Positions 1 to 64,000 of a stretch of 64,000 nucleotides of DNA are shown piece by piece. The position numbers were made by a program, and so were the translations under genes. The stretch's first letter is position 1, and the number at the start of each line of letters is the position of its first letter. Below the pieces are notes generated by a model. It worked only from the letters and a program-made list of their open reading frames with translations. It did no database searches and was not told the DNA's origin. The DNA is from Branchiostoma floridae (Eukaryota; Chordata; Leptocardii; Amphioxiformes; Branchiostomatidae). The DNA lies in contig NC_049991.1 in the NCBI RefSeq assembly GCF_000003815.2, forward strand, positions 7,659,703 to 7,723,702. The letters run 5' to 3'.

Positions 1-480
1 AAGTGACTCTAGTGAGGAACATGTTGTCTTGGCCTAAATTGTAGATTCTGAAGTGAAACTTGTTTGATGTGGTAGCCATGACTGTACTTGTAAAAGTGAC
101 TCTAGTGAGGAACATGTTGCCATGGCCTAAATTGTAGATTCTGAAGTGAAACTTGTTTGATGTGGTAGCCATGACTGTACTTGTAAAAGTGACTCTAGTG
201 AGGAACATGTTGCCATGGCTTAAATTGTACATTCTGACGTGAACTTGTTTGATGTGGTAGCCATGACTGTACATTTAAAAGTGACTCTGGTGAGGTACAA
301 GTTGTCATGACCTAGTTGTATAAATAAAACTAGTCCTATTGTAAGAGTGACACCAACGTGGTAGCCATATTCAACTTATAAAAGTGACTTTAGTGAGGAA
401 CATGTTGCCATGACCTCAATTGTAGAAGTGAAACTAGTTCGATAGTAGAAGTGACACCAATGTGGTAGACAACCTTTTCA
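1..480. repeat. 93-bp tandem repeat array (minisatellite)
   Basis: Units starting with aagtgactct begin at 1, 94, 187 and 279, which gives a 93-bp period. The first three units are nearly identical. Beyond about 300 they decay into shorter fragments that keep the 'gtggtagcca' and 'agtgac' words, up to about 480. The array runs off the left edge, so its full length is unknown. A weak echo of the same words (gtgtggta, gtgac) occurs near 29820-29930. No coding potential is visible. Confidence 0.9.
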
Positions 481-1250
481 TAAGGTACTGTACTTGAATG
501 TAAACTTAGTGCATTTCGGCGTTAATATCTGATACTATATATCATATCTATACTATAATTATATAGATCACAAACACGAACTATATAGATTCTAAAGGTG
601 CTTTAGAATCTATCATAGATCCGAATCAATCATTTTATGACTTCTGTAGTCATTATATAATCATTACAATGAAATTATTTAGTAGTAAGAAGTTCAACAT
701 TTTCCCATCGAAGCATATGGTTGTGTAGTATGCGAGTATTCAATGTGTAACCGTTGATGTTAATCAAGTGTCTTTGTCGAACAGAGTGGTAATATGACAA
801 AAAAAGAACTCAACTGCCAATGACGTAATGCATCCGTTTCATTTATTTTCGTCACTACTTTATTTGCCACGCTGTCCAGTTTTAAAAATTGTTATGGAAA
901 ATTATTAGTAGTATTATTATGACTTTACATGAATCAGAAAACCATGACGTACATGTTGATGACAGTAGCAGTACACCATAACGCATTTTTCACGTTTAGA
1001 AATTGCAAAATCTTAAATTGCACAACAACTACTAAAAAAGGAATAAACAATTATATACTAGTGCGTTTCCATAATGGTATCATTTATCATCTTGTGTTAT
1101 GTTAAAGAGCAATGGCCATATTATTCCCAAAAGATAAAATTCTATAGCTACATTTTTGGTGTATTGAATTATCTGAAAATTATAGTTTTTGATTGAACAA
1201 AAAAACATTAGATCTATGTCATATGTAATAATTATTGTAAAATCATCGGG
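481..1250. other. Gene-free stretch, probably containing the carboxylesterase 3' UTR
   Basis: This AT-rich sequence has no supported gene. It lies downstream of the minus-strand carboxylesterase stop codon at 1251. A minus-strand AATAAA (plus-strand tttatt at 842-847) could be its poly(A) signal, which would give a 3' UTR of about 400 nt. I see nothing else that can be named. Confidence 0.45.
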
Positions 1251-1841
1251 CTATAATTCCTCCTTATCGGACGATGCCACAAGTTTAGGAATGACGTCAT
1301 TCCAGAGTGCCATCCTGTCAGGGTGCAGCCCTACGTCACTAGATGACGTCATATCCAGGTTCATGTAGGCTGGGTTGACAGGTGTATACTGGGGCCACTC
1401 CGGTACAGCTGGGCTATCAGCTGGGCCGCCGGTATGGTCAGACGGGTCCCTGACAAAAACAGATTTTTTGATATTTTAGAATTTCACGATGTTGTAGGCT
1501 GTGACAGAACGAACCACCGGCAAGGAGCTAAGACAGCATTTTTGGTAACAAGACAGCTGGATTTAGTACGACATACAAAAGAAGAAAAAAATCATTAATG
1601 GCACAACAAAAGTATAGCAGATTTCGTAGGTTCTATTACATAATTACATACCGCACACATAAACAGACGAGTGCATACAGATGCAATGCCTAGTACATAT
1701 ATGAATATCAATAGGCGTGTACACAGCGATGACCTCAGTTTGCGGTGTGACCTGACCCAAAATAACCATACTAGATAGCCCATAGTTTTGATCAAGTAAG
1801 CGCGCGTGTGTGTGTGGTTATTTGTGCCTAATGTATGTATG

Positions 1842-1893
<52 letters not shown>

Positions 1894-4800
1894 GTGTGAG
1901 TGTTTGTTTTGTGTGTGTCTGTGTATGTATGTGTAACGTTAAGTGTTTGTGTGTCTGCGTGCATGTGTGAGTGTGTTGACCATACTGTTTTTAGTTCTGC
2001 TTATAATAATAACACCGATCACCGTTCTGCACTGTAATAACTGAAAAGTAGTATGTGCAGCGCACGCCTAACTAAAAGACTTACCCGGTTCGGGCAAAAT
2101 TAGCCCAGAAAGCCATCATGTCCGCGCTGAACTTCTTGTCATCCGCTGTGTTTGGAATTACGCCTCCGGCTGCTAGATGTACGTCAATGAAGGGCCATCC
2201 GGACATACTGGTCGTGTCATCTCCATGGTCACACCCCACCCACTCCGGTCGGGTGGCAGCGCTCGCCGAATGCACGTAGTGGTTCTCGTACAGGTAAACA
2301 TTAGACCCAGATGCTAAAAAAAACAGGTACTAGATATAAACTTGAAAGTTCTTCTGTGTTGGTAGAAGTCATTCTTGAACTAGTTTAACTGTAATATACA
2401 ACATAAAAATTGGACCCAAATTCTCGACTGAACAGCACCAGTCTTTGTCAAGGGATAAAGATTCCACTGCTGAAGTGACCAGTAATCTTATTCTCCAATC
2501 AGAGGTTGGGTAGACAGTAGTGGCCGGGATTTCTTACAATCCGCCGACACAACATCTGCTTTGAGAATATTGTAATCTCACCTGCGTGTTTGTTTGCGGT
2601 GTCCACCGTTGGAGCCACGAACATCTGGTCGCCAGCAAATAGTGTGTACTGGTGCTGCACGGCCATTGGGTCGTCTGGATTGTAACGGTAAACTTCCCTA
2701 GCAGCTGCTATGACACTGTCCTTCTTAGCCCCCTGATACAAAAATAAAACACATTCAAGTAACTCATCAATACATCATTACATGACTGTTTACGTTCGGG
2801 TTTTGAAGATAAAAATCTTCATTCTATACTAGTGTTGTTTGTGTACGTATCAGAATAAATGTCATTGAACGTAAAGCCAAAATGCAGTTACTCAAGCAAC
2901 TGGATATGATTTTGGAAACGGTCAGACTAGCATCTACTGGTTTTCGTCAGTGACACATTCCAAAATGATATCCAGTTGCTTGAGTAACTGCATTTTGGCA
3001 CATCTTATTACCTGGAAGTCTAATCTTCATCGACGTATTCGAATGTAATGTAAAGTATAAAGTTTGTTGGTATTCCTACCTGGTAGGTTCTGTCTATGAG
3101 TTTCTCTAGCTCGTGGAGGAAAGCGTCCTCTGTCATCCCTTGCCCGAAACCTAAAGGGCCTGTCAAGGACGGCATCACAAATCCGAACTCGTGGTTGTTG
3201 ACTCCGAGGAGATACTCTACAGCATTTGCTTGACCGTCGTGGTACAGATCTTTGGGGTGCTCCGGAAGAAAGTTGCCGTCAAGCACGGGCCCGAAATATT
3301 CCCCCATTTCACCACTGCCCATCTTCATCATTCGTAGAGAACCTTCCAAGATTTCGTCTGCAGTCTTTTGCCTCAGACAGTCTACCAGGGAAGCTGAATC
3401 CTTCGCATCACATCCAACCTCTTTTGCCAACTTTGCGGCCAACTCCAAAGGTTTCGGCAGGACTTCCATTGTGCTATAGGTGCCGCTTTGAGAGATAGCG
3501 CGCTGGAAAAGACCCTTACCAAGAGGGGAAGCGACCTGATAACTAACGCTCAAGCCACCGGCGGACTCGCCGAAAATGGTGACCCTGTCCGGATCCCCTC
3601 CAAAGTTTTGAATGTTTTCCTTCACCCAGATCATTGCCTCGACCTGTGGGAAGAAAGCATTTCCTTTAAACATTATCATAAAATCTCGCTATCATCTTTT
3701 CTTTCAAGCACTAACTATTCTCAAGTCATTTTCATCAAAATAACTTCTAAACTGTTTCATCTTCAATATTATACTTTTATAGTTACTTTGATATACCAAA
3801 TTTGTAACTTTACGAGTATCCTTACAAGAGGTTAACCCATATAACCTATAACCGTAAAAGTATACCCGACAGTATATTTTGCATGCAAAGTGTGCCAATA
3901 AAATTGTATCTTATAATGTATTATGCAAATCATACTAAAAGGAAAACTGTTAGCCCCTTAGCTTGTCCAAGAACTTAAACATCTTTCTACTTGTCTCAGT
4001 TGATTTTCTTATATGGCTAATATAATGCCCATACGCCGAACAGCAGTTACTCAAACAACTTGAAAGGATTGTGCGTCCAGTTGCTTGAGTGTGCTTTTCG
4101 GTGTACTGTAAATGCAGAAATGTTCGCGGTGGATTAATATTCGCGGTTTTCGCGGTGACCACTTTACCGCGAAATTAAAACCACCGCGAACATTTTTCTA
4201 TAATGGTATTAGGCTGCAGTCTATGGTGTTACCGCGAACTTAAATCCACCGCGAAAAGTCCCTTTTCCCGCTACCGCGAAATCAAATCCCTGCGAACTTA
4301 AATGCATTTACAGTATCTAATTACCCGGATGGCTAACCTTCAACGTATAATGCCATGTTTACAATATATCCCAGCATGCATATCAAGCGGAAGTAGCTCA
4401 CCTGATCCAGGAAACCAACGTTCCCAGGGGCGTTCTCGTCCCCAGTGCTGAGGAAGCCCAGCGCGCCCAGACGATAGTTGATATTGACCACCACGACGTC
4501 TTGCTTAGCAGCCAGGGCGGCAAAGGGCACGACATGTCCCATCCCCATGGACAGGCCCCCTCCGTGAATCCACAACATTACCTGTGCACAAGGGCAATTT
4601 CCGTTTAACATACTGGTTGGCTTGTTTCAAAGTTAGTTTGCTGTGGAAGGACTTTCGCCCCGCCTCGAGGCTGACTTTATTTCGGCGACTTTGAAAATGG
4701 AGGGACGATACTCTTTCCACGGCTCACTACCTAATTAAGGTAAACTCCCTTTCTCGGCAAACTCTCTTTTCCGGCATTAGAGAATCTTAGCACTAACTTT

Positions 4801-5984
4801 GAAACTACCAACCCCACCCCCCATCCCCCCACCCCCATAGAATAAAAACCCGCACCGCTCGAAGTCTGCGAGGGAGCTAATATAACGGTATGTTTGAATA
4901 AGCCAGTTCATAGTTCTAAGTTCACATGTGCGTAAGTTTCTAGTCAAACATACGCCATTTGAAAGGTTTTCACAGACAATTAGGACCAGGTTCAGGAACC
5001 TGTGCCTGATCCTCTACCTACCCCTAATCTATTCTATGACTTACAGGCAATTTGGCATCTTTTTCAACAGTTGGCGTTTCGATGTTCAGCGACAGGCAGT
5101 CTTCGTCCATATTGTGGTGCTCAAACTTGAATGGGAAGATCTGAAAGACAACTTGACCTTGCGGACAGAAGGGACCGAGTTTTGTAGCGTCCCTGACTCC
5201 CTCCCACGGAGCCGCGGGCTGGGGTGCGCTGAACCGCAGGTTTCCGACAGGGGGCGCTGCGTACGGGATCCCAAGGAAGGTGTAGATCGGCTTGTCCGGT
5301 AGGTCGTTGATGTACTGTACAGTTCCCCGGACATCCCCACTGGTGGTGGGCACAGTACGGCCACCATCGTTCCCTTCAGTAGCAGCTGAGAAGATAAGGA
5401 CTATAACAGCCATCTTAGAACCCACATTTTAATGAGATACGAAAAACAGAAGTTCTACTGCAGTACTAAAGAAACCCACTGATGACCTCATTTGTTGTAT
5501 GGACGCCTGCTGATAACCAAATTTCATAAACAATGCTTGAGGTGGCTCGAGGCTCAAGGACTCTGAAAACTATCAACTATAAGTTGACCCTACTGGTCCG
5601 TCACATAAATAGTCGTTAACACTTTTAATGGATAACTAGTGCGTACTCTCCAAGCAGAGGTTGGTGGGACGGTGCCGGTGGTAACTGTTATATCACATGT
5701 CTCGTTTTTTGTCCGCACTCCCCAGAGAACGCGGGACATGACGTTATGGCAAGGTCACAATCTTCTTGGCCAACCTTTGCTTGAAGTACTTTACGGCCAA
5801 GAACAAGTAAATTCGTGATTCTCAACGTCCTTTACAGCCGGGGTAGCTCTGACATATAACCTTTGGACCCTATGCAAATTGGATTTCAAGATTTTCGAAC
5901 CAAGTTAAACTAATATCTCATACAAAACTCACCTTGTGCCCAAAGGCATACCAGTAGCATCAAAAATATGGTCCCTTTGGCCAT
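1251..5984 (-). CDS. Carboxylesterase (type-B, cholinesterase/carboxylesterase family), secreted or ER-luminal
   Basis: Seven exons: complement(1251-1449, 2085-2313, 2582-2732, 3080-3643, 4402-4581, 5045-5385, 5933-5984). They total 1716 nt and encode 571 aa, a normal length for this alpha/beta-hydrolase family. All introns are GT-AG. Exon 1 encodes only a hydrophobic signal peptide ([17 protein letters not shown]). The oxyanion-hole motif HGGG is at residues 137-140. The nucleophile Ser218 sits in GESAGG. The acid is Glu343 in NNHEFG and the base His459 in CDHGDD, so the triad is complete. The protein ends in KEEL, which resembles an ER-retrieval tetrapeptide (compare HIEL-type ends of mammalian liver carboxylesterases). 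The family hydrolyses carboxylic esters, thioesters and amides. The substrate cannot be told from sequence. There is no sign of the C-terminal tetramerisation segment of acetylcholinesterase, so a generic carboxylesterase is preferred. Introns hold a GT microsatellite, a 42-bp-arm hairpin and a MITE. Confidence 0.95.
1805..1960. repeat. (GT)n microsatellite, imperfect
   Basis: A long run of gt dinucleotides (purest at about 1843-1890) with interruptions, inside the last intron of the carboxylesterase gene. It is probably polymorphic. Confidence 0.95.
2876..2999. repeat. Near-perfect 42-bp inverted repeat (hairpin)
   Basis: The arm at 2876-2917 and the arm at 2958-2999 are reverse complements over 42 bp with one mismatch, separated by about 40 bp. 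It lies in the carboxylesterase intron between 2732 and 3080. A decayed fragment with the same 'cagttactcaa' and 'ccagttgcttgagt' words is near 4044-4090, so this is probably a small dispersed foldback or MITE family. Confidence 0.85.
4104..4315. mobile_element. MITE family A (TIR ctgtaaatgca; TA target), copy 1
   Basis: A 208-bp element bounded by TA dinucleotides, with inverted ends ctgtaaatgca. The interior has many copies of the word ttcgcgg/ccgcgaa. It lies in a carboxylesterase intron. Two further copies are at 48816-49027 and 50229-50440. The TA target duplication fits the Tc1/mariner type but not exclusively. There is no coding sequence. Confidence 0.9.
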
Positions 5985-7690
5985 AGTGAGAGCAAGGGTA
6001 CGTGGAACTGGAAAATTCAGTAACTGTCTGACGTGGTGTGTTTGTCGCGTGTGTTTGCGGTGATTTAATGGACACGTCAAAGCATGGTGGCAATAATCCA
6101 CAGGCCACGCCCCCTGAGTAATGATGTCAGCGAAAAGGCTACGTACACATTTGTGACGCGCTAGTTATTTCAAGATGTATACAAAATAGGCTTTATTTCG
6201 GAATAGAGGGTTGTCAGTTGTGTTCCATTGTTTTCCTGCAAGAGCAGAGGTCAGCAAAATGCCACCTGTGTTGAATAGCTCACCTGTGTCTCCCACCTGC
6301 TGATTACGACAGGTGTAGCTACAGGTACTGAAAGGCACATACACACAGAAAGAAGAAAATATTCCATAAGTGATTATATTTTATTCCATTTTGAAGTTAT
6401 AATTCTAAAAAAAACTTTGGATTTAACTTTGAACAAGAATGGCAATAAAACATCATTGAAACGGAAAAGATTCTCTTACAGTCTTACTGGAGGTGAACAT
6501 AAGAAAGACCAAGTATGGGATAAAATGGACTGGATGTTTTAATAGTCCTGTGGTTTAGAAACATCTGGGGGGTGTCTTTTTTCGCCCTCGAGCATTAGTG
6601 TTGTGTTCTTCAGAGGATGTCATCTATAAAACTAAGTCAGTGTGGCCTTACAGAAATAAATCATTCATTTTTTTTATTTATTTATAGTGAGACTAGCTGT
6701 TAACATAGTTGCTTAGCAGTGACGCTAAAAAAAATATTGTAATTCGGCTTTCGTTACGTTTGTATGCACACGGAACAAACAAACAAACAGTTGTCCATTT
6801 AGATGTCAAACAAGGGACGGGGAATTCTCTGGTTGCTTGTCATATCAGTAAACCATCCCGAGTTTGTTGAGATAGCTTATCATCCAATACGTCGTGGTCT
6901 TCTCAACCACCCTAGTCAGCTGTGTTGCTGCTTTTGGCCGCATGGTGGCGTTGCCGTTAGAATGTGGCACCATGAAGTAACACCACATCACCACATGTAT
7001 GTTTGTATATTTTGATTTTTACATTGTATTTAGCAAAATCCCATTCCCTACTTTCAAACCTTCTTCTAGGTCTCCCGTCGTAGGTTGCTGATAAGTTAAT
7101 GAATATATTCTAATGTTGCAATTTTAACCCACTGAACCCGATTCAACCGTTGTTAGTTTCCGCTCTAATTGTAATTACTGTCTTTTGATACAAGTCGTCT
7201 TACTGTTGTTAGTTTGAGTTCTCTTGTGGGTTTTATTTAACTATCAAAAAGGCTGCATCCTTCATTGAAGTCAAAGTGATTGGATATAATGTTCAAGCCG
7301 TGTTAAGGTTGCTTTGGTGATGAATTTGGTCTTATAACATTCATATCTTTGGAAGTGAAACTTTCTTTATTTTAGATTTCCATACATTTATTGTATTAAG
7401 GGATGCATTAAATCGACTGTTTCCATCCAGACTATTGTCTTTGAAGCAAAAATGCTTATTTAGCCTCTTTGCACTATATAACGCGTAACATTCAATGTAA
7501 AAATGGGAGAAACGGAAATAGTAACAGACTCATAATTACATAGTAGTAAGGTTTAATGCCTCAATATGTAAGTTGCTTGCTTACAATTCCAACTCAAATA
7601 ACGTTAGCGAGCATGGCTTCGTTCCATTAAAATTCTTTACTGAATGTTCCTTCAAAACGACGTACATAAATAACATTGCATTTGATGCAA
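5985..7690. other. Intergenic spacer between carboxylesterase and mucin genes
   Basis: The carboxylesterase promoter should lie just above 5984, but I see no clear TATA box. The rest is AT-rich with no supported exon or named repeat. The short open frames here lack splice-site and family support. Confidence 0.5.
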
Positions 7691-7693
7691 TAC

Positions 7694-7699
7694 TTTATT
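7694..7699 (-). promoter_or_regulatory. Candidate poly(A) signal of the CBM14 mucin gene
   Basis: Minus-strand AATAAA (plus strand tttatt), repeated four bases further on, about 165 nt downstream of the stop codon at 7862-7864. The position fits, but the hexamer is common in AT-rich DNA. Confidence 0.45.
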
Positions 7700-7861
7700 T
7701 ATTTACACTATCGTACTTTACAAGCACCAGAAACATTTTCGTCACAACTTATCAAAAGTAAGAATTTTACAAATACTATTCAATTTGATTGTAATCATTA
7801 TTGTAGTGATGTTGGCGTTGCTATAGTAACCAGTTGGATGTAATTTTCCCTCTGTGACTGA

Positions 7862-10800
7862 TCACTGGCGGTTTCGAAATTCTGTGGGCAACGTCTGTAA
7901 AAAGAAAAGTATGAATTTTAGTATATGTCATATTTGCATACGATACGATGCTACAAGGCATGAAAATCTACTATAGTATTAAAGTACCGAAACAATACAT
8001 TTTTTCACAAACACAAGAATTGGTAGTTTGCATGATAGCCCTTCCACTTATCAATAAGTGCATGTACATGTGGCGTCCAGAATCCATCTGTGCTGTACAT
8101 ATTTCTACATAGCATTACGCAAACAGCTTTAACTTCATTTCAAATTTCCAACACAAGACGGGGGCCGGTACCGACTTCCTACCACCTTTCACCCGTGCTG
8201 ACGTCACACTTCCGGAAAGTGACGTGTACTCAACATCTGGGTTCTCAAAAACACTGAAGAAGTCCAAAGTCAGAATTCTTGTGCGTGAACTCAAATCTGT
8301 CTCCATGCATAGCGCTACTACACTGTTGTTACGAAATAATCACTGCACGTGTGATAAATAGATTACGATAAATGGATATTGAGAGGCGTAGACGTACGTA
8401 CCCCACAAGGCGCCGACACCGCCCAGGGCCAATTGCAGACCTGCAGCTCCAAGTCGAAGACCAGACCCCCGGGCGGGCAGTCTCGCTGGTAAGGCCCGGG
8501 ATGTCCGGGTACGCACTGGTAAAACTTGTCACAGTTCTCAGGGTCGGGGTGGATGCCTGGTGCTTTTCCTTCACACGTGAATGTGGCTACAGCATCTTCC
8601 TCGGCATGGGTTGGAACATCTGCCAAGACCTATAGGAGAAACAAATAATACAGAAAAAATTAAACCAATGTCCAAAATGCTTGCACGACACCGATAACAC
8701 TTAACTTCAACATTGACTGCAATTAACCGTGATAGTATTATTCAATTAGCATAACGTCTGTACGAAATGTACACAATTTTAATGTTACTGAAGAATGTTT
8801 CCGGATGTTTCGAATCGCCTGCTGGGTTCACCGTGACGTCATTGCAGGTATTGTAACCTTACATCACAACCTCTTCTCCTTTAATTGTCACTTTGATTTT
8901 TAATTTTTGGATGCCATTTTACAATAAACGCATGAACATTATACACGATATTAAAATACCCGAATACAAGAATTACGAGCTGGAAGTATTTCTCGAATGG
9001 TTCGGTGTTAAAGATCATTTTGTTGTGAACGATTGTATTCAAAATACTATGATTGTTGTTGGAGATGGTAAGAAAATGCTGCATTTTGGTGTGCAATGAA
9101 GATAAGAGATTATGTCTATTGACAAAATCTGATGGAAAATCAAAGTGTAATTTTCAAACAAACACTTACCCCGCAAGGCAGAGCGACATTTTCGGGCCAG
9201 TCGCAGTACTTCTTCTCCGGGTCGAATACGGGTCCGCCCGGAGCACACGAGCGGTGGAAGGGATCGGCAAACCCGACAACACACTCGTAATACTTCGTGC
9301 AGTCCTCGGGATCCGGGTACAGGTCGGGCTCCTTCCCGGTACAGCTGAATGCTGTGATAAGAATTAAGATTTCATGGCATGTCCCGGATAACAAAGCAAA
9401 AGTTCAGTAAGGTTCGTAAGATGCATGTAGAAAAATTTTAAAAAGTTTCTGGTGTGTCTTAGCACCCTACTTAAATCTTTAGTGATTTGGGGCTTTGTTG
9501 ATTCAGAACTGAATTTTGCAGTAACTTACTCTGTTCTGGTAAGTCTGCATGCTATTAGTATGCAAGGAAACCATATTACAAAGTTTACCTTTGGAAGAGG
9601 TGGTCTCTGGGATCTTAGTAGGTTCTGCTGCAGGTTCGGTGGTCTGAGGTGTGGCCGTTGTTGTGGACTCTGCAGACGCTTCCGTTGCCTGGGATGTGGA
9701 CGCTGTTGCAGACTCTGCAGAGGCTTCCGTTACCTGAAGTGTGGACGCTGTTGTAGACTCTGCAGAGGCTTCCGTTGCCTGAGGTGTGGACGTTGTTGTA
9801 GACTCTGCAGAGGCTTCCGTTGCCTGAGGTGTGGACGCTGTTGTGGACTCTGCAGAGGCTTCCGTTGCATGAGGTGTGGACACTGTTGTAGACCCTGCGG
9901 AGGCTTCTGTGGCCTGCGTTGGGGACACTGTTGTAGACTCAGCAGAAGTTTCCGTTGCCTGAGGTGTGGGCGCTGTTGTAGACTCTGCAGAGGCTTCCGT
10001 TACCTGAAGTGTGGACGCTGTTGTAGACTCTGCAGAGGCTTCCGTTGCCTGAGGTGTGGACGTTGTTGTAGACTCTGCAGAGGCTTCCGTTGCCTGAGGT
10101 GTGGACGTTAACGTTGTTGTAGACTCTGCAGAGGCTTCCGTTGCCTGAGGTGTGGACGCTGTTGTGGACTCTGCAGAGGCTTCCGTTGCATGAGGTGTGG
10201 ACACTGTTGTAGACCCTGCGGAGGCTTCTGTGGCCTGCGTTGGGGACACTGTTGTAGACTCAGCAGAAGTTTCCGTTGCCTGAGGTGTGGGCGCTGTTGT
10301 AGACTCTGCAGAGGCTTCCGTTACCTGAAGTGTGGACGCTGTTGTAGACTCTGCAGAGGCTTCCGTTACCTGAGGTGTGGACGTTGTTGTAGACTCTGCA
10401 GAGGCTTCTGTGGCCTGCGTTGGGGACACTGTTGTAGACTCAGCAGAAGTTTCCGTTGCCTGAGGTGTGGACGCTGTTGTAGACTCTGTAGAAGCTTCCG
10501 TTGCCTGAGGTGCGGACGCTGTTGTAGACTCTGCAGAATCTTCCGTTGCCTGAGGTGCGGACGCTGTTGTAGACTCTGCAGAAGCTTCCGTTGCCTGAGG
10601 TGTGGACGCTGTTGTAGACTCAGCAGAGGCTTCCGTTACCTGAGGTGTGGACGCTGTTGTAGACTCTGCAGAAGTTTCCGTTGTCCGAGGTGTGGACGCT
10701 GTTGTGGACTCTGCAGAAGTTTCCGTTACCTGAGGTGTGGACGCTGTTGTAGACTCTGCAGAGGCTTCCGTTACCTGAGGTGTGGACGCTGTTGTAGACT

Positions 10801-11923
10801 CTGCAGAGGCTTCCGTTACCTGAGGTATGGACGCTGTTGTAGACTCTGCAGAAGCTTCCGTTGCCCGAGGTGTGGACGCTGTTGTGGACTCTGCAGAAGT
10901 TTCCGTTACCCGAGGTGTGACGCTGTTGTGGACTCTGCAGAGGCTTCCGTTACCTGAGGTGTGGACGCTGTTGTAGACTCTGCAGAGGCTTCCGTTACCT
11001 GAGGTGTGGACGCTGTTGTAGACTCTGCAGAAGCTTCCGTTGCCTGAGGTGTGGACGCTGTTGTGGACTCTGCAGAAGCTTCCGTTGCCCGAGGTGTGGA
11101 CGCTGTTGTGGACTCTGCAGAAGCTTCCGTTGCCTGAGGTGTGGACGCTGTTGTAGACTCTGCAGAAGCTTCCGTTGCCTGAGGTGTGGACGCTGTTGTA
11201 GACTCTGCAGAGGCTTCCGTTACCTGAGGTGTGGACGCTGTTGTGGACTCTGCAGAAGCTTCCGTTGCCTGAGGTGTGGACGCTGTTGTAGACTCTGCAG
11301 AAGCTTCCGTTGCCTGAGGTGTGGACGCTGTTGTAGATTCTGCAGAAGCTTCTATTGCCTGAGATGTGGGCTCTGTTGTAGCATCCACGGTACCTTCCGT
11401 TGTCTTATTAGGTCTCGATGTTGTTGTAGCTTCTACAGCAGCTTCGAATTCGGTTTCCTGAGGCCTAGGTGTGAACACTGTGGTGATTGGTACTGCAGGC
11501 TCTGTAGTGTTGACCTGGTCAGTGATGATCACATCGTCAGTCACCATGTACATGGTGCTTTGTACATCTAAATCGGTGCCCTGGGCAAAAAGATTTAAGC
11601 ACTGTATAAGAAATACATCTACGCCATCAACTATGTTTCTTGATTCAGTCAAGAGATGAAACAGTTCCATTTCACGGATCTTATTCAGTATACCCAACAA
11701 TTTACCAGAATGATAAGTTCCCGGTAGTTATTGTTCTATATTGGAAGTATGAACATACAAAGTGCTATACTGTTACAGGTGTTACTTAAGTTCACCACAT
11801 TTACAAAAATACTTAGAATATCAAAACGTAGTATCTTACCAGAGTAGACTCAGGCACAGGCATCGTGTATGAACTACAGGCAAGAAAACTCAGAAAAACT
11901 AGAGTAGTATACATCTTCATCAT
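7862..11923 (-). CDS. Secreted mucin-like protein with Thr/Ser-rich repeats and two CBM14 (peritrophin-A) chitin-binding domains; frame broken by 1 bp
   Basis: Five exons: complement(7862-7894, 8402-8629, 9170-9351, 9589-11580, 11840-11923), with GT-AG introns. They sum to 2519 nt, one short of 840 codons. Exon 1 gives a signal peptide (MYTTLVFLSFLACSS core). Exon 2 encodes about 38 tandem 15-residue repeats of the form TTASTPQATEASAES, an expected O-glycosylated mucin stalk. Exons 3 and 4 each encode one CBM14 domain with six cysteines and the usual PDPE(D/N)C, Y.C and VFD motifs. The last exon adds TLPTEFRNRQ. The family binds chitin in gut or surface mucus, so a secreted, mucus-forming, chitin-binding role is inferred. 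Near 10919 one repeat has gtgtga where its neighbours have gtgtgga, which shifts the frame inside the array. This could be a real allele or an assembly error in repetitive DNA. Confidence 0.9.
9610..11360 (-). repeat. 45-bp coding minisatellite (about 38 units) of the mucin stalk
   Basis: A 45-bp unit (15 codons) repeats from about 9610 to 11360 with scattered substitutions. One copy near 10107 carries a 6-bp in-frame insertion, and one near 10919 has a 1-bp deletion. Blocks of several units recur (9845-10075 resembles 10145-10375), which points to higher-order duplication. It should be a variable-number repeat. Confidence 0.95.
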
Positions 11924-13494
11924 AGCAGGTTGGTTGCAACAGCCTCAGTAAAAACTTTCCTTCCTCGACCGCTGCCTTTCTGTGCTCGTACTGACACGGC
12001 TCTAACAGCCAATGCCTTTTATCCTGTGATACTTCCGGTGTCGGGGCTGTAAAACTAGAAAGAAGAAGGATGCGACGGCTCTGTTTTTGTCGTCGTTGTC
12101 CGGCATTATTGTGGGGAGGTGGAGGATTTGTGACGCCATCTTGGATAGAGTGGTGACGTCACAGGCCTTGTGCATACATATGAGTGTGTAGAGTAGACAG
12201 CTTGCTGACGGTGGTAGCTCGGCACACATGCCTACACGCCATGTTTACAAGCTATAAAACAAGCGGACCCGCTACCTTTTTTCTTCAAACATTTGCACCA
12301 CTTTCTGTTTGTTATAGTTACAATGGCTGAAATTTTTCCCGACATTACGAACATTGTGCTACAGTCAAGAGTATGTCAGGAAAATTATATTATACATTAA
12401 ATGTACTGCTATTTACTGCAGCAATGATTGACCACAGTGGTATAGCACCACTTGAGATAAGAATCTTGAAATGACGTCAAAAGACTTTCTTCAGCAGGAT
12501 ATGACCTATACAAGGAACTAAGAAAGCCCAAGGAACGCGTCTGGCCTAGGTTTGATTTGCGTCTACTCCTAGTTTGTTCTGTTATGTGTTTACCTGTCTG
12601 TTTCTGGCGATAGAAACATGTTTTTGTGCCCGGTAATCTATTGATTATTTAAGCATGTCTGGAACAATGACTCCCTGAATTCCTCTATGACGAAAACAAT
12701 GGCTGCCTCTACATGAAAACATGTTTATTCAGTGAGCACATGTACAGCGATCAGTGCGGCTGGGTAAAGGACGTTACCCCGACAAAGGGCAAGGTCGGGG
12801 TAAGACTGTGCAAGTTCTACATGGAAGACTTGACCAATTGTTTACACTGGTATCGTGATTGTATGCATCGGACAAGCTTTAAGCTAAGAAAGATTTGAAA
12901 GTGAACAGAGGCGAATAATAAACTACCAATTGCATGGTAATAGTATCTCATCTTGATATCATCTTGTGTGTTTTTTGTTGTACCTTTAACAAATGAAGTC
13001 AAGTCTCTGTCCGAGTCTGAATAACTCACTCATATAGTACATACCACGCAAAGGAATGTTATCGGGCAATGAGGGAACCGTCTTTTACGTTTCCGTCAAA
13101 CAACCCCAAAACAAAGCCTACAATAGGTCGATGATGTCAGTATTGTTCACTATAGAGTATTGTTTTGTCCTTTTTTTGCGTTCATGTACCTCGCATGATG
13201 TCATTTCCTGTTTTTATGGGCATACATTTTATTGCATGGCGGTATTTCCTGTTATAAGTCAATTGATACTTTCACGTACGCTGACGCCTGTGTGCTGTTG
13301 ACTTCGTTTTTGCACATTTTGATACATTTGAATATCCTGACGGATTGATAATACAAAAACTGTGTCAACTTGGTTTTCCTTATTGTATCTTAAGAAGAAG
13401 TTAGGAAAGGAAAGTGATCTCGATCCAGTTTTAGCTCACTGAAGAGCTAGTCTTCCACTGGTCGTGACAGAGAGGTACAGATGCTATGTACAGT
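11924..13494. other. Intergenic spacer upstream of the mucin gene
   Basis: A minus-strand GGATAAAA about 95 bp above the mucin ATG may be a TATA-like element. A plus-strand TATAAA at about 12253 precedes an ATG at 12323 with a following GT donor, but I could not extend it into a consistent gene. Nothing else is supported. Confidence 0.35.
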
Positions 13495-13702
13495 ATTTAC
13501 AGGTTCATTGTACCGGGGAAGTTCCCCTAGCTCTTTTACGACAAGGACGATGAACAGTGGACCACGCTTAACGTCCAGTCCGAAGGACTGCAACCCTTTC
13601 CAGTAGCGTGCATGTCGGGTGAGCGACACAACCGGAACCGAACTCACAGATTCTAGTTCCAGAGGCAGGACTGCTAACCACTGGACTACGCACGCTACCT
13701 TG
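13495..13702 (-). mobile_element. tRNA-derived SINE (degenerate)
   Basis: On the minus strand the start resembles a tRNA gene, with an A-box-like segment (TAGTCCAGTGGTTAGCA) followed by a B-box-like GAGTTCGGTTCC. A non-tRNA body contains GGACGTTAAGC and AAAAGAGCTAG words typical of animal tRNA-SINE bodies. There is no CCA-end stem pairing good enough for a working tRNA. Confidence 0.7.
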
Positions 13703-14967
13703 TCAATTTGTATATCATTCGCTTCTAAAATGATAATGATATGAATTACGGTTTCTGTACACTTTTTAAAAAACATTTGAGAGCTAGCGACTGGGCTTGA
13801 TGGTCAATTTCAGTAAATCTTATCATTGATAGCACGGCCTCAACTTACCAACCAAATCAGAGTCAATGACGTTTTAAACTATGTGTGAAGAAAAAAAACA
13901 ATTATCATATCAGTTCTAACTTTACCAGAACTTCATCTATTACTATGAAAATTAAGATCTAGCAAAATGTTCTCTTTTGCCTTAAAACATATCTCTGTCT
14001 CTATTTCTTTCGCAACTTGCATTTTATTTACAACAAGTGAATTTACAATCGTTACCGAAATAATTCTAATGTTTTGTACACAGTTCAATGTACAAATACC
14101 TTTGGTGAGTAGGTGTGAATGCCCCCCTCCCCATTAGCTAAGTCAATAAATCATTTGTGTACATTTATTTTGTTCTGCCTGCTATAGTAGCGACGTTGGG
14201 TGTATCCGTTACTCGGGAGCAAATGATAGAACTACGTTATGTACAACGTGCACAATAACAAAAACATGTTGTCATTGTTCTCTACGCACACAGATATATA
14301 GAAACATCATCGGTAAAATTGTCCAAGAAGTTTATCGCTTTAACAATTTTGACTATAGGGCTAGACTTTCCGAGCTTTTTGTTTTTGCTCCTTCAAAATC
14401 CATCTGAAACTTCTTTATACCAAGCCACATGCCATTGCTCTTTTTGAGACAATTCAAGTTGAAATGGATCTAATGCATTGTATCAAATTGAAATATTTAC
14501 AATAATGAACAAGAACTGCAGCCAATATTACGGTCACAGAATTTCACCCAAACTAGAACAAATTAGAATGTGCTCTCCAAAATTAAGCGTGGTAATGTAT
14601 AATGTAATGTTCATCTAACTCTACAATATAGCTCACTGGAATTAAATGTCTTTGAAAACATTTTTACTGATATTATATTATTTTCCCCAGATTTCAAAAC
14701 CACCAACATCATATCTAATTGTTTCTATTATATTATATCTATTGATGTAAAACCGATATATCGTTTTCTGCAACAGTCATCCACTGCAGCGTGTTTTTTC
14801 TCACATATTTTCAGTAGGCTATTAGATACATGGCTTGTCAAATATCTACAACAACATTATACGCCAACATCGATATCGTAAAGCATAAAGTTACCGTATC
14901 ACTTGAGTGCTTACTAATATATTGTAAGAGTGTCGCGTCATAAGTGTACGTTTCTTACACAGTCCTG
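13703..14967. other. Intergenic AT-rich spacer
   Basis: No gene, RNA or named repeat can be supported here. It lies downstream of the His-rich gene's stop codon and probably includes its 3' UTR. Confidence 0.5.
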
Positions 14968-15682
14968 TCAGTTCTCGTTATCATCAGATCCGCTGTGCTC
15001 GTCCGTCTGTTCTTCTTTTGTCCCAGGTGCACTTTGTTCTTCGGACTTATTTCCGTCATCTAGAAAATTGAGTAAAATTTATTAGGAGAAGGGGTTGAAC
15101 CGCGGAGCCTAGAGAATCATTTTTGCAACCCCCTCCCACTGAATGTCTGTATGAAGATTTTATTGTCAATGCCATATTTTTTTGAAATGCATTCGTCTGG
15201 TAAATAATTAGAATACTCAGTCAGCTTAATTCAATTGACAACGGATATAGATTAAGAATTCCTAATAAAAGAAAACGATCCTGGAAACATTGGAAGTAAA
15301 ATATGCAAAGTACGTGTGAGGAGTTTAAAGAGTAAAACGTACGTTTGCGGCGGCTCGGTGGTGTCAGAAAGGAGGGCAGGTGTAGGTGAGGCAAGTGTAG
15401 CTTGACTGCGAGGCTGCTTGGCTTGGGAGAAGCGCTCCCTTCTGATGTAGACTTTTCCTTGTGTTCTTTCTCCGAGTTGGTCCTACGACGATGATGGTGA
15501 TGATGGTAGTGGTGGTGATGATGGTGGCGCCGCTCTAGGTCGATGGGTACCGGTGACGTGTACGATCTCTTCCGGCCGTACGGAGGGTCGGAGTCCGTTC
15601 TCTCTCGCCGGCCTGGCGGGGGAGACAACGCTCTTTTCTGGAACACGTCGGTAAGGTGGCTGGCTTGCACGATTCCATCCAT
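14968..15682 (-). CDS. Small His-rich, Ser/charged low-complexity protein of unknown function
   Basis: Two exons: complement(14968-15059, 15343-15682), 432 nt, 143 aa, with a GTACGT donor and a TAG acceptor. The start ATG at 15682 is in a strong Kozak context (ACCATGG). After an N-terminal MDGIVQASHLTDVFQKRAL segment the chain is rich in Arg, Ser and Pro. It then has a run of 6 His, Tyr and 5 His at about residues 53-64, an RRR patch, a Lys/Glu stretch, a LHLPHLHLPSFL segment, a basic SRRKR, and an acidic Ser/Glu/Asp tail. There is no signal peptide or membrane segment. Poly-His tracts occur in nuclear-speckle proteins, and the basic patches could be nuclear signals, but this is only suggestive. 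I do not recognise the family. The model could lack further exons. Confidence 0.6.
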
Positions 15683-17085
15683 GGTAGAAACATCACTTAG
15701 CCACCAGGCCGTCGAAAATAGGTGTGCTAATGCAACCTTAACTAAGATTTAACTTGAACTTGAAGAGCTGAAGTTTTGGTGCGCAGTTCTGTGGAGATAT
15801 GTGTAAACAGCTCAAACTATAGCTGGCACAGAATCAAATCTAATCTATGGTAAACACACAGGGTCGTAGCGCGTACCACGGTTTGAGGGGTAACAGCACG
15901 GTAGTAGTGAACCTTGACCTTAACGCGTGTCCCTTGCGACGTTCGCTCAGAAATAGATGTCCATTATACACACCCAGACAGGTAGCGAAGTATACATGTA
16001 ACTAGGGTCTGCATGGGGGGATCCTGGCAGCGCTTATGGCGCGGCCACGTCGTCGTTTGATGTCGTAAGATTTGAGAATTTAAGGGTGTGACAGAACCTG
16101 AACCACTGACAATGGCAAAACTACGAAGCTTCACCCTCCTTTTTGAGCACTCGGTTCCAGTGCTGTAGACGGCTTCAGCCTGGTACTGCTCAAGACTACA
16201 GGCATAACGTCCACGCCCTTGTCTTCCAAGCCTGAAAAGTCCACGGAATTGAATAAGTGCCCAAAGGATTAGAAAATTGACGACGCATTTAAATGTCGTA
16301 AATTTGTATGTATGCGACGTCACACGGTATGGAACGCGCTTCCCCCTCCCCAACTATACCACAGAAACATTGCGTAATTCATGATGAAACAAAAGCGACC
16401 TCAGGCGATTTTGTGTCTGCTTTGTGCGATTGCAGGACTGTTGAATTCTTTTTTTTTAAACGGCCGAAAATTGATGAGGGCATGAATATCATTCATATAC
16501 TAGTAATCAGCATGGCCTTACTGAGGACTCTAAATACATATGATCTGCTTTTAATCTCCAATGACAGAAAACTGAGGACAGTCATAAAAGTTTGAGAAGT
16601 TGAGGTCAATATCCGATATGGCACTAACCTAAACGACAAACCTTTTAAAAATCGATATAATAGCGTGAACCCAATGTCAGTAACAACCCTCCGCCAGACA
16701 CACCTACGGCCCGAAATCTGACCTGCTTAAGACACTCTTAAAGTAAAAGAAATGACCACAACGAACGTACACAGACTATATGCGAACACTGAGCATTACT
16801 AATGTTTTGTACCATGTATTGTTGATTGATCAGGACTCGATGGTTTATCAGGACTCGATGTAATCTGTATCTCTTTCATACCTTATCTGACCCTTACCTC
16901 CCTCATGACCTCAATGAAAAGCGGCCTACAGGCCGATCTTCTCATGCACTTAGCTACTGAGGCAACTATTTGGACAATATCACGCGATATCACATGATGA
17001 ATATAAGTAAATACATTATACGATAATGCAAGTCCCTGCTTTTCGCTGTTTTCACACATTGCACTAAATCCCACCGCATGACACC
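15683..17085. other. Intergenic spacer between divergent His-rich gene and arylsulfatase gene
   Basis: The spacer holds the promoters of both flanking genes but no clear TATA box. A short direct duplication (atcaggactcgatg) is at about 16830-16860. The 129-residue open frame on the minus strand at 15964-16353 has no family or splice support and is left out. Confidence 0.45.
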
Positions 17086-17200
17086 ATGTTGCGCGTTCTG
17101 CTGTTTCTAGTTGCTGGAGCTCTGGTGATGTTTTCAGCGCGACCCAGAAGTGAGAACGCTACCAAGCCTAACATCGTCTTCATTGTTGCCGACGACCTAG
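17086..17200 (+). CDS. Alternative first exon (A) of the arylsulfatase: signal peptide and VADD motif
   Basis: An ATG exon of 115 nt ending in a GTTAGA donor, phase 1. It encodes a hydrophobic signal peptide (MLRVLLFLVAGALVMFSA) and [12 protein letters not shown], the sulfatase N-terminal strand with two metal-binding Asp. It is the same length and phase as exon B at 17993-18107, so either can join exon 2 at 27307. It may be an alternative promoter and first exon, or a relic of a tandem duplication. Confidence 0.75.
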
Positions 17201-17292
17201 GTTAGATTTTAGTTAGACTCTTGTCATATGCGACAGGTTTACAGCAAAGTGGATAGACAATAACAATATCAGGAGTGTCGTCTATGTGTCGT

Positions 17293-17376
17293 ACGAACAT
17301 AAGCTATACCATAACGGTTACGGTTGTCGTGGAGACGAACATAAGCTATACCATAACGGTTACGGTTGTCGTGGAG
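17293..17376. repeat. Perfect 42-bp tandem duplication
   Basis: Two identical head-to-tail copies (17293-17334 and 17335-17376) lie between the two arylsulfatase first exons. The identity suggests a recent event. Confidence 0.9.
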
Positions 17377-17992
17377 ACTTAATTGTTGATGGTAGGATCT
17401 TCGGTAACAGGCCGGCGTCTCGCTCAAAATTGCTACGTAAAGTCCCTATCACATACGCCGTACGACATGTATACGAAACTGTACGACAGCAATCGGGACA
17501 TTATTACATACACTCGGTACGATAAGTATACGAGTTTGGTACTTTTTCAAGTCGACAGTTGTACAAAATCTATTTGTATCGGGACGAAAATGGTCTTTGT
17601 TCGGTTCTGTTATATTCTACAGTTAAAATCCTAAGACAGAGGCATTGCTAAGTTAATGTTAGATTCCAAGTTACATGGTGTATTACGCCAGTATCCAACT
17701 ACGATTTTGTGCGAGAAAATACATATCATATTTATCAACCAATGACATACATGTAGCTTGTATTGCAAATGCAAATGCAAAAAATGTTGACAACAATGAG
17801 ACTAACTAAGGTCAACGACCTAGATGTCAAATACCATTAGAAGGTTTGGCTTACCGAGTCAATACAATGTCATGTGATTCTGTATTCAGGCGGTAACCTT
17901 TGTAGCTTTTGGGCTGGACATTGGGACTCACGTGAGGTGAAGAAAAAAATATCTGTCTCAAGATCCGAATAAGACTTTGTACATAGGGAACC

Positions 17993-20900
17993 ATGCAGTG
18001 GCTTGTGTTGTTTCTTGCCACTGGTAGTCTAGTCGCGGTTTCTGCACAACCCGGAAGTGAGAATACTACCCTGCCCCATATCATCTTTATCGTAGCCGAC
18101 GACTTAGGTAAGGTATACACTAGAAACTAACATTATATTAGCTGTGTCCCCGGTTTTTAAAGGATATGGTAAATACCTGCATAAAAAAGGGAGGCATTGT
18201 TTTTGTGTTTTTGGCCTCCCATTATAAAACCTGGGTTTAAAGTCAACGATCTTGAGTGCCATAATTAGAAGTTTAACTGCCTTCTAATCTAAAGCAAATA
18301 TCTACATGCACACAAAAAAGTACAGACTCCGATCGGGATCTCTATCGATAAAATTGCCAATTGTACTGTCAGGAATTCCAATTTCGATCTCTGTCAACTT
18401 GAGGGACTGCGATAGCGATGTCTACGTATTGCTAGAATCGGCTGTTCTGTCTGATATTGCAGTCACAGCCATTTATATTTTGGGTGAATTTGGGGCGTGG
18501 ATCGCATTTGAACATGTAGTTGCCTCCAAAGGTAAATGACCGATAGGTCGGACCTTGTAATCTATATAGTATATAGCCGGTATAACTACCCTTCGGCGTA
18601 CGTAACACACCAGCTTCGTGGGCACACAGGGCGCGGCAGCAGCTGGTTCTCATGATTACACTGCACGACCTGTCACACCTAACGTTTGCACATCTAGGAA
18701 TTCTGATGGGACGAAAAAGCATACAGATTAATGGGACAAGGAATGCATACTACCATTGAGCCCTCTGCTGCCACCAGTGTAAACAATGAGAAACGATCAC
18801 ATGGAGTCGTAACTGATGGACTGTAAATGTGTACTTACGAGCGAGGCCGAAGGGTCCTTTAAATTTGCCAGGAGGCTACCAAAGTTCTTCTGCCTACATT
18901 TATTCTTACGGGATATTATGAACATGAATGTATGGTATTGCATACTCAGAAGCCAAAATAAATCTCGTCACAGATTTATATTCACCCAAGTCAGAAAAAA
19001 GAAAGGTTCTATTTAAGGTTATGTTCCATAAGAAGGTGTAAAATTCATTGCATTTCACTTTCGATCAATAACTACCTAGTTCTTCACAGTAAAAGATGAT
19101 AACTGTTTAGTTTGAAATACAAATGTACCCAGCGCCTTCTACGCTGGTTCCTTGCATCAAAGCTTTCTCAGCATTTCCAGTGCTAAATTTGATCTTTCTG
19201 GATTTATGAGGGAAAAAAATGTTTTTCAATCTTTTGAATTATTTAGACAATCGTATCAGCCAACAACTAACATTGCAGACTTTTAATGAAATGTTCTCTT
19301 TCCACGTTTGCAGAAATCCCTACTAAATTTCTATCACGCTTTCAGGTTGGATTCCGTTGGAATGACGTGGGTTGGCACAACCCTGACGTTAAAACGCCTG
19401 TTCTGGACCAGCTGGCTCACGAAGGCGTCATCCTCAACCAGTCTTACGTCAACTACGTCTACGTCGCTACACTGCACCAAATCGGATATTTAAGCATACT
19501 TAATGTGATTCGTAAATGAAGCTTAAACATTTGAATATAATTAAGTTATCTTTAAGCTACATTTACGAAGTCGGAAATGCCACAACTAAAAGTCAATCTT
19601 TACGACACATTTAAGAAAATCGTTAAGTTCACTTAAAGATATAAGTAACTTTACTTGTTCCTTAAGGTCACTTAACTATGCATTAAAGATATAACAGTAA
19701 TTTGTGCAGTTTTGCCAACACATTATAGATATATACTGACTAAAAGAACCATCAATTTACTCTGCATTTTAATTCGTTTATATACGATACCATTAAGCGT
19801 CCTTAAATATAGTTTAAAGCTATTTATTTAAGCTTCGTTTAAGCTACTTAAAGTGTGGGGTAGACTCTCATTAGTCTTACCGGCAATTGTACTCTTCAAT
19901 CAATGAATTTTGAAAACTACACTCCTTGACTTCTTGTCACATCATAGTTTATTCAAAAGCTTCTGCGGACACGCCTGAGCAGGCAATAGGAGGAGCGGAC
20001 TTTGTGTTCTTACAACGACTTTTAAAAACTGCATATAAATAGAGACACCTATTACTAGTATGCATTGTCAATATGTTCAAGCAAAAATGTAGTTTGATCT
20101 ATTGATATATACAAAGCAATTTTGAAACGTAACAGGACATCGATTATATAGCCAATTCAAAGGCGACAAGTAGGAGTCCCGGCCTACCAGTCTAAGCAAA
20201 ACAAAACAAACCATAACACAACTACTGGTACTTGGTTTAACGATGTGATAACTAATTCTCTAGAATAGGGCACGTTTTCAGCCTTGTAAATATACCTGCA
20301 CTGTGAATACCCAAAGATCAGCCAATCCAATACAGATAATAATAGCTCACAAATTGTGATTAGCAGAGGGTTTAAAGAGAGTAAGCGTCACTAGTCCATA
20401 AAAACAAACAACATGTAGTTCCGAGTGGGCCTTTTCTTTTGTTTATAAATCCACCGGCTAACCCACGCCATCTTTTTTTTTTAATTCATTCTAAACTTAA
20501 AAACACTATCAAATACCGTAGACGCAACAAAAAACGTTGATACTGGATACCATAAGACGCTGCACAGTGCGTGGATTTGACATTTTCCAGTTTGACCCTA
20601 GCAAGAAGCTCCAAAATGCATACATTTTTGTTTCTTTTTCGTAGTTTGAATGTCGCGGATAATCGCGCTTGGAGCACTCCGCGAATACAAAATGGCCGCT
20701 ACCGCTGAATTTATAACAAGAACCTTTGAAAGTTTGTTTGAGTTTTATCAAAGCACTTGATTTTGATCAAGCGGTGTGTTGTTCATTGCCACCTTCACTT
20801 AACTCTGAAAAATGTCAACATTACAAGAAAAACTGTACATTTCATGTTTCGAGTTATATCTGGAGATACACAAGGCAGAATTTGACCAAGTACCTTCATT

Positions 20901-23900
20901 TGACAAAACAAACAACCGCCGGGAGGCGGAATATCGCCGCCATTTTGTATCTGGTTTGAGGCGTCTAGACGTTCTAGGGGAAACGTAACACTCTACGTAA
21001 TTTGTAAAATAAGTTTAAATTGCCTAGGCATGCGGCCTATATACATTGTGACTGGCGTTCTAGCCGCTGGCGACCGAACTGAGCGTGTTGAATTTGGAAA
21101 AGAGAGCAAGCAAGTTCATAAAAACAAACTAGTTCCGAGCAGGATTTTTCTTTGTTTACAATCTATAATTGGCTCAACGTTCACCCACGCCGTCTTTGTT
21201 TGGATTAATTCTTTAACTTTAAAGGACAGTTAAATGCCAAATTATATGGTAGATACAACAGAAAGTCGTTTGTACAGGATCCCATAACGTTCATGCTTTC
21301 TGCAAACTCTTTATCATTAGATAAAAGCGCTGCAGAGTGCAAGGAGTTGACAATTTCCCGTCGGACGCCAACTTTGTTTCGATTCATTCCTAAACTTTAC
21401 AACAATATATCAAATTAGAAACAACAGAAAATTGTTGCTATTGGTTCGTCATAACGCTCATGTCAACAATTTGACATTATCCAGTTTGACCCTAGCAAGA
21501 AGGTTCAAAATCCATAAATGTTTGTTTCTCTTTCATAGTTTGAATGTCGCGGGAAATCACGCTTGGGGCGCTCCGCGAATCAAAATGGCCGCTACCGCTG
21601 AATCTATAACAAGAAGCTTTTAAAGTTTGTTTGACCTTTTATCAAAGCACTTGATTTTGGTCAAGCGGTGTGTTGTTCATTGCCACCTTCACTTAACTCT
21701 GAAAAATGTCAACATTACAAGAAAAACTGTACATTTCATGTTTCGAGTTATATCTGGAGATACACAAGGCAGAATTTGACCAAGTACCTTCATTTGACAA
21801 AACAAACAACCGCCGGGAGGCGGAATATCGCCGCCATTTTGGATCTGGTTTGAGGCGTCTAGACGTTCTAGGGGAAACCAAGGAGCTTTTATCACTGATA
21901 AAAGCTCCTTGGGGAAACGTAACACTCTACGTAATTTGTAAAATAAGTTTAAATTGCCTAGGCATGCGGCCTATATACATTGTGACTGGCGTTCTAGCCG
22001 CTGGCGACCGAACTGAGCGTGTTGAATTTGGAAAAGAGAGCAAGCAAGTTCATAAAAACAAACTAGTTCCGAGCAGGATTTTTCTTTGTTTACAATCTAT
22101 AATTGGCTCAACGTTAACCCACGCCGTCTTTGTTTGGATTAATTCTTTAACTTTAAAGGACAGTTAAATGCCAAATTATATGGTAGATACAACAGAAAGT
22201 CGTTTGTACAGGATCCCATAACGTTCATGCTTTCTGCAAACTCTTTATCATTAGATAAAAGCGCTGCAGAGTGCAAGGAGTTGACAATTTCCCGTCGGAC
22301 GCCAACTTTGTTTCGATTCATTCCTAAACTTTACAACAATATATCAAATTAGAAACAACAGAAAATTGTTGCTATTGGTTCTTCATAACGCTCATGTCAA
22401 CAATTTGACATTTTCCAGTTTGACCCTAGCAAGAAGTTTCAAAATCCATAAATGTTTGTTTCTCTTTCATAGTTTGAATGTCGCGAGATATCACGCTTGG
22501 GGCGCTCCGCGAATGCAAAATGGCCGCTTCCGCTGGATTTGTAACAAGAAGCTTTTAAAGTTTGTTTGACCTTTTATCAAAGCACTTTGTTTTGGTCGGT
22601 GTGGTGTTCATAGCCACCTTCACTTGATTCTGAAAAATTTCAACTGTACGAGGAAACGTTGAATAAACTGTACATTTCGTGTTCCGAGCTATATCTAGAG
22701 ACAAACAAGGCAAACTGTTGTGTTTGTTATTGTTTTGTGGTGGCATGGCAGGACGATCCCACGCCAGGTAACAATGACTGGTCTTGGCACCCACGCCGAT
22801 TTACAAAATGTGTGCCCGACAATTCACATGTCATTGTGTCTATCGGACATGTAAATTTTGATAAGAAATAAGCCAATCACATGCAGTTTCCTTATGACGA
22901 TGACCAATCATCGTTGATGATGCAAGTTTTGAATTTTTGAACTGAACACCTAGCGTCATTCTAAGTCTGACGATTCTAGAGTGTGCAACGTTAACATTTT
23001 CACCGTTTTACAAAATGTCCGCGATTTCTCGTACTGACAACCCCATGGAACGAGGAGACAGCGAGAACCTTGCCATCATCCTTCAGGATATGGTTAGGAA
23101 GTTTGAGTCTCAAACCGCAGAACTGCAGGCACTGAAGGCACAGCTCCAGGAGCAGGAACGCCGGCAGGCTAATCAAGAACCCCCGCGAGACATCCGAGAG
23201 GACAGCCCGTCGCCAGGGCACGCTCGCCAACGCGGCAGGGTTCGGAGGAAATCCTCTATTCCATCCACTTGCAGGGTAGGTGATTTATTTTGAGTTTTGT
23301 CATTTTGGTCATATTTGCATCGTTGCCCGTATGGGGTGTAACCCCAACCGGGCGCCGACGTCACAAATTTGTCCCGGTACCGGGGTGTTGGGGTCCCCCA
23401 GGGGCCAGCCCGTGCCCCAAATGCCCGATAGCCACGGGGCGTCACACGGGGCCATGTATGGCTCACACCCGAACGACTGAAAAAAGGGGTTCCCCAAAAG
23501 TGCCCGTTAAGTGCCGCCGAGTCTTTTTTCAATAATGTGACCGTAGCATTATTCAGGTAGTTGGTCAAACACATTTTAGCGCTTGTATCTGTATAATGCT
23601 GGCCACTTATGTAGATACCTAGCACGCATACTAGCAGGTTTTTAACAAGAAACGGACCGATGAAAACAGCTCCCCAGGCTAGCGTGCGAGCTTATTAGAC
23701 CGCCAGCCATACACTTGTAGTAATTGACATATCAATGTCCCTTCTATCTTTCTAACTCAATTTCTCGATCACTAAAACAAAAGCAACAGCCAAATTAGAC
23801 GTATTCCCCAATGACTGTTTGAAGGAATTTTCCCATGCGAGTGTTACAAACTTGCGCGCAAAGACAGCTAATACATTTGTTTAAAATGTTTTACAGGATG

Positions 23901-26900
23901 CCGTGCGCAAGGTGTACCGGGCGATGGAAGAAGGCGAAGGAGACTTTCAGGGCTTTCGGCTTACTGAACGGTATAGCAACTCCTATTTAATAAGACAATT
24001 AAATCGTTTCTCTTGCCATGGCATTGTCAAGACATGATAATAGTACCAGATGTACCGTTTAACATGTTCATTATGTTTATATGACTCCCTTCCGTCAGTA
24101 ATGACCATGAAAGAAACCCTATGATAACATCCTGTTTGATAATAGCCACGCAACTATGTTCACCCTTTCAAATATAGTCACGACATAACACCAGGGCTTC
24201 CTTTAAAAGCAAGCCCTGAAACGAATTCCTCTAGTACTTGTAGATTGATAACATAATTTATTCATTTTTTGGCATAGGATGGACTCAGCAGCCAACCAGC
24301 ACATTGTGAAGACCTTGAGAGACGAGGTGATGAAAGAGCATGGAGGGCCTGAGAAGTGTCCTTTTTCATCAGCCGAACTGAAGGGTAAGTAAATTACACA
24401 CCAAGTATGTAAGATTAATCGTTTGAAGAAGTAAGCTCTGATTTCTCCCTAAATATCTTTTTTTCAAACTGCAAATTCAGTGCAAGATGCAACTACGGTT
24501 ATACTGCAGCAGGGTTGGAGCACTAAATCGCATGTATTGTGCAAATAGCACTGACTTTTAAATCTCTACGGCCAGTGAGCAGAAACTTCACGGTGTCAAC
24601 GATACTTTTACAAATCTTAGTTTCTATGGCGTTACCTTAGAACCTATATTAACTATTCAAACACATTTGCATATGTGACGACTAAGTCTTGTTGACTCAG
24701 GTAAAACCGGTTTTCCCAGTGACATCTCATGTATAGCAGTATTGGCCCTCTATGTAAGTTCATGTCCGAAATTAATCTCCATATCTTATCCAGTTGTAGA
24801 AACCGATTTGCCTGCAAGTTTTAAGTTCATTTTCCTTCATTCTAGATGCTGCCAAGAGGTACTATAGATCCAAGAGGGATGACCAGGTGCGGGCCCAGAA
24901 GGGGAAGTATGCGGAGCACCGACACTCGGTCAAAAGAAACGGGAGGCAGCAACAGGTTAGTCTTATACACATGTAATGTCAAAGCGCAATTAATACCTGT
25001 AGGATTAAAAGTTAACATATGAAATCGTGATTCTGAAGTTTTGTGACTCGTTCTCATCAACTTTTCAATCCAGGAAAATAATGCCACAATGTTACTGAGA
25101 GCCGGTATTTCTTTATATCAAGGAAAAAATACTTATAATATATAGGAGATTGTCTCTTAAAGCACAGCTCTTATCTATTGCATTGTTTAATAGTATTTCA
25201 CTCCATACCACAGGAATATATACCAATTTGTATGCATAACATTTTTTTATTATTCTTACATCAAAAAGCACATTTTAGCCATCGTATTGCAACCAAGTGA
25301 CAATTGATAGTTAGCTGTATAGTATTTACTTCACCATGGAGAAATGTTTGACATCAGGCTCATATCTCATTTCAGAAACTGGCGAGACGACGAAAGGCGT
25401 ACAACCTGGCACGCGACAGCTGGTCAGAGAAGTCTAGGACACGGGCGGAGGAGACTCTCCACAAAGACTTCATGTCGTCGGAGTCTTCCGACAGTGAAGT
25501 GGAGGGGCCGAAAACCTTCAAGGTCAGAAAGCTGGCCTGGGAGTCAGGAAAGATGACCAAAATCAAGGAGTCGCTGGACGCTGTCGTGCCACTTCGGGGC
25601 TCTCCTCGAATCCCTTCTCGTGAGCTTTCGGACAGAAAAGTACCAGAGGGGACCCCGGAGTGGGCGATCAGCAAAAGGTATCAGAACGGCAGAGCACCAG
25701 CAACTGACGTTAGCGAGCTGAGACTGGAGTTGGATAGCGAGTAGGACGACAGACAATTAGGAGCAGATTTTGTTTGATTAGTTTAGTGTAGCAGTTTTTT
25801 CTCAAAGAGTTTTCAAAGTCAAGTTTGTAGCCACAGAATAGTCGTTTGCAACAACCAATTTGAGTAATTAATGTCAACATTTGTTTGTCCTTTATACTAT
25901 GTAAACACAATATACTACTAGTAATTACGGCCCCTGTGAGTTAGTGTTTTTTACATGTTCAACCGGTTTTTCCAGGTATGTTTACTTGTATTGAATTATC
26001 CCACCAGTTAATCAACCCTTGTAAAACTGAAGAAGAGTGATAAATGTCACCCTAACCGCCTGTAAGTCGGAAATATCTCATTGTTATCGAATTCAATATC
26101 GTTTTTTGACATTCATAAATGAGCTATGTTTTTAATCGGTTTAAGATAATCTGATACAACAACATGCTGTTTTCAATGTGATTGCCTTGTGTATATGGAA
26201 CTCTGAGAAGAGAATAAAAAGAATGTTGACTTGATATTGTGGACTGTTTGTCAATATTTCAGGTTAAGTCGATAGCATTCTTACAGGGATGTATGCCTGC
26301 TGCAGCATACACGGTTACACGGCATATAATACTATTCATCACACAATATTTAAGGAGCATTACGATTCTTAAAAGCAGCTTTAATAAAATATTTAAGACT
26401 ATATTAAAATACTTAAAACCTGCTTAAACCAGACGTAAGGCAAAAAAAATATACGATTTAAGATACATTTACGGTGCTTAAACAATGTTTAAACATTTGG
26501 ATTTAAGCTTAGTTTAAAGTACTTAAAAGTTGCTTAAATGTGTGCCACTACGTGCGCTTTACGGACTATTTAAGTCGACGTATGACACTCAATTTAAGCA
26601 GCATTTACGGTGCTTAAACGCTGTGTAAACATAAGAATTTAAGCATAGTTTACGATACTTAAAAGTTGCTTAAATGTGTGCCACAACGTGTCCTTTACGG
26701 ACGCACGTAATCATAGCTTAAATATAATATTTCCGAATGCGTAAACATGACGTAATGTAACTTAAAGAATGCCAATACGGTACCCTTAAGCACACTTTAA
26801 GAGTGCTTAAAGAGCAGTTTTCATGCAGTGCTACCAAAGGTTTCCTACATTAATATTTAAGGGATATCTCTTTCATGTATGTTTTAAAGGTATTGCATAC

Positions 26901-29900
26901 TCAAAAGGCCAAAAAATCTCGTCACAGATTTATATTCACCTAAGTCAGAAAAAAAAAGTTCTATTTAAGGTTGTATTCCATACGAAGGTGTAAAATTCAT
27001 TGCATTTCACTTTAGATCAATGACTACCTAGTTCTTCACAGTAAAAGATGATAACTGTTCAGTTTGAAATACCAAGCGCTTTTTACACTAGTTCCCTGCC
27101 CCAAAGCTGTACCAGCATTTTCAGTTCTAAATTTGATAGCTTTCTGGATTTATAAGGGAAACAATCATCCTTATATTTTCATCTTTTGAATTATTTAGAC
27201 AATCCCACCAGCCAATTTAATGCAGCAAATAACATTCCAGACTTTTAACATAATGTTCTCTTTTCAAGTTTACAGAAATTCCTACTAATTTCTATCACCA
27301 TTTCAGGCTGGAATGACGTGGGTTGGCACAACCCTGACGTCAAGACGCCTGTTCTGGACCAGCTGGCTCATGAAGGCGTCATCCTCAACCAGTCTTACGT
27401 CAACTACGTCTGCACGCCGTACGTAATAAGCTCACGGGTCAAACTGCTCGTGCGCAGCAAAATGCATTGTGGGCAATAGGTCAAAGTTGAAGGCCTCTGA
27501 AACAAGAATAAGCACATATGACGATACATCAAGCATGTCTAAACAAGAACTGCAAAGTTTACAACTTGGAGGCATTAACCTTCGACACATTACCCACGAT
27601 GCATCACAAATGTACCGAATATATAGAAAATAAAGTTTATTTTGACCTCTAGGTTTTGAACCTGAAGGTTACGTTATACTTGTGTAACCCATGAGCTTTT
27701 GTCGGCGTCGGTTGGTTCACTGCATGTATAGACTTATTTTACCAATTATCATAGCATTGTTACAATCCATAGGTCCAGAACGGCGTTTATGACTGGGTAC
27801 TTTCCCTACCATGTAGGCATGCAGGTGAGACATTTAATATCTAGCTTATTGATCCCTTCTTCTTTTATGTATCAAGCCTATTGATAGTCCAACTTTTCCG
27901 ACAAATATTGCTTTTGGTTGAGAAGTTTCATGTAGGTTATTGATCATTTAAGGAACTGGTAAGTGTGGGATCGCCTGGCGCAGCGGCATGATTTGTGCCT
28001 CGAGACCGAGAGGTTGCGGGTTCGAATCCGCTGCGTGTCACCGATCTTTTGCCCTTGGGAAAGGCACTTTACACGACTTTCCTCACTATACTCAGGTGAA
28101 AATGAGTACCTAGCTTCGGCTAGGGCCGTCCCTCGGATAGGACGTTAAATGGAGGTCCCGTGTATGGAGAGAGTCACACCCCATGCACGTTAAAGAACCC
28201 CCACACGTGCGATGGTGCGGTGTGAGTTGGAGCAAAACCCTTTAGCTTCTGTCTGGAGTTGGTGATTCACTTCAAACATCCGGATGGAGGCCTGGCGAAC
28301 CTCCATTCCGTATCAGCCACACGGTGATTTACATCAGCGGAAGGGTATGGCATAACCCCGCCGCGCCGTGAGTAAGCATGTGCGAACATGCACAGGGCTA
28401 GCCCTTGGTAATAGCCACTGGCTAGTTGGGCAACCCTGGCTGTTTGTTAGCAGCTGAACGAATAAAAAAAATAAAAAAATTAGAATATTCATTTAAAGGC
28501 TTGCAGCAAACGGACGGCTATTGTACTCACGTGACTCATGACGTCAGTATCGTCCGCCACGATGGATGGTTAAACTTGGGCGCAGCCAATGAATCGGTAT
28601 CTTTTCAAAACGCGGTTACATATAAGTGTGGTAAACACACAATCATGCATTTTTATGGGTTTGACTCTTTTAGGTCCAACCGACCAGCTAACATTGTTGC
28701 CACGTGTAAATACCATATTCAAAATTTTTATATTTAAATACCATATTTAAAAGAAAGTATATATTATGTATGTATGTATGTATATACGAGACTCTGTGTT
28801 CTGTAGCACATGGCTATGCTTCCCGAGCAGCCTTCGGGAGTTCCGTCACATTTCACCTTCCTACCCGAGAAGCTGAAGGAGTTGGGGTACTCCACTCACG
28901 TGGTGGGCAAGTAAGTCGGTAGTTTGTACCAGCTAGATATGTACTATAGCGGGCTATATAGGTCGGGCTTTTATCATTTATCATGATATTGTGTTTTCAG
29001 CTTTAAAAAAGCCAGACTCATAGGGTCTGTTAAGGAGGCTGCTCTAAAGTTATATTGTGAGTGGTTCTGTCTTTCGTTCGTAATCCTTTATTGAATACGC
29101 CACAAGGCGTAATGAAAGCATAGAAGCAGCAAGTAGGCTGGAAGGTATTTTTAGGTACAGTTTGTATTTTTGGTGACACTGTCAGGGAGCAAGCCTAATA
29201 GTCCTTATCGCAGATAGAACGCGCGCAAAGGATGCCGGGACAGTTTGTGGTCAATCGATGTTCTAGTATATAGAGCGCTGCATTGCGCGACGGTCTTGTA
29301 GCGCGTGTGTTGGTGTAACTTTAGGGCAAGGATGACGCATCACGCACGCGTGCCGCGACGCAAGTGAGAACACCTGGCAGGTGCGAACACCTGTTCTAAA
29401 GAACATTCTAGAAGGGTCAGTTAACAATAAAACAGATTTGATATTGGACGCAGTGGCATTATGGATTTGATTAAGCTTACAGATGGAAGGAAGAAGGGTA
29501 TGCTAATTACGTAATATAATCCGCCATACTTCAAACACATGGACACCAGTCTTCAAACTTCATTCTGCAACGGCCTGAGTCGGACTGACACCTTTACTTG
29601 CTTGAAATTTGCACGTTATGTGATTTCAAAATGTCGATTATATATGCAGACTGCAAAAAAAGTGCGATAGGGCGAAAAAAAACAAGATGCTGAAAAAAAC
29701 AAGATGGCTACATTTTCAAGAATAGGCACCATAAATTTGTGATGACTGTTGTAAAAATTATTGAAGCCACAAAACATGGTATCAGAGCCAACAAGGCAAT
29801 CATTCCTGTATTTAAGACAGGTACTGGTGTGGTAAAACTGACACTAGTGTGGTAGACTGGTATCACCAACGAAGTTGGTAACCACATTCATAGCTTCCAT

Positions 29901-32900
29901 ATTAATGTCACCTTTACAGCTATCCAATAAGTTCCATTTGTACAACTACAGTCCTGGGTACCTCGCAAGTGTCACTTCTACAAGTACAATTATTAGGCTA
30001 CAACACGATACATTTGCTCATTTTGGTACTTTATCGTCATGTTGACCATCCCTGCAGAAGAAAAAGTCTTGTTGTTTTTTCTGAAATCAGGCGAAAATTA
30101 ATGCGCGCGCTGATGTCATCCATAAAATTAACTTGCTGTGGCCTTACTAAGTGTATCTAAGTATTTTCTCCCCACTTCAATTGTTAGACCCCTAGGTTTT
30201 GGATTTGCAAGTGGCTCCAGCTGCGGTCAGTGATTTATAGCTCGCTGTTTTGGCATCACAGTAGATCAACCTTTGTCTATTTGATTGGAAACCTTCTTTT
30301 GGTCATCTTAAGTCCGAGGTTAAGACGTGTGTACTCGTTGAGTTTTGTTGGACAGTTTGTGGTCATTTCAGCTGCGCGGAGCGCCATGACGAGCGATGCG
30401 GTAGGTGTCTTGGTTTGTTTATGTCGATTAGAAAGAAATTGGTATTTGTCCGATGATCTTAACCATTTACAACGTCTACATACTTCGAAAAAATATACTG
30501 GTATTACAAGACATGTCGGCGGGGAAGTTAATGCGAGGCAGTGTCGACTGCTTCTTTGTTAAGGTTCCGGTTCGGAGTTTTTTTTCACGATTCTCGGCCG
30601 ATTTGACTGTCTCTGAGAAAAGCACACTAGCGCTTCTCAAATCACCGTTTTTCGTACTCTCCAAGCAGAGGTCGAATCGCGCAGATATAGTAGTAGTCGA
30701 AAAAAATACACTCGCGCTCTTCCTACCTCTGCCACAGAACACATAAGGGCGGAGATATCCTTTCAAAATCCGTGTTAGAACTCCGCCCTCCGAAGCATAA
30801 AAAGATCGTTAGCCAAATAGTTTTACTACCCCGGATTAACTCGCACCCGGCACATGTTCCGCGGGCCGCGGGCCGCGCCAGCACCCGCTGCGATCTCTAT
30901 TCACTGACAACAATGGCCGACGTCATTCCTTCCCGGTACATTGAAAGTATCATGACGTAACTTCCTACACCCTGAAAAAATTTTGCATCAATTACAAATA
31001 TAAATGACATGTTAATATATGAATTAGTAAATTGTCAATTCAATAGATGAACACGCTAATCTATATCTGAGCATGTGGTAAACTGGGAAAAACGCGAGTG
31101 AATTACTTTTACGGCTGCATGCGGTTGTCGCAAAACGGTCAGCAGTGCGTGAAGCCCGAGTTTTAGAACGTCAACTATGACTGGACAACTCTCGTTTTTA
31201 ACTTCTGTTTGACATCTGACCGTACCTTAGTACAAGCGATTGTCCAACGTTTCTAGAACATAGGGACACAAATAATAGCTTGTTTTGACGTATCATGACT
31301 CGGCCACAACCGATTTTATGGGGTGTTGTTTGCTCCGACTGGCAGACAGGAAACACCCGCGGCGCGCAGGCAGAAACTCCTAACTCCCGTCCAAAACTTA
31401 GCACCTAGTTACAAAACGCCCTGAATGTGTCAAGGTGATTAGATTTAATAGCCTTGTACTGTTCCGTTCTGTGGCAGAGGTAGGAAGAGCGCGAGTGTAT
31501 TTTTTTCGACTACTACTATATCTGCGCGATTCGACCTCTGCTTGGCGTTTTTCGGACAATTCAATGTTTCCGATAGAAAAGGGTGTCGCTGACCGACAGA
31601 CTCATTTGTCATTTTCTGTAGACATGTTATTTTTGGTAGAAACCATCAAAAATATAAGCTTTTCACCAACAAATTGCTAATTTGGGGCCATTCTCTACAG
31701 GCCCCTACACGGTAAAAATAAGTTTTCCTTGGATAATGACTAATATGGCAATAAAGGTCAAGACTTCTTCTGTATACTAAGTAAAAAGGAAGAAAAGTTT
31801 TCCGATACGTTTTCCGCGAGCTCCGATGGCGCTAAAACACCCAAAACGCACATAGAATGCACCATGAAATCTCCGACACCATAAAACGCTACGAACAACA
31901 AGGATTTGGAGAAGTATAAAAGATTAATAAATATACATTGCTAAAGCGATAGCCGGAAAATCGACAGCCAAAACTACCGAGACAACCTCTGATTTGCGTC
32001 TTATTCCGAACCAGAACCTTAACATGTTAGAAACCAATTATGATTGATTGCTCAACTAAGGAGTTTTCATCTTGAATTACTGTACTTGTTGATGTTTAAA
32101 ATCTTAATAACAATGCCCGATCCAGAAACGCTTCCAAAAGAGCTGTGGGAGAACGACTTAATGAATGCCCAATTGCCCAGTGATGACCAAGTAGAGGTCT
32201 ATGTCATGGCATGTAAGGACAGCAGGAATTTGGCCCAACATTGTATTTTATGCCTCTTGGTTCTACATGAAATAAGTCGTGAAGCAAAGCTTAATCAGTA
32301 CAACAATCCATTTCTTTATATTGCTATGATTGTTTTGATTATTCAAACACAACGGAAGACATCTGTTTTTTACAAATGTTAAGTAAACTTAACTGACCCT
32401 TCTAGAATGTTCTTTAGAACAGGTGTTCGCACCTTCCAGGTGTTCTCACTTGCGTCGTGGCACGTGTGCGTGATGCGTCATTCTTGCCCTAATATAAAGC
32501 TACACCAACACATATATGCGATACAAGACCGCGCAAGGCAGCGCTCTATATACTAGAACATCGATTGACCACAAACTGTCCCGGCATCCTTTGCGCACGT
32601 TCTATCTGCGATAAGGTCTATAGTATAGATCGTTTTCAAAGAACGTTCGAAAACCGCTTCGTCACGCGTGGGCGCCATGTTGGATGATAACCTGGATGAA
32701 TAGAACACAGAACGGCGCTAGCAAAGTTACCTGTAGGCTCAAGTGTGCTGTTTTGTCTCCGTACTGTGAATCATTAAGTGATGTATAGCCAAGGCTAGAT
32801 ATCAGGACAAAGTTGCAATAATAGGTTTGATCCATATGCTTTAAGAGAAAAGGCATTCAACGATCTAACGCTGGTGCCGATGGTTGAATACTCGGACATC

Positions 32901-35900
32901 TGTTACCGCTACCTTGGGTGACTATATAACGTTATTTATGTCATACCTGTGACGCGAAAACGTTCGATACGGGTGTTCCGGACCGTGTGATAACTTTCCG
33001 TATCACACGGGTTCTAAGTTGTATCACAAAGGCTTCCTTCGAGTAAATCGAACTATTTCGAACGGGCCGAATACGGCACTGTTGAAAATCCGAATACCGG
33101 ATTCGGACGTTAGAATTGCTGTTGTTACAATCTTTTGTTCGAGGACTCAACATTTTTTGGTGCATTTCCCATTGAAATGTGTGTTTTCTCAGGTGGGAAT
33201 GACATAAATAAAATACAACACGTTGTATTCCGCATCACCCTCGGTCCCAGCCCTCCCGCGGGTCGGATCACCCTCCGGCCTTCGGGCGATCCTTCCCGCG
33301 GTCGGGCTGGTACCTGGGGTGATACGGAATACCCCGTGTTGTATTCTATTTGTACACTCCTGTCATATAGGCTGCGCGCGGAGGACTAGACTAGGGACTG
33401 ACCCCCCATGGCACGCTCGCACGAACCCCGACTCTGACTCCGTGTGACGGTTATGGTTTTCTAATCTGGTCAAAACTGAGCTGCGGCGTGCTTCAGCCAA
33501 CTACGGCGTAGTTTGACAAGGCGCGACGTAATCTGGCGAACTCCCGCGTAGTTCACACAACGAGCTTCAATACGACTTGACTTTCGGCACAGGTACGTAT
33601 CTGAAGTACGGTCTGACTCAACTACGTCGTAAGTAACCATAGCCTGACTACAATCGCTCTCCTAGCCCGACAGTTACCGCCCCCTCATTAAACCCAGCCA
33701 GCGAGAGATTGTGTAAACACATAATGTAATGACCCAAACTACGTATTTTCAGCCATACTGCGACAAAGTTGGACTACAACGTCTTACCCCACCAATTTGT
33801 ACATCACCTTGACACCGTTACGTTATTGTATTCTCCCCCCAATACGCTAAACTGAGAACAAGATAAACATTCGAGTGTATCGCCATTATGAAAACTAGAA
33901 GACATCCCTGAGGGTAAGGTTTGGCCGTTTTGCAGGAGGACAGATCAGTACATGTTTTCTACAATAATAGCTGCGCATATGTGTGGTAACCTGCATGCTA
34001 TGAAGCTTTTCAAACCCTGTTCACAGCGCGCGACAGAAGACAACCTTCATTTCTTCAACTAGAATCTACACAGTAAATATATTCCCACCTGTGAGACAAA
34101 GATGGTGACAACGTTAGAAATCTTCAAGCTTGTAGTGCTGACCTGCCTGTGTCACACCCTGTCTGTAGATGCTGTCTAACCGGTTAACATGTCTTTTCGT
34201 ATACGAATACACTTGACTTGACTTGAGGTAAAAAGTTCAACTGCTGACGTGGGAAACGTACATGCTCATTGTGCAAATAACTGGAATTATGAAATGTAAA
34301 TGCGCCAGATTTCATAAAATGACTCTAATGAAACTATTTTACACCAAAGGAGAGTGCTATTTTCTAAAAGACCACATCTTTATGTGCACAAAATCGACTA
34401 TATTTGTAACAATTGATCACAGATGAGCAAACTCCGCACCGGGGCCATGTTGGCGGGCCGATAGAAGAGTGATTCAATCGAGTTAAAAAAGGGATGGACT
34501 GTATGAGTAACTAGTGTTGTTAGATAGATACGGCGAGTAGGCTGTATCCTGTGTTCATGGACCTCACAACAAACATCCAGCCCTAAATAATAATAAAAAC
34601 TTCTTTCCACGTACGTGTCCACCACGTGCAACACAGCCGTGTGGAGATTGAGCAGCTTATCATCCAACATGGCCGTTCGAACGTTCGAACGCGACTGTGA
34701 CGTCACATGAAAACGGTCTATAACATTGTGTGCAGATTCAAAGAATTCCAGGAATTGTACATTTTCTTTTCAGTCCAGGTTTGAGTCTTCCTATTCTTAA
34801 GTTCACAGGCCACCGCTACCATGGCAACAGTGGCTTCATTGCCAGCCTCGTTGCGACTCACAAACATAAACACAGCAAGTGCAGGTAATTATTTTCTATT
34901 TCAGGTGGCATCTTGGTTTCTGCAACTGGAACTACACCCCGACGTACCGTGGGTTCGACTCCTTCTACGGCTTCTACAATGGGCAAGACGACTATTATCA
35001 ACATACTGTTGGTACGTTATGAAGGCGTACAAAGAGAGCGTGTAATGATAACCAATGTTTTGGAACCCCAGAATTAAACTTATCATACACAGGGAAGAAA
35101 GGCAGTACCATGCATCGACAAAGATTAGCCAACAAGATAGTTCAGAGTAACATTAATATTTTGTGGGTTATGTCAACGTTGAAGTCTGAAGACGTAGAAT
35201 AGACTGTGTACCCTTGTTAACGTATTAATCTTTCCATGTTCGCAGCGGGTGGTCTTGACCTCAGGGACGGCAAAGAAGTCGTGAAAACAAGGAATGGAGA
35301 ATACAGTACCGTAAATAACATTCATTTGTCATTACTTTCCGTTGCTCTTGCTTCTCATTATCATTTGTGTCCATAAGGCAAAAATAAATATTTTAGTTTA
35401 CACTGTTCGTCACTTTCTTCTTTATTCTCAGTTAAGTAGTATATAATAGACATAATTAGTACTGTCAGTCAGGTGATACAGCCATTAGCATCATACATGT
35501 ACACTGACCATCTGAAGTGGCTGCAGTCGTTTAATACCTCCTCTACTACTTAGGATAGTCAGTATCGTATTCTTTTATTGTACGTTTTCACTGAAATGTG
35601 TCTATTTTACAGTACTTCTTTACAGACCGGATTGTTGACATTATTGAGAAGAATCCCCTGGGCTTGCCACTGTTTTTGTACCTACCCTTCCAAAATGTGC
35701 ACGAGCCGTTACAGGTTAGTACCCATAATGATGGTAGCCAGTTTGAGAACTTGACAACCATTATCATTTCTACCGTGGACATCCATGATTGTTACGTTGG
35801 TATCGTGGCAGTGTTTTCGTAACGGTTAGGGTTTTTGGCTCAGGACCCAGAGGTCCTGGGTTGGAATCTCTTGACATGCCACCAATGTGAACATGAGTAC

Positions 35901-38900
35901 CTAACTTCGGTTAGAGATGCCCCATCGGAAAGGACGCTAAATGGAGGTCCCGTGTTTGTGGGCAGCCACACCTCAAACATGTAAAATTCACACTTGTCGA
36001 AAACAGCGAGGATCTTTCCCAATGTGAGTGGATCTAAAAGTGTACGGACTTTTCCGAGAACCTTCGTAACGATGCTTCTCCTGTCAAATCAGCTAGTCCT
36101 CACTCTTAGTGAGCAGATGAGATCGCCTCCTAATGTTTCTGGCACATTAGGAAGTATGATATGAGACTCTTCAATATCATGAGCCATTTCAAACATTTAT
36201 TAAGCATTTCTTTTGCAGGTTCCGAAACGGTTTGAGGATATGTACGCCAACGTTCAAAATGAGAACCGCAGAATCTTCCTTGGTAAGTTCAACATTCTAA
36301 AGGAACATGTGTCACCTTGTTAAACATGTTTGTCGCTGTTCTGTACAGCATAGTTGGTGTTGTCATTATCAATTAGCGAGGAATTCCTCCTCACACGTGC
36401 GTGCCAGGCGGGAGAGCATTGTTCCTTTAGTACTCCAATCCCTTCCCACATAACATGAAGTCTCTCTCCGTCTGCCACGCCAACGTGAGAAGTCTACCTG
36501 CTAATGATTTTGTTAAACTCCATGAACTCGAATCTGTTGCCCTAGATGTCGGATTCGACGTGATAGCATTAACAGAAACTTGGTGTGATGAAACTATTCC
36601 CGATTCAGATATTAGCCTGTCGTCATATCAATCCCCGTTACGACGGGACCGCGACAGACATGGGGGTGGAGTTGCGCTTTACGCATCCAATAATCTACCG
36701 TGTAAAAGAAGGTCTGACCTTGAAACAGATGGTTCTGAAACAATCTGGTGCGAGGTGAAGCTAAAGAACTGGACTGTTTACATTTGTACCTGTTATAGAC
36801 CACCTGGCCAGAATGTGGATGAGCGCACGGCATTCATAGACCACCTGCAGCGGGCGGTAGATACCATTGTGGACAATGGGCCTTCTCAGCAAAATGCAAT
36901 AGTCTTACTTGGTGATTTCAATGGTAATTCAGATAATGCAGCTGGTATGATAAACAGATTTGTGTCTGACAATAATTTTTCTCAGTTAATAACGGAACCT
37001 ACTCGTAGTACCGACACCTCAGCATCTGTGCTTGATCTGATTATTACTGACTCACCAGGTATGTTTGTGGACCATGGTATTCTTCCTCCCCTTGCTAATT
37101 GTGACCATGCTGTTACTTATGGAACAATGTCTGTTAAGGTCCCTAAAGTCAACGCTTATAAACGAACAATGTATGACTTTACGAACGTCGATTATGAAGA
37201 ACTTAATTCTAAGATTCTTGAAGTAGACTGGAATTCCGTGATATCGGATCACATTCCAGACGTGAATGCCTCAGCTGAGGCTTTTATGTCAACTCTCACA
37301 GATGTCATAAAGACGGTTATTCCAAGTAAAGTAGTCACTATCCGCCCTAGAGATAAGCCCTGGATGACATGTGAGATCAGGCGCTTACTCAGGAGAAAGA
37401 GGCGGCTCTACGGACGGTACAAAAAAACAAATAACTCTAGTTTATTTTGTGCATTTAAACGAGTTAGAAATAATTGTATAGATTTAATTAGAAAAGCGAA
37501 GAGAAATCATCGGCATAGCCTCTGTCTTGACCTTGCCAATCCAACTTCTAACCCCAAGAAATGGTGGTCAGTTTCCAAGGAAATCTTTCTTGGCAAGGCG
37601 GACCGGGTTCTGCCCTCTTTACTTGAGAATGGAAATGTTATGGCAGACGACAAGGCCAAAGCCGATATTCTTAACAACTACTTTGCATCTCAAACGTACC
37701 TGAATACCGATGGCGCCTCTTTCCCAAACTTTGTACCCAGAACAGAACTAGCTCTCAATTCAATTAATTGTTGCCCCGCAAATGTCTACAGTGTACTGTC
37801 AGACCTCAATATAAACAAGGCCACAGGGCCTGATGGACTAAGTAATAGGCTTCTGAAGTGTATAGCACCTTCAATAGCACAACCACTGTCGCATTTGTTT
37901 AATGTTTCATTAGAATACGGCTGTTTTCCGTCAATTTGGAAATTTTCAAATGTTGTCCCTGTGTATAAAAAAGGTGATAAGCAGGCCAAAGAAAACTATA
38001 GGCCTATTTCACTCCTGTGCTGTGTGTCCAAAGTGTTTGAACGGATAGTTTATGCCCCATTATCTGCGTACTTACATGGCAACAACCTGCTAACCGATCG
38101 AAATTCTGGATTTACCCCCGGAGACTCAACAGTTAATTCATTGACACACCTTGTTCATAAGCTGCACAAAGCAGTAGACCAAGGTTTTGAAGTACGCACC
38201 GTTTTCTTGGACATATCAAAAGCTTTTGATAAGGTATGGCACGATGGTCTCCTTTTCAAATTAAGCCAATTAGGGATATCTGGTTCACTTCTTCAATGGA
38301 TACAATCTTATCTCACAAATCGGAAGCAGAGAGTTGTCATTAATGGGGCATGTTCCGACTGGCTACCGATTGACGCAGGTGTCCCACAGGGGTCGCTTTT
38401 GGGCCCACTCCTTTTCCTAGTTTTTATTAACGATCTAGTGGACAACTTGCAAACTGATGCCAATCTTTTTGCTGATGACACGTCTCTTGTGGAAGTAGTT
38501 TTGGATCCGCTCGTCTCAGCAAATAGATTGAACCATGATCTTAGAATGGTGGGTGAATGGTCGGACCAGTGGCTGGTAACTTTTAATCCCCTTAAAACTG
38601 AACTGATGACATTCTCCATGAAAAGGGTCAAAGTCTATCACCCACCATTAGTGTTTAAAGGAGTTGTGCTTAAGGAAGTTGACTCTCACAAGCATTTGGG
38701 CTTAAACTTGAAACGTGACTTGTCCTGGTCATATCACGTGTCTACATTGATTACCAAGGCAATGAAGCGAATCAATCTTCTGAAGAGGATATCATATTTT
38801 GTTCCTCGGGGAACATTAGAAACTCTGTATGTCACTATGATTCGTCCATTACTTGAATATGCTGACATTGTTTGGTGTGGCCTTCTCGGCAAAGATTGTG

Positions 38901-41900
38901 ATCTTCTTGAGTCTGTCCAGATGGCCGCGGCACGAGTTTGTACCGGAGCCATGAGAGGCACTAAACATGAGAGCTTGTTAGCCGAGGTTGCATGGGACAC
39001 ACTAGCGGACAGAAGGAAAAAGCACCAGTTGATTCAGTTTTGGAAAATTATGAATGGTCTCGCACCACTGTACTTACATAATATTATCCCTCCACGTATC
39101 TGTGATACGGTCCCTTACAACCTTCGCGCAAACCAAAACCTTACTTCCATTGCCTGTAAAACTGAAAAGTATAAAAGATCTTTCCTACCTTCAACTGTTC
39201 ACTTGTGGAATGAACTGCCTACGAATGCTAAAGCCGTCCTTTCGATCAACACTTTCAAAAAAGAGCTGGACTCACTATTCAACAAGTCGACAAAATACTC
39301 CCATTTCTCTCATGGCCAAGGTCGTTCCGCAGTTCATCTTACAAGGCTCCGTCTAAACTTCAGTCAGTTAAACTACCATCTATTTCAACACCATTGTATT
39401 GATTATCCTACATGTAAATGCGGCTATCATTGTGAAACAACCGAACATTATCTACTACACTGCACACTCTATACTAGCCAAAGAAGTTCTTTGTTATCGG
39501 CTGTCTCAAATATTATAGTAGACCTAAAGCACCTCAACGACACTACTTTATGTACTTTACTGTTATCAGGATCAACATCTCTCTCACATCAACAGAACTG
39601 TAACATTTTTGATCTTGTCATTACCTATATCCATTGTACAGGCAGGTTCTCCTAATTGATTCAGCACCAACTTGTCTTGTTTAAATTTATTTTTCTGTCA
39701 TCCATTTTGTACTTATGTATGTAATGTCGTTTACTATTCTTGTTTTATGCGTATGTTTCTTGAGTAGAAGGCTTAATATAAGCAATTTGTGCTTTCCGCC
39801 TCATACTCGCAAAATATATGTGAATAAATAAAAAAAAAAAAAAATAAAGGAACAGATGCAGATCATCAAAGACGTAGAACAGTGATGGAATATATAGTTA
39901 GAGGTTCGATCTATGTTCAACTATAAAATTACACCTTAAGTACAATATCAAAACGTCCACTTACACGGACCAATCCGACCAACACCGGGCATTGATATGA
40001 TTACTACAACCAGAATATGCCTGAAAACGAAAGTTCAGTGACGAGAATCTCCAGTTTGTTGAATAGAATTGAATTAAACGCAATCAACTGAAATGTTTAC
40101 AGGAATGGTGAGCGCCATGGATGAAGCCATTGGTAACGTTACCATGGCGATGAAAAAGGCGGGACTATGGGACAACACCCTCCTGATCTTCACAGCTGAC
40201 GTAAGATGACAGTTCCATAGCCATAAAGATTTTAAATGGTCGGCTTATGCTTATGCTAGGGACACATTTCCAATCCGGGGTCCGGCCGGGCAGTTTTGGG
40301 GAAAGAAAAGTGAGAGCAAAAGACACAATTCTTACCAAAATTATTTAAGAGCACAACTTGTGCATACTTGTTACAATACACTATTTTAACACTATTTAAG
40401 TCCGTAATTAGCCCGGCCGGGTATTGGTAGGGAAATGTGTTAGCTAATCTTTTTTATATGTTCTTTTTCTAGACATGAAACATCCGTACAATACTTAAAC
40501 CCGAACATATATAGATATCCAATGTAACGCTAGTTCACCTTTATCCGTAGGGTAACCTATATCCGTAGTATATAAAGATAGGGTATTTTGAGATCGTTGA
40601 GTCGATGGAATGTACTTTCACATTGCAATATTTTGAAAATGTTGAAATTTTAAACGTACGTCATTGACGTGAAATGTCTAAATACCCAGTTTTTAAAAAC
40701 AACGAATTTAGGTTGCCCCACGGATTAAGGTGAACTAGCGTTAAATCTGACGCCTTTCTTTTACCTTCGCTTTTGACGTGTGTGAGATGACATTATATTG
40801 GTTACACCTTATGATCACGTACCTTGTGCTAAAACGTATTCTTCCCAACAGAATGGCGGCTGGCCACTTTTCAGTGGAAATAACTTCCCTCTCCGTGGCG
40901 GGAAAATCACACTGTGGGAGGGGGGCACCAGAGCAGCAGCCTTTGTGCATGGCAAGATGCTGCAGAAAACTGGCTACACTAGCGACGAGTGAGTCCAAAT
41001 ACCATATACATAATTCATACTTTAGAAAGAAAGAAAAGGATTGGGAGAGATATAAAGAGCGATGTATAGCCATAGTGAGATATACGTTTTTGTAAGTATT
41101 AGAAATTTGAGTACTAGTAACGTTATTACCAATTGCAAACAATCTTCGGAAGCCGCATTGTGTTTCATATATTTGCTTAACGTTATATTGGAAAAGCTTC
41201 CGAATGATAACCTGAGAGATTGTTTGTAAAATGGAACAGTCTATACAGAATCTATTTCAGGCCTTGGAATCTTCTTAACTAACCTCCTACCACTGCGGAC
41301 GGCAACCAATATTTCACAGTTAGTGTAATCTTTGTTTCACTTTCTAACCTAAAGGATGATCCATGCAGTGGACTGGTTCCCAACAATCCTGGCAGCTGCA
41401 GGCGGAACTGCAGGTACGTCATTTGTCGTGAACTGCACGACTTTTTGAAAAGTGTTTGGTGCCTGAGTCAGGCATGTATTGAATGTTTACCAGTTTTTGT
41501 AAAGAGCCCTTTAAATTTCTCTTTCGAATTCTTTACCAAACGTTTTACAAACTAGACATACAGTGTGTACGAGAATCTCAAGGAGGCAAGGAATCTTTAA
41601 ATAGATGTCATTTCTTTGCAGACCCCAGTATAGACGGTGTGAGTCAACTGGACACCCTCGTGTCAGGCCAGCCCTCTCCTCGTACTGAGTTTGTCTACAA
41701 CATTGATGACGTCTTTCCTACAAAACAGGGAGCCATCAGGTTAGAATATAGTCAAACTTATGCTAAGATTAAAAAATTTCAATGTTGTTTTTGGTGACAC
41801 CTCTTGTATAGCAACGGACTAGATAACTACTGTTATACTACTAGTAATAGTAGTAGTATACTTCCAAACCAGAGTTTTTGTGATTTGGGTACTCTAAGTA

Positions 41901-43050
41901 GTATGTGATGAATTTTGATATATATTTGATTTATCTAAATTACCTAATTTCTATAATCAAATGAATTTATGGTTCATTACGGAAGAATCGCATCACAGAA
42001 GTAACCAATGATAAAACTCTTTCATTTGTAATAAACTAACAAATAACATTACATGTAGCATGATTCAACAAGGATACTAAAATTTGCTTCCCTGACAGTC
42101 TATTAACAGTTAATGATAAATTTAACGTCACATGTTGCACATCTGATGAAGATCATCTTCATGCAGCTCATTGGTTGATCTAATTTTGTTGTCCTCCAGG
42201 GTTGGTGACTACAAGTTGATTGAGGGATACGCAGGTAAACCTGACACGTGGATCCGCCCTGATAACCTGACGGACAGTCACCATGACATCGGGGACCCTA
42301 TCACGGGAACGTGGCTCTTCAACCTTAAAGGTACCAAAAAAAGTTCTAACCGCACCAGATGGTGCACATAGGATGGCACCCATCTTTGTCTCCGTAGCCC
42401 TAGGCCACACAACTTCTTCTTCTGCAATCTTTCTACAGCAGGGAGCTAGTCCACTGGTTGTGGTGTGTGTGTTCTCAAATGCAGAGTGATAGGCAGAGAA
42501 AGCAGCATGTACCATCTTAAATAATCTTTGGTATCGTTTGGCCAGAAATCGAACTCACGACCTATAGAATGCAAGAACACTATACCCATCCAGCCATTGC
42601 GCCATTGGCACCTGTTGTTTCTAAAAAGCATCCAATTGGATGTTTGCACATACATCACGTCTGGCACGGTCTGCCATGCTGGTTGATTGTACTTGGAAGA
42701 CGCAAACCTAACCTATTTTGCATGGTCATAATTTTGCAATCATGTGACTTTATTTTACATCAAATTTGACAAAAATAAAACAGAATCCCTTCCGGGTTGA
42801 CCGGGAAATGCTTCACAGTCATGTGAACGTAAACACCTGATAGCTACTAATGTTTTGACGTTCCATGTCCGTTTCAGACGACCCTACAGAACACCACAAC
42901 CTCGCCGACACCATGCCAGACAAGCTGAAGGAGATGCAGGGGAAACTAGAGGACTACAGGAAGACCATGGTGCCCGCCATCTGGCCCAAAAACGACCCCA
43001 AGGGGAATCCTAGACACTGGGATGGGGCGTGGTCTCCAGGGTGGTGCTAG
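17993..43050 (+). CDS. Arylsulfatase B-type sulfatase (ARSB/I/J group), secreted or lysosomal
   Basis: Fourteen exons: 17993-18107 (or 17086-17200), 27307-27418, 27773-27824, 28807-28910, 34905-35011, 35246-35310, 35613-35714, 36219-36282, 40103-40200, 40852-40988, 41355-41413, 41622-41739, 42200-42330, 42878-43050. They total 1437 nt and encode 478 aa, somewhat shorter than human ARSB (533). After a signal peptide come the metal ligands Asp36 and Asp37 (VADDLG), the formylglycine site Cys74 in CTPSR (split by intron 2), Lys128 and His130 (VVGKWHLG), His215 (VHEPLQ), Asp273-Asn274 (TADNGG) and Lys291. All catalytic positions known for the family are present. The family removes sulfate from glycosaminoglycans or other sulfate esters in lysosomes or outside the cell. 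The exact substrate is not determinable. Introns 1, 4 and 8 are greatly enlarged by transposable elements. The gene ends tail-to-tail with NPRL3. Confidence 0.94.
18875..19460 (+). repeat. Segmental duplication copy 1 (intron 1 end plus exon 2)
   Basis: This block matches 26830-27417 in the same orientation, from the shared 'gctaccaaag' through the intron and into exon 2. Substitutions and small indels are scattered through it, so the duplication is not very recent. The two copies are separated by about 7.4 kb of other sequence (19461-26829). Confidence 0.9.
19346..19460 (+). pseudogene. Dead duplicate of arylsulfatase exon 2
   Basis: This is a copy of the functional exon at 27307-27418. Directly after the acceptor it carries a 10-bp net insertion (gttggattccgttgg in place of gctgg). 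That shifts the frame and gives a stop within seven codons when joined to either first exon. At its end the sequence departs before the TGC codon of the CTPSR motif, so the formylglycine cysteine and the splice donor are both missing. It cannot contribute to an active enzyme. Confidence 0.9.
20573..22700. repeat. Tandem repeat of about 0.9 kb, two full units and one partial
   Basis: Unit 1 (about 20573-21468), unit 2 (about 21469-22402) and partial unit 3 (to about 22700) are highly similar. The period is about 893 bp without, and 934 bp with, a 40-bp insertion found only in unit 2. Each unit contains the same short phrases (agtttgaccctagcaagaag, tgtcgcg, ccgcgaat) and no long open frame. The repeat lies directly upstream of the nested 306-aa gene. 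Confidence 0.9.
21871..21918. repeat. 35-bp perfect palindrome inserted in repeat unit 2
   Basis: The arm at 21878-21894 and the arm at 21896-21912 are perfect 17-bp reverse complements around one central base. The palindrome is bracketed by direct repeats ggggaaac at 21871 and 21911. Unit 1 has a single ggggaaac at the same place, so 40 bp were gained. Confidence 0.95.
23015..25744 (+). CDS. Nested 5-exon gene: 306-aa coiled-coil, basic/acidic protein of unknown function
   Basis: Exons 23015-23275, 23897-23970, 24278-24384, 24846-24955 and 25376-25744 total 921 nt and encode 306 aa. All introns are GT-AG and phases match. An AATAAA lies at 26213. Residues about 15-55 form a predicted coiled coil ([20 protein letters not shown]), followed by a Pro/Arg linker. 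A conserved-looking core [13 protein letters not shown]...[17 protein letters not shown]...[16 protein letters not shown] follows. Next is a strongly basic segment ([16 protein letters not shown]), then [13 protein letters not shown], and a tail containing GTPEWAIS. There is no signal peptide, membrane segment or zinc finger. From memory the core and tail resemble a poorly described metazoan family that includes human C14orf93, often multi-copy in invertebrates, but this needs a search. The gene lies in arylsulfatase intron 1 on the same strand, inside a candidate mobile insert. Confidence 0.75.
26213..26218 (+). promoter_or_regulatory. Candidate poly(A) signal of the nested 306-aa gene
   Basis: AATAAA about 470 nt after the stop codon. 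It is the first plus-strand copy I noticed downstream, which gives a plausible 3' UTR. Confidence 0.5.
26830..27417 (+). repeat. Segmental duplication copy 2 (contains functional exon 2)
   Basis: The partner of 18875-19460. This copy keeps the acceptor, open frame, CTP codons and GTACGT donor, so it is taken as the working exon. Confidence 0.9.
27425..27612. mobile_element. MITE family B, copy 1
   Basis: This short element starts seven bases into arylsulfatase intron 2. It shares ataagct..., gcattgtggg and acctt.gac words, in the same order, with 59577-59750. Its halves are inverted relative to each other (tgcattgtgggcaat against attacccacgatgca). It is non-coding. Confidence 0.75.
27966..28480 (+). 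mobile_element. tRNA-derived SINE, near full length
   Basis: A tRNA-like head has an A box (tggcgcagcgg) and a B box (gggttcgaatcc). A body of about 400 bp contains ggacgttaaatggaggtcccg and ttaaagaacccccacacg, and an A-rich tail (aataaaaaaaataaaaaaat) closes it. It lies in arylsulfatase intron 3. Related copies are at 35818-36060 and, inverted, at 46838-47335. Confidence 0.9.
29203..32616. mobile_element. 3.4-kb element with 222-228 bp terminal inverted repeats
   Basis: The left end 29203-29424 and right end 32389-32616 are long inverted repeats of high identity (start ccttatcgcagatagaac; inner edge tcagttaac). Inside, 30664-30738 and 31469-31543 form a second, perfect inverted repeat of about 75 bp. 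The target duplication is unclear (atagt-like bases on both sides). The longest open frames are about 110 codons and match nothing I recognise, so it looks non-autonomous. Confidence 0.85.
33211..33345. mobile_element. Small GC-rich palindromic element (family C), copy 1
   Basis: The ends aatacaacacg (33211) and cgtgttgtatt (33345) are inverted, and pairing continues inward through gtattccg.atcaccc and cccagcc. A diverged copy is at about 52866-52975. It is non-coding. Confidence 0.8.
34134..34215 (+). mobile_element. 3' tail fragment of a LINE-type element
   Basis: Short non-coding sequence ending in a (cttga)n-type run (acttgacttgacttga), as seen at the 3' ends of some CR1/L2-group LINEs. 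It is a fragment only, so the assignment is tentative. Confidence 0.4.
35818..36060 (+). mobile_element. tRNA-derived SINE, diverged copy
   Basis: It shares ggacgctaaatggaggtcccgtg and gagtacctaacttcgg words with the SINE at 27966-28480, and has a decayed tRNA-like head (ggttggaatctc at the B-box position). It lies in arylsulfatase intron 7. Confidence 0.75.
36298..39854 (+). mobile_element. Complete LINE retrotransposon flanked by a 10-bp target duplication
   Basis: The 10-bp direct repeat taaaggaaca lies at 36298-36307 and 39845-39854. Between them are a 5' UTR of about 147 bp, one intact ORF and an A-rich tail (aaataaataaa...). It sits in arylsulfatase intron 8, in the sense orientation. 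Intact coding and a perfect duplication indicate a young insertion. Confidence 0.93.
36455..39655 (+). CDS. LINE ORF: endonuclease/reverse transcriptase polyprotein
   Basis: A single 1066-aa open frame without stops. The N-terminal 230 or so residues are an apurinic-type endonuclease (ALTETWCD with Glu41; LLGDFNGN near 155; SVLDLIITD). A reverse transcriptase follows: [41 protein letters not shown], and the catalytic FADD at 672-675. The C-terminal region has [10 protein letters not shown] and a Cys/His cluster ([17 protein letters not shown], residues 987-1003) like the knuckles at the ends of Jockey/CR1-group proteins. There is no ORF1 upstream and no RNase H domain that I can see. The enzyme nicks target DNA and copies its own RNA onto the nick. 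Clade is CR1/Jockey group, not resolved further. Confidence 0.97.
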   Translation: MKSLSVCHANVRSLPANDFVKLHELESVALDVGFDVIALTETWCDETIPDSDISLSSYQSPLRRDRDRHGGGVALYASNNLPCKRRSDLETDGSETIWCEVKLKNWTVYICTCYRPPGQNVDERTAFIDHLQRAVDTIVDNGPSQQNAIVLLGDFNGNSDNAAGMINRFVSDNNFSQLITEPTRSTDTSASVLDLIITDSPGMFVDHGILPPLANCDHAVTYGTMSVKVPKVNAYKRTMYDFTNVDYEELNSKILEVDWNSVISDHIPDVNASAEAFMSTLTDVIKTVIPSKVVTIRPRDKPWMTCEIRRLLRRKRRLYGRYKKTNNSSLFCAFKRVRNNCIDLIRKAKRNHRHSLCLDLANPTSNPKKWWSVSKEIFLGKADRVLPSLLENGNVMADDKAKADILNNYFASQTYLNTDGASFPNFVPRTELALNSINCCPANVYSVLSDLNINKATGPDGLSNRLLKCIAPSIAQPLSHLFNVSLEYGCFPSIWKFSNVVPVYKKGDKQAKENYRPISLLCCVSKVFERIVYAPLSAYLHGNNLLTDRNSGFTPGDSTVNSLTHLVHKLHKAVDQGFEVRTVFLDISKAFDKVWHDGLLFKLSQLGISGSLLQWIQSYLTNRKQRVVINGACSDWLPIDAGVPQGSLLGPLLFLVFINDLVDNLQTDANLFADDTSLVEVVLDPLVSANRLNHDLRMVGEWSDQWLVTFNPLKTELMTFSMKRVKVYHPPLVFKGVVLKEVDSHKHLGLNLKRDLSWSYHVSTLITKAMKRINLLKRISYFVPRGTLETLYVTMIRPLLEYADIVWCGLLGKDCDLLESVQMAAARVCTGAMRGTKHESLLAEVAWDTLADRRKKHQLIQFWKIMNGLAPLYLHNIIPPRICDTVPYNLRANQNLTSIACKTEKYKRSFLPSTVHLWNELPTNAKAVLSINTFKKELDSLFNKSTKYSHFSHGQGRSAVHLTRLRLNFSQLNYHLFQHHCIDYPTCKCGYHCETTEHYLLHCTLYTSQRSSLLSAVSNIIVDLKHLNDTTLCTLLLSGSTSLSHQQNCNIFDLVITYIHCTGRFS
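40255..40446. mobile_element. MITE family D (gggacacatttcc inverted ends)
   Basis: The left end gctagggacacatttcc and ccggccgggc pair with the right end gcccggccggg and ggaaatgtgttagc as an inverted repeat of about 35 bp. The element is about 190 bp, in arylsulfatase intron 9. Confidence 0.85.
40525..40743. mobile_element. MITE family E (acgctagttcacc; TA target), copy 1
   Basis: Inverted ends taacgctagttcacctt and aaggtgaactagcgtta enclose about 215 bp, flanked by TA. It is in the same arylsulfatase intron as family D. A second copy is at 55636-55855. Confidence 0.9.
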
Positions 43051-43886
43051 GCAACCATCGTCAGCTTTCAAAGTATCTCAGCGCCGTACAAACGATTTTA
43101 CTAACTTGTCAGACGTTTTCGACACTTTTGCTTGCTACAATATACTGTATTTGAAATTTTACAAATAGGGTAAATAATCTACCAGAGAAATTAGTCAGCC
43201 ACGCACGCATCTTTTATATCTTTTATCATTATACGACATCATATTTTTCAATATGTGCATATAACTGGTTCATACTAACTGTTTATTACATTGTCATCTG
43301 ATTTAGTTTTTGTCTAATGGCAGTGTGTTCCCCTTATAATGCACAATGGCAGTGTAAACCCAGCATGTATAACATCTGTATCTGTACTGCAGAGCTGGTA
43401 TAATCAACACACCAGCTTAGCAGGCATCATGTAAGTTACATTGAAAGACAGGTAACACCTAACCTTTACATCTATCTTAGACATAAGATGCAAATGATAG
43501 AGAACCATAGCATGTAGAGTGTAGATTTAAAATTTACTGCATGCTAATCATTTAGCAGGTTGATAATCTAAAAACATCTTTTAAATTAGATAATGGAAAT
43601 ATTCTACTAATGGTAGATTGACATTATGTTCCAGTTCCAGTTGCACTTGTCCTTTAGAGGGGTTGTTGAATTTCAGTTTGTTGGTCCATTGCTAAAGAGT
43701 CGCAAGCATGAAACCTCTGCATGTTAAAGTCAAACTTTGGCTAAAAATTGGAGCCTTGGCAAGCCACATTGCATATTCACAGTCCAATCTTAAACACTGT
43801 CAGATTGAACTTACTGTACAGTACTGTTGTGTTACACCTTGTGGTGGTTTAATATTCTAGATATACAAACCAATAAAACCTAAAAG
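43051..43886. other. Shared 3' region between convergent arylsulfatase and NPRL3 genes
   Basis: A plus-strand AATAAA at 43872-43877 could end the arylsulfatase transcript. A minus-strand AATAAA (tttatt at 43282-43287) could end NPRL3. If both are used, the two 3' UTRs overlap antisense by several hundred bases. No other gene is seen. Confidence 0.5.
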
Positions 43887-44095
43887 TTGGTGTGAGAGGT
43901 TCCGTGGGTTCAGTACTGCTTGGTGTGAAAGATTCCGTGGGTTCAGTACTGCTTGGTGTGAAAGATTCCGTGGGTTCAGTACTGCTTGGTGTGAGAGATT
44001 CCGTGGGTTCAGTACTGCTTGGTGTGAGAGATTCCGTGGGTTCAGTACTGCTTGGTGTGAGAGATTCCGTGGGTTCAGTACTGCTTGGTGTGAAA
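43887..44095 (-). repeat. 33-bp tandem repeat (about 6 units) made from the NPRL3 stop-codon region
   Basis: The unit reads, on the plus strand, ggtgtgaaagattccgtggg then ttcagtactgctt. The first unit on the gene side contains the last codons (HTKQY) and the TGA. The others repeat the same bases in the 3' UTR with one or two changes. Confidence 0.93.
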
Positions 44096-47000
44096 GACCG
44101 CGGCTGCAGCGTCCTCGTGTTGGCACGTGATCAGCACCTCCCGGAACTTGTCCAGTAGAGTCAGCAGCTGCGATCTCCGCAGGTTCTCGTAGTACATGAT
44201 CTCCTCCAAGTGATGCTGTCCACGGAAGTACCACACCAGTCTGGAAGGCAAACCAATCCAATTATTATGCCTATCTCATTCAGTTATATTCTTATTTTTG
44301 CTGGTGCGTAGCACCAGCTTTGAATCGACAGAAGCGGTTTGTTCAACTGTTCGTTTGGATGCATGGATGGATGGATGCATGGATCGGTCAATTTAACCAA
44401 ACCCTTCTAATAGCCCTTCAATATGCCTGATTACTCAATCTTACTTGCAGCACACTCTCGCAACTAGACAAGTTTTTGGGAAAGGTCTGACATTTCAGAT
44501 ACCATCCACTATCAGTGAAAGACAATAATCTAGAGTCAAACAAGTATCTATTACCAAACTATGGATTGATATGTCAACTTGAAAGCGGAAACCTCAACCC
44601 AGTTTAACAGAGCCTCCCCAAGGTACATGTGCATATATACACATGTACAACATGTAAACGGGCAAGGCTCTGCATAGGAGAACGACATTACCTTGCAAAA
44701 AGTCTGAGATCCTCTGGGTTTGACGCAGCGGGAACCTTCAGCACGCTCAGCCTCTCTCCCTCCGTCAGGTCGGACAGCAGACTCTCGGTGAGTTTCCTCT
44801 GCAGACGGGCGTCCTTGGTGATGAGCATGCCGTCACTGCCCATCTCTGTGGAGTAGGTGGAGTAAGTCTCTACACTGGAGCTCAGCTCCAGCTCACCACC
44901 ATCTGTGGGGACAAGATTCAAACCACAAAGATTAAAGGTGGGGTCACACTTGCGTATATATTTAAGTCCGTATGAGGCGCGCATGGGAGTATTTGCCTCC
45001 ACCAGGCTCCACAGGTCGTTGGAAAAATGATAGAAATTGGACAACCGTAAACAGGTAAAATGTCAGACGAGTTAGCTGGGTCGCTAACCATACTTCTCAG
45101 CCAGCTAACTCATCTGGCATGTTATGTATCTATATTTGTCCAATTTGTACTATTTTCCCCGCGACCTGTGGAGCCTGGTGGAGACTAAGAGCTTCATACG
45201 CACCTCAAACGGACTTGAATATATACGCATGTGTGACCCCACCTTAACAGTTATTGAAAAAGCCACAAAAAAGGAACAGAATTTGCTGATAGACTTCATC
45301 AATTAGATTTGTTGACTTGTTGGTTCTTGGAATCTAAAACATCATCAAAAAAGAAGACTGAGAAAAAGTTGGTATCTGGAGAGTGATGTAGTGATCAGGA
45401 TTTGATGTAGTCAGATTTGAATTTTCTTAATGGCCCTTTTTCCATCTTTGCTACGTTTTACTTTGACCAAGAACCAAGGAGGTGTGTGGCCCTAACAACT
45501 TGAAAATAAGAATTGAAAAATTCCTCCTTTTCCTGATATCTCCCACTTACTTAGGCATCAATGCCTTTTCCTACTTTGCCAAAATATCTCACTAGAAAGG
45601 CTACCAAAATTTTTCCCTATCTGCTCATGACAGTTTGTAATTTACAATACAAACCAACTTATAATTTATAAAGCTATATTTACAGTCCCCACTCCTGAGG
45701 TGTTGCCCAAAATATCTATCAGTTCACACCCCTGAATAAGCCATATTTAGGGTCTCCGTCCTTGAGGTGATGCAAAACAAAATACAAACATTAGGCACTA
45801 CCTGGGGACCCTACACTGATGGCCTCACTCCCCCCGCTGATGGTTCTGTACAAACATTAGGCATCTACCTGGTGACCCTACACTAGATGGCCTCACTCCC
45901 CCCACTGATGGTTCTGTACAAACATTAGGCAATACCTGGTGACCCTACACTGATGGCCTCACTCCCCCCGCTGATGGTTCTGTACAAACATTAGGCACTA
46001 CCTGGTGACCCTACACTGATGGCCTCACTCCCCCCACTGATGGTTCTGTACAAACATTAGGCAATACCTGGGGACCCTACACTGATGGCCTCACTGCCCC
46101 CGCTGATGGTTCTGTACAAACATTAGGCACTACCTGGTGACCCTACACTGATGGCCTCACTCCCCCCGCTGATGGTTCTGTACAAACATTAGGCAATACC
46201 TGGGGACCCTACACTGATAGCCTCACTCCCACCGCTGATGGTTCTGTCTGTACAAACATTAGGCACTACCTGGTGACCCTACACTGATGGCCTCACTCCC
46301 CCCACTGATGGTTCTGTACAAACATTAGGCAATACCTGGGGACCCTACACTGATGGCCTCACTCCCCCACTGATGGTTCTGTACAAACATTAGACACTAC
46401 CTGGTGACCCTACACTGATGGCCTCACTCCCCCCGCTGATGGTTCTGTTCCGTGCTGCGTCATCAGGCACGAGAAGCAATGGCGACGCCTGACTTTTCGC
46501 GGCGCCAGTTCCGGCTGTTTCTGGATCCATGGACATCAGGTAGATGTACGTGTGAAGCTGGAGTAAAAAATCATAAAGTTTTTTTGTGTTCTTAGTAAAG
46601 ACTTGTGAAAGCAATTAAAATATAACATAATTTGCTATATCCTGTGCTGTATTTCCTAAATTTTACAGCTTTGAGTACTAGTAGCACGTACAGTTTCTTT
46701 CAAGAAGTAATGTAAATCGATTTGAGGGACTGAATTTTGCAGCACTTAAAACAACCGCAAAAAAAATTCTGATATACAGTAATCAGTATAGATTTTGATT
46801 TTAGTTTCTTGGGCTTCGTGTATATCTTTTGGAGTATGTCATCATCATCATCGGTCGACGTGATCAAATGTAGACATGTTCGCACATGTCTACACACGAC
46901 GGGGTTATACCGCCCCTTGCGGGGTGACATACCCTTTCGCTGGCTAATTACAAGACGGGGATGCGCCAGGTCTCCCGTCCGGGTGAATGATGTAATTCAC

Positions 47001-50000
47001 CATGTGGCTGATACGAGACAGAGGTTCGCCAGGCCTCCATCCGGGTGATTTGAAGTGAATCACCAACTCCCGACAGAAGGATTTGCACCAACGCACACCG
47101 CACCATCGCACGTGTGGGGGTTCTTTAACGTGCATAGGGTATGGCTCTCCCCATACACGGGACCTCCATTTAACGTCCTATCCGAGGGACGACTCATTTT
47201 TCACTTGAGTAAAGTGAGGAAAGTCGTGTAAAGTGCCATTCCCAAGGGCACAAGACCGGCAGCACGGTAGGCGGATTCGAACCGGCGACCTCTCGATCAT
47301 GGGCCGAATACACTACCACTGTGCTAGGCGGCCCCAAATCCAAAGTCAGTATTTGGAGTATGTAATCCAAATGCATATTATGCATATTACTATCTATCAA
47401 TATATTACTATGCATAGTATGCATATTACTATCTTTTTAACCCTTAAACTGCCAAACCCGGATATATCCGGCACACATCAATACATGTCCTGTGTGACGC
47501 ACCCTGGGTGACCCGGATATATCCGGGATAGCGTATTTCCCCGGAAGTTAGGGACGTCGGCCTTGTTCGGGAGGTTCTTTTTGGATGTCAGCAGCCAACC
47601 CTGGCACTGATAGCATTTTATAGTGCTGAAACTCTGGCAGTTATGGGTTAAGCATTACACAGGAAATGTTCTTGAATGAAGCAAACAAATCTACCTGAAC
47701 CAGCAGCCTGTGTTGTAACATCCACACTACCATCTGTACTAACTGGGCCTGCAAAAAAGTGCAATGGCATAAAAAAAAAAACTGGTAACTATGATATCCA
47801 AAAAAAAGGTTTATTACATGTATGTTATATATAAACCATTGACATACTCATGATCACATGGGGGAACAGTACCTGCATGCATATATATTATACATGTAGA
47901 AATAGACATTTACACACGTATAATGTTTCCAACAAGTATTTAATTTAGCTGGTTAAGAGGTATTTAATACACAGAAAACAATGCAACTAATTACCAGACT
48001 TTTGGCTGGAAAGACAAGACTGATTTTCAAAATCAGCAAATCAACAAGATTCTGTCAAAGGACAGTACGTATGACAAACATCGATAATGGTAAAAACCTA
48101 CAAGGAACAATTGTAATGCAATCATATTGAGGCTTGATAGACAAAAAGACACGTCTGCTAGAAAGTGAGCGATCTCATGCATGTAACATGCACATTAAGG
48201 AGACAGAAGCACGACCTGCGGAGAGGCAACACCATGTGTACTGAGTCGGATGATTCCCTGGGGAATGACACAAGAGAGCAGGACAGAGGAAAAACAGACA
48301 AGAGTGAATTTCTTACAACTACTAGTATTATAGCGGTTTTGAGTTTGCAATCACTGTAAAAACCATGAACAAAAAACACCATGGACATTTCTGTGTTTAG
48401 TGTCAGTATTGGTCACTGACAATTGTATATCACTATAGGATTTCAACTTGTTTCCTCTGTCATTGTAACAATCACTGAGGAAACAAGTTGAAATCCTATT
48501 ATCTCAAAACTACAGCATTAACGAACATAATGAACCTTTATAAGAGTAAGTAATGAACCTTTAGGGTTGTCTGTGTGGCGCAACAGCTAGAGCGTTGGAA
48601 TCAGAATTAGTAGGTCCTGAGTTCGATATTCGCCATACACCTGCCCCCATGACGGTGGAGTGACGCCCACTGAGCCTCACGGCTAATCTGTCTAAAGGTG
48701 CCCAAAACACCTACGGATTGGTGCTGCCAACATCTGCACACTTGCCACTAAGACCTGTGAATTTCTTTTTTCAATGAACCTTTAGCTGTCACATGACTGC
48801 TATGAACAAATCATATACTGTAAATGCAGAAAAGTTCGCGGTGGATTAATGTTCGCGGTTTTCGCGGTGACCACTTAACCGCGAAATTAAAACCACCGCG
48901 AACATTTTTCTATTATGGTATTAGACTGCAGTCTATCGTGTTACCGCAAAATTAAAACCACCGCGAAAAGTCCTTTGTCCCGCTACCGCGAAATTAAATC
49001 CCCGCGAACTTAAATACATTTACAGTATTGCTGACCTGTTGCTGAGGCAGCCCCAGGGGGTTCCTGTGCTCCCCCAGGGGGAGGGGCAGGGAGAAATCCG
49101 CCATGATTGCTGGGAGGCACACCCCCGGGAACTGTTCTAGAAACTTCTCACACAGAAGGGAATTCCTGAAATATGTGAAAATGATATTATCAATACAGAA
49201 TTATATCAGTACAGAATTTTGCAATAAATATTTAATATATGTACATTAGAAAATGTAGCAAACCAACATAAAAAACCTCATTATTCGTGAATGGTAGGGA
49301 ATGTACAAATGCCATGTACATGTTATAAATACATGACATCAATTACCTTTACCATAGCGAATATGCAGTTCCAATGTGAAGTTATAGGGAGTACTATTGT
49401 GGCTACATGCTACAACTAATTTACAGCTAAGTTTGTGAAATTTCTTTGACTAATATATTAAGTACTTTTTTAGTATATTTTATAATCCTTTGATTTTAAA
49501 CAGAGGGAATTGCTTGATATGTTTTGACAAGAGATGTTCAACATGAAATCTATCTGAGCAAACTAACTTAAAGACAAATTGAAAGAAATACTTACACAGA
49601 AGTTTTTGCATTAGGAGACAGGGTGTAGACATTACTTTCAGCCAAAGGGTAGATAATGGTGGCTTTACCCCAGTACACAAGGTGGCTAACTAGCTGGAAA
49701 ATCTGAAATACAAAATGACATTTCTTCTGACATTTCCATAACAGTGGAGTGAGCAGCAGTTAAGTATTTAGCACTAACAAAAGGTCTTTGCACTCAAGTG
49801 CTTAATATATGGTGTGAGTATTGTATTCTATTACACCTGGATGTTGACTTAAGTTTATAATGTATAAGAAATTACTGCCACAGAATTATGAAATGCAAAC
49901 ACATAACGTAAGCAAATTTATTGGTCTAAGTCTTGCAGGTTGAACCAACCAGTAATACAGATGTGACATCACTTACAAACAACCAATAAAATGGTTTGTT

Positions 50001-53000
50001 TTTCATTGAAAACCCCCAAAATAAACACTGCAGAAGCTCTGCGAAACTGGGTTGAGGTTTCCAATTTTGTGGGCATGGCGTCCAACTAGCCAATTAGAGC
50101 ATTCAGGTGACTCACTGATTGGCTGACAACAGGCTATATAGAGAGGCCACTCCCACCAAAGTGAAAACCTCAGCCCGGTTTAGAAGACTCTCTCAAAAAA
50201 AGATATAATATATGTAAAGGTGAATGAATACTGCAGAAACTTTTGAGGTGGTTTAATGTTCGCGGCTTTTGCAGTGTCCGGTTCACCGTGAACTTAAAAC
50301 CACCGCGAAGGTTTTTCCATGGCAGTAAGAGACTACTGTAACAGAGCATGGTGCTACCGAGAACTTAAAACCACTGCGAAAAGTCCCTTTTCCCGCTTCC
50401 ATGAAATTAAATCCCAGTGAACTTAAATGCATTTACAGTAAAATGCAGTTTTTCTTGCTTTTAAAAGGACCTACTTGTGAAAGTGCTAGATCTGAGTCTT
50501 GAGACAGACACTGCAGGCTCTTTAAAGGTGTGGCTATTCTTATGAGTCTGGTTAACGCCGGCGAACAGTCCTGTGGTAGCTCCTCTAACAGTCCATCACG
50601 ATCCACTAGTAGCAGCATGGCGTGGTACGGTCTGAAACAAGGTGAAAATAACACCCAGATTTGTAGCAAAACTGGAGCAATTTTTTTGCAAAATTGTTGA
50701 ATAAACCTAAAATGGTGGTACGGAGACTCTAGAAAGTTTGGACAGGATGGTTCTAATTACCTGATAGCAGATATACATCTTTCTACTGCCTCTGGCTGGA
50801 TAGAAAGGAAGAATAAGAAGCACTGATTATGAAAACACAGTGTGAACAGTGTACATTTGGTGATACAATCTTATTACAAAGAAATACATGACTAATAATA
50901 TGTAGTGTTACATATATCTCTATCCATATAACAGAAAATAAAATGGCAATCAGAAAAATTGAAATAGATTGCAAAATTGATGTTGTAATAAAAAGGTTTG
51001 ACCAACCTCAATTTTGGTTGCATCCACATTGTTGTTGTGTACTTTGTGAGGTAAACAAAAACTGACGAGGATCCAACTGTTGATTCTAATGTTGACAATC
51101 CCTGCATCACACAACCTGCAATAAAAAGACTTAGTGTAAATTGGAAATGTCACAACAACTTAAGAATATACATGTACTGTCTAACTAAAGGAATACTACA
51201 TAATATATTCCTTTAAAAATATTGATTCAAACAGGAAAAGACAGACTCGTAAATTTGCATATGACATTGTCATCAGGGCTCGAAATACTGGGTGCATGTG
51301 CACCCAGGTACACCCAAAATTGAAACTGTGCACCCAATTTTTTTCAGTGGGTGCACAGGGTGCACCCAAATATTTTCTTAGGTTTATGTATGGAAAGATA
51401 TCGAGAATACTAGTATACATCATATTCTTGACATGTAAGTGTTAGAAACACAATAAAAATGTCTGTCATGTTACTTGGTTAAGAATTTGATAGCTTATAA
51501 CTAAGTTTTGTTATTAGGTTATTTTGACATTCTACTTAAATTTAAGTGGTGCACCCGAAACTTTTTTGGGTGCACCACTTAAATCTAATCTTTTAAGCTG
51601 GGTGCACCAGTGCACCTAATCCAAAAAAATGAATTTCGAGCCCTGGTCATACTTTGACCGAGGAAATAACTATCCAATATGGTAGACAACATAGCGGACA
51701 CTATTATGGCTCACCCTGTGTAAACATCTCTAAGTTCCCTCGCGAGATCACAGCGTGGGATCATGTGCTGGAATGGGGATGCAGGTGCACTGTCTGTAAG
51801 AGCAAACAATTTTTTTCTGAATGAAAGACAACCTTGAGCATAAAATACAAAGATAGAACTTAACAAACTTTCTGCAAATATCTAGAAAAAAATAATTCAT
51901 ACTTCTAAGTTCTATCTATTTCTAAATCTTTTATATATTTTGAAAAAGGTAACTAGGCATTTCAAGCCATAATACAATAATAGGTTACAGGCTGTAAACT
52001 GAAGGTACTGGACTTCCCAACGTCTTCGCTCTAACTGCCTTATTCTTCACATAAGTCTTGGCCAACAAGACAGTGTTTGGAAAAAGAACCTTGGCGATGA
52101 TCAATTTACCATGAAAAACAGTCTTAACTTCATAATATGCACCTTGCAATATCATCAATATTGACTACAATGGTCCCAATGTTGTCATTGTTGATCATTA
52201 AAGGCATACAACGGAATATTTGAACAAAACAAAAAGCAGCTTTTCCTACTTTTTCTTCACATTGTTAGTTCAATCAACCCTATAGCATTGCATACCAATA
52301 TTCAGGGAAAAATGCTGCGATATCATTGCACCACATAAGCATGATGTATAAAGTCATTACTTATAATCAGAGTCAAGACATGTGTGAAAATTTTGAGCAT
52401 AAGGTCACCATTACACATCATTGGCACTGATTGGCCGAGACTGTAAACCAATTAGCCACCCCCACCTTCAGGCATGGCTGACACCTCGTCATGTACATCC
52501 CTCATGATCTGTGCCTGCTTGTTCAGGTATCCACATCTCCACTCCTCATGGCGGATAGCTAGGGCTAGTCTCTTACTCAGGTCATGGTAGTACTGGTTTA
52601 GGGAGGGGCTCACATTGGCCTGGGATAAAACAACATAGTAGTTAGTACACAATAGGGTGGGGTACCGGTAGGGCCAGTCTCTTACTCAGGTCATGGTAGT
52701 ACTGGTTTAGGGAGGGGCTCACATTGGCCTGGGATAAAACAACATAGTAGTTAGTACACAATAGGGTGGGGTACCGGTAGGGCTAGTCTCTTACTCAGGT
52801 CATGGTAGTACTGGTTTAGGGATGGGCTAACATTGGCCTGGGATAAAACAACATAGTACACAACATGGAAATATAGAGTACAACATGGTGTATTAGGTAT
52901 AACCAAAGGCCGGGGACGATCCGACTCGCGGCAGGGCTGGGCTGAGGGTGCTGTGGAATACACTGTGCTGTAATCCATTATGTTATACCCATCTGACAAA

Positions 53001-56000
53001 ACACCAATTTCAGTGTGAAATGTGCCTGGAATTGAGAAAATTAGGTGTTCTCAAACAAAAAATTGTAACAACAGCAATTACAACTTCCAAATCTGGTATT
53101 CAAGTTTTGAATAGCAGCACACTCAACACACTTGAAGTGCATTCTGATTATTCCATGAAAGCCTGTGTAATAACAGACAAACCAAAGTTATAATTCAGTC
53201 TGGAATACCCCTATCAAACATTTTCGCAGCCTAGTAATGACATAATGATGTATATTGCAATGCCTTGAAAAGTCACTGTTCTTAGATCAGCTTAATTAAT
53301 GTCAATGACTTGAGCACTTAGAGCAATCCAATTATCAAAACTGAAGTTTGAATATTTCTATTGTCCAAAATGTACAAGCACACCCACCTGTATAACAAAT
53401 ACAATATTGAAGAGGATGATTGGGGATGGCTCTCTCCGTGGAGATGGTCCTTCTGACTTCTGTAATACACATATACAAGACTCAGTCTGACTTATTCCTA
53501 GCCACCTTTTTTCCCACAATTTTGACAATACTACAAATGCACATCATATTTGAGCAAAGAAGTGATTGCCATTGCTGTGAAAACCAATAAGCTTCATTAT
53601 TATTACGTTTATTGTAATGCTTGGAGGTTAACAGCAGGGAAATAACACATTGATGAAGAACAAACTTTGCATATAAAACATATGGCTACTCTTATCTTAT
53701 TGTTAACTCTAAATTTCAACTTGTGGGATTTGACTTCTTTTTCTGAAACATTGTGGAACATGAAATTTTTTTGTAATGTGTGTACTTTTTCTGTAATTTG
53801 TGATGTTTTGAGTTTAGAGCAGAGTACAGTTAATATGGAAATATTACAGTTGAATTTCTTAGCTTCTTTAAAGAGCTCCCTTCTTTTATGATCTAGAAAT
53901 GACAGTTTGACGTCAATTCTCTTGACTGTGTGTTCCACGATATTTGATGTAACTTATTTACAATTTACATGTCATAGTAAACGTAGTTCATGTGCATGAT
54001 TTTCATCAGATAGACAAGAACCACAAGCTCCCCCTAGCAATACATGAGAGAACTGCAGGTTGACCAGACTTACAGACAGATCCGTGAATGATGATATCTG
54101 GTGCAGGAGGGTGGGGTGGCCCACAAATCTCAGGTTGTCCACTTTTAACTCAAACTTCTCTCCTGCAAGCTCTGTCTTGGTGGCCATCAAAGTGGCCAGG
54201 ATTTTATCTGTGTATCTAAACAGAAGAAAACAGAAATCAGCACTTTACTACGTTAACATTATTATTAAGTATGAAGAAAAGTGCCAATGAAAGTTGTCTT
54301 TGAATACAATTTACAAGAGCTTGAGAACAATTTCAAATCCTGTGTTTCAGAAATACAGACGTACCCAGTTAAACCTTGGTTACTTGTTGAGCCACTGAAA
54401 AAGGAAAAATAACATACATGGAAGTTAGCAACTCTAGAATCAACTATATAACAATTAAGGAACTGATGGCAGCAGTTTTCAAGTTTCAATAAATTATCCC
54501 ATTGGATTCATTAATCATCACACAGTTTCCAAATATATATGACTGTATACAATACCATAAAATAATGAAAGTGGTTTAACTAAAACAACTCTGTAATTAC
54601 TAACATCACTGATTTCAACCGTCTGTCTGTTGTAGTGATGATGAAAGTTGATCATTTGACCTTGTTTTGTACTGTCTATATATGTAGATTTTAATGGTTC
54701 TGGTAATCGTACGTTTTTTAAATCAAATTTATAACAATGCTTGTAATTACCTAATGTGCTATTATGGTGCAATTATGCAGCCTTTGTGAAGTACAGGCAC
54801 AATTCAGTCAACCTTGATGGTTTGACTGCGAGGCCTTGTATATTTTATGTATATTTTGTGAGTGAATAAAAACCAATCTACTACTACTACTACTACTAAT
54901 ACTAACCAACTAATCTACATTAACTAACCTGCAGTCAGCTTCCCGTAGTACATAAGGGTTTGTAGCCACAGCTGAAAAATAAATGTTTAAAGTTTAACAG
55001 TGTTTTGTTTTCTTGTTGTTGTTGAAACAATTAAGATCCAAACTGGATATAAATCTTTCTCATTACTGATTATGAAGACTTGTGATCTGACTTAATTCTC
55101 AGGCTTTATAAATATTCTGCTTAAGACTGTATGCTTAAATATGAAAAGATAACATTTGGGATAGCAATAATTATACAATTTAGCACTATGCCATTGTAGA
55201 TTAGAAACAAGAAAATCTATTTTTCTGCAACTTTAGGATAAGAAAAGATAACATATCATATGAACAAAGTATGTACATTCAAGGAGGTTAACCTCCTTGG
55301 TACATTATAGGATTTCTACAAATTAGATGGATCTCAATTTACATATTATATTGCCTTGACGACATATGAAATATGAATAATCACAACATGCTCAAACATG
55401 TGTCTGATATATCCAAACGTCAAATTGGCATTTGTGTATTCAATCACAACATGTAAGATTGCAAATATTAGGTTAACAATTTCTGGACCGTCTGGAATGA
55501 AAAGGGTTACAATTGGAAAAATGCAAATCAATAGCAAATATCAATATTGAGAAAAGTTAATTTCCATTTGCTGTCATGTAGAAATGATCTTTGTGTGTGA
55601 TTGTGTATTTTTTGGTTATTTCTATCTTAATGGTGTAACGCTAGTTCACCTTTATTCGCAGGGTAACCTATAGGGATATCATGTAGATGGACGGTGGTTT
55701 CAAACTGCTAAAATTTTTTTTCAATATAATGCAGTTTGAGACCACCGTCAGTCGACTTGATAAACCGGAATACCCTGGTGTTAAATACAACGAATACAGG
55801 TTACCACTGACACGCGAATAAAGGTTACCACACGAATAAAGGTGAACTAGTGTTAGTTGTTACTGATTATTGATTGTGATTTTGTGTTTGGCTAAAGTTT
55901 GGGAGGTTCCTGCCTTCGGCTACTGTTGGCAGACTGTTGGTGTATCGGTGAGGCCAGTAGAAGGGAAAGACTCGTTCAAACCAGTTGTCGGCAGTAGCGG

Positions 56001-56560
56001 GACCTATTACGGCTGGTACATATAACGTTATGGTAACATTGTGGTAACAGGTATGGTACAAAACAATGCACACAGTTACATGTACGTCAACACAACAGAG
56101 AGAATGTAAGAAAAAGAAAACAAAGAAGTTATTAACAGAAAAGACAAAGAAGTGGAATTCCAAGGACTAATATACTTTTGATAAAATTGACACTTGCCTC
56201 TGAGGTGTTGCCAAAAATAACAGCAACAACAAAAATATAACGTTACAACTTTCTCTATCCTGTTCTAATGCTGGACCTAATGTTACATGTGCAAAGAGAA
56301 AAGCAGTGTTACAACAAACAAATATGTAGGGGACGCCCGAAGTTACAGCACCCTCCGTTGTTGTTGTTTGTGTCTTTGAAGCTAAATGTAAACACGCCCC
56401 CCTCCCACCCCGTACTCGTATAACAATTATTTTGTTCCTTACCTGGTGAAATTGCGGGTTTGCATGGTAGTTCTTGGTAAGGATACCTGAAAAGAAGCCT
56501 GTCTCCTCGGAGACTACCTGACGACACCAAGATGATACTTATAGGGCTACAATCTGCCAT
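44075..56560 (-). CDS. NPRL3: NPRL3, GATOR1 complex subunit (nitrogen permease regulator 3-like)
   Basis: Sixteen exons: complement(44075-44240, 44692-44902, 46401-46557, 47695-47748, 49036-49165, 49596-49702, 50475-50631, 50761-50795, 51007-51115, 51715-51793, 52466-52619, 53388-53459, 54074-54215, 54365-54394, 54929-54971, 56443-56560). They total 1764 nt and encode 587 aa (human about 569). GATOR1 (DEPDC5-NPRL2-NPRL3) is the GAP for RagA/B and turns off mTORC1 when amino acids are low, at the lysosome. Recognisable NPRL3 segments run in order: [12 protein letters not shown] at the N terminus, [116 protein letters not shown], and [15 protein letters not shown]. The longin-like N terminus and C-terminal winged-helix region are therefore both present. 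Three exon edges have tandem expansions (see findings). Confidence 0.96.
44934..45247. mobile_element. Palindromic MITE with TTAA ends (piggyBac-like)
   Basis: The left half (ttaaaggtggggtcacac...) is repeated as reverse complement in the right half (...gtgtgaccccaccttaa) over about 130 bp per arm. TTAA is at both ends. It lies in the NPRL3 intron between 44902 and 46401. Confidence 0.88.
45794..46400 (-). repeat. 66-bp tandem repeat (about 9 units) copied from the 3' end of an NPRL3 exon and its donor
   Basis: Each unit carries the plus-strand words cctacactgatggcctcact and ctgatggttctgtacaaac. The first part equals the last 40 or so bases of the exon at 46401-46557 plus its GTAGTG donor. 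So the intron begins with about nine copies of the exon end, most with a GTAGTG or GTATTG donor. Confidence 0.93.
46838..47335 (-). mobile_element. tRNA-derived SINE, inverted copy
   Basis: The minus strand starts with a tRNA-like head (B box GGTTCGAATCC at about 47275-47285) and continues with the same body as the SINE at 27966-28480 (aacccccacacgtgcgatgg). It ends near a (cat)n run. It lies in an NPRL3 intron. Confidence 0.88.
47437..47651. mobile_element. MITE with TTAA target duplication (inverted ends ccctTAAACTGCCA)
   Basis: The left end ttaacccttaaactgcca and right end tggcagttatgggttaa are imperfect inverted repeats flanked by TTAA. An inner ccggatatatccgg palindrome occurs twice. 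The length is about 207 bp without the target sites. It is in an NPRL3 intron and is piggyBac-like by target only. Confidence 0.85.
48435..48499. repeat. 23-bp perfect hairpin
   Basis: The arm at 48435-48457 and the arm at 48477-48499 are perfect reverse complements with a 19-base loop that adds some weak pairing. It lies in an NPRL3 intron. It could be a MITE remnant or a small-RNA hairpin. Confidence 0.85.
48563..48778 (+). mobile_element. tRNA-derived SINE, second family
   Basis: An A-box-like tggcgcaacagctagagcg and a B-box-like gagttcgatattc are followed by a body (gtggagtgacgcccactgag) unlike the SINE at 27966-28480. It ends in a T-rich stretch. It is in an NPRL3 intron, antisense to the gene. 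Confidence 0.75.
48816..49027. mobile_element. MITE family A, copy 2
   Basis: It shares inverted ends ctgtaaatgca and the ttcgcgg-rich body with 4104-4315, flanked by TA. Its right edge lies only eight bases from the splice donor of the NPRL3 exon ending at 49036. Confidence 0.9.
50229..50440. mobile_element. MITE family A, copy 3 (diverged)
   Basis: Same ends and order of words as copies 1 and 2 but more substitutions (ctgcagaaac at the left end), flanked by TA. It lies about 35 bp from the NPRL3 exon ending at 50475. Confidence 0.85.
51269..51650. mobile_element. Foldback element with cagggctcgaaat ends and gtcat target duplication
   Basis: The 372-bp core 51274-51645 starts cagggctcgaaat and ends atttcgagccctg. 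Direct repeats gtcat lie at 51269-51273 and 51646-51650. The interior is rich in gggtgcac/gtgcaccc in both orientations. The CAGGG ends resemble hAT-type termini but the duplication is 5 bp, so the superfamily is open. It is in an NPRL3 intron. Confidence 0.88.
52561..52862 (-). repeat. 109-bp tandem triplication of an NPRL3 exon start and its acceptor
   Basis: Copies begin at 52561, 52670 and 52779 with a 109-bp period. Each contains the first 60 or so coding bases of the exon at 52466-52619, the CAG acceptor, and upstream intron. The two extra copies lack the rest of the exon. Confidence 0.93.
52866..52980. mobile_element. Small GC-rich palindromic element (family C), diverged copy 2
   Basis: It shares ggccggggacgatccgactcg and cagggctgg words with the reverse complement of 33211-33345, and has AT-rich, weakly inverted ends (acaacatggtgtatt, aatacactgtg). 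Confidence 0.65.
54800..54905 (+). mobile_element. LINE 3' tail fragment with (cta)n microsatellite
   Basis: A short segment (tttgactgcgaggccttgta ... gtgagtgaataaa) followed by (ctactacta)n. This looks like the 3' end of a non-LTR element and its slipped tail. It is a fragment in an NPRL3 intron. Confidence 0.5.
55636..55855. mobile_element. MITE family E, copy 2
   Basis: It has the same taacgctagttcacctttat start and aaggtgaactagtgtta end as 40525-40743, flanked by TA. A second inner inverted repeat (ggtggtttcaaactg against cagtttgagaccacc) forms a strong stem. It is in the first NPRL3 intron. Confidence 0.9.
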
Positions 56561-59500
56561 GTTTCTGGACGAAACCTCGTCTCCTCGTCCAGACAGAAAC
56601 CATTTAAGTTGTCCCGAATATGCAAATTTGTAAGCATACGCAATTAAACATTTTCAATTGTTTAAATATCTACCGACAAAATCCACTAGAGTATTGCAGA
56701 AATAATTTTTTTCTTCGGTTTCGTTCTTGTGAACACGATAATCTGGACACCGTAGAATGTCAACCATGTCGAGATAGAGTCACAGCGTCCTCTATCAGGC
56801 ATTGTGTAAACTGCAGCACGAATGGTTAGAAGATGACGTTGCATTGTATATCGGTGGCTACTATGAAACATACAGAATAGATATTGACTCAGGTCACCAC
56901 AGCCCATAAACAACTAAAAGGTCCAAGAATTGTCCATATCAAAACAAAATTTTACTGACAACTATTAAAGCTTCATTCTCCCATTTTCATGTAGTCATTC
57001 CTTGGTTGAGTTACCACCGACTACCACTAGGAGGCGCTTCTGAACCACTATGGAGATAACTTCCTATGAAAGTTTGGTGAACCTTATAACTCAGAGGGTC
57101 AAATAATTAACCTGTCAAGGTGTTTATAATGTATATTCATGCTAGAATTTCATCACTTCTTCAGGTATCATCATGTGGACCTGTTCATTTATACCAGTTA
57201 ATACAAGTTGCATACAGTGCAGACATTTCATTTTTTAGGTCAGAAAAAAAGAGACAAAGACAGAGGAAGCTTAAGCAGTGGCATATTTTAATTGGTTTTC
57301 ATCATCCCAATATAAACTGCAATATCACATCGCCATAGACAGCAGTCATTGATATACATGTATAATACACAGTGGCGTCTCCAACAGATCTACAATTGTA
57401 TGTTCCATTACTTTACATTAAGTACCACATAAAATCTAACTCTGAACCCGTTTCAACTATATTTCAAGTTCCTTTTTTGCATTTTCCTTGTGGCTGGACC
57501 TTTTCCAAACTAAGATAAAATTCCTAGATGTGTTTCACGTATATTTTTGGTTGCATTTACATATGAGCCCTAAACTTCATTTACATTGTACTTTTCGGTA
57601 ATAATTTTAGTTTTGAAACTCTACCACACTTCAAAACAACCTGTCGTAAAATAAACTAAATTCAAGGCATTCCAGCCACAAGGAAACTTCAATATTCAAC
57701 ATAACAATCGTGCTACTGCAATACTTCAAAAGCTAAAACAGCATAGGATACATTTTTTTTTCAACTCAGACTCTAAATATTAAATACACAGCTGGTAATG
57801 TTTACACACCAAAATTCTTCATACATAATACGGTTTATTGAAAATAATTATCAACGTTTTTGTTTCATTCCCATGTACCATAAAACTGTGCACAACATAT
57901 AGATGTAGATGGAAACAAATGATACCTCAATGGATACCACAGTAAACAAATAATTTTTTTGCTCACACAAAACTGTAACTAAATGAAACCACCCAAAGTT
58001 AAATAGGGGTGCATGGGGGGTAAAATATGACAGTATTAAACATTGATAGAACTCAATACTAATAATTACTGTAAAACAAAGACCATACAATGCTTACAAC
58101 GTGATCTTGAACCATGCATGTATACCAAACCCACAAACACAAGCGTTAAACATGAACCACTGTGATCCAAACTGCATGTAACTAGTACACTTGGAATGTC
58201 CCTCTCTCTACAGTTACAGCCAGTTTGTATTTTCTTTAGTCTTATAGTTATAATCTAAGCCTGTTTCATTTAACCTGTGGGGGTGTCTTTGCTGCCTAAG
58301 ACAAACCAATTTCTGTTCAGGAATCTAAGAAAACATTGACATTGTCTTTTTTTTTATGAGCCTTGCTTTATCTAAATAGAAGACATACAGTCATCAGCTG
58401 AATCTATAGCAGCCCCCTTCCCCTTGTGCAAATGAAAAGCAAGAAAATATTACTTCTCAAGTGTCAATAGTGACGCCTGTGACGGTAATCTATAGGATAC
58501 TAACATGAGACAAGTTGTGGTGTCAACAACCCAAGGAGAGAGTAAAACATGGCTGATTGCTTTTCAAGATTGCATGAATATAACAACAGTGAATACATTT
58601 AGAGGAAAACTCAGTACAGTATACTAGCCTGGTATCCATGCTTTTCTGGCACCAGTCCTCTCTTCTGATTGCATCCTGCCAAATACTGTACATTTGTAAA
58701 TGCCTTTAAGTTCAAGGGGATTAAATAGAGTGTTTGCAGTGGTTTAAAGTTTGCAGTTGAAAATAAGATGTAGACTACGCTACATATAAGCAATCAGAGA
58801 TACAACTGGAGCTAGAATACGATGGCCTGGCCACATATATATTCAAAACTACATGTACAATGTGTAGGACTAAAGGAACTTGATACATCGAGCTCTGACT
58901 ACCATCAAATCCTTAAACACAGATTAAGCACAGCCACAACATTATAGGATGTTTTTCTTGCCACATAATCAATAACATTTATGATATAACTCATACGATA
59001 CAATTTCTACAGCTTCAAAACTGCAAACACACTTACCTTACAATAGAAATACCAACATTATACACACAAACATATTTCACATGTAGGCAAGGCCTAAGGG
59101 TTCTGTTTGTCAGCAAGATATAAAGATTTATTGCATGTCTCTACACTTTGTATCTCTCCTTTTATTTTTATTGAAACATGTTTAGATGGCTATTTCTTCC
59201 CTATTATAACTGTTCCCTATATGAGCATCAGTATCCCATGTAGTCAGCTTAAAACTGTATTAACTCACAGCATTTCTACTTTCTGTCTTTGTACACGTCA
59301 AAGATAGATTTCAACCCCACAGAATATCTAGAAATATCAGGAATTTCAATGCAGGGTGGCACTATACACTTCACTGAAGAAAGATGGCTAATTGTTTGGA
59401 AATTCTAGCATTTTCTTTGCAAGTCCTGCAAGCCATACTACTCTGTTGATCTGTGGTTCGAGATTACACAACCTTCAATTGTTGACGAACAGCACAAGCG

Positions 59501-60807
59501 TAGTATACCAGTGCTGCTATATTAAAAAAAAACACATATCTCATGTGGTGTTGTCAAAAACAACAGTTGCTGCACTATAAGCTGGCTCGTGGTTTAAACT
59601 GTGCATGTCCAGTGTAGTGCATTGTGGGTAATATGTCAAAGGTGAAATCCCGATCAAGCATATGCATGTATCTAGACAATAACTGTTTACAACTTAGGGG
59701 CCTTAACCTTTGACCTGCACATGCCAAGTTCAAACCATGAAACAGCTTATACAAAACTAAGAGAGTTGGAAAGCAAAACTAGGCATGTGATGGTTGGCCA
59801 GGAGTCTGTCACAGAAAGAGGTAGTCTTCTATGTGGAGGTACACGTTACCGTACTGATATTCTGTAGAGTTGTGAGGTAGCCTAACGCTAATCACCAGTG
59901 GATAGTGTAGCAGCGTAGCTAGCGGGAAACGTACTGTATCGTGAGGTATTGGATATGTAAGCTTGTGACTCATTGTGCCATAACAGTGCTCTATCGTGCA
60001 AGTGAGACACGCTATGACGGACATCCAAAGTTGTGGATATGACAAGACTGATCTTACAGAGAACACAGCTGTCCAAAGATAGAGATGTAAGATATACCTT
60101 CACTATGTAAACTTGTATGTTTGACAAATGTTACAGAGCAAGAAGCTAAATGTATCTCTGTGAATTTCCTATTTGCGTTACCAAACACAGATGCTAGACA
60201 CAGCACAGATTCTACCATGTGCTACACAGACAAGAGATATTGTTCAGTAGTGTATGTTTCTCTCAAAACATCACTGCTGAGATGTCCATACTCTACCCAT
60301 ACTATATGTGCCAACTTATGTTCTCACACAGCAAATGTGCAAATGTTTCTGCTTTTCTCTTTCTGTAATTCGCTTTTTTGCCATCTAAAGCCAGACAAAA
60401 ACATTCAGCCAAAAATGCAGTTCTTGGGGATGAAGCTTGGAAGGGTACGAACAAGTCCTATTGCAAGAAGCAGCATGTATACTTCAAAGAGTGTGTTATT
60501 CCCTATGGGCCCTGGACGCTTTAATTATACAGCTGTCTATTCAAGTTGTATATTCCTACAAAGCTGACAGCCATTTTGCCTATATTGCTCCAACTGGATA
60601 AGCTACCCTAGCACTCTTCACATAGTCGAACATAGTTTTCTTTTTACGCATTGCTTCTAGTTTCTTTATCGACAGACTTCCCTAGAAGCAATCTTATTTC
60701 TCAATACTAGAATGGGCATCCCTGTAAAGTTTAGAGGAATGGAAGTACTCTGCATATTGTACTTTATGTATTGCAAGGAAGGGGCAAGGAGAGAGAGACC
60801 AAAGTTG
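56561..60807. other. NPRL3 upstream region and probable PDPK1 3' UTR
   Basis: No exon is supported over 4.2 kb. The NPRL3 promoter should lie just above 56560. Downstream of the PDPK1 stop at 60808, minus-strand AATAAA copies occur near 59163-59171 and 57835, so PDPK1 may have a 3' UTR of 1.6-3 kb. A family B MITE at 59577-59750 is the only repeat recognised. Confidence 0.5.
59577..59750. mobile_element. MITE family B, copy 2
   Basis: The outer ends ataagctggctcgtggtttaa and accatgaaacagcttat form an imperfect inverted repeat. It shares gcattgtgggtaat and ttaacctttgacc with 27425-27612. Confidence 0.8.
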
Positions 60808-63800
60808 TTATCTCTTTTCTTCATCGCGGTTGATTTCTGGATAAGCAGCTCGCCGGACTTCGTCGATCTTCTTGCACCACTGGAGTGCGTAACCGTCCGG
60901 GTCCTCTAGGTAGTACGTTCGGTTAGGCTGAGAGTAGGGAAATACGTTATTCACCTAAGGAAGCATTTGCAGGCAAATGTGAAAAAAACTATTTCTCTTC
61001 CAAATGGGGTGGGGTAATATAACAAGTTTGCTTTAATCTTTTTTGTAAATCTATACACTTTGGCATTGTAAATTACATGACCCAAGAAGAAAAAATTAAA
61101 GCAAAACTTAATATATACATTTATATTACAGTGGCTTTCCAAAAGCAATCAGTACAATGTAACTGGTCAATTAGTACAGCGCAAAGTAAAGTATCTATAA
61201 AACATGACCTGATTAAATTGAAAGAAAAGATGCCACTTTAAATTTGTATCATACTAACCGTATGGACAAAGTAGGTCTTGAAATTCTTGGCCTCTGGTCT
61301 CAACTCAGGTGACCTGCAAGTGCAAGGATATTGTTAAGTTGTTTTGTTTGTTTTTAACTCTGGGCTGTTACATTCTTTTTGATAACAGAGATTTTGAAGT
61401 CAGATTTTTGTCAAAATGGTATATGATATACAGTATAAGACATACAAAATATACATGATTGTGAGACAAACAAAAGCTGAACCATTTTTTGCTAACTTAC
61501 CAAGGTATCTCTCCCTTTAACACCATGTTAACAGGGTCTACATAGTACAGGTGTGGCCCTTCTGTCAGGAGCAGTTGTCTTCTTCTTGCAAACAGACCCT
61601 AACATCAAAACACAACACAACATTCAACTTTGCTTTTAAACCGTATGTAAAATAGTACATGTACATGTGTGTACACATGTGTGTACAGAAATAGACAGTA
61701 CAGAAGTAATATCAATTCAACTTGAACACTTCACAATCTGTGTTTTGTCAATTAGAAAAATGGGTTTATGTATATAACATACTACATGTATTTTACTTCA
61801 GAATCTTTAATACAATTCAACTTACACATAGTTATCCCCAAGTTTTATACCTTCAATAAATGTATGTTACCTTTCTCTTGTCTGTGAGGCCCATCTTCAA
61901 GATGATGTTACCCTCTACAAAATGGTGCCTGAAAAAAAAAAGCATTAGATGTCATTTCTATGGCTACTGCAATCCACCTACAATACATATAGTGTAAGGT
62001 ACAAACCTCTAGAGAACAATATACATTGTACATTTTTAGTGGCAACTGTACATGCTACAAGACTGACTTCTAGTGCAAGATATTATGCTTAACAAACAAT
62101 ACTTCTGTGTATAGTTTTGTACAGAAAAATGCTACAGTTGGCTACATTTCAATGGTACATAGTGCTTGCATGGATTAGAAAATATCCAAGTTGGAAAAAG
62201 ACAACACTGAAAAGGGGCAATCAGAGATAGTAGACTTCAGACAGTAAGCATGTGCTGTAGAAACAGATAAGCAACCCAAAACCAGTACTGTTATATGTCT
62301 CCTTTAAACAACAACAACAACAGAAACAAAACTGTCCCCACCATTTGTTTTCTCGTCTTTGTTTCTGCACGATCCTCTGTCTCTCTTCGTTATCTATGTT
62401 CAGTTCTAGTCTGTTGGAGTGTGGGAGTATGCGGTACTTGGGCTTCACGGCCTTGGGAGTGTTATCTGCGCTGCTTTTTCTTTCCTGCACTTGTACTTTC
62501 TCCATGGCGGCCGCCTCCTTCTGTTTGAGCTCGGATGAGATCTCCAGACCGTGGAGGTCGCAGAATATCGACATGTCGTCCAGCCGCTTGTCAAACTCTT
62601 TGGCGCTCTGTAGAAGGGAACATGATCGGGCATCAGTTTCTGTGCTACATGCACAGCCTAGCAGAAAGTCTAAAAACTGCAGTGAGGCAAAAATGATGTT
62701 CACTACTACAGTGAATTGTGAAATTTTTGCAGTTGTTTATATTTGGGGGTTCCTCTGTGAGATTTCATCGCAAACTTTTCACATCGAAAATACATATCCC
62801 GCAAACTCAAAATGACTTACAGTATGCATAAGTGTAACCTGAGAATTAAGCAGCTTATATCCACTACATGCATGCACAAGTTACTTGCACTGGGAGCCAA
62901 AGTGGCCATTTGGCTCTATCAATTTTTTTTCTACCAACAAGATGTTATAAAAAGATGGCTGATAGTTGAAATACAGCTCTATATTTTTCTTAAATTGCCG
63001 GTGGGACTCTACCTCACACCTCAGCCTAACTGAAAATACATACAAGAACAAATGCATCATATTCTAATTATGAAGGGTCCCAAAAGATTTTGATCACTGC
63101 ATGGTCATTGATCACACAACGGGGCATACAGGGTTTTTTTAAGTGCCATCTTCTGCCAGTGTATACAGCCTACTTCACAGGAAGAGACTTACAACAAAGT
63201 CACTGCGCAAGTCCTGAGCATCAGGGGAGTTTGCTGGTAGGTAGGGCAGCAGCCGAGGGGGGGTCCGGTGGGGGAGGGTGTCCCACTCAATCCCCTCCAC
63301 AAACAGGTGCCCCCTCAGGCTCGGGTATCCCCCCCGCTCCTCGCAACCCAACCGTTCCGTCGGCTCCAGAATCTGGAAGGAGACAGAAGGTATGTGTGAT
63401 TGTACATATGCCTCTGCCCCTGAGGGGTTGCCAAAAAAGAAAAAAGGGAATTACAGCTACATCAGGTCATTTTATTTCTTTAATAATAAATTCCATGGTA
63501 AACAAGGTATACACATTTATGCATATGGTGCAAAATTCGTAACTATAAATTTCCCATATTTCAGAAAAATTCATCATCAAACATTGTTACGATGGAACAT
63601 TTTCATCTGAATAATACACATATAAAGTGCATCCAAACGATCCTATAAGATTAGTTTTTAAATCAAATAGACACAAGAAAAAAAAACATAATCATGGGCA
63701 AAAACACAAGAGACTCAAATAATAATGTACATTGTATGAGTCTTTGATTGGTAGAAAATCTTGTACTTTCTTCTTACAAATCCATGGAAGGCTACAGAAC

Positions 63801-64000
63801 AATGTAATTTTATTTACCAGTAGTTTCTTCACCAAGTCTTGAGCTTTAGAGTTGAAACCATCAGGAAAGTCATACTCTAACTTCTGAATCTTCTGGAATA
63901 TTAGGTACTCATTGCTGTGGTAAAAAAAAGGTTGAACATCATAAGCCATCAAGACTATTGTCACAATGTCACATTTCTATACACTCATTAACAAATATTT
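60808..64000 (-). CDS. PDPK1: PDPK1 (3-phosphoinositide-dependent protein kinase 1), C-terminal part; continues beyond the window
   Basis: Seven exons are visible: complement(60808-60927, 61259-61313, 61501-61598, 61871-61928, 62342-62607, 63193-63372, 63818-63914), with all phases consistent. The first visible exon encodes the end of the kinase C lobe ([26 protein letters not shown]). It is followed by [19 protein letters not shown], a charged linker (about 90 residues, Lys/Glu-rich), then the PH domain: [86 protein letters not shown]1 phosphorylates the activation loop of Akt, S6K, SGK and other AGC kinases at the plasma membrane through PIP3 binding by this PH domain. The N-terminal and catalytic exons lie to the right of the window. 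The last exon has an alternative acceptor 27 nt upstream. Confidence 0.95.

Follow-up and report, generated by a model that had tools for sequence, protein, structure and literature searches.

The EnSpm/CACTA transposons are well studied in plants, and far less so in animals. A single alternatively spliced unit for TnpA and the transposase is a feature of maize En/Spm and does not define the superfamily as a whole. EnSpm transposases are described as having the motif order D, D, C(2)C, H(3-4)H, E, and the elements as having 5'-CAC..GTG-3' termini and target site duplications (TSDs) of 3 bp (PMC12730594). In maize, tnpA and tnpD are reported to be splice products of one transcription unit (PMC1636069). 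Maize TnpA is described as binding to the subterminal repeats, and the plant proteins TNPA and TNP1 as having little sequence in common (PMC2613891). SmTRC1 and the other animal TRC elements are relatives of CACTA elements; they have a Transposase_21 domain, and their transcripts are spliced. The termini of SmTRC1 are reported to start with CCC and its flanking repeats to be 2 bp long in 7 of 14 copies (PMC1636069). A separate accessory gene beside the transposase and 3-bp TSDs are also found in PIF/Harbinger elements, whose Nuwa families are described as encoding a transposase together with a Myb/SANT protein (PMC12730594).

The element analyzed here lies in a window of 64,000 nucleotides from Branchiostoma floridae (C13:7659703-7723702) and was compared with the genome assembly (513 Mb in 431 contigs). 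A first-pass annotation of this window had proposed a mobile insert at 19461-26829. The insert is real, but these borders were shifted by 9 bp and 1 bp, respectively, from the positions determined here (Table 1). The match to the other seven close copies begins at base 9 or 10 of a left-end query and ends at base 590 of a right-end query in all seven. The left-end search yielded at least 40 matches, consisting of the window copy, 7 copies with 98–100% identity, and 32 copies with 75–85% identity, and the right-end search retrieved the right ends of the same close copies. Both ends are thus paired at each of at least eight loci, and uniqueness of the ends in the genome, which had been named as speaking against a mobile element, does not apply. 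All copy numbers are lower bounds, with the scored matches representing the best candidates. The outermost bases, formerly described as weakly inverted, share the sequence CACTGCA at the very tip, and the inverted match fades further inward.

Table 1. Coordinates of the element and its features in the window (position 1 is the first base of the window).
Feature	Position	Strand	Remarks
Left TSD, CTA	19467..19469		Identical to the 3 bases past the right end
Whole element	19470..26830	+	7361 bp; non-autonomous EnSpm/CACTA; sharp similarity edges, transposase-bearing sister copies with the same ends
Left terminal sequence CACTGCA	19470..19476	+	Start identical in 20 other copies
Left subterminal TTTAAGC array	19479..19860		5 exact words
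Array of ~0.9-kb units	20400..22712 (outer limits approximate)	+	Unit number varies among copies
Internal deletion junction (transposase gene missing)	22712..22713		Shared with L009 and L010 except for one base
Accessory gene	23015..25744	+	5 exons, 306 aa, start to stop
Exons of the accessory gene	23015-23275, 23897-23970, 24278-24384, 24846-24955, 25376-25744	+	All introns GT-AG
Right subterminal TTTAAGC array	26340..26830		10 exact words
Right terminal sequence TGCAGTG	26824..26830	+	
Right TSD, CTA	26831..26833		

Examination of the copies for TSDs revealed a perfect 3-bp duplication at all eight close copies, with a different triplet in each: CTA (window copy, 7361 bp), ATT (7822 bp), GAA (11317 bp, of which 3269 N represent an assembly gap inside copy L010), TAT (11539 bp), TTG (6513 bp), AAG (12585 bp), TTC (7359 bp), and AAT (11681 bp). 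Thirteen diverged copies were fetched in addition, and a matching triplet was found in 10 of the 11 whose right end was seen. The remaining copy, L022, had a mismatch at the sole right-end candidate seen; the right ends of L018 and L019 were not assigned, and these two copies are therefore outside this count. The 18 TSDs of close and diverged copies showed no fixed triplet. Eight of the 13 diverged copies measure 2.84–2.88 kb, and L024 and L026 are longer. The relatives of approximately 2.85 kb align to the element only at the ends, which are about 80% identical to those of the window element, and in parts of the repeat region, indicating that the accessory gene is dispensable in cis. The tandem repeat of about 0.9 kb that had been noted before is present in the window copy with spacings of 894 and 934. 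A SINE nested in copy L009 has 97.6% identity to window positions 46845-47342.

Both ends are indeed packed with TTTAAGC/GCTTAAA words, as described in the first-pass annotation. Fifteen words occur in the two ends, none in the element interior, and 8 in the rest of the window, a rate from which 0.12 words would be expected in both ends. The 6-base core was found 6 times in the left and 11 times in the right end, compared to shuffle means of 0.55 and 0.99 and maxima of 5 and 4, respectively (1000 shuffles each). Chance clustering of the words is ruled out by the outside rate and the shuffles. By eye, TTTA was often seen 3–4 bases after a TTTAAGC word. When the left end was compared to 13 diverged copies, 96.5% of the word bases (439/455) and 80.5% of the other bases (4866/6045) were conserved, which was equalled by 1 of 499 circular shifts. 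For the right end, compared to 9 copies, the respective values were 87.3% (330/378) and 78.4% (1756/2241); 24 of 290 shifts equal this value, so that the right end alone is not convincing, and the C of the words was less conserved than other C. The words had been picked in the window copy, which slightly biases these comparisons in their favor. By these measures, the end words behave like conserved sites; the effect is clear on the left side and weak on the right.

A Transposase_21 gene is absent from the window copy. Three of the eight close copies, L011 (C19), L013 (C5), and L015 (C13), are about 4–5 kb longer, and an extra segment separates their tandem array from the accessory gene. On the minus strand of this segment, all three contain an open frame of 884 codons that matches Pfam Transposase_21 (E 8.6e-19; 68 bits versus a cut-off of 28.6) and differs by 1–3 residues among the copies. 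The motif order D, D, CxxC, HxxxH, E was recognized in each, with the D and E positions chosen by eye and not by alignment. In the element coordinates of L011, the predicted transposase gene has two exons, an upstream exon from 6979 and a large exon from 6000 to 3346, and the accessory gene begins at 7860 on the opposite strand; the two genes are thus arranged head to head. The complete element has a size of approximately 11.5–12.6 kb.

The Transposase_21/tnp2 gene of the sister copies with its motif order, the CAC..GTG termini, the 3-bp TSDs without fixed sequence, and the repeated subterminal motifs assign the element almost certainly to EnSpm/CACTA, instead of to the new kind of element that had been suggested earlier. 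It shares with maize En/Spm, Antirrhinum Tam1, and soybean Tgmt*, as these are described, Transposase_21 (tnp2), CAC..GTG termini, 3-bp TSDs, dense subterminal repeats, a second protein, and derivatives that are presumably moved in trans (PMC2613891, PMC12730594), but its terminus is CACTG and not CACTA. With CACTG termini and 3-bp TSDs it also differs from SmTRC1. In contrast to the maize arrangement, the accessory protein of this element is encoded by a five-exon gene of its own, which is oriented head to head to the transposase gene and occupies the other strand, both here and in a second family (see below). The EnSpm/CACTA superfamily is thus already known, and it is the separate, divergent accessory gene in two families that departs from maize. 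In the open-access papers that were searched, neither this element nor a divergent accessory gene of an animal EnSpm was found to be described; such elements may already be listed in Repbase.

Since longer sister copies with the same ends encode a Transposase_21 transposase, the window copy is an internally deleted, non-autonomous EnSpm/CACTA element. This agrees with the earlier proposal of an element with the accessory gene as its only gene or of a non-autonomous carrier, as the paired ends recur at the other loci and the transposase occurs only in the longer sisters. The transposase is gone from its usual place in five of the eight close copies. The right side of the deletion junction corresponds to L011 position 7558 in the window copy, L009, and L010, to position 7517 in L014, and to position 7464 in L012. 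All five deleted copies retain the accessory gene together with 302–396 bp upstream of its start codon (about 300 bp in the window copy), and the promoter is therefore likely to have been kept. The deletion in L012 is clearly a separate event, whereas the junctions of L014 and the window copy could be nested steps of one event, with that of L014 as a possible intermediate. The window copy, L009, and L010 have one shared junction at three sites with different TSDs (CTA, ATT, and GAA, respectively), which shows that the deletion derivative itself has moved.

The complete five-exon gene for a 306-aa protein that had been proposed from the window was confirmed, with canonical splice sites. Its frame is intact in six of the eight close copies and broken in exon 1 of L010 (+1 base) and L015 (−1 base). 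For each of the 15 pairs of intact copies, dN was lower than dS, although the differences were few (1–10 per pair), and exons were about five times less variable than introns (17/922 versus 175/1945 variable columns). Within the lineage of the window copy, L009, and L010, exons (3–4 differences) and introns (7–18) have diverged too little for selection since the deletion to be recognized. The protein reached the cut-off of no Pfam family (best E 0.2 for the whole protein and 0.0099 for one exon-5 member, neither of them convincing), Myb being among the families without a match, and no match was found among PDB sequences. A plasmid search and a viral-contig scan yielded no relative.

Within the genome, the same gene pair recurs in a second family at C6:26.13 Mb, where the five accessory pieces show 40–59% identity and the divergently oriented transposase is 61.5% identical over 883 aa. 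This head-to-head arrangement indicates that the accessory gene belongs to these elements. Beyond the eight close copies, two protein searches revealed at least 16 other accessory hits, or 13 loci when neighbors within 10 kb are merged. A scored transposase hit was located within 20 kb of 6 of the 16, whereas 20000 random placements gave 0.21 on average and never more than 3, a control for which the contig sizes of C16 and C140 were guessed and which includes some weak accessory hits (E up to 0.06). The other 10 hits had no scored transposase hit within 20 kb, and at C19:12.37 Mb no transposase was found in the 7.5 kb upstream.

Taken together, the insert is very probably an internally deleted EnSpm/CACTA element that would be mobilized in trans, with an accessory protein that probably does the job of TnpA by binding to DNA. 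Transposase supplied by a full-length sister would recognize the ends of the window copy in trans and move it, most likely by cut-and-paste transposition. The accessory protein would bind the subterminal TTTAAGC arrays, thereby helping to synapse the ends, and may also control the promoter of the element. By analogy to the plant systems, a TnpA-like, subterminal-binding cofactor is its probable role. The accessory protein has no visible sequence relation to TnpA, and the likeness would be one of role; as TNPA and TNP1 share little sequence, such dissimilarity is no argument against a TnpA-like function. A tentative extension, which we regard as rather doubtful, is that in amphioxus-type EnSpm an unrelated protein with a transcript of its own has assumed the TnpA function, and that the copies which lost the transposase but kept the accessory gene form a helper- or regulator-only lineage, surviving because this protein acts on elements with TTTAAGC arrays.

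Two genes and 3-bp TSDs would also be expected of another superfamily such as PIF/Harbinger, but the chance of such an affiliation is negligible, as it is refuted by the Transposase_21 match. The PIF/Harbinger transposase is of another type and its partner a Myb/SANT protein according to PMC12730594, neither of which was found here, and the CAC..GTG termini and the lack of a fixed triplet among the 18 TSDs speak against it as well. Alternatively, the accessory gene could have been captured from the host and play no part in transposition; it lacks a significant match in Pfam and any match in PDB, and plant CACTA elements are described as carrying captured gene fragments (PMC2528002). This explanation is very improbable and was rejected, because the gene pair recurs in the C6 family with all five parts of the accessory gene. 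Further accessory relatives near transposase remnants and the constraint on the exons argue in the same direction, and no candidate for a single-copy host version was present among the listed hits of the two protein searches. More weight has to be given to the possibility, although we consider it unlikely, that the accessory protein functions as a regulator or an antagonist of silencing and not as an end-binding cofactor, with the transposase alone cutting the ends. The gene was kept in all five copies in which the transposase is missing from its usual place and is intact in four of them, the deletions end at a distance from its start codon that spares the likely promoter, and maize TnpA is reported to act on promoter methylation, too (PMC1636069). 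Its retention may, however, just reflect where the deletions fell, and only two deletion events are certain, as the junctions of L014 and the window copy could be nested. If the protein were such a regulator, copies with the gene but without the transposase would act as repressor or de-repressor elements.

The non-autonomous element lies, as the first-pass annotation had recognized, between two copies of a duplicated arylsulfatase segment: positions 18876-19460 and 26831-27411 are 82% identical, and the exons read by eye around the insert match Pfam Sulfatase (E 3.9e-13). By our reading, the left exon copy is cut short and, compared with the right copy, bears 10 inserted bases near its start, so that the element may lie within an intron of a sulfatase gene that still works. 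Homology of the right flank sets in with the first base of the right TSD, or one base earlier with other scoring, an unlikely coincidence if the element had landed at the junction by chance, and the left segment has a single CTA at the corresponding place. It is thus conceivable, although we lean slightly against it, that the element itself caused the duplication, through a break at its left end and fusion of the broken end with the exon of the homologous chromosome; tandem duplications made by transposons have been reported from maize (PMC3744419, PMC4270019). However, the TSD is intact, and the identity of 82% between the segments, as opposed to 98–100% for the element ends among copies, makes the duplication look older, unless the segments derive from diverged alleles.

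For the annotation of this region, the analysis provides precise borders of the element and identifies the 306-aa gene as a transposon gene and not a host gene. One chordate genome holds full-length copies with two genes, helper-only derivatives, short derivatives that keep just the ends, and a second two-gene family. This set allows direct tests of whether a TnpA-like partner is required by CACTA elements in animals, and of whether this partner evolved independently.

The right target-site duplication of the element begins where the homology between the two copies of the duplicated sulfatase-gene segment starts, and on the other side about six additional bases (ACGTCG) separate the left sulfatase-gene copy from the left CTA. 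Elsewhere in the window, the minisatellite has a unit length that is a multiple of three, so this array is possibly coding.

Features of the window outside the element
Feature	Position	Strand	Remarks
Sulfatase-gene segment, tandemly duplicated	18876-19460 and 26831-27411		82% identity between copies
Minisatellite	9644-11381		45-base units, 38.5 copies, 90% matches
Tandem array	45783-46448		66-base units, 10 copies
Tandem array	52560-52858		109-base units, 2.7 copies
SINE-like repeat, copy 1	46845-47342	minus	overlaps Rfam tRNA match at 47270-47326
SINE-like repeat, further copies	27964-28336 and 35887-35986		

Some copies of the element elsewhere in the genome carry inserts. The close copy L009 contains a 498-base insertion with 97.6% identity to copy 1 of the SINE-like repeat. 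In the close copy L010, an assembly gap of 3269 bases (element positions 720-3988) is adjoined by about 750 bases that matched none of the other inserts in sequence comparison; gap and adjoining bases together probably represent a nested insertion. The large inserts of the diverged copies L024 and L026 have about 2 kb in common (86.6% identity) and are unrelated to the transposase segment of the full-length copies.

More distant relatives of the transposase (36-41% identity), with open frames spanning 600-840 residues, were detected in the same genome (G000) at C5:3601015, C16:369474, C323:287765, and C17:5351493. Among the matches listed, only C16:369474 of these four has a match to the accessory gene at a distance of 20 kb or less.
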